This document shows, one piece after another, positions 1 to 47,410 of a DNA stretch of 47,410 bases (position 1 is its first letter; each line of letters starts with the position of its first letter). Below the pieces are notes generated by a model, which had not been told where the DNA came from, searched no databases, and was given only the letters and a program-made list of their open reading frames with translations. Where the stretch lies: the NCBI GenBank assembly GCA_947599875.1, contig CANQFV010000019.1, positions 1 through 47,410 of the forward strand. Reading direction: 5' to 3'. The position numbers and the translations under genes were made by a program. Source of the stretch: an uncultured Oscillospiraceae bacterium. Lineage in GTDB: Bacteria > Bacillota > Clostridia > Oscillospirales > Oscillospiraceae.

Positions 1-80
1 CTCCACTCTGGCATAGGATACAGCACACCAAGTATGTTTTTCTCTCTTTTGGGTGTCCACTAATCTTGACAAGTTTCCCG

Positions 81-182
81 ACCAGGGGGGATTTCGATTT
101 CCCCCCTGGACCCCCTTGAACCGACCAGTTAGGGGGCCTGCGGGCCCCCTACTGGAGAAACCCCCGGGGAGCTGCCCGGGGG
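81..182 (-). repeat. Family C palindromic repeat, copy C1 (inverted)
   Basis: This stretch is close to the reverse complement of 29049-29158 (copy C3). It holds three nested palindromes: a G6/C6 hairpin around GATTTCGATTT, an AGTTAGGGGGCC/GGCCCCCTACT hairpin, and CCCCCGGGG/CCCCGGGGG. It contains no coding sequence. The first 80 bases of the window hold nothing I recognise. Confidence 0.8.
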
Positions 183-273
183 TAATTGTATCGAATGGGT
201 GGGCAGCACCCACGCAGAGGTGTGTCATTGTGTCATGTAGCGTCTTGCAGACTTCCGAAAAAGGCAGGACTTG

Positions 274-322
274 AGGGACGGTTCTTTTGTCACACCGCAG
301 GTGGGACTAAAGAACCGTCCCT
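274..322. repeat. Family A hairpin, copy A1
   Basis: A 14-bp perfect stem (274-287 pairs with 309-322, core GGGACGGTTCTTT) encloses a second short palindrome, CACACCGCAGGTGG. It is followed by CTGTAACGCCGGG, which also follows copies A4 and A6. These REP-like hairpins explain the short false ORFs in this spacer. Confidence 0.85.
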
Positions 323-399
323 CTGTAACGCCGGGGCAGGAGTCTCGTCCAACGATAATGGCCTCCGTCCAGGGAGTTATCGACAGCAGCAGTCCCTAC

Positions 400-545
400 T
401 GTCCGTAAGAGTCCCCCTGTAGGGGCCGATGACCTCATCGGCCCGGGCGGGTTGGATGACAGAGCGGTTGCGTTAACATGGAAAATTTTAAAATTTGCCG
501 TAGGGGCCGCCGCCCTCGGCGGCCCGTGCCGCGATGATTGAGGGG
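400..545 (+). repeat. Family D repeat, copy D1
   Basis: This is nearly identical to 47157-47300 at the other end of the window. It contains the palindromes GGCCGATGACCTCATCGGCC and GGGCCGCCGCCCTCGGCGGCCC, joined by an AT-rich linker that varies between the copies. In both copies it leads directly into a family A hairpin. No gene is visible. Confidence 0.85.
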
Positions 546-600
546 TGCAAAAGAAACAGGGAAGGGCGGCGTCGTGCGTTGCCGGAAAGCCGGTGTTACA

Positions 601-660
601 CGGGGACGGTTCTTTAGTCACACCAGTGTGCGCACTGGTGGTACAAAAAAACCGTCCCCG
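601..660. repeat. Family A hairpin, copy A2
   Basis: The outer stem CGGGGACGGT.../...ACCGTCCCCG encloses a perfect inner palindrome (CACCAGTGTG/CGCACTGGTG, 621-640), so it could form a cruciform. The same inner palindrome recurs in the truncated copy at the window end. Confidence 0.85.
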
Positions 661-784
661 CTGTCCCACCTCCTCAAAAGGCGGAGAAGGGTGTCGTCTC
701 CGAAAAGCCACCCTCGACTTCCACCTCCTCAGTCCAACGGGCGCGGCACACCACCTTGTGGCTGCTCAATACTCATTCGTCCAG

Positions 785-1010
785 AAAACCCCCGGGGGAC
801 TCCCCGGGGGTTTCTCCAGTAGGGGGCCGCGGCCCCCTAACTGGTCGTTTTTAAAAGGGGAGTCCAGAGGGGGAAAATCGAAATCCCCCTCTGGTTGTTT
901 TTCTCCTCTTTGTTACTTTCTCCTCTTTTGTCAACACAAAAGAGGAGAAAGTAAAATTCCCCGTCCGCCCTTCGGGCGGACACCTTTCCCTACGGGAACG
1001 CCTCCGCCCC
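785..1010 (+). repeat. Family C palindromic repeat, copy C2
   Basis: A string of at least five hairpins ends 15 bases before the stop codon of the metal ATPase gene: CCCCCGGGGG/CCCCGGGGG, AGTAGGGGGCC/GGCCCCCTAACT, a G-rich stem around AAATCGAAAT, a roughly 20-bp stem TTACTTTCTCCTCTTTTG/CAAAAGAGGAGAAAGTAA, and GTCCGCCC/GGGCGGAC. The order matches 29044-29265, which likewise abuts the 3' end of a minus-strand gene. It may act as a terminator for the metal operon, but no clean U-tract follows the last stem. Confidence 0.8.
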
Positions 1011-1025
1011 CTCACGGAATGAGGA

Positions 1026-2855
1026 TCAAGTTTTCATGGCCCTTAGGGCATTCAGAATGGCCAGCACGGCCACACCCACGTCAGCGAACACGGCCAGCCA
1101 CATATTGGCGGCTCCCACGGCGCCCAGGACAAGGATGGCCAGCTTCACGGCCAGGGCGAAGACGATATTCTCCCACACGATGGTCATGGTGCGTCTGGAG
1201 ATGGCGATGGCCTCCGGGACTTTGGAGGGCTTATCGTCCATCAGCACCATATCGGCGGCCTCGATTGCGGCGTCGGATCCCAGGGCGCCCATTGCCAGGC
1301 CCACGTCGGCGCGCATGAGGACGGGGGCGTCGTTGATGCCGTCCCCCACAAAGGCCACGGCCCCGGCGCTCTCCCGGATCAGGTTCTCCATTGCCGAGAC
1401 CTTATCCTCCGGCAAAAGGTCGCTGAGGACGGTATCCATACCCAGCTTACCGGCCGTCTCTCTGGCCGCGGCGGCCCTGTCCCCGGTGAGCATCACGGTC
1501 TTGATGCCCATCTCCCGCAGGCGGGCCACGGACGCCGCCGCGTCCTCCTTCACCGTGTCGCTGATAAGGATCGCGCCGGCGTATGTACCGTCAACGGCCA
1601 CATGCACCACGGTACCGGCCCGCTCCTCCTCCGGCACCGAGAGGCCGGCGGCCGTCTCCATAAGCCGGGCGTTCCCGGCGAGGACGGTCTTCCCGTCAAC
1701 GCAGGCCCTGAGTCCCAGGCCGGCCAGCTCCTCCACGGACGAGGGGACCGCCCCCTCCCCGGGGGCCGCCTCCGCAATGGCCCGGGCGATGGGGTGGGTG
1801 GAGAACCGCTCCGCCCCGGCGGCCAGGGCCAGAAGCTCCCCCTCCTCCATCCCCACGGGGTGGACGGCAGTGACCCGGAAGGTCCCCTCCGTCAGGGTGC
1901 CGGTCTTATCAAACACAACTGTTTTGGCGCCGGACAGGGCCTCCAGATAGTTGGAGCCCTTCACCAGGATGCCACGCTTTGACGCCCCACCGATGCCGCC
2001 GAAGAAGCTGAGGGGCACCGAGATCACCAGGGCGCAGGGGCAGGACACCACCAGGAACACCAGCGCCCGGTGGATCCACTTCATCCAGGGCTGGCTCAGA
2101 AGCAGCGGCGGCAGGATCCCCAGCGCCAGGGCGGAGAAGACGACCGCGGGGGTGTAGTACCGGGCGAAGTGGGTGATGAAATTCTCCGTCCGGGCCTTGC
2201 GCTCCGAGGAGTTCTCCACCATATCCAGGATCCTGGCCACGGTGGATTCCGCGTAGACGCTGTTCACCCGGGCGGTGAGGGCCGCGTTGATGACGATGGT
2301 GCCGGAGATCAGGCTGTCCCCCGGGGCCACGTCCCTGGGGACGGATTCCCCGGTGAGGGCGGCGGTGTTCACGCTGCCGCTCCCCTCAAGCACCGTGCAG
2401 TCCAGAGGCACCCGCTCCCCGGGGCGGATCAGGATGGTCTCCCCCACGGACACCTCCTCCGGGTCCACCTGGGCGGCGGCGCCGTCCCGGATCACGTTGG
2501 CGTACTCGGGCCGGATATCCATAAGCGCCGCGATGGAGCTGCGGCTCTTCCCCACGGCCACGGACTGGAACAGCTCCCCCACCTGATAGAACAGCATGAC
2601 GGCCACGGCCTCCGCAAATTCCCCGGTGGCCATTGCCCCCACCGTCGCCACGGACATCAGGAAGTTCTCGTCAAACACCTGCCCGTGGGCGATATTCCTC
2701 ACCGAGCGCCACAGCACATCCCACCCCACCGTGAAGTAGGGCACCAGGAACAGCAGGAGCTTCCACACCCCCTGGACGGGGATCAGCTCCGCCGCGATAA
2801 ACAGCGCGCCGGCAAGCAAGATCCGCGCAAGATCGGCTTTTTGATGTTTCGTCAC
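1026..2855 (-). CDS. cadA: P1B-type heavy-metal-exporting ATPase (CadA/ZntA-like)
   Basis: This is a membrane pump expected to export Zn2+/Cd2+/Pb2+ from the cytoplasm. In the 609-residue product I see the actuator TGES motif (168-171), the metal-gating CPC motif in a membrane segment (272-274), the phosphorylated aspartate in DKTGT (D316), a THP motif equivalent to the SEHP loop, and GDGINDAP near the C-terminus, followed by the last membrane helices. I chose the GTG at 2855 because GGAGGG lies 6 bases upstream; the longer upstream reading frame has no ribosome site. The protein has no N-terminal metal-binding domain. That domain is encoded separately just upstream (2964-3182). With the ArsR gene it forms one operon. 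Zn/Cd specificity is inferred from the CPC motif and the SmtB-like repressor. Confidence 0.95.
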   Translation of the reverse strand: MTKHQKADLARILLAGALFIAAELIPVQGVWKLLLFLVPYFTVGWDVLWRSVRNIAHGQVFDENFLMSVATVGAMATGEFAEAVAVMLFYQVGELFQSVAVGKSRSSIAALMDIRPEYANVIRDGAAAQVDPEEVSVGETILIRPGERVPLDCTVLEGSGSVNTAALTGESVPRDVAPGDSLISGTIVINAALTARVNSVYAESTVARILDMVENSSERKARTENFITHFARYYTPAVVFSALALGILPPLLLSQPWMKWIHRALVFLVVSCPCALVISVPLSFFGGIGGASKRGILVKGSNYLEALSGAKTVVFDKTGTLTEGTFRVTAVHPVGMEEGELLALAAGAERFSTHPIARAIAEAAPGEGAVPSSVEELAGLGLRACVDGKTVLAGNARLMETAAGLSVPEEERAGTVVHVAVDGTYAGAILISDTVKEDAAASVARLREMGIKTVMLTGDRAAAARETAGKLGMDTVLSDLLPEDKVSAMENLIRESAGAVAFVGDGINDAPVLMRADVGLAMGALGSDAAIEAADMVLMDDKPSKVPEAIAISRRTMTIVWENIVFALAVKLAILVLGAVGAANMWLAVFADVGVAVLAILNALRAMKT

Positions 2856-2963
2856 AAAGATCCCTCCAAACCTTCTCTTCTCCCGTTGCGGAAAGCCCCG
2901 AACCGCGTTACGCATGATCCTAATTATACTATGTAACACCGTCCGGCGGCTCCCCCCGCGCCC

Positions 2964-3182
2964 TCAGCGGCAGATCACGCAGTCTGGCTCCACCTTTTTG
3001 CACAGCCTGACCACTTCGTCCATGATCTCCTCGAAGCGGGACTCCTCCGCGTCCACGGTCATCCTCTGGGTGAGGAAATTCACGCTGGCGTCGTTGACGC
3101 CGTCCAGCTTTTTGATGCCCCGCTCCATCTTCGCGGCGCAGTTGGCGCAGTCTAAGTCCTTGAGACGGTAGCTCTTTTTCAT
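2964..3182 (-). CDS. Free-standing HMA heavy-metal-binding domain protein
   Basis: This is a 72-residue single-domain protein with the ferredoxin-like HMA pattern. The metal site is DCANCAAK (Cys12, Cys15), and a further C-x2-C lies at the extreme C-terminus (DCVICR). It probably hands metal to, or regulates, the ATPase downstream, which lacks its own HMA domain. The start at 3182 is preceded by AAGGAGGAG; the TTG further upstream has none. It lies 63 bases after the repressor gene and 108 bases before the ATPase, on the same strand. The usual methionine of the GMxCxxC motif is Asp here (LDCANC), as in many CadA N-termini. Confidence 0.9.
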   Translation of the reverse strand: MKKSYRLKDLDCANCAAKMERGIKKLDGVNDASVNFLTQRMTVDAEESRFEEIMDEVVRLCKKVEPDCVICR

Positions 3183-3245
3183 ACGGTTCTCCTCCTTCAA
3201 AATAAATCATTGAGACAGCCGAGGCCCGCAGGCCTCGCGCTTTTT

Positions 3246-3605
3246 TTACTCCAGCACATGGGACAGGCCCTGGTCGATGATGCCCCGCACATGGTCGTCG
3301 GCCAGGAAGCAGATGATGTTCTTCCCCTCGCGCCTGGAGGAGATGAGCTTGCTCTGCTTTAAGATCCGCAGCTGGTGGGAGATGGCCGACTGGCTGATCC
3401 CCAGAAGCTCCGCGATGTCGCAGACGCACATCTCCGACTCCATCAGCACAAACAGGATCTTCATCCGCGTGGAGTCCCCGAACATCTTGAAAAGATCCGC
3501 CAGCTCGTAGAGGGTGTCGTCATCCGGCAGGACGTCCCGCACCTTCTCCACCACGTCGGCGTGGGCCTCCGGCACCTCACATAGAAGCTCGCTGTTCTCA
3601 TCCAT
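3246..3605 (-). CDS. ArsR/SmtB-family metal-sensing repressor
   Basis: This 119-residue winged-helix repressor should release its operator when metal binds. The recognition helix is ISQSAISHQLRIL (70-82). Both metal sites known in the family are visible: the alpha-3N site (Cys9 near the N-terminus plus Cys60 and Cys62 in MCVCD, as in CadC) and the alpha-5 site (Asp103, His105, His116, Glu119), which has exactly the spacing of SmtB. It is the first gene of the metal operon, and an operator palindrome lies between its promoter and start codon. It therefore probably represses itself together with the HMA protein and the pump. Having both sites intact suggests Zn plus Cd/Pb sensing. Confidence 0.93.
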   Translation of the reverse strand: MDENSELLCEVPEAHADVVEKVRDVLPDDDTLYELADLFKMFGDSTRMKILFVLMESEMCVCDIAELLGISQSAISHQLRILKQSKLISSRREGKNIICFLADDHVRGIIDQGLSHVLE

Positions 3606-3623
3606 AGTTATTCATCCTTTCAT

Positions 3624-3639
3624 ATGAGCAAGTGTTCAT
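3624..3639 (-). promoter_or_regulatory. Operator palindrome for the ArsR/SmtB repressor
   Basis: On the minus strand this reads ATGAACACTTGCTCAT, an inverted repeat (ATGAxCA/TGxTCAT) of the SmtB/CzrA/CadC operator type. It lies 10-25 bases downstream of the predicted transcription start, so bound repressor would block the promoter. Confidence 0.8.
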
Positions 3640-3655
3640 ACGTTTGACTGTCTGT

Positions 3656-3684
3656 ACTATACCACCGCCGCGCCCGGCTGTCAA
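3656..3684 (-). promoter_or_regulatory. Sigma-A promoter of the metal-efflux operon
   Basis: The minus strand carries a perfect TTGACA (3679-3684), a 17-base spacer and TATAGT (3656-3661). The predicted start is near 3649. Confidence 0.88.
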
Positions 3685-3781
3685 GAAGAATTTTCCGGAA
3701 AATAGTTACAATGCTGATACTGTTATTTTCTTACAGAAGCTTTTCCCCCTCCCCGCCCGGATCGCCCCGGACGCAAAAAAT

Positions 3782-3829
3782 CCACAAGATTTGTGGTGAA
3801 AAACTTCTCCGTTTCCCCACATCTTGTGG
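3782..3829. repeat. Inverted repeat in the divergent intergenic region
   Basis: CCACAAGAT (3782-3790) and ATCTTGTGG (3821-3829) form a perfect 9-bp inverted repeat flanked by A- and T-tracts, with a 30-base centre. It lies between the divergent metal operon and the NlpC/P60 operon, about 50 bases upstream of the -35 box of the latter. It could be a regulator site or a hairpin. The rest of 3685-3870 shows nothing recognisable. Confidence 0.55.
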
Positions 3830-3874
3830 TTTTTCCCTCATTTTTGGGAATGAATACAAATTTACGTTTAGATG

Positions 3875-3903
3875 TTGACAATCGGGATACAATGTGTTAC
3901 AAT
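3875..3903 (+). promoter_or_regulatory. Sigma-A promoter of the orf98-NlpC/P60 operon
   Basis: A perfect TTGACA (3875-3880), a 17-base spacer and TACAAT (3898-3903) lie 31 bases before the orf98 start codon. Confidence 0.88.
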
Positions 3904-3934
3904 TTGGTTACGATATTCATCAGGAGGTCACCCG

Positions 3935-4231
3935 ATGGCAAACGCGAAATCTCAGGAAATACTTGAATACCGTGGACGGCCCCTCCGCCGTAAGGACAAC
4001 ATCCTCTACTACGGCAGCATGTCCGACAAGTACATCATTATGATGCAGGTGACCGATACAAAAACGGTTGACGATATGGATGTGGCCACGCGGGTCTCCG
4101 TGCAGCTGCAGCTTACGGATCCGGATCTGAAATCCCGGGACCGGGTCGTCAAGAAAACGGAAAAGGGCGGGCTTTACGCCGCGATGGACGTTGCCGCCGT
4201 GTGGCTGGAGAGGGCACTCTCCTCCAAGTGA
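3935..4231 (+). CDS. Conserved-looking hypothetical protein (98 aa)
   Basis: I do not recognise this protein family. The start at 3935 has AGGAGG (3922-3927) at good spacing and follows a strong promoter, so it is very likely a real gene. The product is soluble, has no signal peptide and is rich in charged residues. The central part (SMSDKYIIMMQV, VSVQLQLTD) looks like beta strands, and the C-terminus (GLYAAMDVAAVWLERAL) looks like an amphipathic helix. It is the first gene of a two-gene operon, 20 bases before the secreted peptidoglycan hydrolase gene, so a cytoplasmic role linked to envelope growth is possible. That link is inference from context only. Confidence 0.82.
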   Translation: MANAKSQEILEYRGRPLRRKDNILYYGSMSDKYIIMMQVTDTKTVDDMDVATRVSVQLQLTDPDLKSRDRVVKKTEKGGLYAAMDVAAVWLERALSSK

Positions 4232-4251
4232 TGAAAGGACTAAAGCTAAGC

Positions 4252-5163
4252 ATGAAGACACTAAAGAAGGTTGTTATCGCCGTACTTGTTCTGGCTATCT
4301 CCCTGAGCCTGTGCGCCTTTGGCGTCAGCGCCGAGGGGGGGACCGTCGCCTGGGGCGCCGCCACCGTTGACGCCTCCGCGCTGAACATCCGCAAAGGCCC
4401 GGGAACCGGCTATGACCGGGTGGGCATTGTCGCGGGCGGCACGATCGTGGTCGTTCTGGAGAAGACCAACGCCCAGTGGTACAAGATCAACTACTCCGGC
4501 ACCGTGGGCTATGTCTCCGTGGATTACCTCACCGAGATCCTGAAGGCCGAGAACTTCAAGGCCACCGGCGTCATCAACGGCTCCGGCGTGCGGATGCGCA
4601 AAGGCCCCTCCACCGGTGAGAGCATCATCACCTCCTACGACGAGGGCAAAGAGGTACATATCATCGGCATCAACAACGGCTGGTACAAGGTGGCTGAGGC
4701 CGAGGGCACCGGATATATCCGCTCCGACTATGTGAACATCACCGGCGGCGGCCCCACCTACTCCACCGAGAAGGCCGCAAACTCCACTCTGGGCCAGCAG
4801 ATCGCCAACTTTGCCCTGCAGTATGTGGGTTACAACTACGTCTACGGCGAGGAGTCCCCCTCCAGGGGCTTTGACTGCTCCGGCCTTATGTACTATGTGT
4901 ACGGCCAGTTCGGCTACAAGCTGGAGCGCCGCGCCTCCATGCAGTACAAGTACAACGGACGCCATGTGAGCAAGAGCGAGCTTCAGCAGGGCGATCTGAT
5001 CTTCTTCTCCTCCAACGGGGGGGCCAGCGTCACCCACGTCGGCATGTACATAGGCAACGGACAGTTCGTCCACGCCTCCACCTCCAAGACCGGCGTCATC
5101 ATCTCCGACCTGAACAGCAGCTACTACACCCGCTGCTACTACGGCGCCAACCGGATCATCTGA
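4252..5163 (+). CDS. Secreted SH3b-NlpC/P60 peptidoglycan endopeptidase
   Basis: This 303-residue protein has a signal peptide (residues 1-27, MKTLKK followed by a hydrophobic core and a VSA-E cleavage site). Two bacterial SH3 domains follow, each starting with the [LV]xxRKGPxTG motif (about residues 40-95 and 105-165), and then a C-terminal NlpC/P60 cysteine peptidase domain. The catalytic Cys209 lies in FDCSGL and His262 in THVGMY, with a further His in QFVHAS. It should cut stem peptides in the cell wall, with the SH3b domains binding the wall. Upstream in-frame codons at 4201 and 4231 lie before the basic n-region and have no clear ribosome site, so I prefer 4252. It shares a promoter with orf98. 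Confidence 0.95.
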   Translation: MKTLKKVVIAVLVLAISLSLCAFGVSAEGGTVAWGAATVDASALNIRKGPGTGYDRVGIVAGGTIVVVLEKTNAQWYKINYSGTVGYVSVDYLTEILKAENFKATGVINGSGVRMRKGPSTGESIITSYDEGKEVHIIGINNGWYKVAEAEGTGYIRSDYVNITGGGPTYSTEKAANSTLGQQIANFALQYVGYNYVYGEESPSRGFDCSGLMYYVYGQFGYKLERRASMQYKYNGRHVSKSELQQGDLIFFSSNGGASVTHVGMYIGNGQFVHASTSKTGVIISDLNSSYYTRCYYGANRII

Positions 5164-5179
5164 CGCCCGGCACACCGGC

Positions 5180-5239
5180 TTTTGACAAACTGAAACTGAG
5201 GGTTCTCGTAAGAGAACCCTCAGTTTCAGTTTGTCAAAA
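5180..5239. repeat. Perfect 28-bp inverted repeat with GTAA loop
   Basis: Bases 5180-5207 pair perfectly with 5212-5239 around a GTAA loop, 16 bases after the NlpC/P60 stop codon. The arms begin with TTTT and end with AAAA, so no U-tract follows the stem on either strand. It could still stop transcription from both sides between these convergent genes. The inner 12 bp recur at 5434-5461. Confidence 0.85.
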
Positions 5240-5253
5240 ACTCAAGTTCAAAC

Positions 5254-5393
5254 TTTTTTCCGGCGACATGTGCGTCGGAAAAATCCCTTTTGTCACGCAA
5301 GTGTACGGCCCTCCGGTCCGTGCGCGCAGCGTGACGGCAGGGAAATTTCTCTGAATTTCGCAAAATTCAGAGAAATGTCCCGCACGTTCCCCT
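5254..5393 (+). repeat. Family B three-hairpin repeat, copy B1
   Basis: There are three hairpins in a row: TTTTCCGGCG/CGTCGGAAAA around ACATGTG, GTCACGC (5292-5298) with GCGTGAC (5329-5335), and ATTTCTCTGAATTT with its complement around CGC. In other copies the second stem is GCCGCGC/GCGCGGC and the third arm is unrelated in sequence but still self-complementary. It lies between the 3' ends of two convergent genes. Confidence 0.8.
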
Positions 5394-5433
5394 TTGTCGG
5401 AAAAGCCCGCAGGGCTTTTTCGACAGGCTGCTG

Positions 5434-5469
5434 CTGAGGGTTCTCGTAAGAGAACCCTCAGTTTTATTT
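5434..5469 (+). terminator. Rho-independent terminator (second copy of the GTAA hairpin)
   Basis: A 12-bp stem, CTGAGGGTTCTC/GAGAACCCTCAG with a GTAA loop, is followed by TTTTATTT. The same stem-loop lies inside the 28-bp inverted repeat at 5180-5239, so the two copies flank repeat B1. The T-run overlaps the end of the ABC permease gene on the other strand. Confidence 0.75.
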
Positions 5470-7893
5470 GCCGGAAAAGCCCTGCGGGGCTTTGCCTGGC
5501 AAAAAATCCCTCGCCTGCGTCCCCCCTGCCCGGGCGAACAGGCACGCCGCGGCGGCCGAGGCTGCCGCGAGGAGGGCGGCTGCGGCCAGGGCCGCGCCCG
5601 TTACGGCCCCCTTGGCGTCAAGGCACAGGGGCATGGCCGCCACAGGCAGGACGACGGACAGGGGGCGAAACACGCCGATGTCCATGTAGGCGTAGAGGAC
5701 GGAGGGGATCAGCATCGCGGCGCTGGCGGCGACAGTGGCGGCCTCCAGGCGTCTTGCGCAGTCGGAGAGGAACAGCACCATGACCGCACAGCAGAAAAGG
5801 CTCAGCCAGCGGTAGGCGTAGAGAAGCGCCAGCCAGAGGGCGACGGGGCAGTTTAAGGGAAACTCCGTCAGCATGGACAGGTTCTTCGCCGGGGCGGAGG
5901 CGGGGATATCAAATTCGGACAGCAGCGTGTAGACCTCCATGCCGTAGACGGCGGCCCAGACCAGGGTGGTCATGGCGGCCGCCAGCAGCAGCTTGCGGAG
6001 GATCAGCGCGCCCCGGCCCCGTGCCGTGGATCTCAGGAGATATGTCATGCCGGACTGCCGCTCGTAGGCCATGCTCCCGGCCAGAAGCAGGGTCAACGCC
6101 AGCACCGCCACCAGGGCGGCCCTTTGCTGGTTTGCCTGGGCGTAGGCGCCGTAGACGCTCTCGAAGGGCGTCTCGTCCACGAGCCAGGGGGTGAACCCCT
6201 CCGCCGCGCCCCGGCGGCGCAGCTCCTGGGCGCGGGCGCGAACCGTGGAGAGGCCCTCGCTCTTTGTCTGGGCCGCGGCCGCCTCCCGGCTATACTTGTC
6301 CAGCAGCGGGTACTCGATGAGGCCGTTATCGAAATCGGCCTGGGCCTGATCCCGGGCCGCGATCACCGCGTCAAGCTCCGCCTGCTCCGCGTCCATCCGG
6401 TCGAAGGTGCCCTCCGTGATCTCCCCGGCAAACTGGGCGGTGTACTGCCGCGCCGCCTGCTCCGCGGAGGACATGATGGGGATAGAGACGGTGTAGTTAA
6501 GGCCGAGAACCACATAGACCAGCAGCGCGGCGATGACCACGCCCTTTTGGATCCACAGGGTCTTGTGCAGCTCCATGCCCATGAGGTGCAGGCGGCGCAG
6601 GAGCCTGTCCGTGACGCTGTTGAGCCTGTACGCCACCCGGCCCAGGAGATCCCGCCCCGCGGCGGGCTTTTTGCGGCAGTGGACATACACACATATCGCC
6701 GTCAAGAGTAAGCACAGCGGAACCAGGGCCAGCTGGGAGATGCTCCGGATCCCCAGGGGGTAGGTGAAAATGTCGATGTTCAGGTAGTTTGTGTAGAGGT
6801 CGGACAGGCTGATGTAGGTAAAGAGGTTGAAGTATTTGAGGATATTAAAGGCGCTCTGCACGGGCAGGAAGGTGTAGAGGCTGTACTCCACCGCCAGCAC
6901 CCCCGCCGCCACGATGACGGTGTATTTCACGTTGTTGATGGCCGTCAGCATGAGCCAGAGGAGCAGGCTCACCAAAAAGGCGGCGGCAACGCGAAGAAGG
7001 AGGAAGCGAATAAGGAAGCCGCCCACCGTGGTGAGCATGGGCAGCCGGCCCAGCGCCTCCACGGACTGCACAGCGCGGTCTAAATCCCCGACGCCGCCGT
7101 ACAGGGAGAAGCCCAGGGCGAGATCTGTGCCGCAGAGCAGCAGCACTCCGACGACGGATGTGCCCAGCAGGATCAGCGTCCGGCGAATGGCCAGCCTGAG
7201 TCTCCCGTTTGGCGCGGCGTGGACGACGCTCCACAGACCGGCCTTGCGCTCCTCCAAAAAGGACAGGGCCACCAGGAGCAGCGCCAGCAGCAGGAAGTAG
7301 TCCGTGAGCCGGAAGGACATAAACGACTCCACCGCGCCGTCCGCCCCCAGCGTCAGCTCCACGCCCCGGAGCTTTTCAAACTCCTCCGCCGTTTTGAGGA
7401 TGTTCCGCCCGGAAAAGCTCTTAGGGTCGCTGAAGATGGAGAAGGTCAGGAGGTTTTCCTTGTTCCTCTGGATGTTCTCCAGCCACTGGCCGTAGCCGGT
7501 GAGGTACTCCGTCTGCGCCAGCAGATTCCTGACCGCCACATAGTCAAGCCGGGCCTCGCCGTCACCCTCCGCCGGCTCGCCGCTGTCAAAGAGAGCGGAC
7601 GACAGGGCCTCCTCCTGCCCGGCGAGATACGCCTCGGCGTCCGCCGCCGGCATGTCCCGCACCCGCCGGATCCACTGGAGATACCGGCGGTACGCAGATC
7701 CGGCGTCCACGGTCTCCTGCGTCACGCTGTATTCGCCGTTTAGGATGATGGTTCCGCCGGCGGGCAGTGAGACGTCCAGGCCGTAGTCGTTTTTTACCTG
7801 CTCCCGGGCAAAGAGAAAGCCGTTCAAAAGTAAAATAAGGATGAGGCCCAGCGCCAGCCGCCGCCGGGAGAAAATTCGTCCAAGCTCTCTCAT
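5464..7893 (-). CDS. ABC-2 type exporter permease, two permease halves fused
   Basis: The large integral membrane protein (809 residues from the ATG at 7893; a GTG at 7902 is possible) shows two similar halves. Each half has an N-terminal membrane helix, an extracytoplasmic helical segment of roughly 150 residues rich in Glu, Asp and Gln, and then a block of about five or six membrane helices. The second half begins near residue 440, where a basic segment is followed by a new membrane helix. The fused layout would give a complete transporter membrane domain from one chain. The gene overlaps the stop of the ATPase gene, so translation is coupled. The two form an operon with the upstream lipoprotein (8652-9851). 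The cargo is unknown; antimicrobial peptide or lipid export is plausible from the SkfE/BcrA-like ATPase but unproven. Confidence 0.88.
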   Translation of the reverse strand: MRELGRIFSRRRLALGLILILLLNGFLFAREQVKNDYGLDVSLPAGGTIILNGEYSVTQETVDAGSAYRRYLQWIRRVRDMPAADAEAYLAGQEEALSSALFDSGEPAEGDGEARLDYVAVRNLLAQTEYLTGYGQWLENIQRNKENLLTFSIFSDPKSFSGRNILKTAEEFEKLRGVELTLGADGAVESFMSFRLTDYFLLLALLLVALSFLEERKAGLWSVVHAAPNGRLRLAIRRTLILLGTSVVGVLLLCGTDLALGFSLYGGVGDLDRAVQSVEALGRLPMLTTVGGFLIRFLLLRVAAAFLVSLLLWLMLTAINNVKYTVIVAAGVLAVEYSLYTFLPVQSAFNILKYFNLFTYISLSDLYTNYLNIDIFTYPLGIRSISQLALVPLCLLLTAICVYVHCRKKPAAGRDLLGRVAYRLNSVTDRLLRRLHLMGMELHKTLWIQKGVVIAALLVYVVLGLNYTVSIPIMSSAEQAARQYTAQFAGEITEGTFDRMDAEQAELDAVIAARDQAQADFDNGLIEYPLLDKYSREAAAAQTKSEGLSTVRARAQELRRRGAAEGFTPWLVDETPFESVYGAYAQANQQRAALVAVLALTLLLAGSMAYERQSGMTYLLRSTARGRGALILRKLLLAAAMTTLVWAAVYGMEVYTLLSEFDIPASAPAKNLSMLTEFPLNCPVALWLALLYAYRWLSLFCCAVMVLFLSDCARRLEAATVAASAAMLIPSVLYAYMDIGVFRPLSVVLPVAAMPLCLDAKGAVTGAALAAAALLAAASAAAACLFARAGGTQARDFLPGKAPQGFSGK

Positions 7894-7894
7894 A

Positions 7895-8638
7895 TCACTC
7901 ACCCAAATAGTAGAGGTACACGTCCTCCAGGCTGAAGTGCCCCGGCACCACGCTCTCCCGCACCTCCTGGGCCACGCGCTCTATGAGCCGGTCGGGCCGA
8001 TCCATGCCTACCACGCGGCCTTTTTTCATCATGAAAATCTGGTCGGAGATGGACTCGATGTCGCTGACAATGTGGGTGGCCAGCAGGATGATCCGCCCCC
8101 GGGACAGGGAGGAGATGAAGCTGCGGATGCGGATGCGCTCCTTGGGGTCAAGCCCCGCCGTGGGTTCGTCGAGGATCACCACCTTGGGGTCGCCCAAAAG
8201 TGCCTGCGCCAAGAGTACCCGCTGCTTCATGCCGCCGGAGTAGCCGCCCAGCTTCTTGTGGCGCGCATCGGAGAGGTTCGTGACCTCCAGCAGCCTCTCG
8301 ATCTCCTCCCTGGCCTGCTTCTTGGGGATGGCCTTCAAATCGGCCATGTAGGAGAGGAAGGTCTGCGCCGTCATTTGTTCGTAGCAGCCCTGCTGCTGGG
8401 GCATGTAGCCCAGGACGCGGCGGAAGTCCCGGCCCAGCTTCAAAATGTCCGTCCCGTCAAAGAGGATCTGCCCCTCCGTCCGGGGGATGTTGTCCGTGAG
8501 CAGGTTCATCATGGTGGACTTCCCCGCGCCGTTGGCGCCTAAGATGCCGTAGATGCCCTCGGTGAAGGTGATGTTCACATGGTCAAGGGCCGTGAAATTG
8601 CCGTAACGCTTTGTCAGGTCAAGTAGTTCAAGCTTCAT
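7895..8638 (-). CDS. ABC transporter ATP-binding protein
   Basis: This 247-residue ATPase energises the permease encoded immediately downstream. Walker A is GANGAGKST (34-42), the Q-loop lies near residue 81, the signature is YSGGMKQR (133-140), and Walker B with the catalytic Glu is VVILDEPT (153-160). A His-switch follows in ATHIVSD. The sequence type is that of BcrA/SkfE-like exporters. The start at 8638 has a GGGGG ribosome site; the GTG-type start 12 bases upstream is less likely. It begins 13 bases after the lipoprotein stop codon and overlaps the permease start, so the three genes are one transcription unit. Confidence 0.95.
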   Translation of the reverse strand: MKLELLDLTKRYGNFTALDHVNITFTEGIYGILGANGAGKSTMMNLLTDNIPRTEGQILFDGTDILKLGRDFRRVLGYMPQQQGCYEQMTAQTFLSYMADLKAIPKKQAREEIERLLEVTNLSDARHKKLGGYSGGMKQRVLLAQALLGDPKVVILDEPTAGLDPKERIRIRSFISSLSRGRIILLATHIVSDIESISDQIFMMKKGRVVGMDRPDRLIERVAQEVRESVVPGHFSLEDVYLYYLGE

Positions 8639-8651
8639 AAGTACCCCCAAA

Positions 8652-9851
8652 TTACCAATCCCAGGTGTAAATCTGTGTTATTTCGCCGCTCTCGATGCTG
8701 ACACAGCACAGGTGCAGGCCCTGAGACAGCGCACCGGTTCTCACCATGAAGTACAGGTCATTTTCAGAGACAAACAGGGGAACGCAGTCCGCCGCGTCTC
8801 CGATCTCGTGATACAGCCCCGTCAGGGACAGCTCCTTTAAAAGCGCGCCGTCAAGGCCGTAGATGAAGAAGGTGTCGCCGCCCGTGTTGTCCCCGTGGGT
8901 GGCATCCCGGATAAGGCACATATACCGGTCGGAGAAGACGGCCGTGCCATACGGCACCTTCGCGGTGGTGTCCGCAAGCTTCACCGTCTCCCCGCTGTCA
9001 AGGTCGCTCCGCCACAGGCCGTTTCCCGCCAGGAAGAAATACAGGCTCCCGTCCAGAACAAACCACTGGCTGGGGGAGACGCCGGTCTTGTTCCAGGTCC
9101 CCACCTGGGCGCCGTCCGGGGTGGCCCAGACCTGCCGGACGTGTCCTTTCAGCGTGTCATAGGCGAAAAGCGTGTCCTTAAAGCTCCCGTCAGGCTGTTC
9201 CATATTCGCCATAAAATACACGCTGTCCCCGTCGGCCCAGAGGGTGAGGTTCAAGTCGTCCCTGGTCTCACTATGGCCGTCCCCACCGGCCCCCTGTCCC
9301 CAGATCGCCCTGGCATCGTCCGCCCCGCCGCCCAGCGGGACGGCGTAGAGGACGTCGTTGTAAACGTAATATACATACCCCCTGTGGTAGATGGGGGCCG
9401 TGTAGGAGGCGGGGGAGGCGCCCAGGGAGAATTTCAGCTCCTGGACGGTGCGGCGGCCGGCGCCGTCCGGCTTTAGGGACAGCACCACCTTCTCCCCGGC
9501 GGAGGTCACGCAGTGGAGCTTGCCCCCGGTAAACCACATGCCCGCGGTGTTGAGCCGTGCGTTGCAGGAGGTGCCGCTGTGGCTGCAGTCGGGCTTAGCG
9601 CACAGGGCCGCGGCCTTTTTCGACGTCTTGTCCACATAGTAGAGATAGGCGTCCTTTTGGAAATAGATGCCCGCGTCCGTCTCGCACATCTGCGTAAGGC
9701 CGGGATAGAGGGACTGGTGCATATTCCGCTGGAAATCCTCGTCCCCGGTCTGTCCGTCCGGAATGTTCACGCCTGATCTCTGACAGGCCGCAAGCGACAG
9801 GATCGTCAAGGATGTCAATAGTACCAAAAGAGCTTGCCTCGCGATTTTCAA
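8652..9851 (-). CDS. CxKPxCxH-family lipoprotein 1 (in operon with the ABC exporter)
   Basis: The predicted lipoprotein has 399 residues, with signal peptide and lipobox LAAC (lipidated Cys23), so it should sit on the outer face of the membrane. I chose the TTG at 9851 because GGAGGG lies 7 bases upstream and it gives a normal lipoprotein signal; the upstream ATG at 9881 has no ribosome site. Shared family marks are DFQRNMHQS soon after the lipobox, CAKPDCSHSGTSC, WADGDSVYFMAN, and a C-terminal IESGEITQIYTW. Repeated Tyr-rich strand patterns (YVYYVYNDVLYAV) suggest a beta-propeller of the DUF5050 kind (family link from memory). It lies 13 bases upstream of the ABC ATPase gene and so may serve the exporter as a substrate or sensor protein. 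The function is unknown. Confidence 0.88.
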   Translation of the reverse strand: MKIARQALLVLLTSLTILSLAACQRSGVNIPDGQTGDEDFQRNMHQSLYPGLTQMCETDAGIYFQKDAYLYYVDKTSKKAAALCAKPDCSHSGTSCNARLNTAGMWFTGGKLHCVTSAGEKVVLSLKPDGAGRRTVQELKFSLGASPASYTAPIYHRGYVYYVYNDVLYAVPLGGGADDARAIWGQGAGGDGHSETRDDLNLTLWADGDSVYFMANMEQPDGSFKDTLFAYDTLKGHVRQVWATPDGAQVGTWNKTGVSPSQWFVLDGSLYFFLAGNGLWRSDLDSGETVKLADTTAKVPYGTAVFSDRYMCLIRDATHGDNTGGDTFFIYGLDGALLKELSLTGLYHEIGDAADCVPLFVSENDLYFMVRTGALSQGLHLCCVSIESGEITQIYTWDW

Positions 9852-9885
9852 GAGCCATCCCTCCCGCGTTTTATTGGGCATTACC

Positions 9886-9914
9886 AATATGCGCTCTGCC
9901 CCAAAGGATTTCAA
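9886..9914 (-). promoter_or_regulatory. Possible weak promoter before lipoprotein 1
   Basis: TTGAAA (9909-9914), a 17-base spacer and CATATT (9886-9891) lie in the 196-base gap between the lipoprotein genes at 10048 and 8652. The -10 is poor and no direct-repeat operator is present, so expression of lipoprotein 1 and the exporter may instead rely on read-through from 11412. Confidence 0.35.
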
Positions 9915-10047
9915 TAGCCCTGGCACAACCGGCGCTTTTCGCGGCGCAAACGGCGGCCTGCCACGCGAAGATCTTATCACCCCGTCCCGTGCGCCTCAAG
10001 CGCCTGTGCAAAAGTGCAGGGAGATCGCGCAAAAATGCGGTGTGGCG

Positions 10048-11412
10048 TCACGTCCTCTCCCAGTCGGTGATCACCTTGATATCGCCCGTTTCAATGTCGG
10101 CGCGGCAGAGGATGTAGTCGTACTTCTTTTTCCCGCCCATAAAGGAATAGTTGTCCTGGCCGGTGGCGTCGCCGCCGATCACCGTCTCCGCCTCAGCCAC
10201 AAAGAACAGGCCGCCGTCGGAGCAGAAGACAGGCTCCACGTTCACAATGCCGTCAAACCGGTGGTAGACCGCCTGGAGCGGCAATTCGTATAAAAGCTGG
10301 CCGTCCAGGCTGTAGATATAGAACGTGTCGCCGCCCACCAGGTGCAGATAGTCGTAGCGCGACCCCTCCGCAAGCTCAAATCCCGGCAGGCTCCTGTCCT
10401 CGGGCACGGCGTTTAAAAGGCACATGTATTCGTCGGAAAAGATCGCCTTGCCGTAGGGGGTCTTCCCGTGGGTGTCCGCCAGCTTTTCGTATTCGCCGGA
10501 GCTGAGGTCGCACCGCCAGTAGTCCCCGCCGGAGAGGTAGAAGTAGATGGCCCCGTCCTTGATGTACCACTTCGTGACTGAGACGCCCGTCTGCGTCCAC
10601 TGGCCCACCGTACCGGCGTCCGGCGTCTCCCACACCTGCTTCACAAGGGGTTCGTCGCCGCTGTTCTTTTTGCCCTTCTTCTCCGCGGCGGCGGCATCAA
10701 AGGCGAAAAGCGTGTCCTTGTAGGTGCCGTCGGGCTGCATCACGTTCGTCATGAAGTAGACGGTGTCGCCGTCGGCCCACAGCGTGAATTTGTTGCCCAC
10801 GGGGATGGAGTCATAGAACTGGACGCTGCCCTTTTCGCCCTCGATCTCCTCTCCCCACAGAGCCTGGGCGCGTTTTTTCAGCTTGCCGCCCAGGGGGACG
10901 CGGTAAAGGACGCCGCTGTAGAAGAAGTAGACGTATCCCCGGTGCAGGATCGGGTCAACGTGGGTCGAGCTGCCGCTGGGCTCAAACTCCAGCTCCTGCA
11001 CCACCCGCTGGCCGGTGCCGTCCAGGGCCACGGAGTAGATGCGCTCGCCGTGATCCACGAGCTTGCCGCGCTCCTCCAGCAGGGTGCTGTTGGTGTAGTA
11101 GAGGCGCCCGCCCGTCTCCCACAGGACGCCGCCGTATATTTCGGCGTTGCAGGTGTCGTCATTGTGGGCACATTCGGGCTTGGTGCATAAAAGCGCGATT
11201 TGATAAGTCTCCTTGTCGATAAAGTAGGCGTGGGAGCCGCCGTACAGGATGTAGTAGCCGTCCTCCGTCTGGCACACCTTGTCGAGGCGGTAATAATCGG
11301 ACTGGTGCATGTTCTTCTGAAATTCGTCCGTTGATTTGATGATGCCGCTGCAGGCGGTGAGGGAGAGGGTCAGCGCCGCCGCAAGCGCGGCGGCCAGCAG
11401 CTTTTTCGCCAT
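10048..11412 (-). CDS. CxKPxCxH-family lipoprotein 2 (TCS1 target)
   Basis: This is a 454-residue lipoprotein with lipobox LTAC (Cys21) and a start at 11412 preceded by AGGAGG. The family marks are present: DEFQKNMHQS, CTKPECAHNDDTC, WADGDTVYFMTN, KWYIKDGAIYFYL and a C-terminal IETGDIKVITDW. It is longer than its paralogues because of an insertion with a Lys-rich stretch (AAAEKKGKKNSGDE) and a longer C-terminal third. It is the first gene after TCS1 and has a TCS1-type direct-repeat operator with a -10 box (11469-11500) about 57 bases upstream of its start. It should therefore be directly activated by that regulator. The ligand and role are unknown. Confidence 0.9.
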   Translation of the reverse strand: MAKKLLAAALAAALTLSLTACSGIIKSTDEFQKNMHQSDYYRLDKVCQTEDGYYILYGGSHAYFIDKETYQIALLCTKPECAHNDDTCNAEIYGGVLWETGGRLYYTNSTLLEERGKLVDHGERIYSVALDGTGQRVVQELEFEPSGSSTHVDPILHRGYVYFFYSGVLYRVPLGGKLKKRAQALWGEEIEGEKGSVQFYDSIPVGNKFTLWADGDTVYFMTNVMQPDGTYKDTLFAFDAAAAEKKGKKNSGDEPLVKQVWETPDAGTVGQWTQTGVSVTKWYIKDGAIYFYLSGGDYWRCDLSSGEYEKLADTHGKTPYGKAIFSDEYMCLLNAVPEDRSLPGFELAEGSRYDYLHLVGGDTFYIYSLDGQLLYELPLQAVYHRFDGIVNVEPVFCSDGGLFFVAEAETVIGGDATGQDNYSFMGGKKKYDYILCRADIETGDIKVITDWERT

Positions 11413-11468
11413 ATCGGGTATCCTCCTGAGTGAATGATCTTGCAAGCGGGTTTTCCGCATGCCTGATC

Positions 11469-11500
11469 ATTCTAAGGGGCGGTTTTAACGAAAACCTAAC
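11469..11500 (-). promoter_or_regulatory. TCS1-type direct-repeat operator and -10 box (lipoprotein 2)
   Basis: The minus strand reads GTTAGGTTTTCGTTAAAA (two GTTA half-sites 11 bp apart, complements at 11497-11500 and 11486-11489). After exactly 11 more bases comes TAGAAT (11469-11474). The half-sites occupy the place of the -35 box, as expected for activation by an OmpR/PhoB-type regulator. The same arrangement precedes the TCS1 regulator gene. Confidence 0.82.
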
Positions 11501-11505
11501 GATTT

Positions 11506-12729
11506 TCAAAAAAACCGCTGTACCAGCGAAAAAACGGCCGTGACGGCGGCGCCGCCGCCCTCCGGGTTCTCCAGTCTCAGGCTGCCCCCGTGCTTTTCAC
11601 ACAGCGTGTGGCAGATATACAGGCCCAGGCCGAAATGATACGTTTTTTCGTTCTGCTCCCCGCTGTAATAGGGCTTTGCGGCGGCTGTAAGCTCCTTGCT
11701 CTGAAAGCCGCGGCCGTCGTCGGCCACGCGGATCGTCAGCGTCTCGCCGTCGCTTGCCAGCTCCACGGCGATTTTTGACCTGGCGAACCGCAGCGCGTTG
11801 TCCAGCAGGTTTTCAAACACCTGCGTCACCGCCGCAGGGTCGATGTTCAGCGTGGCGGCTTCTATGTCGGAGGTGATTGTACAGGAAATGCCCTGCTTTT
11901 CACCCAGAAGCGTTGTGGTCTCCCGAAGGCCCGTGATGAGATCCCCCGTGGGGACGGTCTCCCGCTGGATGGGCAGGTCTGACAGCTTCTGCGCGGTGTT
12001 CATGCTGTCCACAAACTGCCTGAGACGTTCCACATGGGCGGACATGGTGTGGACGGTCTCAATGACCCTCTCCCGGGGAAGCTCCCCGGTGGGGAGGTAC
12101 TCGGAGAGTGTGTCCGTGTACCCCTTCAAGACCGCGATGGGGGTGCGCAGATCGTGGGTGTAGGCGTCGTTGAGCTGCTTTCGCTCCTCTATCATCCGGC
12201 TCAGGCGCAGATTGTTCTCGTCCAGGGCACAGCGCATCCTCTCAAAGGCCCCGCACAGCTTCGCCATCTCATCCCGGCCGGGGTAATTGAGGGAGAAGGC
12301 GAAATCCTTCTCCGCGATTTTTTCAGAGGCGTTTACAAGCATGGCCAGGGGCTTTTTCAGCTTGGTGAAATAGAGCAGCAGCACGGCTGTCAGCAGGCTC
12401 ACGGAATAGAGAAAAACCGGGGCGTACTGGATGACCCACCGGCAGATCCGGTATAGGCGCTCATCCCCCGGGGACATGCCGTCAATGTCCACCTTGTAGA
12501 AAAAGGTCTCGCCCCTCTCCCCCGTCACGGTCTCGTAGACGATGCCGCTGTCGCCGGGGGTCCTGTCCTGGATCATGATGTACTGCAGGTTGAGCTGAGA
12601 CATCTTGGCCTTGGCCGCGCTTGTCACCCTGCTTGACGCCAGGGACGCGGTGATCAGCGCCGCGGCGGCGAACAGGAAAATGGCCAGCCACAGCGGGATA
12701 CTGCGGTACCACGCCTTTATTTTACCCAT
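11506..12729 (-). CDS. TCS1 sensor histidine kinase
   Basis: This 407-residue membrane kinase has a membrane helix at about 11-32, an extracytoplasmic loop of about 70 residues, a second helix at about 102-121, a HAMP linker, a dimerisation domain with phospho-acceptor His192 (THDLRTP), and an ATPase domain with N-box NLLDNALRF, DDGRGF and GLGLYICHTLCEKHGG. It should phosphorylate the response regulator encoded just upstream. Its ATG lies inside the end of that gene (13-base overlap), so the two are translationally coupled. The sensor loop shows no known domain. It resembles the TCS2 kinase more closely than the TCS3 kinase. Confidence 0.95.
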   Translation of the reverse strand: MGKIKAWYRSIPLWLAIFLFAAAALITASLASSRVTSAAKAKMSQLNLQYIMIQDRTPGDSGIVYETVTGERGETFFYKVDIDGMSPGDERLYRICRWVIQYAPVFLYSVSLLTAVLLLYFTKLKKPLAMLVNASEKIAEKDFAFSLNYPGRDEMAKLCGAFERMRCALDENNLRLSRMIEERKQLNDAYTHDLRTPIAVLKGYTDTLSEYLPTGELPRERVIETVHTMSAHVERLRQFVDSMNTAQKLSDLPIQRETVPTGDLITGLRETTTLLGEKQGISCTITSDIEAATLNIDPAAVTQVFENLLDNALRFARSKIAVELASDGETLTIRVADDGRGFQSKELTAAAKPYYSGEQNEKTYHFGLGLYICHTLCEKHGGSLRLENPEGGGAAVTAVFSLVQRFF

Positions 12730-13394
12730 TTGTAGCCCACCCCCCAGACGGTCTGGATATACGGCTTGCACCCCGCGGCGGAGAGCTTGGCCCGCAGGCG
12801 GCTGATATGCTCCATCGCCGTGTTGGGGTCCGCGTCGCTGTCCATCTCCCATATGCGGTCGAAGATCCGGTCCTTGCTGAACAGCTGTCCCGGGTGCAGG
12901 GACAGAAGCTCTACGATCTCATACTCCTTGGGCGTCAGAGAGATGGCCTCGCCCCTGAAGCTGACATTCCGGGTGGTGTAGTCGATCACAAACCGGTCGT
13001 CCAGCAAAAGCCGGTGTGCCGTCTGGCCGCTCCGGTCCTCCCGGCGCAGGTGGGCGGCCACCCGCGCCCCCAATTCGCTGACGGAGAAGGGCTTGACGAT
13101 GTAATCGTCGCCGCCCGCGTCAAAGCCCTCCAGCTTGTCCCGGTCCCCGACCCTGGCGGTGAGGAACAGGATGGGGCAGGTGACGTGTTCCCGGATGCGG
13201 CGGCACACCTCCAGCCCGTCGATATCCGGCATGTTGATGTCCAGCAGGATGAGATCCGGCTGTTTTGCGGCCTTCTCGATCCCGGCAAGGCCGTTTTCCG
13301 CCAGGATCACCTTGTAGTCCTTCAGCTCAAAATACTGCTTGAGCATGGCGCCCATGTCCTTTTCATCGTCGATGATCAGCAGAGTTTTTCCCAT
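12717..13394 (-). CDS. TCS1 response regulator, OmpR/PhoB family
   Basis: The 225-residue regulator has a receiver domain (1-120; acidic pocket D9-D10, phospho-acceptor D52, T79, K101) and a C-terminal winged-helix DNA-binding domain ending in YIQTVWGVGYKWVK. The start at 13394 follows GGGAGGGG. It should bind 11-bp-period GTTA direct repeats; one such site lies in its own promoter (13415-13446) and one before the lipoprotein at 11412, which implies autoregulation. The predicted leader is very short, with the transcription start near the ribosome site. Confidence 0.95.
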   Translation of the reverse strand: MGKTLLIIDDEKDMGAMLKQYFELKDYKVILAENGLAGIEKAAKQPDLILLDINMPDIDGLEVCRRIREHVTCPILFLTARVGDRDKLEGFDAGGDDYIVKPFSVSELGARVAAHLRREDRSGQTAHRLLLDDRFVIDYTTRNVSFRGEAISLTPKEYEIVELLSLHPGQLFSKDRIFDRIWEMDSDADPNTAMEHISRLRAKLSAAGCKPYIQTVWGVGYKWVK

Positions 13395-13414
13395 GTGTCA
13401 CCCCTCCCGAAGAA

Positions 13415-13446
13415 AGTATACCAGACAATTTTAACGAAATCCTAAC
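13415..13446 (-). promoter_or_regulatory. TCS1-type direct-repeat operator and -10 box (TCS1 own promoter)
   Basis: The minus strand reads GTTAGGATTTCGTTAAAA (half-site complements at 13443-13446 and 13432-13435, 11 bp apart), then 11 bases, then TATACT (13415-13420). Seventeen of these eighteen operator bases match the site at 11469-11500, and the distance to the -10 is the same. No separate -35 box is present. Confidence 0.85.
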
Positions 13447-13519
13447 GGTTTCGAAATTTTCTCCGTGCGGCAGAGAACTTCCCGCTCCTGCCGCCTGGCG
13501 GCCCCTTTTTCCTGTCCCC

Positions 13520-14803
13520 TTATTGCCAGCTGTAGATCTCAGTGATCTGGCCGGTGTCTATATTCACGCGGCAGAGGACGTTGTTTTGCTCCTTTCCGCT
13601 GACGCCGTTTTTCTCTGACATACGGCCGGCGTCCATGTTGAAGTACAGGTTCTCCCGGTCGCAGAAGAGAAGGGTGAAGCCGTTGACTGTCCCCCGCCTC
13701 TCCGTCAGCGGCCCCAGGGACAGCTCCTTTAAAAGCGCGCCCTCCAGGTCGTAGACATAGACGGTGTCCCCGCCCTGGTGGAAGGGGGCGCCCACCATGA
13801 GCGTGCCGTCAAAGGGGTTCGATAGGGGACGGTCATTCAAAAGGCACAGGCGGTCGTCGGAGAAGACGGCGCTGCCGTAGAGGGTCTTATCCGTGGTGTC
13901 CGCCAGCTTCACCGTCTCGCCGGTGGTGAGATCGGACTTCCAGAAGTCCCCGCCGGAGAGGTAGAAGTAGATAAAGCCATTCGTGACGTACCACTGAGAT
14001 ACGGACACGCCGGTGGTCTCCCACTCCCCCACGGTCTCCTTACCCGGCGTCTCCCAGACCTGCTCCGCCTCGCCGCCGCTCAGGGGGCAGGAAAAGAGGG
14101 TGTCCCTCTGGGTCCCGTCCTGCCGGGTGACGTTGACCATGAAGTAGAGGGTGTCCCCGTCGGCCCAGAGGGTGTAATGGGGCTGGGCGGGGTCATAGGC
14201 CGCGTAGCCGCCGTCCGGGGTCCCGGCGGCGCTGTCCCGCCCGTAAATGAGCCGGGCGTCCCCCGGGTCGCCGCCCAGGGTGACGGCGTACAGGCTGCCG
14301 TTCAGGACGAAGTAGACCTCCCCCCGGTGGTAGATGGGCCTGTCGTAGGCGGCCTTTCCAAGGTCCATGACCTCCCGGCGCTCCGTGCCGCTCATGGTCT
14401 GGGAGAAGACGCGCTTTTCGCCGCCCCGCTCCGCCCGGACGTAGTAGAGCCGCGCCCCGTCCGTCCAAAGGCCCAGGACGTCCACAAGGGCGCCGCAGGT
14501 GTCGGGGTCAGAGTGGCCGCAGTCGGGCCTGGCGCACAGAACGGTGACTCTCCCCGTGGCCTTGTCCATGTAGTAGAGCCTGAATTTCAGTCCCGGCCCC
14601 AGGTCGCAGTTGAAATAGAACCCCTCCTGTGTCTCGCAAATGCCGTCCAGGTCGCCGCCCCGGGACTGGTGCATGTTCTTCTGAAATTCGTCGCTGACGG
14701 TCTGGGCGGCGGGGATGTCCAGGCCGCCCTTTTGGCAGGCGGCGAGGGTGAGGGGGAGCAGCGCCGCCAGGAGGGCGGCCAGGGGCCGTTTCGCTGTTTT
14801 CAT
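13520..14803 (-). CDS. CxKPxCxH-family lipoprotein 3 (third of the TCS2 operon)
   Basis: The 427-residue lipoprotein has lipobox LAAC (Cys23) and a start at 14803 with AAGGAG upstream. Family marks: DEFQKNMHQS, CARPDCGHSDPDTC (Lys replaced by Arg), WADGDTLYFMVN, QWYVTNGFIYFYL and a C-terminal IDTGQITEIYSW. It is the last of three tandem paralogues, 12 bases after the previous stop, with no promoter of its own visible. After it, a GC-rich hairpin (GCCGCCAGGCGGC) without a U-tract precedes the TCS1 promoter. A surface beta-propeller-like binding protein is inferred; the ligand is unknown. Confidence 0.9.
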   Translation of the reverse strand: MKTAKRPLAALLAALLPLTLAACQKGGLDIPAAQTVSDEFQKNMHQSRGGDLDGICETQEGFYFNCDLGPGLKFRLYYMDKATGRVTVLCARPDCGHSDPDTCGALVDVLGLWTDGARLYYVRAERGGEKRVFSQTMSGTERREVMDLGKAAYDRPIYHRGEVYFVLNGSLYAVTLGGDPGDARLIYGRDSAAGTPDGGYAAYDPAQPHYTLWADGDTLYFMVNVTRQDGTQRDTLFSCPLSGGEAEQVWETPGKETVGEWETTGVSVSQWYVTNGFIYFYLSGGDFWKSDLTTGETVKLADTTDKTLYGSAVFSDDRLCLLNDRPLSNPFDGTLMVGAPFHQGGDTVYVYDLEGALLKELSLGPLTERRGTVNGFTLLFCDRENLYFNMDAGRMSEKNGVSGKEQNNVLCRVNIDTGQITEIYSWQ

Positions 14804-14815
14804 GGGGTTTTCTCC

Positions 14816-16099
14816 TTACCGAAGCTTGTAAATTTGCGAAAGCTCAGCGGTCTCAAAATTGGCCCGCCACAGTGTGACAGAGCCGGTATTGCCCACCGGC
14901 ATCCCGTACTGGGTGGAATAGACCGTGGTGGTGGCCAGAAAGTACACGTCGGTGCTGTCGCACATGAGCATGTCGATGTCGATTTTGCCGTCCAGCGCGT
15001 CACGCAGCGGCTTTAGGGAGATCTCCCCTTTGAATGTCCCGTCCAGCCCGTAGAGGAAGATGCTGTCCCCGGGGACGCGATACCGGCCGCCCTCCGTGAC
15101 CTGGCCCTGGAAATCCGCGGGCAGCTGACCCAAAAGGGCCAGGTAGTCGTCGGAAAAGACGGCGCTGCCGTAGAGGGTCTTATCCGTGGTGTCCGCCAGC
15201 TTTTCATATTCGCCGGAGTTGAGGTCGCACCGCCAGTAGTCCCCGCCGGAGAGGTAGAAGTAGATATACCCATTCGTAACATACCACTGAGATACGGAAA
15301 CGCCGGTGGTCTGCCACGCGCCGACCTGGGCGGCGCCGGGGGTGACCCAGACCTCACGGACGTCCGAGCCGTCCAGGCCGCACCGGAAGAGTACGTCCTT
15401 GTATGTCCCGTCGGCGGTCTGGACATTTGCCATAAAGTAGAGGGTCTCGCCGTCTGCCCAGAGGGTGTAATGGATGGCGTTGGGGTTAAAATCGACCCTG
15501 CCGTCGGCGTAGGACTGGGACGAGCCGGCGCCCTCCGGCTTCCAGATCTCCTCCGCCGAGTCCTTCTCCCCGCCCAGCTTCACCCGGTAGAGGATGTCAT
15601 CGCTGACGTAGTAGATATAACCGCGGTGATAGATGGCCGTGTCGTAGGAGGACTGGGAGGCGGAAAACTCGTTGAATTTCAGCTCCTGAACCGTCTCCCG
15701 GCCCGTGGCGTCGGGCCTTACGGAACCCACTGTCCTGGGGTCGTTGCTGTTGCTGACATAGTACAGCCGCTCGCCGCCTGTCAAAAGATAGTTGGCATCT
15801 ATCATGGCGTTGCAGGTGTCGGGGTCAGAGTGGTCGCAGTCGGGCTTGGCGCACAGGACGGTCATCCTGCCCGTGTCCCTCTCCAGGTAGTAGAGCCTCC
15901 CATAGCCCACATAATAGCCCGTGTCCGTCTCCACAAAGGTGGGCACCCCCGTCCCCTCCGTCTGATGCAGGTTTTTCTGAAAATCCTCCCGCCCGGTCAT
16001 TGTCAGGGGGATGTCCAGACCGCTTTTCCGGCAGGCGGTGAGAGAGAACATGAGCAGAGCCGCCAAAAGCGCGGCAAGGGTTTTTCCCGTTGTTTTCAT
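14816..16099 (-). CDS. CxKPxCxH-family lipoprotein 4 (second of the TCS2 operon)
   Basis: The 427-residue lipoprotein has lipobox LTAC (Cys23). Family marks: DFQKNLHQT, FVETDTGYY, CAKPDCDHSDPDTC, WADGETLYFMAN, QWYVTNGYIYFYL and a final FETAELSQIYKL. It starts 4 bases after the stop of lipoprotein 5 and is therefore co-translated with it. A segment of about 40 residues (GGDYWRCDLNSGEYEKL and the following ADTTDKTLYGSAVFSDD) is nearly identical to the matching parts of lipoproteins 2 and 3, which points to recent duplication or gene conversion in the array. Confidence 0.9.
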   Translation of the reverse strand: MKTTGKTLAALLAALLMFSLTACRKSGLDIPLTMTGREDFQKNLHQTEGTGVPTFVETDTGYYVGYGRLYYLERDTGRMTVLCAKPDCDHSDPDTCNAMIDANYLLTGGERLYYVSNSNDPRTVGSVRPDATGRETVQELKFNEFSASQSSYDTAIYHRGYIYYVSDDILYRVKLGGEKDSAEEIWKPEGAGSSQSYADGRVDFNPNAIHYTLWADGETLYFMANVQTADGTYKDVLFRCGLDGSDVREVWVTPGAAQVGAWQTTGVSVSQWYVTNGYIYFYLSGGDYWRCDLNSGEYEKLADTTDKTLYGSAVFSDDYLALLGQLPADFQGQVTEGGRYRVPGDSIFLYGLDGTFKGEISLKPLRDALDGKIDIDMLMCDSTDVYFLATTTVYSTQYGMPVGNTGSVTLWRANFETAELSQIYKLR

Positions 16100-16103
16100 C
16101 CCG

Positions 16104-17417
16104 TCACTGTCCTTTCTTCAACGTGCAGATGACCTGGGCTTCGCCGGTCTCTATATTGGCGCGGCAGAGGTTCACGTCCCCCTGGTTGCCCTGCAATCCG
16201 CTGAGGCCGCCCCCTAAGCTGGAGGTACTCATGGACGTGGTGCGGAAGAAGACATCGCTGTCCGTGCAGAAGAGCAGGTCGATTTCTGCCATTGCGGCGG
16301 GGTCCTGGTACAGCCCCTCCAGGGGGATCTCCTTCACAAACGTCCCGTCCTTCCTGTAGATAAAGAGGGTGTTGCCGTAATAGCGGAAGATCCCGCCGGG
16401 CTCAGGCTCCGTAAAGCCGTAGAAGAAAACGGGGTAGTCGTTTAAGAGACAGATGTACTCATCCGAGAAGATGGCGCTGCCATAGGGCACCTTTTCGGTG
16501 GTGTCCGCCAGCCTTTCGGTCTTGCCCGTGGCAAGCTCCGTTTTCCAGAGGCCGTTCATGGCCAGGTAAAAGTAGATATACCCGTCCTCCACATACCACT
16601 GACTGACCGAGACGCCTGTCTCCTCCCACTCCCCCACGTCCTCCTTGTCCGGGGTGATCCAGACCATGCGGACATCGGAGCCGTCCAGGCCGCACCGGAA
16701 GAGCGCGTCCTTATACGTCCCGTCCTCCGTCTCCACGTTTGTCATAAAGTACAGCGTGTCCCCGTCGGCCCAGAGGGTGTAGCGGATGGGATTGGGGTTA
16801 TAATCCTCAATGTACATGCCCCCCGGCCCCTGGTGGGCCTGGGTGGAGCCGGCGTTCTCAGGCCTATAAACCTCCTGGGCGGAGTCCTTCTCCCCGCCCA
16901 GCTTCACCCGGTAGATGATGTCGTCGCTGATGTAGTAGAAATACCCCCGGTGGTAGATGCCCCGGTCGCTGGAGGAGTCGGAGGAGGAGAACTCGTTGCA
17001 TTTCAGGGATTGGACGGTCTTTCGCTCCGTGGCGTCCAGCTTTATGGCGTGGACAAGCTTGTTGGGCTTGCCGTTTTCATACTTGTTTGTCACGAAATAG
17101 AGGTTATCCCCGCCGGCGATCAGGTAGCCGTTGATGATGCCGTTGCAGACGTTCTCGTCCTGGTGGTCGCAGTCCGGCTTTGAGCAGACGATGGTGGTCT
17201 TGAAGGTGCCCTTCTCCATGTAGAAGAGCCAGCCGTAGGACATGTAATAGCCCGTGTCCGTCTCCACAAAGGTCGTCCTGTCCGCCTGGTGGAGATTTTT
17301 TTGAAAGTCCTGGCTGACGGTTTGGTTGGCGGGGATGTCCAGGCCGCCCTTTTGGCAGGCGGCGAGAGACAGCGCCAGCAGCGCCGCCAGGAGCGCGGCG
17401 ATAGGTCGTTTTGTCAT
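16104..17417 (-). CDS. CxKPxCxH-family lipoprotein 5 (first of the TCS2 operon)
   Basis: The 437-residue lipoprotein has lipobox LAAC (Cys21) and a start at 17417 preceded by AGGAGGAG. Family marks: DFQKNLHQA, FVETDTGYY, CSKPDCDHQDENVC, WADGDTLYFMTN, QWYVEDGYIYFYL and a C-terminal IETGEAQVI. It heads a three-gene operon of paralogues (5, 4, 3). It lies directly downstream of the TCS2 genes and has a TCS2-type operator and -10 box at 17472-17503. It is expected to be exported, lipid-anchored and induced by TCS2. Confidence 0.91.
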   Translation of the reverse strand: MTKRPIAALLAALLALSLAACQKGGLDIPANQTVSQDFQKNLHQADRTTFVETDTGYYMSYGWLFYMEKGTFKTTIVCSKPDCDHQDENVCNGIINGYLIAGGDNLYFVTNKYENGKPNKLVHAIKLDATERKTVQSLKCNEFSSSDSSSDRGIYHRGYFYYISDDIIYRVKLGGEKDSAQEVYRPENAGSTQAHQGPGGMYIEDYNPNPIRYTLWADGDTLYFMTNVETEDGTYKDALFRCGLDGSDVRMVWITPDKEDVGEWEETGVSVSQWYVEDGYIYFYLAMNGLWKTELATGKTERLADTTEKVPYGSAIFSDEYICLLNDYPVFFYGFTEPEPGGIFRYYGNTLFIYRKDGTFVKEIPLEGLYQDPAAMAEIDLLFCTDSDVFFRTTSMSTSSLGGGLSGLQGNQGDVNLCRANIETGEAQVICTLKKGQ

Positions 17418-17471
17418 GGTATGCTCCTCCTAAAAAATGATCGCGCAGGCGGATCCCCCGCCGGCACGACC

Positions 17472-17503
17472 ATTTTAAAGGCCGAGTATAACATTTTCGT
17501 AAC
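17472..17503 (-). promoter_or_regulatory. TCS2-type direct-repeat operator and -10 box (lipoprotein operon)
   Basis: The minus strand reads GTTACGAAAATGTTATACT (half-site complements at 17500-17503 and 17489-17492, 11 bp apart), then 11 bases after the second half-site, then TAAAAT (17472-17477). The 19-base block is identical to the one before the TCS2 regulator and differs from the TCS1 sites between and after the half-sites. Confidence 0.85.
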
Positions 17504-17522
17504 ATTCACAAAAATGTTGCAA

Positions 17523-18749
17523 TTACAGGGAGAACACGGCCGTGACGCAGGCCCCGCCGCCCGGGGCGTTGGCCAGGGTCAGGCTGCCGCCGTGCTTTTC
17601 GCACAGGGTGTGGCAGATGTAAAGGCCCAGGCCGAAGTGGTACGGCCCCTCCGTCTGCTCCCCGCTGAAATAGGGCCTGTCCGCGCCGGAAAGCTCCTTT
17701 GGCGAAAATCCCCGCCCGTCGTCGGTGATCCGGAGGGAGAAAACCTTCTCCCCGGCCTCAAGCTCCACCAAAATCCTTTCCCTGGCGAAGCGAACCGCGT
17801 TGCTCAGCAGGTTTTCGTAGACCTGAGTCACCGCCGAGGGGTCGATGTTCAGCGTCTGCGCCCCGATGCGCGGCTCGAGGGTGCAGGCAAGGCCCCTTTT
17901 CTCGCACAAAAATGCCGCCGTCTCCCGCATCGCGCCCACAAAATCGCCTGTTTCCACGGGCTGTCTCCGGACGGACAGATCCGCCAGCCTTTGCGCGGTG
18001 TTCATGCTGTCCACAAACTGCACAAGCCGGTCAATGTGCGTGGACATGGTGTCCACCGTCGCCGCCACCTTCTCCCGGGAGAACTGCCCGGTGGGGAGGA
18101 AGCGCCTCAGGATCCCCGCGTATCCCTTCAAAACGGCCAGGGGCGTGCGCAGATCGTGGGTGTAGGCGTCGTTGAGCTGCTTTCTCTCCCGGATCATCCT
18201 GTGCAGGCGCAGGTTGTTCTCATCCAGCGCGGAGCGCATCGTCTCAAACGCCCCGCAAAGCCTGGCCATCTCGTCGTGTCCGGAGTACTCCAGGGAGAAG
18301 TCAAAATCCCCCTCCGCGATTTTCTTGGAGGCGCCCAGCAGCAGCGCCAGGGGCTTTTTCAGCTTGGTGTGGTAAAAGAGAAGTGCCGCCCCCAGCAGCG
18401 TCAGGGTGTAGATGAAGAGCGAGGCGTACCGCAGAAGGAACTGGTAAAATCCGTACAGGCGGCGATCCCCGGCGGAGAACCGGTCGGGGCCAAGCACCTC
18501 CTGAAGGTGGACGCCGTCCACGATGTAATAATAGCGTTCTCTCCCCTGGTTCTCCTCCCGCGTGTCCTCAAGCTCCATAGGGACCGCGTATTGGATCTGT
18601 AATTGGATTTCCGCCTGATGGACGGCGAAGATGAGCTTGTTGGAGGCGAAGGACGCCAGGAGCAGCGCCGCGGACGCCAGGAGGAAAATGGCCAGCCACA
18701 GCGGGATGCTCCTGTACCAGGACTTCACGCGGTCTTTTATTTTACCCAT
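17523..18749 (-). CDS. TCS2 sensor histidine kinase
   Basis: The 408-residue membrane kinase has helices at about 16-36 and 107-126, an external loop of about 70 residues, HAMP, His198 in THDLRTP, N-box NLLSNAVRF, DDGRGF, and GLGLYICHTLCEKHGG. It shares long stretches with the TCS1 kinase (SIPLWLAIFL, the KLKKPLA HAMP start and the region around His), but the external loop differs, so the stimulus probably differs. It overlaps the regulator gene by 13 bases exactly as in TCS1 and TCS3. It pairs with the regulator at 18737-19414. Confidence 0.95.
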   Translation of the reverse strand: MGKIKDRVKSWYRSIPLWLAIFLLASAALLLASFASNKLIFAVHQAEIQLQIQYAVPMELEDTREENQGRERYYYIVDGVHLQEVLGPDRFSAGDRRLYGFYQFLLRYASLFIYTLTLLGAALLFYHTKLKKPLALLLGASKKIAEGDFDFSLEYSGHDEMARLCGAFETMRSALDENNLRLHRMIRERKQLNDAYTHDLRTPLAVLKGYAGILRRFLPTGQFSREKVAATVDTMSTHIDRLVQFVDSMNTAQRLADLSVRRQPVETGDFVGAMRETAAFLCEKRGLACTLEPRIGAQTLNIDPSAVTQVYENLLSNAVRFARERILVELEAGEKVFSLRITDDGRGFSPKELSGADRPYFSGEQTEGPYHFGLGLYICHTLCEKHGGSLTLANAPGGGACVTAVFSL

Positions 18750-19414
18750 TTGTAGCCCACCCCCCAGACGGTCTCGATATACGGCTTACACCCCGCGGCG
18801 GAGAGCTTGGCCCGCAGGCGGCTGACCTGCTCCCGGAGGGCCGTCTGCTCCGCGTCGCTGGCGATGTCCCAGATCTGCTCGATGATCCGGCTCCAGCCCA
18901 GCACCTGGCCGGGGTGGGTGGACAGAAGCTCCACGATCTCGTACTCCTTGGGCGTCAGGGAGATGACGGTGCCCGCGCAACTGACCTGCTTGGCGGTGTA
19001 GTCGATCATAAAGCTGTCGTCGAAGAAGAGGCGGTGCGGGGTCTGGGCGCTCCGATCCTCCCGGCGCAGGTGGGCCTCCACCCGCGCCCCCAGCTCGTCG
19101 ATGTCGAAGGGCTTGACGATGTAGTCGTCCCCGCCCACGGCGAAGCCCTCCAGCTTGTCCTGATTTTCCACGCGGGACGTGAGAAACAGGATGGGACAGG
19201 TGACGTGTTCCCGGATGCGGCGGCACACCTCCAGCCCGTCGATGTCCGGCATGTTGATGTCCAGCAGGATGAGATCCGGCTGTCTTCCCGCCTTCTCCAT
19301 CCCCGCAAGCCCGTTTTCCGCCAGCGTGACGCCGTAGCCCATAAGCTCAAAATACTCCCGGAGCATCCTGCCCATGTCCTTCTCGTCGTCTATGATCAAA
19401 ATCGTTTTTCGCAT
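18737..19414 (-). CDS. TCS2 response regulator, OmpR/PhoB family
   Basis: The 225-residue regulator has D9-D10, phospho-acceptor D52 (LLLDINMPD), T79 and a VKPF lysine, followed by a winged-helix effector ending YIETVWGVGYKWVK. The receiver domain is very like that of TCS1. The recognition part of the effector differs (EQTALREQVSRLRAK against NTAMEHISRLRAK), which fits the different operator sequence. GGGGGG lies before the start. An operator of the TCS2 type overlaps its own promoter (19436-19467), implying autoregulation. Confidence 0.95.
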   Translation of the reverse strand: MRKTILIIDDEKDMGRMLREYFELMGYGVTLAENGLAGMEKAGRQPDLILLDINMPDIDGLEVCRRIREHVTCPILFLTSRVENQDKLEGFAVGGDDYIVKPFDIDELGARVEAHLRREDRSAQTPHRLFFDDSFMIDYTAKQVSCAGTVISLTPKEYEIVELLSTHPGQVLGWSRIIEQIWDIASDAEQTALREQVSRLRAKLSAAGCKPYIETVWGVGYKWVK

Positions 19415-19435
19415 GTGTCATCCCCCCTGGCAGCC

Positions 19436-19467
19436 ATTGTACAGGACAAGTATAACATTTTCGTAAC
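19436..19467 (-). promoter_or_regulatory. TCS2-type direct-repeat operator and -10 box (TCS2 own promoter)
   Basis: The minus strand reads GTTACGAAAATGTTATACT (half-site complements at 19464-19467 and 19453-19456), 11 bases, then TACAAT (19436-19441). The -10 lies 22 bases before the start codon, as in the other two regulator promoters (20-22 bases). Confidence 0.87.
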
Positions 19468-19550
19468 GTCCCGGCATTTTTTCGCACGCGGGGTCATTCT
19501 CTCCGCGCCGGGCCGCCTATGTCCCATTTTATCCGGAGGGCCTGAGAAAA

Positions 19551-20843
19551 TCAATATTCCGCCCCGGCCACGATCTCCCTGTCGTCCTGCGTGGGCGGCT
19601 CCCGGTTTGCCGCGGGCCAGTCGGACAGCTCCCGGATCTCCCCGGTGGCGGTGTCGATGCGAAACAGCGACGAAACGGCGCTGAGATACCCGCCCCGGTA
19701 GCACAGCAGGTAGACAAGGTCCCCGTCCGCGAAGGCCGGGTCGCAGGAGGAGATGTCGCCGTAGGTCTCATAGATCGGGGCGAGGCTGACATCGCCCCCG
19801 CGCTCACCGTTCAGCCCGTAGACGGTGACGGCCCTGCCGGCGGCGGAGTAGAGGAACATCCTCTCATCCGTAAAGAGGGCCTGGCCGCCGGACACGCCGG
19901 CCAGCCTTTTTTCGCCGCCTGTTTTCAGATCCGCGTCCCAGAATCCCCCGTCGGCCAGATAGTAGAGATGCCCGCCGGTGATGGTGAAGCTGAATTTGCT
20001 GCCGGATGCGTAGGAGATGATCTCATCCCCGCGGGAGGTGATCCGGGAGGAGCGCCAAAGCTCCCGGGTCTCCCCCGCACTGTCGCCCAGAAGGTAGAGT
20101 ACGGCCTTGGAAAGCCCGTCTGCGTCCATATAGCGGCACATGACGTAGGCGCTGCCGCCGTCGGCCCAGAACTTCCAGTCCCACTCCAGCATTTGGCCGG
20201 TGTCCGGCTCCAAAAGCGTCACGTTGTCCCTGGGGTCCCCGCCCAGGCGGTTTTTGCAGACCCGGTTGTCCCGGAGAACGAAATAGATCTCCCCGTTCCA
20301 CAGCATGGGCTCATAATTCGCCCTATACCACCCCTGCATATCCTGGGGGGTCATAAGCGCCTGGACATCCCGGTGGTTCGACCCGTCCGGGTCCATAGCG
20401 CACAGGGTCAAAATACTGTCGTGCATGGCGTCCATGTTGGTGTACCAGAGCTTGCCGTCGTAGAAGGTGAGGAATTTCGTGTTGGCCCAGGCGTTGCAGG
20501 TCTCGTGGTTTTCGTGGCCGCACTCCGGTTTGCCGCACAGCAGGATCATCCGCCCGGTGTCGGCCTCCATGTAGTAAATGTACCCCTCGTTTTGCAGGTA
20601 GTACCCGCCGCCGGTCCTGCAGGCGGCGTTTAAGCGGAAGGGGTGGTTGACGCTCATCTCCTTCTGAAAGCCGCCGTCGTCGGTTCCGCCCCCGGCGGAG
20701 GGCGGGGACGGGTCGTCCTGCCGCGGGGGGTCAAGGGCCTGCGCCGGGGGTTCGACCGCCGGCCCGGAAGGCCCCTCCGGCCCGGCCTGACAGCCGGAGA
20801 GCAGAAGGACGGCAAAAAGGAGCGGGAGAAGGGCTTTTTTCAT
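19551..20843 (-). CDS. CxKPxCxH-family lipoprotein 6 (TCS3 target)
   Basis: The 430-residue lipoprotein has lipobox LSGC (Cys18), followed by a Pro/Gly/Asp-rich linker of about 50 residues that its paralogues lack. It is the most diverged member: FQKEM keeps only part of the FQKNMHQS mark, and the motif is CGKPECGHENHETC. WADGGSAYVM replaces WADGDTLYFM, and the C-terminus is IDTATGEIRELSDW. The start at 20843 has GGAGGG upstream. It follows the TCS3 genes and carries a TCS3-type operator (20931-20964). The function is unknown; a surface-exposed propeller-like protein is inferred. Confidence 0.9.
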   Translation of the reverse strand: MKKALLPLLFAVLLLSGCQAGPEGPSGPAVEPPAQALDPPRQDDPSPPSAGGGTDDGGFQKEMSVNHPFRLNAACRTGGGYYLQNEGYIYYMEADTGRMILLCGKPECGHENHETCNAWANTKFLTFYDGKLWYTNMDAMHDSILTLCAMDPDGSNHRDVQALMTPQDMQGWYRANYEPMLWNGEIYFVLRDNRVCKNRLGGDPRDNVTLLEPDTGQMLEWDWKFWADGGSAYVMCRYMDADGLSKAVLYLLGDSAGETRELWRSSRITSRGDEIISYASGSKFSFTITGGHLYYLADGGFWDADLKTGGEKRLAGVSGGQALFTDERMFLYSAAGRAVTVYGLNGERGGDVSLAPIYETYGDISSCDPAFADGDLVYLLCYRGGYLSAVSSLFRIDTATGEIRELSDWPAANREPPTQDDREIVAGAEY

Positions 20844-20930
20844 ATCGGGATCCCTCCAAAGGCGTGATCAATCAGATAAATTGGGGGCTGTCAAAAGGTC
20901 GTGGGCGCCGGGATCTCTCCCGACGCCCAC

Positions 20931-20964
20931 ATCTTATGACGCAATTCTCAAATTCCTCTCAAAT
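20931..20964 (-). promoter_or_regulatory. TCS3-type direct-repeat operator and -10 box (lipoprotein 6)
   Basis: The minus strand reads ATTTGAGA-n3-ATTTGAGA (complements at 20957-20964 and 20946-20953, 11-bp period), then 9 bases, then TAAGAT (20931-20936). The operator overlaps the stop codon and last codons of the TCS3 kinase gene. Confidence 0.82.
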
Positions 20965-22183
20965 CTTTTTGAATTTTTATGGTCACTCTCGCCCCGCCCT
21001 CGGGGGCGTTGTCCAATTTAAGCTCGCCCCCCAGCTTTTTTGTGAGAACGGAGCAGATGTACAGCCCCAGGCCGAAGTGGGTGCCGTCCCCGGCCCCCTC
21101 CCCCCGGTAGTAGGCGGAGGCGGCTCCGGCAAGGTCCCGGTCTGTAAAGCCGCTCCCGTCGTCCCGGACGGTTATCACCGCAAGATTCCCCTGGATCTCA
21201 AAGGACACGCGGATCTCTTCCCGGGCGTGGCGGGCGGCGTTGGAGAGGACGTTTTCATAGATCTGCGCCAGCGCCTCCCTGTCGGTGAAGATCGTAAGGC
21301 CCCCGGCGTCCGGCGGCGCCTCCACCGTGGCGGCGGGGTAGAGACACCGCGCCGTCTCCGCAAGCTCCGAGAGCATCTCCAGGGCGGGCACAGGCCCGAC
21401 GCCAGGCTCGTAATCCTCTAACTTTTGGATCCGCCCCATCGTACCGGCAAAGGAGGTGAGCCGCTGGATCTGGCCGGAGATCTCCCGCACCGAGTCTCGG
21501 ATATCCCCCAGCTCCTCCCGGCCCTCAAGCTCGGCCTCTATGATCTCCGCGTGTCCCCGCATGACGGTGAGGGGCGTGCGCAGGTCGTGGGCGAAGGCCG
21601 CGTTCAGGCGCTTGCGCTCCTCCACGGCGTCCCACATCTTTTGCTCGTTCCAGACAAGTGCCTTGCGCATCACCTCGAAGGAGCGGCACAGCCGCCCAAG
21701 CTCGTCCTGCCCCTCAAAGCCCACCCGGAAGTTCAGGTCGTTGCCGGCGATCTTCTCCACCGCCTCCGTCAGCGCCCGGTAGGGCCTTCTGATCTTCCAG
21801 CGGTAGAAGATGAGGGCAAACACGGCCAGGCAAACCGTGTACCACAGCAGGGCGGCTATCTCGTCCATGTGGGCGTAGAAGTCAAATTTCTTCCTGTCCG
21901 TCCCGTTAAGGGGCGTCAGCGCCGCCACATGTACCTCCCCCTCGCCGCCCACGATGACGATCTTCGCCTTCTCCTCCACCGTGGAGGACTCCGGCGTGTA
22001 GGGCGTGTAGCCCGTGCCCACGGTCAGCAGCTCATACTGGCCGACGATCTCTGCCATGTGGCGTCTGGCCGCGCTCACCGTGACCTTCGTCAGCGCCAGC
22101 GCCGTCAGAAGGCACCCGATCCCGCAGAGGATGAACGCCGCCGGGATGGGTATTTTGCGCAGTCCGTTTTTTATCCGATCCAT
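20948..22183 (-). CDS. TCS3 sensor histidine kinase
   Basis: The 411-residue membrane kinase has helices at about 12-33 and 110-127, an external loop of about 75 residues, HAMP, His199 in AHDLRTP, N-box NVLSNAARH, DDGSGF and GLGLYICSVLTKKLGG. It is clearly diverged from the TCS1 and TCS2 kinases (RRPYRALTEAV in place of KKPLAMLV at the HAMP). The ATG at 22183 overlaps the regulator gene by 13 bases. The last few codons double as part of the operator for lipoprotein 6. Confidence 0.95.
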   Translation of the reverse strand: MDRIKNGLRKIPIPAAFILCGIGCLLTALALTKVTVSAARRHMAEIVGQYELLTVGTGYTPYTPESSTVEEKAKIVIVGGEGEVHVAALTPLNGTDRKKFDFYAHMDEIAALLWYTVCLAVFALIFYRWKIRRPYRALTEAVEKIAGNDLNFRVGFEGQDELGRLCRSFEVMRKALVWNEQKMWDAVEERKRLNAAFAHDLRTPLTVMRGHAEIIEAELEGREELGDIRDSVREISGQIQRLTSFAGTMGRIQKLEDYEPGVGPVPALEMLSELAETARCLYPAATVEAPPDAGGLTIFTDREALAQIYENVLSNAARHAREEIRVSFEIQGNLAVITVRDDGSGFTDRDLAGAASAYYRGEGAGDGTHFGLGLYICSVLTKKLGGELKLDNAPEGGARVTIKIQKDLRGI

Positions 22184-22842
22184 TTGTAACCGATCCCCCA
22201 TACCGTCTCGATACAGTTTTCGCACCCGGCCTTGGCAAAGGTGAGGCGTATAGTGCGGATATGCTCCATGATGACGCTGTCGTCCCCGTCGCCGTCCAGG
22301 CCCCAGACCCGGTCGTAGATCTTCGCCCGGTGAAAGACCTGCCCACGGTTCAGGGACAGGAGCTTGATGATGTCAAAGTCCTTTCGGTTGAAGCTGAGCC
22401 TCTCGCCGCGGACTGTGACCTCCCGGGCGGAGTAATCGACGGTGATGTCGCCGAACACCTTTCTCTGGATGTCCCGGCTCCTCCGGTCACGGCGCAGATG
22501 CGCCTCGATCCGCGCCCCCAGCTCCGCCAGGGAGAAGGGCTTGACGATGTAATCGTCCCCGCCGGAGGCGAAGCTCTCCACCTTGTCCTCGTCCCCGTCC
22601 CGGGCGGTGAGGAAGAGGATGGGGCAGGTGACGCGGTCCCGGATGGCCCGGCACACCTCGATCCCGTCCATCCGGGGCATGTTGATGTCCAGCAGAATGA
22701 GATCCGGCAGGGTCTTCGCCTTCTCCACGGCCTCGGGGCCGTCACAGGCGCAGCTCACCTCGTACCCCCGGCGCTCCAGGAAACTCCGCAGCATCGCCAC
22801 GACCTTCGGCTCGTCGTCCGCCACCAATACGCGATACGCCAC
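22171..22842 (-). CDS. TCS3 response regulator, OmpR/PhoB family
   Basis: The 223-residue regulator has D9-D10, phospho-acceptor D52, LTARDG, VKPF and a winged-helix domain ending CIETVWGIGYKWIG. The GTG start at 22842 is chosen because GGGAGGT lies 7 bases upstream and it matches the N-termini of the family; upstream codons give an atypical leader. The recognition helix region (SVIMEHIRTIRLTFAKAG) differs from those of TCS1 and TCS2, consistent with the distinct ATTTGAGA half-site found at 22862-22895 and 20931-20964. Confidence 0.95.
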   Translation of the reverse strand: MAYRVLVADDEPKVVAMLRSFLERRGYEVSCACDGPEAVEKAKTLPDLILLDINMPRMDGIEVCRAIRDRVTCPILFLTARDGDEDKVESFASGGDDYIVKPFSLAELGARIEAHLRRDRRSRDIQRKVFGDITVDYSAREVTVRGERLSFNRKDFDIIKLLSLNRGQVFHRAKIYDRVWGLDGDGDDSVIMEHIRTIRLTFAKAGCENCIETVWGIGYKWIG

Positions 22843-22861
22843 GATACCCACCTCCCAGCTT

Positions 22862-22895
22862 ATCATACCATACAAATCTCAAATTTTTCTCAAAT
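22862..22895 (-). promoter_or_regulatory. TCS3-type direct-repeat operator and -10 box (TCS3 own promoter)
   Basis: The minus strand reads ATTTGAGA-n3-ATTTGAGA (complements at 22888-22895 and 22877-22884), 9 bases, then TATGAT (22862-22867). The repeat, period and distance to the -10 match the site before lipoprotein 6. Confidence 0.82.
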
Positions 22896-23104
22896 TCCCC
22901 GATTTTCAAGAAAAATTCACATTGCCCCGCGGAAAAACCCATCCGGGTTAGGAAAGCGCCGCGCCCCACCCCACCCCGAAAAAGGCGGGACGGAGGGGGG
23001 GGGGGAGGTCAAGCGTCACCTTAAAGCCGGTGTGACATGCGGAAGGCCGGCGTCCCTGTTGAACCGCCTCCTCAAAAATCGATAACTGAGCGCCCCCATT
23101 GCCT

Positions 23105-23290
23105 CACGGGGACGGTTTTTGTGGGACACCGGAGCGTAAGCGGAGGTGGTTCACAAGAACCGTCCCCGCTGTCCCACCTCCTCAAAAGACGGGAAGTCCC
23201 TTCGTAAAAGGCGGGACTGAGGGACGGTTTTTTTGTACCACCGCAGCGAAGCGGAGGTGTGACAAAAGAACCGTCCCTCTGTAACGCCGG
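23105..23290 (+). repeat. Family A double hairpin (copies A3 and A4)
   Basis: CGGGGACGG/CCGTCCCCG (about 23105-23167) and GAGGGACGG/CCGTCCCTC (about 23218-23278) are joined by a linker starting CTGTCCCACCTCC. The second hairpin is followed by CTGTAACGCCGGG. The composite is close to 28760-28935. From 22896 to 23104 I see no other feature apart from a G-run. Confidence 0.83.
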
Positions 23291-23344
23291 GTGAAGGCCA
23301 CCGAACAACGAAACAATCCTCCGCCCCGCATCCCCCAATCCAAA

Positions 23345-23483
23345 TATTTTTTCCAAGGACATGTGCCTTGGAAAAAATCCCTCTTGCCGCGCAAGTGTCC
23401 AGTCCGCAGACTGGTCGCACAGCGCGGCAGCAGGAAAGGGCCACTCGAATTCCGCAGAATTCGAGTGGCCCTTTCCGCACGCG
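23345..23483 (+). repeat. Family B three-hairpin repeat, copy B2
   Basis: The hairpins are TTCCAAGG/CCTTGGAA around ACATGTG, GCCGCGC (23386-23392) with GCGCGGC (23422-23428), and GGGCCACTCGAATTC with its exact complement around CGCA. It has the same orientation as B1 and is inverted relative to B3, B4 and B5. Confidence 0.85.
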
Positions 23484-23490
23484 TCCTATT

Positions 23491-23582
23491 GGCATTGAAA
23501 GGCCGCAGGGGTTTACCGTCAGGGTAGGAAAGGCGCTGAAAGCTCCCGCGCCAGAAGACCCCCTGTGGCCTTTCAAGCCAGC
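23491..23582 (+). repeat. Family F arm attached to B2
   Basis: TTGAAAGGCCGCAGGGG at the left and CCCCCTGTGGCCTTTCAA at the right form a long imperfect inverted repeat. The segment resembles the reverse complement of 28484-28574, where it also joins a family B copy. It ends 9 bases from the nifU stop codon. Confidence 0.75.
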
Positions 23583-23591
23583 CTGCCAGCA

Positions 23592-24029
23592 TTATTTGTT
23601 CTTCCCGCACGTCTCGCAGTGGCCGGTGCAGGAGGCGTCCTGCAGCTCCGGGGGCGGCTCCAGGCCGTTGCGCTTGTAGTAATCGGCCAGGCACGCCCGG
23701 ATGCCCTCCTCCGCCAGGACGGAGCAGTGGAGCTTCTGGGGGGGCAGCCCGTCCAGGGCCTCGGCCACCGCCTTATTGGTGAGCTTCAGCGCCTCCTCAA
23801 TGCTCTTGCCCTTCACAAGCTCCGTGGACATGGAGCTTGTGGCGATGGCCGCGCCGCAGCCGAAGGTCTTGAAGCTGACCTTCTCGATGATGCCGTTTTC
23901 GATCTTCATATAGATCTTCATAATGTCGCCGCACACGGGGTTGCCCACCTGGCCGATGGCGTTGGCGTCAGGCAGCTCCCCCACGTTCCGGGGGTTGGTG
24001 AAATGATCCATGACCTTATCGGAATACAT
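23592..24029 (-). CDS. nifU: NifU/IscU-like iron-sulfur cluster scaffold protein
   Basis: The 145-residue scaffold takes sulfur from the cysteine desulfurase and iron, and builds [Fe-S] clusters. The ligand residues are all visible: Cys33 with Asp35 (PVCGD), Cys58 (TFGCGA) and Cys102 (LHCSVLA). The N-terminus (MYSDKVMDHFTNPRNVG) is typical of the family. An extra Cys-rich tail (CTGHCETC) follows the domain. It is the last gene of the nifS-nadA-nifU operon, 11 bases after nadA, so its likely first client is the [4Fe-4S] enzyme NadA. Confidence 0.95.
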   Translation of the reverse strand: MYSDKVMDHFTNPRNVGELPDANAIGQVGNPVCGDIMKIYMKIENGIIEKVSFKTFGCGAAIATSSMSTELVKGKSIEEALKLTNKAVAEALDGLPPQKLHCSVLAEEGIRACLADYYKRNGLEPPPELQDASCTGHCETCGKNK

Positions 24030-24040
24030 AATTTACCTCC

Positions 24041-24952
24041 TCAGGATTTTACCATTTGATCCAGGCTTCGCCGGGCGGCGGTAAGCTCGTCCTCCGGCAG
24101 CTCAACCTTGTATTTTTCGTCCCGCAGGCACTCGTAAAGGGCCTGGAGAGTCACTTTTTTCATATTGGGGCAGACAAAGGCGCCGCCCACGCCGTAGACC
24201 TTCTTCTCGGGCAGCTCCCGCCTCAGGCGCTCCACGATCTCCCGCTCCGTGCCGATGAGGATCTGGGGGGCCTGGGTTTTCCGAGCGAAATCCAGGATCT
24301 CGGCGGTGGAGCCAACCAGATCCCCGTGTTTCACCACGTCGTCCCCGCACTCCGGATGGACGGCGAACACCGCCTCCGGGTGGGCCTCTTTGGCCGCCAG
24401 GACGTCCGCCTCCGTCACCCGGTGGTGGGTGGGGCAGAAGCCGTCGTGGAGCCAGAAGGTCTTCTCCGGCACCTGGGCGGCCACATAGGCGCCAAGGTGC
24501 CTGTCCGGCGCAAAGATGATCTCCTCACAGTCCAGCGCCCGGGCGATGCGGAGGGCCGAGGAGCTGGTACAGCACACGTCGCTGACGGCCTTCACCGCGG
24601 CGGAGGAGTTGACGTAGCACATGACCCGGGCGCGGGGGTGCTGTGCCCGGAGCCTCAGCACATCCTCCGGCGTCACCATATCGGCCATCGGGCACCCGGC
24701 GTCCAGGCTCGGCAGCAGGACGGTCTTCTCCGGGGAGAGGATCTTGGCACTCTCCCCCATGAACCGCACGCCGCAGATGACGATCAGCTCCTCCCGGGCC
24801 TTGGCGGCCTTCTGGGCCATCGCAAAGGAGTCGCACACCGCGTCGGCCACATCCTGCACCTCCAGGGGCACATAGTAGTGGGCCAGAACCAGGGCGTTCT
24901 TCTCCCGTTTCAGCTTCAGGATCTGCTCCTGAAGGTGGTTAAAACTTCCCAT
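24041..24952 (-). CDS. nadA: Quinolinate synthase NadA
   Basis: This cytoplasmic enzyme condenses iminoaspartate with dihydroxyacetone phosphate to give quinolinate, a step in de novo NAD synthesis. It has 303 residues, the compact form. The three cluster ligands are Cys87 (AGCPMA), Cys173 (GFCPTHH) and Cys261 (VCPNMK), spaced as in known enzymes. The substrate-loop residues in LAHYYVP and [10 protein letters not shown] are present. Its start overlaps the nifS 3' end by 14 bases, so synthesis is coupled. nadB and nadC are not in the window. Confidence 0.96.
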
Positions 24953-26120
24953 TCAGTCTGTCCTCCCACAGGGGCGACATGCTCCGCAGTCTCTCCACAA
25001 TGGGTGGCAGAGTCCGGATGATGTAGTCGATATCCTCGTCGGTGGTGGTGTCGGTGATGCTCAGGCGCAGGGAGCCGTGGGCCACCTCGTGGGGAAGCCC
25101 GATGGCCAGCAGGACGTGGCTGGGATCCAGGGACACGGAGGAGCAGGCCGAGCCGGAGCTGGCGCAGATCCCCTCGTGATCCAGGCTGAGGACAAGGGAC
25201 TCCCCCTCCACGCACTCAAAGACGAAGCTGGCGATCCCTGGAAGACGGTTCACCGGATCCCCGGTGAGGCGGCTGTAGGGGATATCCCGGAAGGCCCGGA
25301 TGAGCCTGTCCCGCATGGCGGAAACCCGGGGCATGGTCTCCGGCAGGTTCCGGACGGCCTCCTCCAGCGCCGCGGCCATTCCCACGATCTCCGGCACGTT
25401 CTCCGTCCCGGAGCGCTGGTTGCGCTCCTGCCCGCCGCCGTGGAGCAGCTGGGGCACCCGCAGGCCCCTGCGGATATACAGCACGCCCACCCCCTTGGGG
25501 CCGTGGAACTTGTGGCCGGAGATGGAGAGCATGTCGATGTTCATGGCCTTCACGTCGATGGGGATGTGCCCCGCCGCCTGCACGGCGTCGGTGTGGAACA
25601 GCACCCCGTGTTCATGGGCGATGCGGCCGATCTCCGCCACCGGCAGGATGGTGCCGATCTCGTTGTTGGCCATCATGACGGTGATGAGGATGGTGTCCGG
25701 ACGGATGGCCGCCTGCAGCTCGTCAAGGTCGATGCCGCCCGTCTCGTTCGCCTTCAGATACGTCACCTCGTACCCCTGCTTCTTCAGCCAGTCCAGGGTG
25801 TGGGTGATGGCGTGATGCTCGATGGAGCTGGTGATGATGTGCCGCCCCTTACCGGCCTTGGCCTCGGCAATGCCCTTCAAGGCCCAGTTGTCGGACTCCG
25901 TGCCGCAGCCGGTGAAGTAGATCTCCACAGGCTCGGCGTTCAGGCACCCGGCCACCTTGGCCCGGGCCTCATCCAGGCCCCTGCGGGCGCTGCGCCCCAC
26001 GGAATAGAGGCTGGAGGGGTTGCCGTAGTTCTCTGTCAGATAGGGGAGCATGGCGTCCACGCACGTCCTGGACATGGCCGTGGTGGCCGCGTTGTCCGCG
26101 TATACAAATCTCTTTTCCAT
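24939..26120 (-). CDS. nifS: Cysteine desulfurase, NifS/IscS family
   Basis: This PLP enzyme releases sulfur from cysteine as an enzyme-bound persulfide. In the 393-residue product I see the N-terminal DNAATT motif, EHHAI, the PLP lysine in [10 protein letters not shown], and the catalytic cysteine in SSGSACSS. The start at 26120 is preceded by GAGG and matches the family N-terminus; the ATG at 26141 has no ribosome site. It heads the operon with nadA and nifU, the arrangement in which a dedicated NifS serves NAD synthesis, as known from Bacillus. A strong promoter lies at 26165-26192. Confidence 0.95.
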
Positions 26121-26164
26121 AGAAAGTCGCCTCGGTTTCATTAAAGTGGTTAGCTAAGGATAAT

Positions 26165-26192
26165 AGTATACCCCTTCGGTGGGTTTTGTCAA
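26165..26192 (-). promoter_or_regulatory. Sigma-A promoter of nifS-nadA-nifU
   Basis: On the minus strand, a perfect TTGACA (26187-26192), a 16-base spacer and TATACT (26165-26170). It is back-to-back with the promoter at 26203-26231. A TTAGCTAA palindrome lies just downstream (about 26149-26158) and could be a regulator site. Confidence 0.85.
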
Positions 26193-26202
26193 TATCTCAT
26201 GC

Positions 26203-26231
26203 TTGTAATTGAGCAAAGAATATGCTATAAT
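26203..26231 (+). promoter_or_regulatory. Sigma-A promoter upstream of orf118 and rex
   Basis: TTGTAA (26203-26208), a 17-base spacer and a consensus TATAAT (26226-26231), predicting a start near 26238. Confidence 0.75.
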
Positions 26232-26583
26232 GTGCCGTAGGTTCTGGGCGGCCCTTGTGAGGTATTTTGACGGCGGCACCCCGTTGTTCTCGGAGGAACT
26301 CCTCCGTGAGCTGCGCCGGTTGGAGTTTTGCTACAACCCTCCCCACCCCGTGCCTTTAGCCGATTATTCCAAGGCGTATCAGGCCGTGTGGGAGGACTTT
26401 TCCAGGTCGGTTGACAGCTTCGCGGACTGCACTGTTTTTGACGGCTCGCTTTTGCATCACCCCCTGAACGATATGATCAGAAACTACAACGCCTCGAAGG
26501 AGCAGGCCGCCGCGCACGTCAAAATGCTGTTGAACTGTTTGAAAGCCGTGTTGGACAAAATCGTCACGGCAATGTACGAATAA
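26230..26583 (+). CDS. Hypothetical protein (about 118 aa or shorter)
   Basis: I do not recognise this small soluble protein. It is mostly helical by composition (SEELLRELRRLEF, SKEQAAAHVKMLLNCLKAVLDKIV), with no signal peptide or membrane segment. The start is uncertain. The ATG at 26230 overlaps the -10 box of the promoter at 26203-26231 and has no ribosome site, so the true start may be the GTG at 26257 or later, or another promoter may serve it. It lies 80 bases upstream of rex on the same strand and would be cotranscribed. It may be a real gene, but the evidence is weaker than for its neighbours. Confidence 0.5.
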   Translation: MCRRFWAALVRYFDGGTPLFSEELLRELRRLEFCYNPPHPVPLADYSKAYQAVWEDFSRSVDSFADCTVFDGSLLHHPLNDMIRNYNASKEQAAAHVKMLLNCLKAVLDKIVTAMYE

Positions 26584-26663
26584 ATCCGGGGTTGCTGCAA
26601 GAAATCCCCGCACAGGAATTTGTCCCTCCCCCCTGGGAAGGCGACTTTACCGGAGTGATACAC

Positions 26664-27296
26664 ATGAAATACAGGATCTCAGCCAATGTCATCCGGCGGC
26701 TGCCCCGCTATCTGCGCAGGCTGACGCTGATGGAGCGGCAGGGTTTTGAAAAGACCTCCTCCGGCGATCTGGGCGCCCGCATGGGCCTGACGGCTTCCCA
26801 GATCCGCCAGGATCTCAACTGCTTTGGGGGCTTCGGCCAGCAGGGCTACGGCTACAACATCACGGATCTGAAGGACGGCATCGGCTCCATTCTGGGCCTG
26901 GACAAGCCCCTGACGGTGATCGTCATCGGCGCCGGGAACCTGGGGCGGGCGCTGATCGCCAACTTCCACTTTGAAAAATACGGCTTTCAGCTGACGGCCG
27001 CCTTTGACCCGGCCCCGGGCCTGGCGGGGACATCCATCTCCGGCACCCCCGTCCTCCACTCCGACACGCTGGAGGAATACCTCACGGAAAACCGGGTGGA
27101 CGTGGCCGTCCTCACCCTCCCCCGCTCCCACACCCTCCGGGCCGCGGAGCTGGCGTCCCAGAAGGGCGTCCGGGGGATCTGGAATTTCACCGGCATCGAC
27201 ATTGACGCGGATCTGGGCGACACCATTGTGGAGAACGTCCACCTGTCCGACAGCCTTTTGACCCTGGGGTACTACCTCCGGGGGAAAACGGAATAA
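26664..27296 (+). CDS. rex: Redox-sensing transcriptional repressor Rex
   Basis: This 210-residue repressor binds DNA at high NAD+ and is released by NADH, linking fermentation and respiration genes to redox state. The N-terminal winged helix (to about residue 80) contains LGLTASQIRQDLNCFGGFGQQGYGY-type family residues; the Rossmann fold follows with GAGNLG (89-94) and a C-terminal swapped helix (ENVHLSDSLLTLG). The start at 26664 has GGAGTGA upstream; the longer frame lacks one. It lies divergent from the NAD-synthesis operon, a sensible partner for an NADH sensor. A terminator follows at 27312. Confidence 0.96.
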   Translation: MKYRISANVIRRLPRYLRRLTLMERQGFEKTSSGDLGARMGLTASQIRQDLNCFGGFGQQGYGYNITDLKDGIGSILGLDKPLTVIVIGAGNLGRALIANFHFEKYGFQLTAAFDPAPGLAGTSISGTPVLHSDTLEEYLTENRVDVAVLTLPRSHTLRAAELASQKGVRGIWNFTGIDIDADLGDTIVENVHLSDSLLTLGYYLRGKTE

Positions 27297-27311
27297 TCCC
27301 CCTTTGCTGGG

Positions 27312-27331
27312 AAAGCCCTGCGGGCTTTTTT
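27312..27331 (+). terminator. Rho-independent terminator after rex
   Basis: AAAGCCC/GGGCTTT stem with a TGC loop runs into TTTTTT. Confidence 0.85.
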
Positions 27332-27408
27332 GACAAGCCGTCCATGACCCCTCTCTTCCCCCGTCCGGGGCGCTCAGGCCCCGGCGGAAGCCCACGATTG
27401 GAGGAATT

Positions 27409-28446
27409 ATGAAAAAAATCGTATCCGCCGCCCTGGTTCTCACCCTTCTCACCGCCCTGACCGGGGCGTCAGCAAGCCCCGGCGGGAGTTCCGACCCGCT
27501 GGTGACCCTCTCCTACGCCCAGGGGGCGTACAAGGACGCCCTGGTGGAGGAGCTTGTCTCCGCCGCCGAGGAGCGCCTGCAGGAGGTCTATGACCGGGCC
27601 GCGGCCTCCCTGGGGCAGACAGCTCCGGACGCCAGATACACCGACGGCCGCCAGGGCTTCACCCTCTCCGGCGGCACCCTCACCGTCCCGGCGGGGGGCT
27701 GCGTCACGGTGGTATCCGGGGATGTGGCCGCTGCCGTAAACTCCGGCGAGATGATCGACGCCTCCCAAGGCTCCGCCGTCTCCGGCTCCACCCTGCTTCT
27801 CAACCGCCGGTACATTGTGGCTGAGGGGTCCGTGACCCTCACCGCTGCCGGCTCGGCCCAGCTCTTCCTGGAGGGGCCGTATGTCCCCGGCTCCGGCGTC
27901 CTCACCCCGATGGACGGCTCCGCGCCGGACAAGCCCCAGCAGCCGCAGGTGGTCTTTACGGACGTCTCCCCCAACGGGTGGGCGGCGGAGGCCGTGAGCT
28001 ATATGGCCTCCCACAACCTGATGAACGGCACAAGCACCACGAATAAAACCTTCTCCCCCGCCGAAACGACTACCCGCGGCATGGTGGTCACCATCCTGGC
28101 CCGGGCCGACGGGGTGGACACCACCGGCTCCTCCCCCTGGTATCAGCGGGGCGTGGAGTGGGCCGTCAGCGCCGGCGTGTCCGACGGGACAAAGCCCACC
28201 GCCACCATCTCCCGTCAGGAGATCGCCACCATGCTCTGGCGCTACTACGGCCAGCCGGCCTGCGACCAGGCCCCCGGAATGCCCGACGACTCCGCCGTGG
28301 CCTCCTGGGCCTTCACCGCCGTGAGCTGGTGCGTGAAAAACGGCATCATCACCGGCAACGGCCAGGGGCTTCTCAACCCCAACGGCTCGGCCCGCCGGGA
28401 CGAGGTGGCCACTATGATATACAGGGCGCTAACGAAACTGGGTTGA
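27409..28446 (+). CDS. Secreted S-layer homology (SLH) domain protein
   Basis: The 345-residue protein has a signal peptide (about 1-23, cleavage near ASA-SPGG), an N-terminal region of about 150 residues with no recognised domain but many short Gly/Thr/Val strands, and three C-terminal SLH repeats. The repeats begin near FTDVSPNGWAAEAVSYM, SPWYQRGVEWAVSAGV and ASWAFTAVSWCVKNGI, each with the GxxxTR/SRxE-type residues. SLH domains anchor proteins to pyruvylated wall polymers. The start has GGAGG 6 bases upstream. It is a single gene between the rex terminator and a large repeat cluster. Confidence 0.92.
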   Translation: MKKIVSAALVLTLLTALTGASASPGGSSDPLVTLSYAQGAYKDALVEELVSAAEERLQEVYDRAAASLGQTAPDARYTDGRQGFTLSGGTLTVPAGGCVTVVSGDVAAAVNSGEMIDASQGSAVSGSTLLLNRRYIVAEGSVTLTAAGSAQLFLEGPYVPGSGVLTPMDGSAPDKPQQPQVVFTDVSPNGWAAEAVSYMASHNLMNGTSTTNKTFSPAETTTRGMVVTILARADGVDTTGSSPWYQRGVEWAVSAGVSDGTKPTATISRQEIATMLWRYYGQPACDQAPGMPDDSAVASWAFTAVSWCVKNGIITGNGQGLLNPNGSARRDEVATMIYRALTKLG

Positions 28447-28483
28447 AAGCCCTAACTGGCTTGAAAGGCCGCAGGGGTTTAGG

Positions 28484-28720
28484 CTGGCTTGAAAGGCCAC
28501 AGGAGCGTGCTGGCGAGGACAGCCTTTAGCGCCTCTCCAACCCTGGCGGCAACCCCTGCGGCCTTTCAATGCCAAAGAGATGCGTGCGGAAAGGCCCCTT
28601 GGAATTCTGCGGAATTCCAGGGGGCCTTTCCTGCTGCCGCGCTGTGCGCACGGCCCAGAGGGCCGCACACTTGCGCGGCAATAGGGATTTTTTCCAAGGC
28701 ACATGTCCTTGGAAAAAATA
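28484..28720 (-). repeat. Family F arm plus family B copy B3 (inverted)
   Basis: 28484-28574 matches the F arm at 23491-23582 in reverse complement. 28581-28720 is family B inverted: GGCCCCTTGGAATTC with its complement around TGCG (one G-T type mismatch), GCCGCGC/GCGCGGC with an inner GCGCACGGCCC/GGGCCGCACAC, and CCAAGG/CCTTGG around CACATGT. A further partial F end (CTTGAAAGGCCGCAGGGG) lies at 28459-28478, just after the SLH gene. Confidence 0.82.
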
Positions 28721-28759
28721 TTGGAATTGGGGGGCGCGGCTACGGGCAGCCGGTGTGAC

Positions 28760-28935
28760 ACGGGGACGGTTCTTTAGTCCCATCTTCGCACGGCTTCGAT
28801 GTGACAAAAGAACCGTCCCCGCTGTCCCACCTCCTCAAAAGACGGGAAGTTCCCCCGAAAAAGGCGGGACTGAGGGACGGTTTTTTTGTCACACCGCAGG
28901 TGGGACTAAAGAACCGTCCCTCTGTAACGCCGGGA
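28760..28935 (+). repeat. Family A double hairpin (copies A5 and A6)
   Basis: CGGGGACGG/CCGTCCCCG (28761-28821) and GAGGGACGG/CCGTCCCTC (about 28872-28922) have the same linker and the same CTGTAACGCCGGG tail as 23105-23290, in the same orientation. Confidence 0.84.
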
Positions 28936-29043
28936 GAAAACTACCGGTTGCGGTGAAGGGTGTCGTCTCCGTGAACCCACCCCCAACACCCACCGGCTCA
29001 GTCCCAAGGGCGCGACGCACCACTGGGTGGCTCATAATACCGA

Positions 29044-29265
29044 TTCGTCCAGAAAACCCCCGGGCAGCTCCCCGGGGGTTTCTCCAGTAGGGGGCCGCAG
29101 CCCCCTAACTGGTCGGTTCAAGGGGGTCCAGGGGGGAAATCGAAATCCCCCCTGGTCGGTTTTCCCTCTTTGTTACTTTCTCCCTTTTGACGAAATCAAA
29201 AGGGAGAAAGTAAATGACCCCGTCCGCCCTTTGGGCGGACACCTTTTTCCCCGTCGGGGAGACTC
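29044..29265 (+). repeat. Family C palindromic repeat, copy C3
   Basis: The hairpin order is the same as at 785-1010, including TTACTTTCTCCCTTTTG/CAAAAGGGAGAAAGTAA and GTCCGCCC/GGGCGGAC, ending just before the stop codon of the AI-2E family gene. The linker at 28936-29043 also resembles 690-784 (GGGTGTCGTCTCCG, ATTCGTCCAGAAAACCCCCG), so the shared unit is larger than the hairpins alone. Confidence 0.82.
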
Positions 29266-29277
29266 CCCTCCCGGTTT

Positions 29278-30651
29278 TTACTTGCCGGGCTTCTCCTCCC
29301 CGTCTTGGGGGGTATTCTCCGGGGGTTCCGGGGTCTTGGCCTCCCCGGCCTCCTCCGTTTTCTCCGCTTTTTCCTTCTCCGCCTCCTCCTCCGTCTCCTT
29401 CGGCTGCTCCGACGGCTTATAACAAAGCTCACGGCTCTCCGGGTCGATGGACGCCAGGTTCCGGTAGCTCTCGGTGTCCGTGGGCAGGCCCTTGTGCCGG
29501 AGGATCCGGGTGTTCAGGCGGCTCAAGAGGCTGTACAGCACCGTGGTGAGGGGCACGCCCACGACCATGCCCAGCAGGCCGAACAGTCCGCCGAAGAAGA
29601 GGATGGCGAACATGATCCAAAACCCGGACAGGCCCGTGCGGGAGGCGTGGATCCGGGGCTTCAGGATCTGGCCGTCGATCTGCTGGAGAACCAGGGTGAA
29701 GATGATGAAGATAAGGCACTGGGTGGGGTTCTCCAAAAGGATCAGCAGCGCCGAGGGGATGGCCCCGATAAATGGGCCGAACATGGGGATCAGGTTCGTC
29801 ACGCCAACGATGATGGAGACGAGGATGGCGTAGGGCATACCCGTGATCATCATGAAGATGTAATTCACCAGCCCCACGATGGTGGAGTCGATGATCGTGC
29901 CGGTGATGTAGTTGCCGAAGGCGTCATCGATAAAATCCATCTCGGTGACGATGGCGTTGGCGGCCTTGGCCGGGAACAGGGAGTAGGTCAGCTTCTTGGC
30001 CTGGGCGCAGAAGGTCTCCTTGTTGTACATGACGTACACGGAGATGATGATGCCGATGCCGATGTCGATAAGGGTCCCCACGACGGAGATGACGCCGCCG
30101 GTGATGTTGGTGATCAGCGTGGTGATCTGGGGCAGGACGTTTGTCTCCAGCCACTGGACGGTCTTCTCATAGATGGTGTTCAACCACTTCACCGCCACGC
30201 CCTCCAGGGCGTAGCCGTCCAGCGTCCGCTCCAGCCAGTCCATCGCGGATTTCAGGTATCCCTCGGAATTGGAGACGATCTTCACCACGCTGTTGTACAG
30301 CTCCGGCAGGACGGTGGCCAGCAGGGCCGCGATAAGCCCCAAAAACAGCAGGAGCGTCACAAGGATGGAGAAGATCCTGGCGGCCTTCCGCGCCTTCACC
30401 GGATCTTTGAAGAGCCGGGAGGACAGCCGGGAAAAGACCCGCCGCTCAAAGAAATTCAGCACCTTATTGAGCAGATAGGCGATGAGGAAGCCGTAGATCA
30501 CCGGCGACAGCACGGAGATCAGAAGGCCGATCACATCCCGGATCCCCCTCATGCTGTTGAGCAGCCAGAAGAAGAGGATGCTGGTCACCACCACACAGAA
30601 GGCCGTGACCCCCCAATACAGGTACTTCTTGTCCCATTTAAAGCTTTTCAT
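29278..30651 (-). CDS. AI-2E family transporter (PerM/UPF0118 type)
   Basis: The 457-residue membrane protein has the family layout. Two N-terminal helices (about 12-31 and 37-60) are followed by a further membrane helix (ILVTLLLFLGLIAALLATV), a soluble amphipathic region of about 80 residues, a helix bundle with the conserved DDAFGNYITGTIIDSTIVG and GVTNLIPMFGPFIGAIPSA segments, and C-terminal helices. The tail after residue 410 is unusually long and very rich in Glu, Lys and Pro. Members move small molecules or ions; the substrate here cannot be inferred. It is transcribed away from rqcP, 63 bases after that stop codon, and may end the rqcP operon. Confidence 0.92.
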   Translation of the reverse strand: MKSFKWDKKYLYWGVTAFCVVVTSILFFWLLNSMRGIRDVIGLLISVLSPVIYGFLIAYLLNKVLNFFERRVFSRLSSRLFKDPVKARKAARIFSILVTLLLFLGLIAALLATVLPELYNSVVKIVSNSEGYLKSAMDWLERTLDGYALEGVAVKWLNTIYEKTVQWLETNVLPQITTLITNITGGVISVVGTLIDIGIGIIISVYVMYNKETFCAQAKKLTYSLFPAKAANAIVTEMDFIDDAFGNYITGTIIDSTIVGLVNYIFMMITGMPYAILVSIIVGVTNLIPMFGPFIGAIPSALLILLENPTQCLIFIIFTLVLQQIDGQILKPRIHASRTGLSGFWIMFAILFFGGLFGLLGMVVGVPLTTVLYSLLSRLNTRILRHKGLPTDTESYRNLASIDPESRELCYKPSEQPKETEEEAEKEKAEKTEEAGEAKTPEPPENTPQDGEEKPGK

Positions 30652-30714
30652 GGTATCACTTCCAAAACCGCCGCGCAGGCGGATTCCTTTCGCAGTGATC
30701 AGCCGGCAGGGGCG

Positions 30715-30966
30715 TCAGACGCCCTCCCCCAGCTCCCGGTACATGGACGCGGCGTCGTCCTTGCGCACCGTCTCCTGCACGGAGAGAACCTCCACGCGGA
30801 CTTTTCTGGCGCCAAAGGACATTTCGATGATGTCCCCCACCCGAACCTCCTTGGACGGCTTGGCGGTGACGCCGTTTACCGAGATCCTGCCCCCGTCCGC
30901 CGCCTCGGCGGCCACGGTGCGGCGCTTGATGAGCCGGGAGACCTTTAAATATTTATCAAGTCTCAT
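30715..30966 (-). CDS. rqcP: S4-domain ribosome-associated quality-control protein RqcP (YabO/Hsp15 family)
   Basis: The 83-residue RNA-binding protein starts MRLDKYLKVSRLIKRR, the S4 fold signature, and keeps ADGGRISVNG and VRVGDIIEM. In Bacillus this family helps add C-terminal alanine tails to stalled nascent chains on the 50S subunit. The start at 30966 matches the family; no close ribosome site is visible, only GGAGGGG about 20 bases upstream. The order flippase-mazG-hup-rqcP matches the yabM-yabN-yabO region of Bacillus with hup inserted. A hairpin at 31062 lies between hup and this gene. Confidence 0.93.
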   Translation of the reverse strand: MRLDKYLKVSRLIKRRTVAAEAADGGRISVNGVTAKPSKEVRVGDIIEMSFGARKVRVEVLSVQETVRKDDAASMYRELGEGV

Positions 30967-31061
30967 ACGATTGGGCAAACGCCCACCCCTCCATACGGAA
31001 TTTGCCCCGGCGATCCGGGGCAAAGTCTTTGAACGGACGGAACCCATCCGTCCCAGCCTGC

Positions 31062-31086
31062 CGAAAAAGGCCGCGGGCCTTTTTCG
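31062..31086 (-). terminator. Stem-loop between hup and rqcP
   Basis: A perfect 11-bp stem CGAAAAAGGCC/GGCCTTTTTCG with a 3-base loop has A- and U-runs in the arms, so it could act on either strand. It may stop or thin out transcription after hup. Further short palindromes fill 31030-31160 (GACGGAACCCATCCGTC, GCGCGGCCGCGC, TTGGCAGGGGAGCCTGCCAA). Confidence 0.65.
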
Positions 31087-31167
31087 ACAAAGGGAAACCC
31101 GGTGTTTTGCGCGGCCGCGCAAAATCCGGTGACTTTTTTGGCAGGGGAGCCTGCCAAGTGATTTTCG

Positions 31168-31443
31168 TTACTGGGCGATGGTGTCCTTCAGAGCCTTGCC
31201 GGCCTTGAAGACGGGCGTGCGGGAAGCGGGGATCAGGATCTCCTGCTTGGTCTGGGGGTTGCGGCCGACGCGGGCGGCGCGCTCCTTCACTTCAAAGGCG
31301 CCGAAGCCGATGAGCGTGACCTTCTCGCCGGCCTTCATGGCCTCGACGATAGACTCGATAGCGGCGTTGACGGCCTTGTCGGAATCCTTCTTGGAAAGGC
31401 CGGTCTTCTCAGCGACCACGCTGATAAGTTCTGTCTTGTTCAT
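31168..31443 (-). CDS. hup: HU family DNA-binding protein
   Basis: The 91-residue nucleoid protein starts [20 protein letters not shown] and contains [20 protein letters not shown], the beta-arm region with the DNA-intercalating proline expected in RNP-like form, and a C-terminal FKAGKALKD. It forms dimers that bend and compact DNA. The start has GGAGGAAT upstream. It lies 47 bases after mazG in the same direction and is followed by a stem-loop. Confidence 0.97.
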
Positions 31444-31490
31444 AACGATTTATTCCTCCAATGTATTTATATCTTTAAGATCCGGAGATC

Positions 31491-32279
31491 TTAAATTCCT
31501 TTGACTTCCTCCCAGAGCTTGTCCATCTGGGAGAGGGACATGTCCTCCAGCTTCTCCCCGCGCCGGTTGGCCAGGGCCTCCATCCGGGTAAACCGGGCCA
31601 CGAACTTGTCCGTGGCGGCGCGGAGGATCTCCTCCGGGTCGGCCTTGATGAAGCGGGAGACGTTCACACAGGAGAAGAGCAGGTCGCCCAGCTCCTCCCC
31701 GGCGTTCTCCCCCAGGGCCAGGGCCTGGCGAAGCTCCCGGGTCTCCTCCTCTATCTTGTCCAGAGCGCCGTCAACCGATACCCAATCGAACCCGGCTTTT
31801 GCCGCTTTTTTCTGGACCTTCTCCGCCCGCCACAGGGCGGGGAGGGATCTGGCCACGCTCTCCAGGGCGCTGGCGACGGTGGCCTGGTGCTTCTCCACCC
31901 GCTTGATCTTGTCCCAATTTTGCAGCACCTCGGCGGAGTCGGCCACGCTCACGTCCCCAAAGACGTGGGGGTGACGGAGGATCAGCTTCTTGCAGATGCC
32001 GTCCGCCACGCCGTCCAGGTCGAAGCGGCCGGCGTCGTTCTCCATATCCGCGTGGAACACCACCTGGAGCAGCACGTCGCCCAGCTCCTCCTGAAGGTGG
32101 GCGGGGCTTTTCTCATCGATGGCCTCGATGACCTCGTAGACCTCCTCGATGAACTCCCGCCGGATGGACTCGTGCGTCTGCTCCCGGTCCCAGGGGCAGC
32201 CCCCCTCATGCCGGAGGATGGTCACGATCTTCCGCAAATCGTCCACCGTGTAGCTGGATTTATATTCAAAATCTACCAT
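31491..32279 (-). CDS. mazG: Nucleoside triphosphate pyrophosphohydrolase MazG
   Basis: The 262-residue enzyme hydrolyses NTPs/dNTPs to monophosphates and pyrophosphate. Two tandem MazG domains are visible: the first with GGCPWDREQTHESI and the metal-binding EFIEEVYEVIEAID plus EELGDVLLQVVFH, the second with EEETRELRQAL and GEELGDLLFSCVN. The start at 32279 has GGGGTGAAAG upstream. It follows the flippase gene by 45 bases and precedes hup. The N-terminal methylase-like domain of Bacillus YabN is absent; this is the stand-alone form. Confidence 0.95.
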   Translation of the reverse strand: MVDFEYKSSYTVDDLRKIVTILRHEGGCPWDREQTHESIRREFIEEVYEVIEAIDEKSPAHLQEELGDVLLQVVFHADMENDAGRFDLDGVADGICKKLILRHPHVFGDVSVADSAEVLQNWDKIKRVEKHQATVASALESVARSLPALWRAEKVQKKAAKAGFDWVSVDGALDKIEEETRELRQALALGENAGEELGDLLFSCVNVSRFIKADPEEILRAATDKFVARFTRMEALANRRGEKLEDMSLSQMDKLWEEVKGI

Positions 32280-32324
32280 ACTTTCACCCCAACTGCAAGA
32301 CAATTTTGCATGAATTCCGTGAAG

Positions 32325-33941
32325 TCACCGAATTTTCAGCATTTTCGCCAGTTTCTCCCCCTTGGGAAGGAGCAAAATGTCCTCCTTTGTCACAGCCCGC
32401 AGGGCGATGATCAGCACCCCGTAGACCGCCACGGCGGCCACGACGGCGATCCCCAGGCACACAACGCCCCGGAGCCGCCCCTGGGCCAGGGGGATAAATT
32501 TATCGCACAGACCGTAGATGCCCCAGGCCGCGCCGCCCATGAGCAGGGAGCAGATCAGGGGCCGCAGGGTGATCTTCAGGTAATTGGGCCGCTCCGGCAG
32601 CTTCACGGCGATGAAGATCACGTTGATCAGCGTCACCAGCGCGTAGCACAGCAGCGTCCCCACCGGGGCGCCGGAAATGTTCACCGCCGGACTGCCCACC
32701 AGGACGTAATTGACGGCGATCTTCACCACGCCCCCGATGGGCAGGGCCAGCAGGGCCAGGCGCTCATAGCCGGAGGCCTGGAGGATGGCGTTGGTGATCA
32801 CATAGGCGCACACAAAGAAGCTGGCGATCCCCAGCACCTGCAGGAGGGCGGGGCCGTGACTGTCCGAACCGGGGAAGATCACGGTGAAGATAGGCTCGGC
32901 CAGCACCGTCAGCCCCACGGCGGCGGGCATGGCCAGGAGATTGGTCAGCTTCATGCTGGACTCCACGGCGCCCCTGGCCTCCTGGGCGTTCTTCCTGGCC
33001 AGGGCGGCGGCGATCACCGGCACCACGGATACGGCGATGGGGGTGATGAAGGAGGAGGTGAAGCTGAAGAGCGTCATGCCCTTGGAGTACACCCCGTACA
33101 GCACATCCACACGCTCCGCCGGCAGCCCGGCCCCGTTGGCCAGCTGCCCGCGGACAAGGGAGGTGTCGATGATGTTGATGATGTTCAAAACGGAGGAACT
33201 TAACGTGATGGGGATGCTCACCGTCAGGATCCTTCCCGCCGTGGTCAGGTACGGCTCCGGCCTGTCCAGATTCAGCGTCATGGGCGTGTTCCTGGCGATC
33301 CGCCGGCACATGCACCACAGCACCGGTATGGCAAGTCCCAGGCCGATGGTGACGCCCACGATGGCCCCGGCGGCGATGATCTCGTTGCCCATGCCCATGC
33401 GCTTTAAGCCCCAGGCGATGGCCAGGCCGAAGATCAGCTTGCACATCACCTCCATGATCTGGCTCACGGCGGTGGGGAGCATGTTCCCGTGGCCCTGAGA
33501 CCAGCCCCGGAGGACGGAGACGATGCAAGCGAAGAAGATGGCGGGAGCCAGGCACCGGACGCCCGTGGCCACAAGGGGGTCGTTCATCAGCCCCGCAAGC
33601 TGGGGGGCGAAGACGAGCATCACCGTCATGCCCACAAGCCCGATGAGGCCGAAGACCATATACCCCGTGGAGTAGATCCGCCGCACCTGCATGGGGCGGC
33701 TTGTGGCCCGCGCCTCGGAGATCAGGCGGGAGAGGGCCACGGGCACACCGGCCGTGGAGAAGGTCAGGATCAACGTGTAGATGTTGTACATCACGTTGAA
33801 GTGACCGGCCCCCGCGTCCCCCAGCAGGTTGAACAGCGGTATCTTGTAGATCGCGCCCACCACCTTGGTCAGCGCCACGGTGGCGGCCAGGATCGCCGCG
33901 CCGGTGAGGTAGTTCTGCTTTTTCGGTTCCGCCAAGTCCAT
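32325..33941 (-). CDS. SpoVB/MurJ-like polysaccharide flippase (MOP superfamily)
   Basis: The 538-residue polytopic membrane protein has about 14 membrane helices. The N-terminal GAAILAATVALTKVVGAIYKIPL-type start and GDAGAGHFNVMYNIY are typical of the SpoVB/YabM family of lipid-linked oligosaccharide flippases. It probably moves a wall or spore-coat precursor across the membrane. The start at 33941 (MDLAEPKKQN) has GAGAGG just upstream; the ORF continues to 33995, where no ribosome site is seen. It leads the mazG-hup-rqcP group, as yabM does in Bacillus. Confidence 0.92.
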   Translation of the reverse strand: MDLAEPKKQNYLTGAAILAATVALTKVVGAIYKIPLFNLLGDAGAGHFNVMYNIYTLILTFSTAGVPVALSRLISEARATSRPMQVRRIYSTGYMVFGLIGLVGMTVMLVFAPQLAGLMNDPLVATGVRCLAPAIFFACIVSVLRGWSQGHGNMLPTAVSQIMEVMCKLIFGLAIAWGLKRMGMGNEIIAAGAIVGVTIGLGLAIPVLWCMCRRIARNTPMTLNLDRPEPYLTTAGRILTVSIPITLSSSVLNIINIIDTSLVRGQLANGAGLPAERVDVLYGVYSKGMTLFSFTSSFITPIAVSVVPVIAAALARKNAQEARGAVESSMKLTNLLAMPAAVGLTVLAEPIFTVIFPGSDSHGPALLQVLGIASFFVCAYVITNAILQASGYERLALLALPIGGVVKIAVNYVLVGSPAVNISGAPVGTLLCYALVTLINVIFIAVKLPERPNYLKITLRPLICSLLMGGAAWGIYGLCDKFIPLAQGRLRGVVCLGIAVVAAVAVYGVLIIALRAVTKEDILLLPKGEKLAKMLKIR

Positions 33942-34161
33942 CGTCCTCTCGAGAAAGTGGGGAGCGTTCCGGCTCCCCTTCAAAAAACTATTCAAAACAG
34001 CGCCATTTTACACCGATTATTTGAAAAAATCAAGGGCGGGACGGACTTTTTCCCTCCCGCTCCCTGTCTTTTTTTCAAGGAATTCGCCCCCTCCGGGGAA
34101 AAATGGGGGATTATGTCACCTCTGTCCCCCGGATCCCGGTTGCCGGCGTTTACATAAAAGC

Positions 34162-34238
34162 TGTGGAAAACTCTGTGGAAAACGTGGAAAAACTCCCCTT
34201 AAAACGGGGTTTTTCCACGAAAAACGGCGTGTGGATAA
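34162..34238. promoter_or_regulatory. Cluster of DnaA-box-like sequences
   Basis: A perfect DnaA box (TGTGGATAA, complement of TTATCCACA) lies at 34230-34238, and two one-mismatch boxes (TGTGGAAAA) lie at 34162-34170 and 34174-34182, 12 bp apart in the same direction. A third, weaker CGTGGAAAA follows. The stretch lies directly downstream of the dnaI and dnaD replication genes. It is short and lacks an AT-rich unwinding element, so it looks like a DnaA-binding or titration site rather than an origin. Confidence 0.5.
34184..34218 (-). terminator. Stem-loop after the dnaI gene
   Basis: GTGGAAAAACTCCCC (34184-34198) pairs with GGGGTTTTTCCAC (34206-34218), with a two-base bulge. It lies 73 bases after the dnaI stop, the only strong hairpin in the 350-base gap, and overlaps the DnaA-box-like repeats. 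Confidence 0.6.
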
Positions 34239-34290
34239 CAAATTTCGACAGAAACCGGCAGGATTTTCTCAAAAGGGCGTTTTGTCAACC

Positions 34291-35280
34291 TCACCTGTTC
34301 CGCCGGAGTCTCACGTCGCTCCCCGCGAAGCGCACCAGGTAAAATTCCCCCATCAACCGGGACATAATGGGGGCGGAATACCGCTCCGCCAGCTGGGATT
34401 CGGTGAGATTGGAGCTGATCACGGTCTTTTTTCCCCCGGTGAGGCGGGTGTTTATCAGGGTGTACAGGGCGCTGGTGACGAAGGCCGTGGGAAACTCCGT
34501 GCCCAGGTCGTCCAAAATCAGCAGGTCGCACCTCTCCAGGCGCTGTACCTCCGCCCGGGCCTCCTCCGGGTCGCCCCGGCCGAATTTCTCCGCCTCGTAC
34601 TTGGCAAAGGCCCCGGAGGCCGTCTCGTACACCACAGACCAGCCCCGCTGGGAGACGACCCGGGCGATGCAGGCGGACAAAAAGGTCTTGCCAAGGCCGG
34701 TGCCGCCCTGGAAGAAGAGGTTTTGGGATTTGGCGGAGAAGTTCCGGGCGTACTCGCAGCAGTAGTCGTACACGCCGCTCATCACGTCCCGGGGGGACAG
34801 GCCGGTGGCGGGGTCCACCGCGTCGTCGTAGCAGTTGAGGTCAAAGCTGTCGAAGGTCTCCTCCCCCAGCTTCAAAAGGCCCGACAGCTCCAGCCGCTGC
34901 TCCTCCCGGTACAGCTCCATAAGGCAGGTGCAAAGCTCCGTGCCGTTGTAGCCCGTGTCCCGGCACTTGGGGCAGATGTACCGCTCCTCCAGGTAGTCCA
35001 TCGGGAAGCCGGAGCGCAAAAGCTCCATGCCCCGGCGCTCCTGAAGCTCCAGGTTCTCCTCCCGCACGGCGTCCATCGCCTCCCCGGGGTCTGTCCCGTG
35101 GGTCAGCGCCGCCGTGACGGCCCGGGTCATATTCTCCCGGAGGCGCCTGTCCAGCTCCCGCACCCGGGGATTTTTCTCGTAGACCTGCTCCCGGCGGCGG
35201 ATATACTCCTCCTCGTTGTGGGTCCTGCGCTGATCCAACTTCTCCTTGGCCCTTCTCAGGAGCTTGCCGTCAAGACTCAT
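34291..35280 (-). CDS. dnaI: Replicative helicase loader, DnaI/DnaC family AAA+ ATPase
   Basis: The 329-residue protein should load the replicative helicase onto DNA. The N-terminal half has a zinc-binding motif (CPKCRDTGYNG-x4-CTC, about residues 104-120), characteristic of DnaI. The AAA+ domain has Walker A GGTGLGKT, Walker B LLILDDLG, sensor VISSNLT and the arginine region SRLMGEF. The start at 35280 overlaps the upstream dnaD-like gene by 11 bases, with GAGGTGA as ribosome site, so the loader and DnaD protein are translationally coupled. Confidence 0.95.
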   Translation of the reverse strand: MSLDGKLLRRAKEKLDQRRTHNEEEYIRRREQVYEKNPRVRELDRRLRENMTRAVTAALTHGTDPGEAMDAVREENLELQERRGMELLRSGFPMDYLEERYICPKCRDTGYNGTELCTCLMELYREEQRLELSGLLKLGEETFDSFDLNCYDDAVDPATGLSPRDVMSGVYDYCCEYARNFSAKSQNLFFQGGTGLGKTFLSACIARVVSQRGWSVVYETASGAFAKYEAEKFGRGDPEEARAEVQRLERCDLLILDDLGTEFPTAFVTSALYTLINTRLTGGKKTVISSNLTESQLAERYSAPIMSRLMGEFYLVRFAGSDVRLRRNR

Positions 35281-36247
35281 TGCCCTCACCTCTCATCTCT
35301 TCGATCTTCCGGCGCATACGGGCCAAATCCTCCGCCGTGACCCGGTTCTCCCCGCCGGCGGGGCGGGCGGGGGCCTTCCCCTCCGCCTTCCTGAAGCCGG
35401 GGGGCGGGTCCCCGGCAGCGATCTCCTCCGGCGTGTGCAGGCCCTTGGCGTGCCAGCTCTTTAAAATGGAGTCCATATACCGCCAGGCCAGGCGCCCGGT
35501 GTTTGTCACCGTCCGGTCGTAGGCCATACCCACGGTCTCCGCCCGGAAGCCCATCTGCGTCCAGCTGTCCAGATATTTCCGCTCCGTGGCGGAGAGGGGG
35601 CGGCCCGTGATCCCCAGCACCGGGGCAAGCTCCCGCTCCCCGGCCTTCAGCTCCCCCTGGCGGCGGATGTAGCTCTCCGCCGCGTCGATGGAGAAGATCC
35701 CCTCCCGCTCCCAGATGTAGGCGGCCTTCTCCACATAGCGCATGGAGGGCCTCCGGCCGGCGCCGTACCGCTCCTCGCACTGGGACACGCAGTGGTTCAC
35801 CAGCATCAGAATGACCTCCGGCGGCAGGCGCAGGTAGTCGTAGATGCCGAAGAGCGTCATCAGTCCCTCAGAGGACAGCTGGCTGCCCAGCTCCTTCTGC
35901 ACGTCCCGCACCAGGGCCGGGAAGACGCCGCCCTGGCTGATCTCCCGCTCGATCTGGCCGGGGGTGTACTGGGGAAGCTCCTCCGGCCTCTCCAGGGCCG
36001 GGGCGGCCGCCCGCTCCCGCACGGAGACAAGCCCCACCCGGGAGAGAACCTGCAGCGCCTCCTCCACCTGGGCCTGGGTGCGGTGGATGTCCCCGGCGGC
36101 CCCGGCGGGGTCGAACCGGCCCCCGTGGGAGAGGATATGCAGGTACAAAAGGGCCGCGTCGCCGCTGCCGCACCCCAGAAGACGCCTGACGGCGTCCCCG
36201 GAGAGGACGATATTCTCCTGGGAGGGAAGTACATATTCCCCGGACAT
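35270..36247 (-). CDS. dnaD: DnaD-domain primosome protein
   Basis: The 325-residue protein has an N-terminal winged-helix-like part (about 1-90, with VLSRVGLVSVRE) and two DnaB_2/DnaD C-terminal type domains. The second contains YMDSILKSW, the YxxxIxxxW motif of the family (about residue 265). DnaD-type proteins help DnaA or PriA recruit helicase and loader. The start at 36247 is preceded by AAAGGGGG. The open frame runs on to 37216 but that part is antisense to the glycosyltransferase gene and is not credible. It heads the dnaD-dnaI operon. Confidence 0.93.
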   Translation of the reverse strand: MSGEYVLPSQENIVLSGDAVRRLLGCGSGDAALLYLHILSHGGRFDPAGAAGDIHRTQAQVEEALQVLSRVGLVSVRERAAAPALERPEELPQYTPGQIEREISQGGVFPALVRDVQKELGSQLSSEGLMTLFGIYDYLRLPPEVILMLVNHCVSQCEERYGAGRRPSMRYVEKAAYIWEREGIFSIDAAESYIRRQGELKAGERELAPVLGITGRPLSATERKYLDSWTQMGFRAETVGMAYDRTVTNTGRLAWRYMDSILKSWHAKGLHTPEEIAAGDPPPGFRKAEGKAPARPAGGENRVTAEDLARMRRKIEEMRGEGNES

Positions 36248-36386
36248 AAGCCCGCCCCCTTTCTTCCGCTTGCCTTCTTTTGACCTATTATAACAAACTT
36301 CGCCGTATAAGACAAGTTGATTTCGCGTTTTTGGCAGAGTGGGGGCTTCCGGCGTTTGAACAAACTGTAACTTCCGGCCGTTCTCC

Positions 36387-36414
36387 TTGACATTGGCGGG
36401 GTTTGTAGTATAAT
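36387..36414 (+). promoter_or_regulatory. Sigma-A promoter of the TagA-DJ1-FTCL operon
   Basis: A perfect TTGACA (36387-36392), a 16-base spacer and a perfect TATAAT (36409-36414). The predicted start is near 36421. Confidence 0.9.
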
Positions 36415-36467
36415 GATATGGCTTGAAAAAGCGCCTTTGGGAAATAATCGGAAAGGCGGACAGACAC

Positions 36468-37223
36468 TTGCGTATCGATGTTCTGGGTGTGGAATTTGAT
36501 CCTGTCACAATGGACGAGGCGGTGGATCGGGGCATGGCGCTGATCCGCACCCCCGGCGTGCATACGGTTGTCACCCCCAACCCGGAGATCGTCATGCTCT
36601 GCCGGGAGGACCCGGAGCTTACGCAGGCTGTGCGCGGGGCCGATCTTGTCCTGCCTGACGGCATCGGCGTGGTGTACGCCGCCCGGATCCTCCGGCGTCC
36701 CCTGCCCGGCAAGGTGCCGGGGGCGGATTTTGCGGAGGGCATCATGGCGCGTCTGGCCCGGCAGGGCGGCAGTGTGTACCTGCTGGGGGCCAAGCCCGGC
36801 ATCGCGGAGACGGCGGCGGATAAGCTGGCCCTCAAATACCCCGGCCTTCGCGTGGTGGGGACACAGGACGGGTATTTCACCGACTCCCGGCCTGTGGTGG
36901 AGCGGATCAACGCCGTGTCCCCGGATTTTCTCCTGGTGTGCCTGGGCGCGCCCAAGCAGGAGAAGTGGATGCGGGAAAACGCGGATCGTCTCTCCGTCCG
37001 GCTCATGGCCGGTCTGGGCGGCTCCCTGGACGTGTACGCCGGGGCCATCCCCCGGGCGCCCAAGCTGTGGCGGAGGCTGAATCTGGAGTGGCTGTACCGG
37101 CTCCTCAAGCAGCCCTCCCGCATCGGGCGGATGATCAAGCTGCCCAGGTTCATCTTTGCCGCCCTCCGGCAGCGCCGGCGGGAAAAACAGGGAAAAATCG
37201 AAGGGGAGGAACCCAAGATATGA
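36468..37223 (+). CDS. WecB/TagA/CpsF family glycosyltransferase
   Basis: The family transfers an amino sugar to a lipid-linked sugar early in teichoic acid or polysaccharide synthesis at the inner membrane face. Family marks are TPNPEIVMLCRED, DGIGVVYAARI, GKVPGADF, LLVCLGAPKQEKW and the C-terminal RLNLEWLYRLL-PSR segment. I place the start at the TTG at 36468 (251 residues), because AAAGGCGG lies 8 bases upstream and the in-frame TTG at 36423 sits almost on the predicted transcription start. The last bases overlap the next gene by 4. Confidence 0.93.
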   Translation: MRIDVLGVEFDPVTMDEAVDRGMALIRTPGVHTVVTPNPEIVMLCREDPELTQAVRGADLVLPDGIGVVYAARILRRPLPGKVPGADFAEGIMARLARQGGSVYLLGAKPGIAETAADKLALKYPGLRVVGTQDGYFTDSRPVVERINAVSPDFLLVCLGAPKQEKWMRENADRLSVRLMAGLGGSLDVYAGAIPRAPKLWRRLNLEWLYRLLKQPSRIGRMIKLPRFIFAALRQRRREKQGKIEGEEPKI

Positions 37224-37774
37224 TCTATATTCTTTTAGCTGACGGATTTGAGGATGTGGAGGCCATCGCCCCCGCCGATGCCCTGCGCAGGGCGCGGGTG
37301 GACACGGCCTTTGTGGGCGTCACGGGCATGGAGGTGACGGCAAGTCACGGTCTTCGCGTCCGGGCGGACATGCCCCTGGCCCAGGCCGACGCTGCCGAGT
37401 GCGAGGCGGTGGTCATCCCCGGCGGCCTTCGGGGCGTGGAGAACATCGGGAAGTCGAAAGAGGCCCTGGCCCTTGTGCGGGCGGCCTACGACGCGGGAAA
37501 GACCGTGGCCGCCATCTGCGCCGGCCCCACGATCCTGGCCTCTCTGGGGATCTTAGAGGGCCGCCAGGCCGTCTGCTACCCGGGGATGGAGGATCAGCTC
37601 ACCGGCGCCACGGCGCTCCCCGGCGCCCGGGTGGTGGTGGACGGGAACGTGATCACCTCCCGCTCCGCCGGGACGGCCTGGGACTTCGCCCTGGCGCTGG
37701 TGGAGGCCCTGCGGGGCGGCCAGGCCAGCGAGAAGGTGCGCTCCGCCATTGTCTATGACCGGTCTCAAGGCTGA
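37220..37774 (+). CDS. DJ-1/PfpI family protein
   Basis: The 184-residue cytoplasmic protein has the DJ-1/ThiJ/PfpI fold: an early Glu in LADGFEDVEA (Glu11), the nucleophile elbow with Cys100 in AAICAGP, and an ITSRSAGTAWDFAL segment. Members act as glyoxalases, protein deglycases or oxidative-stress sensors; the exact reaction cannot be read from sequence. The ATG overlaps the glycosyltransferase stop (ATGA), with GGAGGA upstream, and its 3' end overlaps the next gene by 20 bases, so the three genes are tightly coupled. Confidence 0.94.
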   Translation: MIYILLADGFEDVEAIAPADALRRARVDTAFVGVTGMEVTASHGLRVRADMPLAQADAAECEAVVIPGGLRGVENIGKSKEALALVRAAYDAGKTVAAICAGPTILASLGILEGRQAVCYPGMEDQLTGATALPGARVVVDGNVITSRSAGTAWDFALALVEALRGGQASEKVRSAIVYDRSQG

Positions 37775-38300
37775 CATCCGTCTCCTTGTTCTGCGGCGGG
37801 AGGCAAGTCTCCCCCCGCAGGAGCGGCTGAGGCAGGACGCGGCCCTCACAGGCCGGTTCCTGGCCCTGCCGGAGTACCGGGACGCCCTCTCCGTCCTCCT
37901 CTACCTTGGCACGGGGGCGGAGCCGGACACCCGGCCCATCCTGTCAGACGCCCTGGCCCGGGGAAAGCGGGTGGCCCTGCCGGCCGTCACCGGCCCCGGC
38001 CTTATGGAGGCCCGGGAGATCCGCTCCTTAGGGGAGCTTGTCCCCGGCAAATACGGCATACCGGCCCCGGGGGAGGCCTGTCCCGCGCTTTCGCCGGAGA
38101 TCTTTGACCTGATCCTGGTGCCCGGGGCGGCGTTTACCCCGGAGGGGCATCGCCTGGGGCGCGGCGGCGGATACTATGACAGATACCTGCCGGCCACACG
38201 CGGGGTGAGGGCGGCCCTGGCCCGGCCCTGTCAGCTCTTTGACACCCTTCCCACTCAGGAACACGATATCCCCGTGAACCTCGTGATCACCTGCCGGTGA
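37755..38300 (+). CDS. 5-formyltetrahydrofolate cyclo-ligase
   Basis: This ATP-dependent enzyme converts 5-formyl-THF to 5,10-methenyl-THF, returning a storage or inhibitory folate to the one-carbon pool. The 181-residue product has the phosphate-binding GRGGGYYDRYL motif (135-145), basic residues near the N-terminus (KADIRLLVLRREAS) and a C-terminal HDIPVNLVIT. It starts inside the DJ-1 gene. A GGCCCCGGCC hairpin lies just after the stop but no U-tract follows. Confidence 0.94.
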   Translation: MTGLKADIRLLVLRREASLPPQERLRQDAALTGRFLALPEYRDALSVLLYLGTGAEPDTRPILSDALARGKRVALPAVTGPGLMEAREIRSLGELVPGKYGIPAPGEACPALSPEIFDLILVPGAAFTPEGHRLGRGGGYYDRYLPATRGVRAALARPCQLFDTLPTQEHDIPVNLVITCR

Positions 38301-38463
38301 AAAGGCCCCGGCCCTTTCCGGCAAGGAAGCATTTTCGCACCCCCTGCCCTCCCGGGCGGCCGGAGGCCGTCCGGGGAGATAAGGGGCGGACACCGCGCCC
38401 GCCTGAGAGCGAACGCCCCCGGCGTGCGCCCTCAGCTAAGGCCGGGCGTGCCCCGCGGCGGCG

Positions 38464-38598
38464 TCAGCACCCGCAGCCGCCGTTGTTGTAGTTCCCGCAG
38501 CCGTTATTGCCGCAGCCGTTGTTGCCGCAGCCACAGCAGCAGACGATGATGAGGATGAGGATGATCCACAGACAAGAGTTACCGCCAAAGCAATTCAT
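38464..38598 (-). CDS. Small cysteine-rich single-span membrane peptide (44 aa)
   Basis: A short gene lies antisense in the gap between the cyclo-ligase and mltG. It starts at 38598 with GGAG 8 bases upstream and reads MNCFGGNSCLW, then a hydrophobic span of Ile/Leu/Val (about 10-19), then CCCGCG and three Gly-Asn-Cys units, ending GGCGC. It has 10 cysteines in 44 residues. Similar very small Cys/Gly-rich membrane peptides are known, from memory, in clostridia under the loose name high-cysteine (chorion-like) protein; the function is not established. The regular NNGCG repeats and the ribosome site support a real gene. Confidence 0.75.
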   Translation of the reverse strand: MNCFGGNSCLWIILILIIVCCCGCGNNGCGNNGCGNYNNGGCGC

Positions 38599-38762
38599 TT
38601 TGTTACTCCATTCCGCCGACGCGCACGGCATATTTGATGTGTGGAAACCCGCCCGGCGCGTTGCGGCGGGTCCAGGTGACTTTCCGTCATCTGGCTCATT
38701 CTATGTCGGGGAAGCCCCCGGCGTCACAGCCGCACGCCTTCATCTCTGAAAAGGAGGTTTTC

Positions 38763-40637
38763 ATGTCCGTCGATAAGAACGAGGAATTCTGGAAGGAATT
38801 GATGGGGGAGGATTTTAAAGTCGATCTGGATCCCCCGCCGGAAAAAAAGCCGGCTCCCCCTCCACCCGCGCCGGAGGCTCCGGCGGCGGAGCCTGCGGAG
38901 GACTCCGGGCTTCGGGAGGACAAGCTGGGATTCACCATAGAGTATGTGGACAGGGACGGAAACGCCGCGGGGTCCCAGCCCCACCGGGTCCAGCCGGCCC
39001 AGCCGGAGCCTGCTCAGCCGCCGGTTCAGAGGCCGGTTCAACAGCCCACTCCCGGCACGCAGCAGCCCGCTCAAAGGCCGGTTCAGCAGCCGGTACAGAG
39101 GTCGGTTCAACAGCCTGCGCCCAGTAACCCTCAACCCATGCAGAGGCCGGTTCAACAGCCTACTCCCGGCGCGCAGCAGCCTGCTCAGAGGCCGGTACAG
39201 CAGCCGGTACAGAGACCGGTTCAGCAGCCCACTCCCGGCACACAGCAGCCCACGCAGAGACCTGTGCAGCAGCCTGCGCCCAGTACCCCTCAGCCGACTC
39301 AGAGGCCGGTTCAGCAGCCTGCGCCCGGTACACCTCAACCCACGCAGAGGCCGGTGCGGCAGCCCGCGCAGCCGGTGAGGCGGGACGGGGAGGGATCCGT
39401 CCCCCGCCCGGAGGAGCTTCCCCGGGGGAAGCGGGGCAAGGACCCCGCCGACAACTTCGAGGTGGAGTTTGATTTTGACGAGGAGTACCCCGACGTGGAC
39501 GAGAAGGCCATTCGCCGGGGCCGGACAAAGCGCACCGGGTGCCTGTCCGGGATCCTCATGTTCATCTTCGTGGTGTGCGTCAGCGCCGTTCTGGCAAGTC
39601 TGGGCTGGATCTGGGCCACGGACGTGCTGGGTCTGGACGGGGAGGATGTGCCCGTGGAGGTGACGATCCCCAAGGAATATATCCACACCGAGGAGCGCCA
39701 GGGGGAGGACGAGAACGGGGAACCCATCACGGAGACGGTGGACGTGGCGGACATCGACCTGGTGGCCGAGGAGCTTTACCAGAAGGGCCTGATCCGCTAC
39801 AAGTGGCTCTTTAAGCTGTTCTCCCGGTTCGCCCACGGGGACACCAAGGTGGAGGCCGGGACCTTCACGCTGAATATGAATTTCGATTACCGCGCCCTGA
39901 TCCACGGCATGTCCGCCAGGACAGGCGCCCGGAAGACGGTGGATGTGACCATCCCGGAGGGGTACTCCATCACCCAGATCGTCCACCTGATGGACGAAAA
40001 CGAGGTGTGTGAGCCGGACGAGCTTCTGGACACCCTGGCCAATTACGACTTTGACTATGACTTCCTGGACAGCGGCACTCTGGGGGACCCCAAGCGGCTG
40101 GAGGGGTACATGTTCCCGGACACCTACCAGTTCTATGTGGGGGACAACCCGGTGAACGTGGTGAAGAAGTTCCTCAACAACTTCCAGAAGAAGTGGACGG
40201 AGGAATTTGACGAGCAGGCCGCAACGCTGGGCTACACCAGGCACGAGATTTTGATCGTGGCCTCCATGATCGAGAAGGAGGCCGGCTCCGACGCGGAGCG
40301 CGACTCCATCGCCAGGGTCATCTACAACCGCCTGGAGCATCCCGACAGGCAGGGGACAAACGGGCTTTTGCAGATCGACGCCACCATCTACTATGTGATC
40401 GCGGACACGGGAGAGGCCTTCTCCACGGAGCTGGACACCCCCTACAACACCTACCTCTACCCCGGACTTCCGGTGGGGCCGATCTCCAACCCGGGGCTGG
40501 CCTCCATCCGTGCGGCCCTGAACCCCAGTGAGAACGACTTCTACTACTACGCCCTGAGCAAGGCCGGCACCCACAAGTTCTTCAAGACCTACGCGGAGTT
40601 TACCAAGTTTGTAAATTCCGACCAGTACGGAGGGTAA
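38763..40637 (+). CDS. mltG: Endolytic murein transglycosylase MltG with a Pro/Gln repeat region
   Basis: This membrane-anchored enzyme cuts nascent glycan strands and sets their length. The 624-residue protein is much longer than typical MltG because of a cytoplasmic N-terminus of about 255 residues. That part has an acidic and Pro-rich start, then a tandem repeat of PVQQPxPGTQQPxQR units (77-204), then an acidic segment. A membrane helix lies at about 259-284. The YceG domain holds the catalytic glutamate region SMIEKEAG (Glu504, Glu506), DTYQFYVGD and YNTYLYPGLPVGPISNPG. The start at 38763 has AAGGAGG 5 bases upstream. A terminator-like hairpin and repeat B4 follow. Confidence 0.95.
   Translation: MSVDKNEEFWKELMGEDFKVDLDPPPEKKPAPPPPAPEAPAAEPAEDSGLREDKLGFTIEYVDRDGNAAGSQPHRVQPAQPEPAQPPVQRPVQQPTPGTQQPAQRPVQQPVQRSVQQPAPSNPQPMQRPVQQPTPGAQQPAQRPVQQPVQRPVQQPTPGTQQPTQRPVQQPAPSTPQPTQRPVQQPAPGTPQPTQRPVRQPAQPVRRDGEGSVPRPEELPRGKRGKDPADNFEVEFDFDEEYPDVDEKAIRRGRTKRTGCLSGILMFIFVVCVSAVLASLGWIWATDVLGLDGEDVPVEVTIPKEYIHTEERQGEDENGEPITETVDVADIDLVAEELYQKGLIRYKWLFKLFSRFAHGDTKVEAGTFTLNMNFDYRALIHGMSARTGARKTVDVTIPEGYSITQIVHLMDENEVCEPDELLDTLANYDFDYDFLDSGTLGDPKRLEGYMFPDTYQFYVGDNPVNVVKKFLNNFQKKWTEEFDEQAATLGYTRHEILIVASMIEKEAGSDAERDSIARVIYNRLEHPDRQGTNGLLQIDATIYYVIADTGEAFSTELDTPYNTYLYPGLPVGPISNPGLASIRAALNPSENDFYYYALSKAGTHKFFKTYAEFTKFVNSDQYGG
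38991..39374 (+). repeat. Tandem coding repeats in mltG
   Basis: About 384 bases encode imperfect units of 10-17 residues rich in Pro and Gln (RPVQQP, PGTQQP, PSTPQP). The DNA units are similar but not identical, so unit number may vary by slippage or recombination in frame. Confidence 0.85.
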
Positions 40638-40642
40638 AATAT

Positions 40643-40674
40643 TTGCCGGGAATCCCTGACGGGCTTTCCGGCAA
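40643..40674 (+). terminator. Stem-loop after mltG
   Basis: TTGCCGG...CCGGCAA encloses TCCC/GGG, an imperfect hairpin 6 bases after the stop codon and immediately before repeat B4. No U-run follows, so termination strength is uncertain. Confidence 0.5.
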
Positions 40675-40680
40675 GGGGGA

Positions 40681-40790
40681 ACGTGCGGGGAACACTTCTG
40701 AATTTTGCGAAATTCAGAAGTGTTCCCCTGCCGCCGCGCTGTGCGACCAGTCTGCGGACTGGACACTTGCGCGGCAAGAGGGTTTTTTAG
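40681..40790 (-). repeat. Family B repeat, copy B4 (inverted, third hairpin decayed)
   Basis: GGGGAACACTTCTGAATTT pairs perfectly with its complement around TGCG, followed by GCCGCGC (40733-40739) with GCGCGGC (40769-40775) and the inner ACCAGTC/GACTGG arms. The CCAAGG hairpin seen in other copies is replaced by unrelated sequence. From 40791 to 40908 only a short imperfect hairpin (TCTGTG..., 40831-40867) is visible upstream of alaS. Confidence 0.82.
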
Positions 40791-40908
40791 GCGAGATGCC
40801 GCCGGATAATATTAGAATCAAGTTTTTAATCTGTGTGGAAAAAACCCTTTAGATTTTCCCACAGACTGATTGGCAAGACAACATCAAGCAAGGAGATAGA
40901 CAAAACAC

Positions 40909-43575
40909 ATGAAACCTTATGGCCTTAACGAGCTTCGGGAGATGTTCCTCAAATTTTTTGAGTCCAAGGGGCATCTGCGCCTCCCCTCCTTCTCCCTGAT
41001 CCCCCAGAACGACGCGTCACTGCTGCTCATCAACTCCGGCATGGCGCCGATGAAGCCCTTCTTCACCGGCGAGCAGGAGCCGCCCCGGCACCGGGTCACC
41101 ACCTGCCAGAAGTGCATCCGCACCGGAGATATTGAGAATATCGGCCACACGGCCCGCCACGGCACCTATTTTGAGATGCTGGGCAACTTCTCCTTCGGGG
41201 ATTACTTTAAAAAGGAGGCCATCCCCTGGGCGTGGGAGTTCCTCACAAGCCCGGAGTGGGTGGGACTGGATCCCGACAGGCTCTATCCCTCCGTCTTTGC
41301 CGGGGACGACATGACGCCCGCCGACGACGAGGCGTATGCCATCTGGCGGGACGTGGTGGGCGTTCCGGAGGACCACATCGTCCGCTTCGGGCGGGAGGAC
41401 AACTTCTGGGAACACGGCTCCGGCCCCTGCGGCCCCTGCTCCGAGATCTACTACGACCGGGGCGTGGAGTGGGGCTGCGGCAAGCCCGACTGCCATGTGG
41501 GGTGCGACTGCGACAGGTTCATCGAGGTCTGGAATGTGGTGTTCTCCCAGTTTGACAACGACGGCGAGGGCCACTACACGGAGCTGAAGCAGAAGAATAT
41601 CGACACCGGCATGGGCCTGGAGCGCCTGGCCTGCGTGTGCCAGAACGTGGCCAGTCTCTTTGATGTGGACACCGTGATGCGCATCACGGGCACGGTCAGC
41701 TCCATAACCCACGCCCACTACGGGGAGAGCCACGAAAAGGACGTGTCCCTCCGGGTCATCACTGACCACATCCGCTCCTCCGTCTTTATGATCTGCGACG
41801 GGGTCCTGCCCTCCAACGAGGGGCGTGGATACGTCCTGCGCAGGCTCTTGCGGCGGGCCGCCCGGCACGGACGGCTTTTAGGGGTGACGGAGCCGTTCCT
41901 CTACCAGGTGGTGGACACGGTGGTTCAGGAGAACGAGGGCCACTATCCGGAGCTTCGGGAGCGGCACGACTATATCAAGCGCGTCATCCGGGTGGAGGAG
42001 GAGAGCTTCTCCAAGACCATCGACGGCGGCATCCGCATTTTCAACGATATGCTGGCCCTCCACAAGGAGCGGGGGGAGACGGTGTTCTCCGGCGAGGACG
42101 CCTTCAAGCTCTACGACACCTACGGCTTCCCCATCGACCTGACCCGGGAGATGGTGGAGGAGCAGGGCATGAGCGTGGACGAGGACGCCTTCAAGGCACA
42201 GATGGAGGAACAGCGCCAGCGGGCCAGGAAGGCCCGGGAGGCCCTGGGCGATCTGGGCTGGGCCGGCGTGGAGTTCGGCAAGGACGTGCCGGAGACCAGC
42301 TTTGTGGGGTACACCCAGAACGCCATTGACGACGCCCGCGTCGTGGCCCTGGTGGTGGAAAACGAGCAGGCCGAGGAGCTGATGCCCGGCGTTGAGGGCA
42401 TCGCCGTTTTGGACAGGACCCCCTTCTACGCCGAGATGGGCGGCCAGGTGGGGGATCGGGGACGCCTCACCGCCGGGGATATGACCTTTGAGGTCACGGA
42501 TGTGCAGAAGAACAAGGGCGGAAAGTATATGCACTACGGCAAGGTGATCTCCGGCTGTCTGAAGCTGGGGGACACCGTCACCGCCCAGATCGATACCGCC
42601 AGGCGCGAGGCCATCAAACGCGCCCACTCCGCCACGCACCTTTTGAACGCCGCCCTCCGGCAGGTTCTGGGGGATCACGTCCACCAGGCCGGATCCCTGG
42701 TGGAGCCGGACAGGCTGCGCTTTGACTTCACCCACTTCGCCCCCCTGTCCGGGGAGGAGCTTCTCCGGGTGGCGGACATCGTGAACCGGGAGATCCTCAC
42801 CGGCGACGCCATCACCACCCAGGAGCTTCCCATCGAGGAGGCCAGACGCCTGGGGGCGCAGGCGCTCTTCGGGGAGAAGTACGGGGATGTCGTCCGGGTG
42901 GTCACAATGGGCGACGGCTTCTCCGTGGAGTTCTGCGGCGGCACCCACGAGGATCTTGTCTCCAAGGTGGGGCCGTTCCGCATCACCAGTGAATTCTCTG
43001 TGGCCTCCGGCGTGCGGCGCATCGAGGCCATCACGGGGCTTGAGTATTTTAAGGAGAACGAGCGGGTGAACCGCATCCTTTTAGAGGCGGCCAACGCCAT
43101 GAAGACCTCCCCCTTTGAGCTGGTGGACAAGCTCCGGGCCAACCAGGAGGAGGTGCGGAAGCTCCACCGGGACATTGACTCCCTCCAGGACAAGCTGCGC
43201 TCCGGCGAGATCGGCCAGTTCCTGGCCTCCGCCAAGCATGTGGGCGATCTCCATGTGGTGACGGTCAGCCGCCGCAGTCTCTCCCCCGACGAGCTTAGGC
43301 GCTTCGGCGACATGCTCCGGGATCGGGATCCCGCCGTGGTGGCCGTCATCGCCAGCGTGGACGGGGAGAAGCTCACCTTCCAGGCCGTCTGCGGCAAGGA
43401 CGCGGTGGCAAGGGGCGTGAAGGCCGGGGATATCATAAAGGCCGTCTGCGCCATCTGCGGCGGAAAGGGCGGCGGGAGACCCGACTCCGCTATGGGCGGC
43501 GGGAAGGATGTCCTGATGCTGGATGACGCCCTGGCGGCGGTGGATAACTTCGTAGCCGAGAAGCTGGGGATATGA
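40909..43575 (+). CDS. alaS: Alanyl-tRNA synthetase
   Basis: This cytoplasmic class II synthetase charges tRNA-Ala. The 888-residue length is normal. The catalytic domain has the N-terminal ELREMFLKFFESKGH and HGTYFEMLGNFSFGDYFK; the editing domain has the zinc/editing motifs HSATH and CGGTH; a C-terminal DHHA1 domain with GGKGGGRPDSAMGGG closes the protein. The ribosome site AAGGAG is about 12 bases from the ATG, a little long. No T-box leader is evident. It overlaps the next gene by 4 bases. Confidence 0.98.
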   Translation: MKPYGLNELREMFLKFFESKGHLRLPSFSLIPQNDASLLLINSGMAPMKPFFTGEQEPPRHRVTTCQKCIRTGDIENIGHTARHGTYFEMLGNFSFGDYFKKEAIPWAWEFLTSPEWVGLDPDRLYPSVFAGDDMTPADDEAYAIWRDVVGVPEDHIVRFGREDNFWEHGSGPCGPCSEIYYDRGVEWGCGKPDCHVGCDCDRFIEVWNVVFSQFDNDGEGHYTELKQKNIDTGMGLERLACVCQNVASLFDVDTVMRITGTVSSITHAHYGESHEKDVSLRVITDHIRSSVFMICDGVLPSNEGRGYVLRRLLRRAARHGRLLGVTEPFLYQVVDTVVQENEGHYPELRERHDYIKRVIRVEEESFSKTIDGGIRIFNDMLALHKERGETVFSGEDAFKLYDTYGFPIDLTREMVEEQGMSVDEDAFKAQMEEQRQRARKAREALGDLGWAGVEFGKDVPETSFVGYTQNAIDDARVVALVVENEQAEELMPGVEGIAVLDRTPFYAEMGGQVGDRGRLTAGDMTFEVTDVQKNKGGKYMHYGKVISGCLKLGDTVTAQIDTARREAIKRAHSATHLLNAALRQVLGDHVHQAGSLVEPDRLRFDFTHFAPLSGEELLRVADIVNREILTGDAITTQELPIEEARRLGAQALFGEKYGDVVRVVTMGDGFSVEFCGGTHEDLVSKVGPFRITSEFSVASGVRRIEAITGLEYFKENERVNRILLEAANAMKTSPFELVDKLRANQEEVRKLHRDIDSLQDKLRSGEIGQFLASAKHVGDLHVVTVSRRSLSPDELRRFGDMLRDRDPAVVAVIASVDGEKLTFQAVCGKDAVARGVKAGDIIKAVCAICGGKGGGRPDSAMGGGKDVLMLDDALAAVDNFVAEKLGI

Positions 43576-44114
43576 GTACAAGGGAGGATTTAAAGCGCCT
43601 GCGGGCCCTGTCCATCGACCTATCCACCCTGGGGCTGGAGCAAGGGGGGCCGGAGCCGGTATCATACTTCTGCACCCCCGTGGGGGCGGAGCCGGTGGGC
43701 GCTATCGGCTGTGACGGCGTCCACTTCGTCCTCCTGCCGGGGGACGAGCGGGTGTTCTGCGTGGACCCCAGCATGGGGAAGATCGGGACCTTCGTGCTGC
43801 CGGTGGGGGAAGACCTATGTCAGTTCCTGTCCTTCGTGCTGTACTGTCGGGACGCCAACCCCATCTCCCAGATCTGGTGGATGACCGAGGAGCGGTTCCG
43901 GAACCTGCTGCGGGAAGACGCGGAGGCGTCCTGGCCGGGATGCGAGGCGTTTTTCGCGAAGAAGGACGCGGCCCTGGCCGCCGTGGCGGCGGCGTTCGAC
44001 TTGACGCCGGATGACCCCTTTGAAAAGGTCAAGGCCATGCAGGCCGCCTTCGACCCGTCCGTGTTGAAATACTCCGATGAATATTACGACGTACTCGGTC
44101 TTGAAAGGGAGTAA
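43572..44114 (+). CDS. Hypothetical protein (180 aa) coupled to alaS
   Basis: I do not recognise a family. The ATG overlaps the alaS stop (ATGA), so it is translated together with alaS. The product is soluble and acidic, without a signal peptide. It has a central strand-rich part (GAIGCDGVHFVLLPGDERVFCVDPSMG) and a helical C-terminal half with Trp-rich ISQIWWMTEERF and FFAKKDAALAAVAAAFDL. The general pattern recalls SMI1/KNR4-type proteins with an FCVDP strand, but this is only a resemblance. It lies before the cupin and HIT genes with 5-base and 2-base gaps, making one operon. Confidence 0.85.
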   Translation: MSTREDLKRLRALSIDLSTLGLEQGGPEPVSYFCTPVGAEPVGAIGCDGVHFVLLPGDERVFCVDPSMGKIGTFVLPVGEDLCQFLSFVLYCRDANPISQIWWMTEERFRNLLREDAEASWPGCEAFFAKKDAALAAVAAAFDLTPDDPFEKVKAMQAAFDPSVLKYSDEYYDVLGLERE

Positions 44115-44119
44115 ATATC

Positions 44120-44461
44120 ATGAAAATTGACTTCACCGCCGTTCCGGAGCAGCGCATTGACGGCTTCAAGGGCGGCGCGGGGCTTTTTGAGCCCCGGATG
44201 GTCACGGATGAGAACAACAAGATCATGACCGCCACCCTGGCCCCCGGTGCCTATATCGGTTCGCACACCCACGAGGGGAACAGCGAAATCGTTTACATTT
44301 TAGAGGGCGAGGCCGTCATGGTCTGCGACGGCCTGCGGGAGGTTCTGAATCCCGGCGACGCCAGCTACTGCCCCGAGGGCCACACCCACAGCCTGAGAAA
44401 CGAGTCCGACAAGCCCCTGCGGTTCTTCGCCGTGGTGCCGGAACACATGAAAGGAGAATAA
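44120..44461 (+). CDS. Cupin-domain protein
   Basis: The 113-residue single-domain cupin has the two conserved motifs: GSHTHEGNSEIVYILEGE (His49, His51, Glu56) and the second with PEGHTHSLRN (His88 or His90). These residues normally bind one divalent metal. Small stand-alone cupins act as isomerases, dioxygenases or ligand-binding proteins; nothing here identifies the substrate. The ribosome site is in the end of the preceding gene (GAAAGGGAG). Confidence 0.93.
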   Translation: MKIDFTAVPEQRIDGFKGGAGLFEPRMVTDENNKIMTATLAPGAYIGSHTHEGNSEIVYILEGEAVMVCDGLREVLNPGDASYCPEGHTHSLRNESDKPLRFFAVVPEHMKGE

Positions 44462-44463
44462 CC

Positions 44464-44826
44464 ATGTCCGACGTTCTCAAATACGACGACAACTGCCTCT
44501 TCTGCAAGATCATCAAGGGGGACATCCCCTCCACCAAGGTCTACGAGGATGCGCTGTGCTGCGCCTTCCGGGACATCGCCCCCCAGGCCCCCACCCACAT
44601 CCTTGTGGTGCCCAAGGCGCACATCCAGTCCGTGGCGGAGGTCAACGGCGGGAACGAGGCCTTAGTTGGCCACATCTTCACCGTCATCGCCAGGATCGCG
44701 GCCCAGGAGGGCCTCACCGGCGGCTACCGGGTCATCTCCAACTGCGGCCCCGACGCCTGCCAGTCGGTGCCCCATCTGCACTTCCACATCCTGGGCGGCG
44801 CCAAGCTGGGCGAGCGGATGGGCTGA
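44464..44826 (+). CDS. HIT family (HINT-like) nucleotide hydrolase
   Basis: The 120-residue protein has the histidine triad HLHFHILGG (His104, His106, His108), which hydrolyses nucleoside phosphoramidates or acyl-adenylates such as those leaking from aminoacyl-tRNA synthetases. An N-terminal C-x2-C (Cys11, Cys14) may bind zinc with His residues. The family start CLFCKIIKGDIPS is evident. GGAG lies just before the start. Its presence in an operon with alaS and next to metG fits a role in clearing aminoacyl-AMP, which is inference. Confidence 0.95.
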   Translation: MSDVLKYDDNCLFCKIIKGDIPSTKVYEDALCCAFRDIAPQAPTHILVVPKAHIQSVAEVNGGNEALVGHIFTVIARIAAQEGLTGGYRVISNCGPDACQSVPHLHFHILGGAKLGERMG

Positions 44827-44908
44827 ATAGGCGCTCCTTCCCCTCCCCCTCCGCCTGAGGGACGGACGGGAGGCGGTTTGGGAGCTTTAAAGTTATACCG
44901 CAAATGGA

Positions 44909-44937
44909 TTGCCGTTTCCCGCAAAAACTGTTACAAT
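44909..44937 (+). promoter_or_regulatory. Promoter of metG
   Basis: TTGCCG (44909-44914), a 17-base spacer and TACAAT (44932-44937), 33 bases before the metG start codon. Confidence 0.75.
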
Positions 44938-44970
44938 GAGAAAAGATTTACCATTCAGGAGGTACACCAC

Positions 44971-46917
44971 ATGAGTAAAGGAAAATTCTACCTTTCCACC
45001 GCCATCGCCTATGCTTCAGGCAAGCCGCACATCGGCAACACCTATGAGATCGTGCTGGCCGACGCCATATGCCGTTTCAAGCGAATGGAGGGCTATGACG
45101 TGTACTTCCAGACCGGCACCGACGAACACGGCCAGAAGATCCAGGAGAAGGCCGAGGCGGCCGGTGTGACGCCGCAGGCCTTTGTGGACGGCACCGCCGG
45201 GGAGATCCGGCGCATCTGGGATCTGATGAACACCAGCTACGACAGGTTTGTGCGCACCACGGACCCCGAGCATGAGCGGAAGATCCAGGATATCTTTGAG
45301 CGGATGCTCCGGAGCGGCGACATCTACAAGAGCAAATACGAGGGGTGGTACTGCACCCCCTGCGAGTCCTTCTGGACGGAGAGCCAGCTTGTGGATCACA
45401 AGTGTCCCGACTGCGGGCGGGAGGTAAAGTGGGCCGAGGAGGAGGCGTATTTCTTCCGCCTCTCCAAGTACACCCAGCCCCTGATGAAGTACATTGAGGA
45501 GCATCCGGACTTTATCCAGCCCGAGGCCCGGAAGAACGAGATGATCAACAACTTCCTAAAGCCGGGTCTTCAGGATCTGTGCGTCTCCCGCACCAGCTTC
45601 ACCTGGGGCATCCCGGTGAAGTCCGATCCCAAGCATGTGGTCTATGTGTGGCTGGACGCCCTGTTCAACTACGCCACCTTCCCGGGGCTGGAGGTAAACG
45701 GGGACGCCTGCGGCGAGACGTTTGAAAAGTTCTGGCCGGCGGATGTCCACCTGATCGGCAAGGACATTTTGCGCTTCCACACCCTCTACTGGCCGGCGTT
45801 CCTCATGTCCCTGGGTCTGCCCCTCCCCAAGCAGGTCTTTGGGCATCCCTGGCTTCTGATGAGCGACGGGAAGATGTCCAAGTCCAAGGGCAACGTGCTG
45901 TACGCCGACGACCTGGTGGAGCTGTACGGGGTGGACGCGGTGCGCTACTACGTCCTCCACGAGATGCCCTTCGCCTCCGACGGCACCATGACCCACGACC
46001 TCCTCATTGAGCGGATCAACTCTGACCTTGCCAACATCCTGGGGAACCTGGTGAACCGCACGGTGTCCATGCAGAACAAGTATTTTGACGGCGTGGTCGG
46101 CTCCAACGCCAACTTGGAACCGGTGGACGCGGAGCTGATGGAGCTGGCCCTCCAGACGCCTGTGAGGTGCGCGGAGAAGATGGCGTCCCTCCATGTGGCC
46201 GACGCCATTGACGAGATCTTCACCCTCCTGCGCCGGGCCAACAAGTATGTGGACGAGACCCAGCCCTGGATCCTGGGCAGGAGCGAGGAGACGCGCCCCC
46301 GCCTGGCCACTGTCCTTTACAACCTGACGGAGACGGTGCGCTTTGCCGCCACGCTTTTAAGGCCCTTCCTCCCCGGCACGGCGGATCGGATCTTCGCCCA
46401 GCTCAACCTGCCCGTGTCCTCCTGGGACAGCCTCTCCACCTTCGGCGCCATACCGGAGGGACACAAAATCGGCGCGCCGGAGATCCTCTTCGCCCGCATC
46501 GACCCGGCCAAGAAGGCCCAGGAGATCGAGGCCTTCTACGCCGCCAAAAATCCCGCCCCCAAGACGGATCCCATCCTCCCCGAGGTGACCATCGACGACT
46601 TTGCCAAGTGCGACATGCGCGTGTGCAAGGTTCTGGCCTGTGAGAATGTGAAGAAGTCCCAGCGGCTTTTGAAATTCACCCTGGACGACGGCTCCGGGAC
46701 GCCCCGGCAGATCCTGTCCGGCATCGCCCAGTTCTACAAGCCGGAGGAGCTGGTGGGCAAGACGGTGGCGGCGATCCTCAATCTCCCCACCCGTAAGATG
46801 ATGGGCCTGGACTCCAACGGGATGCTCATCTCCGCCGCCCGCGAGGAGGACGGCAAGGAGAAGCTCCACCTGCTGATGCTGGACGACGCCATCCCCGCGG
46901 GATATAAGCTGTGCTAA
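44971..46917 (+). CDS. metG: Methionyl-tRNA synthetase
   Basis: This class I synthetase charges initiator and elongator tRNA-Met. In the 648-residue product, the HIGH-type signature appears as PHIGN, the zinc-knuckle cysteines are in YCTPCESF and HKCPDCG, and the KMSKSKGN loop is intact. A C-terminal OB-fold tRNA-binding domain (from about residue 545, with FAKCDMRVCKVLACE) completes the long dimeric form. The start at 44971 has AGGAGG 8 bases upstream; the upstream frame is not credible. It has its own promoter and is followed by a strong terminator. Confidence 0.98.
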   Translation: MSKGKFYLSTAIAYASGKPHIGNTYEIVLADAICRFKRMEGYDVYFQTGTDEHGQKIQEKAEAAGVTPQAFVDGTAGEIRRIWDLMNTSYDRFVRTTDPEHERKIQDIFERMLRSGDIYKSKYEGWYCTPCESFWTESQLVDHKCPDCGREVKWAEEEAYFFRLSKYTQPLMKYIEEHPDFIQPEARKNEMINNFLKPGLQDLCVSRTSFTWGIPVKSDPKHVVYVWLDALFNYATFPGLEVNGDACGETFEKFWPADVHLIGKDILRFHTLYWPAFLMSLGLPLPKQVFGHPWLLMSDGKMSKSKGNVLYADDLVELYGVDAVRYYVLHEMPFASDGTMTHDLLIERINSDLANILGNLVNRTVSMQNKYFDGVVGSNANLEPVDAELMELALQTPVRCAEKMASLHVADAIDEIFTLLRRANKYVDETQPWILGRSEETRPRLATVLYNLTETVRFAATLLRPFLPGTADRIFAQLNLPVSSWDSLSTFGAIPEGHKIGAPEILFARIDPAKKAQEIEAFYAAKNPAPKTDPILPEVTIDDFAKCDMRVCKVLACENVKKSQRLLKFTLDDGSGTPRQILSGIAQFYKPEELVGKTVAAILNLPTRKMMGLDSNGMLISAAREEDGKEKLHLLMLDDAIPAGYKLC

Positions 46918-46928
46918 ATAACTGGCGG

Positions 46929-46970
46929 AAAAGGCCCTCGATTTCTCTGACGAGAAATCGAGGGCCTTTT
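46929..46970 (+). terminator. Strong rho-independent terminator after metG
   Basis: A perfect 19-bp stem (46929-46947 with 46952-46970) with a 4-base loop, beginning AAAA and ending TTTT, lies 11 bases after the stop codon. Confidence 0.88.
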
Positions 46971-46980
46971 CCTGCCAAGG

Positions 46981-47125
46981 GGGTGCGTGCGGAAGAGGGG
47001 GCGTGAATTCTGCAGAATTCACGCCCCCTCTTCCTGCTGCCGCGCTGTGCGCACGGCCCGGAGGGCCGCACACTTGCGCGGCAAGAGGGATTTTTTCCAA
47101 GGCACATGTCCTTGGAAAAAATATT
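46981..47125 (-). repeat. Family B three-hairpin repeat, copy B5 (inverted)
   Basis: AGAGGGGGCGTGAATTC pairs perfectly with its complement around TGCA, then GCCGCGC/GCGCGGC with inner GCGCACGGCCC/GGGCCGCACAC, then CCAAGG/CCTTGG around CACATGT. Apart from the first arm it is almost identical to B3. Confidence 0.86.
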
Positions 47126-47156
47126 GAAATAGAGGAGTGGGACGGGGGTTGTCCGG

Positions 47157-47410
47157 TGTCCGTAAGAGTCCCCCTGTAGGGGCCGATGACCTCATCGGCC
47201 CGGGCGGGTTGGGTGACAGAGCGGTTGCGTTAAGATAGAAAACTTTATAATTTGCCGTAGGGGCCGCCGCCCACGGCGGCCCGTGTCGCGATGATTGAGG
47301 GCGGTATAATAAACGGGGAAGGGCAGCGTCATGCGTCTACGGGCAGCCGGTGTGACACGGGGACGGTTCCTTAGTCACACCAGTGTGCGCACTGGTGGTA
47401 CAAAGAAACC
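47157..47410 (+). repeat. Family D copy D2 plus truncated family A hairpin A7
   Basis: This stretch repeats 400-655 in the same orientation with few differences (for example CATGGAAAATTTTAAAA against GATAGAAAACTTTATAA in the linker). It ends inside the A hairpin at the window edge. Confidence 0.87.

Follow-up and report, generated by a model that had tools for sequence, protein, structure and literature searches.

Three related two-component circuits with paired direct-repeat operators and a terminator-like hairpin overlapping the lipoprotein promoter

Gene content of the three circuits

The window, which is the whole stretch of 47,410 nucleotides analysed here, comes from an uncultured Oscillospiraceae bacterium, probably an inhabitant of the gut. 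It contains three related circuits, TCS1, TCS2 and TCS3, each consisting of a response regulator (RR), a sensor kinase (HK) and an adjoining lipoprotein operon, all encoded on the minus strand:

5464-7902, minus strand: probable ABC permease, 812 amino acids (position and hydrophobic sequence, judged by eye)
7895-8650, minus strand: ABC transporter ATPase (PF00005), last part of the TCS1 target operon
8652-9875, minus strand: next gene of the TCS1 target operon (start position provisional)
10048-11412, minus strand: first lipoprotein of the TCS1 target operon (A3 profile search)
11506-12729, minus strand: sensor kinase HK1 (Pfam; start taken from the frame)
12717-13394, minus strand: OmpR-family response regulator RR1 (helix NTAMEHISRLR; Pfam)
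13520-14803 and 14816-16099, minus strand: next genes of the TCS2 target operon (spacing at most 16 bp)
16104-17417, minus strand: first lipoprotein of the TCS2 target operon (A3 profile search)
17523-18749, minus strand: sensor kinase HK2 (Pfam)
18737-19414, minus strand: OmpR-family response regulator RR2 (helix TALREQVSRLR; Pfam)
19551-20843, minus strand: TCS3 lipoprotein (A3 profile; CxxPxCxH motif)
20948-22183, minus strand: sensor kinase HK3 with HAMP, HisKA and HATPase_c (Pfam; start taken from the frame)
22171-22842, minus strand: OmpR-family response regulator RR3 of TCS3 (helix SVIMEHIRTIR; Pfam Response_reg and Trans_reg_C)

All three regulators contain PF00072 and PF00486, the receiver and winged-helix C-terminal domains of the OmpR/PhoB family. 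RR1 did not reach the NCBIfam subfamily cut-offs for PhoB (177.5 of 296.2 bits) or VanR_ACDEGLN (177.6 of 350), and RR2 and RR3 likewise scored below the curated VanR and PhoB cut-offs. Intramembrane-sensing kinases of the BceS type lack a HAMP domain and a sizeable extracellular segment; this identity was rejected for HK1-3, which have HAMP and, by eye, about 60-75 residues between two hydrophobic stretches.

The ATPase in the TCS1 operon is 47% identical over 232 residues to an ABC ATPase behind a related RR-HK pair (L084), and the putative permease gave no Pfam match. The lipoproteins belong to an uncurated family, and comparisons with solved structures and named families returned only weak matches to uncharacterised, kelch-like or repeat families; a beta-propeller fold is our guess. 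A search for phage relatives of the lipoprotein at 16104-17417 gave no match.

Operators upstream of the regulator and lipoprotein genes

The sequence-only reading had described six promoters of one design, with direct repeats in place of a -35 box, and all six operator sequences were verified as written:

11469-11500, minus strand: TCS1 operator and -10 (TAGAAT), upstream of the lipoprotein gene
13415-13446, minus strand: TCS1 operator and -10 (TATACT), upstream of RR1
17472-17503, minus strand: TCS2 operator and -10 (TAAAAT), upstream of the lipoprotein gene
19436-19467, minus strand: TCS2 operator and -10 (TACAAT), upstream of RR2
20931-20964, minus strand: TCS3 operator and -10 (TAAGAT), upstream of the lipoprotein gene
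22862-22895, minus strand: TCS3 operator and -10 (TATGAT), upstream of RR3

The sites were located by pattern matching across the genome (2,730,395 bases in 89 contigs), the check that the earlier reading had proposed. The pattern GTTA-N7-GTTA-N11-TANNNT matched four times, at the TCS1 and TCS2 sites (once when reversed), and TTGANA-N5-TTGANA-N9-TANNNT matched twice, both times in TCS3 (never when reversed), so that the two layouts occur only at these six promoters. With one mismatch allowed, GTTASGWWWWYGTTA gave one additional site on contig 23, which has ATAAAT instead of TANNNT at the -10 distance, and ATTTGAGA-N3-ATTTGAGA with at most two mismatches gave three more, two of which overlap. 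Inspected by eye, two of these three loci look unrelated. Chance repeats were rejected as an explanation on the basis of the genome-wide counts; the additional mismatch sites lack the full layout. Each operator type was found only before its own regulator gene and the next lipoprotein gene, as had been claimed, and no operator was found between the three genes of the TCS2 target operon.

A sigma-70 scan called a -35/-10 promoter at none of the six sites, which agrees with the claimed lack of a -35. The gap to the -10 is indeed 11 bases from the inner GTTA in all four TCS1 and TCS2 sites and 9 bases from ATTTGAGA in both TCS3 sites, but the apparent separate 9-base class is an artefact of how the half-site was delimited; measured from the -10, the repeats begin at -26 and -15 in all six promoters. 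By sequence, the sites have the head-to-tail half-sites, about 11 bp apart and in place of the -35, of OmpR/PhoB targets, and in this geometry, with repeats that begin 15 bp ahead of the -10, the earlier reading is largely right and conventional.

In E. coli K-12 pstS, a GTCA half-site lies 15 bp before TATTTT (the -10 called by the scan), and the two GTCA sites farther out are spaced by 11 bp. Unlike in the window, the sequence 11 bp upstream of the proximal site is TACATA, and the next GTCA is 22 bp away. Since the -15 frame is shared with the PhoB site proximal to the -10 of pstS, activation with autoregulation would be the natural reading. There is precedent in VanRS-type circuits (PMC4405338), where VanR and VanRB bind their own promoters and VanRG does not control its own. 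These circuits resemble those in the window in their OmpR/PhoB-family regulators and in the vanG target promoter, which has repeats and no conserved -35, and differ in that the window regulators fall below the VanR family cut-offs and have lipoproteins and an ABC transporter as targets. RR_1586 of C. difficile, as described in PMC6222199, has an EMSA-supported site (DRTTAAGNWWW twice) that is likewise an 11-bp direct repeat of a TTA-containing half-site; unlike in the window, its predicted regulon is broad and it acted as a repressor in reporter assays, and the word "terminator" occurs zero times in the main text.

Regulator-kinase-lipoprotein cassettes with such operators are also present in relatives. 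Among 87 RR-HK pairs, counted once per regulator sequence, 36 have a neighbouring lipoprotein. In these 36, operator-like repeats in the -15 frame were identified before the regulator in 35 (L018 out of register, and the missing L143 recovered later) and before the lipoprotein likewise in 35. Relatives thus have both sites, and a lack of conservation of the repeats at orthologous loci, which had been named as grounds for abandoning the reading, was not observed.

A terminator-like hairpin overlaps the lipoprotein promoter

A terminator-like hairpin that closes the RR-HK operon overlaps the lipoprotein promoter, which is a new feature that the earlier reading missed:

11431-11472, minus strand: TCS1 inverted repeat, imperfect, that spans the -10 and start, without a U-tract, a decayed form of the hairpin (folding)
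17432-17477, minus strand: TCS2 hairpin of about 19 pairs followed by a T-run, with the 5' arm beginning inside the -10, a promoter-in-terminator (folding; family covariation)
20890-20933, minus strand: TCS3 hairpin with a 15-16-bp stem from inside the -10, followed by CTTTTGAC, a weaker terminator-like form (folding)

The hairpin is strong in TCS2, weaker in TCS3 and decayed in TCS1, and the features of an intrinsic terminator, a GC-rich hairpin and an immediate U-tract, are correspondingly present, weak and absent; they were found at 56/62 family junctions. A general terminator scan listed none of the three hairpins. A known RNA element was rejected as their identity, as positions 8000-24000 of the window gave no Rfam match.

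At 56/62 junctions across the family, a hairpin has the -10 and the likely start within its 5' arm, compared to 0/69 regulator promoters and 1-2% of shuffles. A hairpin covers the -10 at 33/34 lipoprotein junctions (TCS1 being the miss; shuffles 31/1700) and at 23/28 other junctions with a called operator (shuffles 13/1400). With stricter stems in 1.29 Mb, hairpins were found at 24/29 operators at kinase ends, 0/72 elsewhere and 0/40 in reversed DNA. The junctions are distinct by regulator sequence only and include several near copies (L058/L065/L166, L014/L015, L018/L019 and L011-L013/L016). In a covariation test with 25 leaders, double changes occurred in 7/17 pairs, a level reached by 8/500 shuffles, and 82.1% of cells were paired versus 27.5-41.5% when slid. 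G-U intermediates were present, including at columns 10-11, upstream of the likely +1, although columns 7-10 were unpaired in 9-14 of the 25 leaders and one of five measures, further pair types, showed no excess (15 versus 15.2 in shuffles).

With the +1 assumed to be the seventh base after the -10, 56/56 hairpins lose at least three pairs in RNA started there; with the +1 two bases earlier, half of the pairs are lost in only 9/33 and 12/23 hairpins. The truncated leaders often retain stable apical stems (mean -16.4 kcal/mol versus -27.3 for full hairpins, 35 leaders), so that some termination of the lipoprotein RNA may persist. In L011-L013 and L016, just a few bases separate the remaining stem from the U-tract. 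Both observations would also fit a hairpin that acts on the lipoprotein mRNA, as a 5'-terminal stabilising stem-loop or a conditional leader attenuator, with an incidental overlap with the end of the upstream operon. We consider this unlikely, though a serious alternative. The partly compensated pairing is kept at columns 10-11, which would be present in read-through RNA only, the window hairpins lack an Rfam match, and no other terminator was seen by eye between HK2 and the lipoprotein gene. Moreover, under the assumed +1, the entire 5' arm lies before the start in 5/23 junctions without a recognised lipoprotein.

Operator specificity and insulation

The operator type appears to follow the recognition helix of the regulator, although about one evolutionary event underlies each of the main switches. 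The main difference between the T1 and T2 half-sites is at position 5, a purine versus a pyrimidine. The residues 194, 196 and 200 were paired with half-site positions 1, 5 and 3. In the tree of receiver domains, residues 194 and 200 changed once each, as did their half-site positions at regulator promoters, and residue 196 provided only two supported independent pairs, with an average agreement of 1.7 of 2. Residue 201 did not discriminate at position 1 (R with 34 G and 46 T). Operators scoring below 10.5 were dropped before these counts. The dropped ones include exceptions to the helix rule: seven type-4 lipoprotein operators (TTGAGA/TGCAGA, S200) and the regulator operators of L017 and L020 (inner TTGAGA, S200). 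The code is also weakened as a proof of coevolution by the fact that the residue-position pairs were picked after the sequences had been viewed.

The earlier reading also held the three circuits to be insulated. The opposite view, usable binding of the regulators at all six sites as expected of close paralogues, is quite improbable in our judgement. RR1 and RR2 are 75% identical, 2 of the 12 half-site positions distinguish their operators in this genome, and in four genomes with T3 and T4 the type-4 lipoprotein operator is closer to a type-3 site. Against this, the downstream operators of T1 and T2 retain the purine versus pyrimidine contrast at position 5, matching M196 versus R196, T3 is 6 of 12 positions away, and no genome among the ten with at least two cassettes has the same type twice (P = 0.011 for random assignment). 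In 17 comparisons of a lipoprotein operator with regulator operators, 11 were nearest their own, two were ties and four were nearer that of another cassette. As a whole, the sequence-only reading is thus partly supported, for the 11-bp repeat geometry and the conserved sites, though not for full insulation; the separate nine-base class falls away.

Proposed mechanism

The best explanation, which we consider fairly probable, is three paralogous regulator circuits, each with two promoters, plus a promoter-in-terminator junction. Each two-component system would drive its own promoter, with positive feedback, and that of the adjoining lipoprotein operon, which in TCS1 has an ABC transporter at its end. 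Once phosphorylated, the regulator would bind the half-sites at -26 and -15 and substitute for the absent -35, and the operator differences that track the recognition helices would keep the circuits mostly separate. The 5' arm begins in or just behind the -10 and extends past the likely start; read-through RNA from the sensor genes should thus carry the full hairpin and stop, while RNA from the lipoprotein promoter would be missing the base of that arm and should escape. The target genes would then rely on activation of their own promoter, with the sensor operon kept separate. In some related ABC-transporter modules, the 3' arm also appears to hold the ribosome-binding site, and the 5' arm may fall entirely ahead of the +1, so that only self-initiated RNA would be freely translated. 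An inverted repeat over the -10 and start is also where repressors act, yet a DNA operator of an unrelated repressor is very improbable, given the G-U pairs and compensatory changes, the variation of stem sequences by lineage and the U-tract that usually follows.

The chances seem evenly balanced that this is a general two-component gate in Firmicutes, in which the 5' arm of the sensor-operon terminator is the core promoter of the activated operon and only RNAs born inside it escape; in some ABC-transporter modules, these RNAs alone would have a free ribosome-binding site. One sequence would then serve as operator-proximal promoter, terminator and leader, and paralogues would diverge by matched changes in helix and half-site.

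A promoter-in-terminator layout for two-component systems was not found in the open PMC literature. According to PMC3014915, RNA from the proximal promoter of phage T4 gene e similarly lacks the 5' part of an inhibitory hairpin that is present in longer read-through RNA. That hairpin blocks translation, whereas the one in the window looks like an intrinsic terminator and its promoter is probably activated by the regulator. For Vibrio VtrB, a terminator between the upstream operon and an OmpR-type regulator gene sets their coupling, but there leaky termination feeds the regulator gene, and the portion of PMC10971746 considered here does not mention a promoter-terminator overlap ("overlap" zero times).

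Within one genus, the cassettes form a natural panel of five operator classes and their regulator sequences, from which to learn how duplicated response regulators separate their DNA targets. The junction would be a compact, testable device in which one sequence closes the sensor operon and opens the target operon, and it was seen in lineages from Oscillospiraceae to Paenibacillus. A fourth cassette type, a distant one, shows the usual order, a terminator followed by an operator, in 8/8 junctions by eye.

Gene content and operators of the three two-component systems

The three two-component systems each pair a regulator (RR1-RR3) with a sensor kinase (HK1-HK3), and are arranged as follows:

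TCS3 block, minus strand, highest coordinates of the three: RR3-HK3, then one lipoprotein
TCS2 block, minus strand, middle: RR2-HK2, then three lipoproteins
TCS1 block, minus strand, lowest coordinates: RR1-HK1, then two lipoproteins, followed by an ABC ATPase and a probable permease

A domain search identified all three regulators as receiver and winged-helix proteins and HAMP, HisKA and HATPase_c domains in all three kinases. RR1 is 75% and RR3 48% identical to RR2. The lipoproteins tested gave only weak matches, with no curated family over its cut-off, and share the motif C-x2-P-x-C-x-H plus one further cysteine. The window contains six full copies of the family, and the rest of the genome adds five weak matches. 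The ABC ATPase of TCS1 is 47% identical to that of the module at locus L084, and the retention of this transporter suggests that the lipoprotein cassettes may have grown out of sensor-ABC transporter modules.

The six operators have the sequences given by the sequence-only reading, and a genome-wide motif scan returned four matches to the TCS1/TCS2 layout and two to the TCS3 layout, all at the named places. Their half-sites are:

Type 1: GTTAGG/GTTAAA
Type 2: GTTACG/GTTATA
Type 3: TTGAGA/TTGAGA

The gaps of 11 and 9 bases, previously taken as two separate spacings, represent a single frame, since all six repeats begin at -26 and -15, counted from the -10 box. The proposed PhoB-like geometry is borne out by the E. 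coli pstS promoter, in which a GTCA is located at the same -15 position from the hexamer taken as -10 by the scan. The distal GTCA pair is also spaced by 11 bp as in the six operators, but pstS differs from them in having TACATA 11 bp above the proximal GTCA.

Conservation of the operators in related genomes

The comparison set was assembled from the 80 best-scoring of 336 loci confirmed in a scan with a kinase alignment, from genome searches and from retrieved stretches, and comes mostly from metagenome assemblies. Counting each regulator sequence once, it contains 87 RR-HK pairs, and a lipoprotein gene adjoins 36 of them. Cassette searches, scoring at most six (family level) or four (order level) candidates per genome among the matches listed, gave matches in at least 7 of 300 family, 15 of 34 genus and at least 10 of 394 order genomes, own genome included. 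The cassettes are patchy within the genus. Most lipoprotein loci lie in assemblies of Oscillospiraceae or Clostridia that bear the label Lapin, a name that points to rabbit.

Operators of types 1-4 are located before the regulator gene and behind the kinase gene in the relatives. At loci L036 and L082, the recognised lipoprotein begins 481 and 385 nt past the -10 box. Type 4 has TTTAGA/TTTAGA before the regulator gene and, in seven cassettes, TTGAGA/TGCAGA before the lipoprotein gene. RR-HK pairs without a recognised lipoprotein mostly have TTGATA/TTGAAA-like half-sites. At five loci (L014, L015, L021, L022, L034), one cassette operator precedes a tandem array in which seven to nine matches to the lipoprotein, partial ones among them, follow each other. 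Type-1 cassettes very similar to that in the window are present in genomes of another family (loci L011-L013 and L016; genomes G557 and G584), which suggests lateral transfer of the cassette with its operators.

A hairpin overlaps the lipoprotein promoter

A long hairpin, first spotted by eye, begins within or immediately after the -10 box of the lipoprotein promoter and is a previously unreported feature. Of 35 lipoprotein leaders, 34 have a stem of at least 10 pairs that begins ahead of the likely +1, as against none of 36 regulator leaders. Excluding 25 of the 87 pairs without a usable downstream operator, a hairpin with a U-tract was found at 33/34 lipoprotein junctions and 23/28 other junctions, several being near copies of each other, as compared to 31/1700 and 13/1400 in the respective shuffles and 0/69 regulator promoters. 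Since the loci were sampled by kinase similarity, the total of 56/62 does not give the frequency among two-component systems at large. The sole miss in the lipoprotein family is TCS1 of the window. A stricter search for operator plus hairpin in 1.29 Mb (the window and L011-L090) gave 24 matches, all at kinase ends (24/29), with none at 72 other operator-like matches and none at 40 in reversed DNA. At junctions without a recognised lipoprotein, an ORF follows the hairpin in 11 of 12 read; a Pfam search with six such ORFs identified five as ABC ATPases and gave no match for the sixth.

Among 25 aligned leaders, both sides have changed in 7 of 17 pairs, with the compensatory swaps U-A/U-G/C-G and G-C/A-U; on one of five covariation measures (further pair types), shuffles score at least as high as these leaders. 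Column 10 is G-C in 8, A-U in 5, G-U in 3 and unpaired in 9, and column 11 is A-U in 21, G-U in 3 and G-C in 1. Both columns precede the likely +1 in all rows, so their pairing can matter only in RNA from further upstream. With an assumed +1 at the 7th base past -10, lipoprotein-family hairpins and others alike lose a median of 9 pairs, and five of these others lose the whole arm; with +1 assumed two bases earlier, the median loss is 7.

We propose that the phosphorylated regulator would activate both its own and the lipoprotein promoter, that the hairpin would end the RR-HK transcript, and that RNA initiated inside the hairpin would escape termination. Such an internal start is used in phage T4 gene e as well, there with a hairpin that blocks translation (PMC3014915).

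In three loci (L040, L041, L061), the 3' arm of the hairpin behind the kinase gene holds the likely ribosome-binding site of an ABC gene, and the U-tract makes up much of the spacer to its start codon.

A fourth, distant cassette is located elsewhere in the genome to which the window belongs:

L186, contig 40: RR-HK-lipoprotein cassette, operator TTGACT-N5-TTGACT, helix RVIKEHIRKIR

In this type, a terminator precedes the target operator, as seen by eye, in 8/8 junctions with a called operator, L186 likewise. The overlap of promoter and hairpin is therefore not obligatory.

Recognition helices and half-sites

Regulator residues 194, 196 and 200 are given in PhoB numbering.

Agreement of helix residue and half-site base (operators scoring 10.5 or more only; half-sites at regulator promoters; downstream promoters)
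200 R/H, position 3 G: 50/50; 40/40
200 S, position 3 T: 51/52; 32/36
196 M, position 5 G/A: 60/60; 52/52
196 A, position 5 T/A: 26/26; 14/14
196 R, position 5 C/T: 6/8; 8/8
194 T/A, position 1 G: 32/32; 29/30
194 V, position 1 T: 68/70; 46/46

Residues F, T and V at 196 account for 2, 4 and 2 half-sites at regulator promoters. On the tree, residues 194 and 200 can have switched only once each, so the agreement is a match at clade level, not many independent events. The contig 40 cassette and ten relatives, a set outside the table, have K196, R200 and V194. A regulator operator was called by the scan in 10 of these 11, and 20/20 half-sites read TTGAC[TC], which puts T at position 1, G at position 3 and C at position 5. 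Since this set joins the R196 regulators, a basic residue 196 goes with a pyrimidine at position 5 in two lineages, two R196 half-sites excepted. No operator of this kind was seen for nine further regulators, whose helix RTVDVHVHRLR is PhoB-like.

Possible insulation between the circuits

In the window, the lipoprotein operator is closest to that of its own regulator in 3/3 cases, as the suggested insulation would predict. Overall, with half-sites entered by hand, the lipoprotein operator was nearest to that of its own regulator in 11 of 17 tests, tied in 2 and nearer to another in 4, all four being type 4 beside type 3. The ten genomes seen to carry at least two RR-HK pairs of types 1-4 (23 pairs in total, assigned to types by hand) never contain the same type twice (P = 0.011). 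The type-4 lipoprotein operator (L029-L034, L158) resembles type 3 and differs from that of its own regulator; cross-regulation is possible where both types are present in one genome.

The charge at the likely docking helices differs between HK1/RR1 (11506-13394) and HK2/RR2 (17523-19414), with SEY vs RRF in the kinases and AMLKQ vs RMLRE in the regulators, which could separate phosphotransfer in TCS1 from that in TCS2.

Finally, spurious ORFs with similar peptides (e.g. EKIPLAAQVSSPQTGRTARQ) at about 300-1300, 23070-23700, 28570-29420, 40640-40770 and 46360-47100 of the window suggest a repeated intergenic element.
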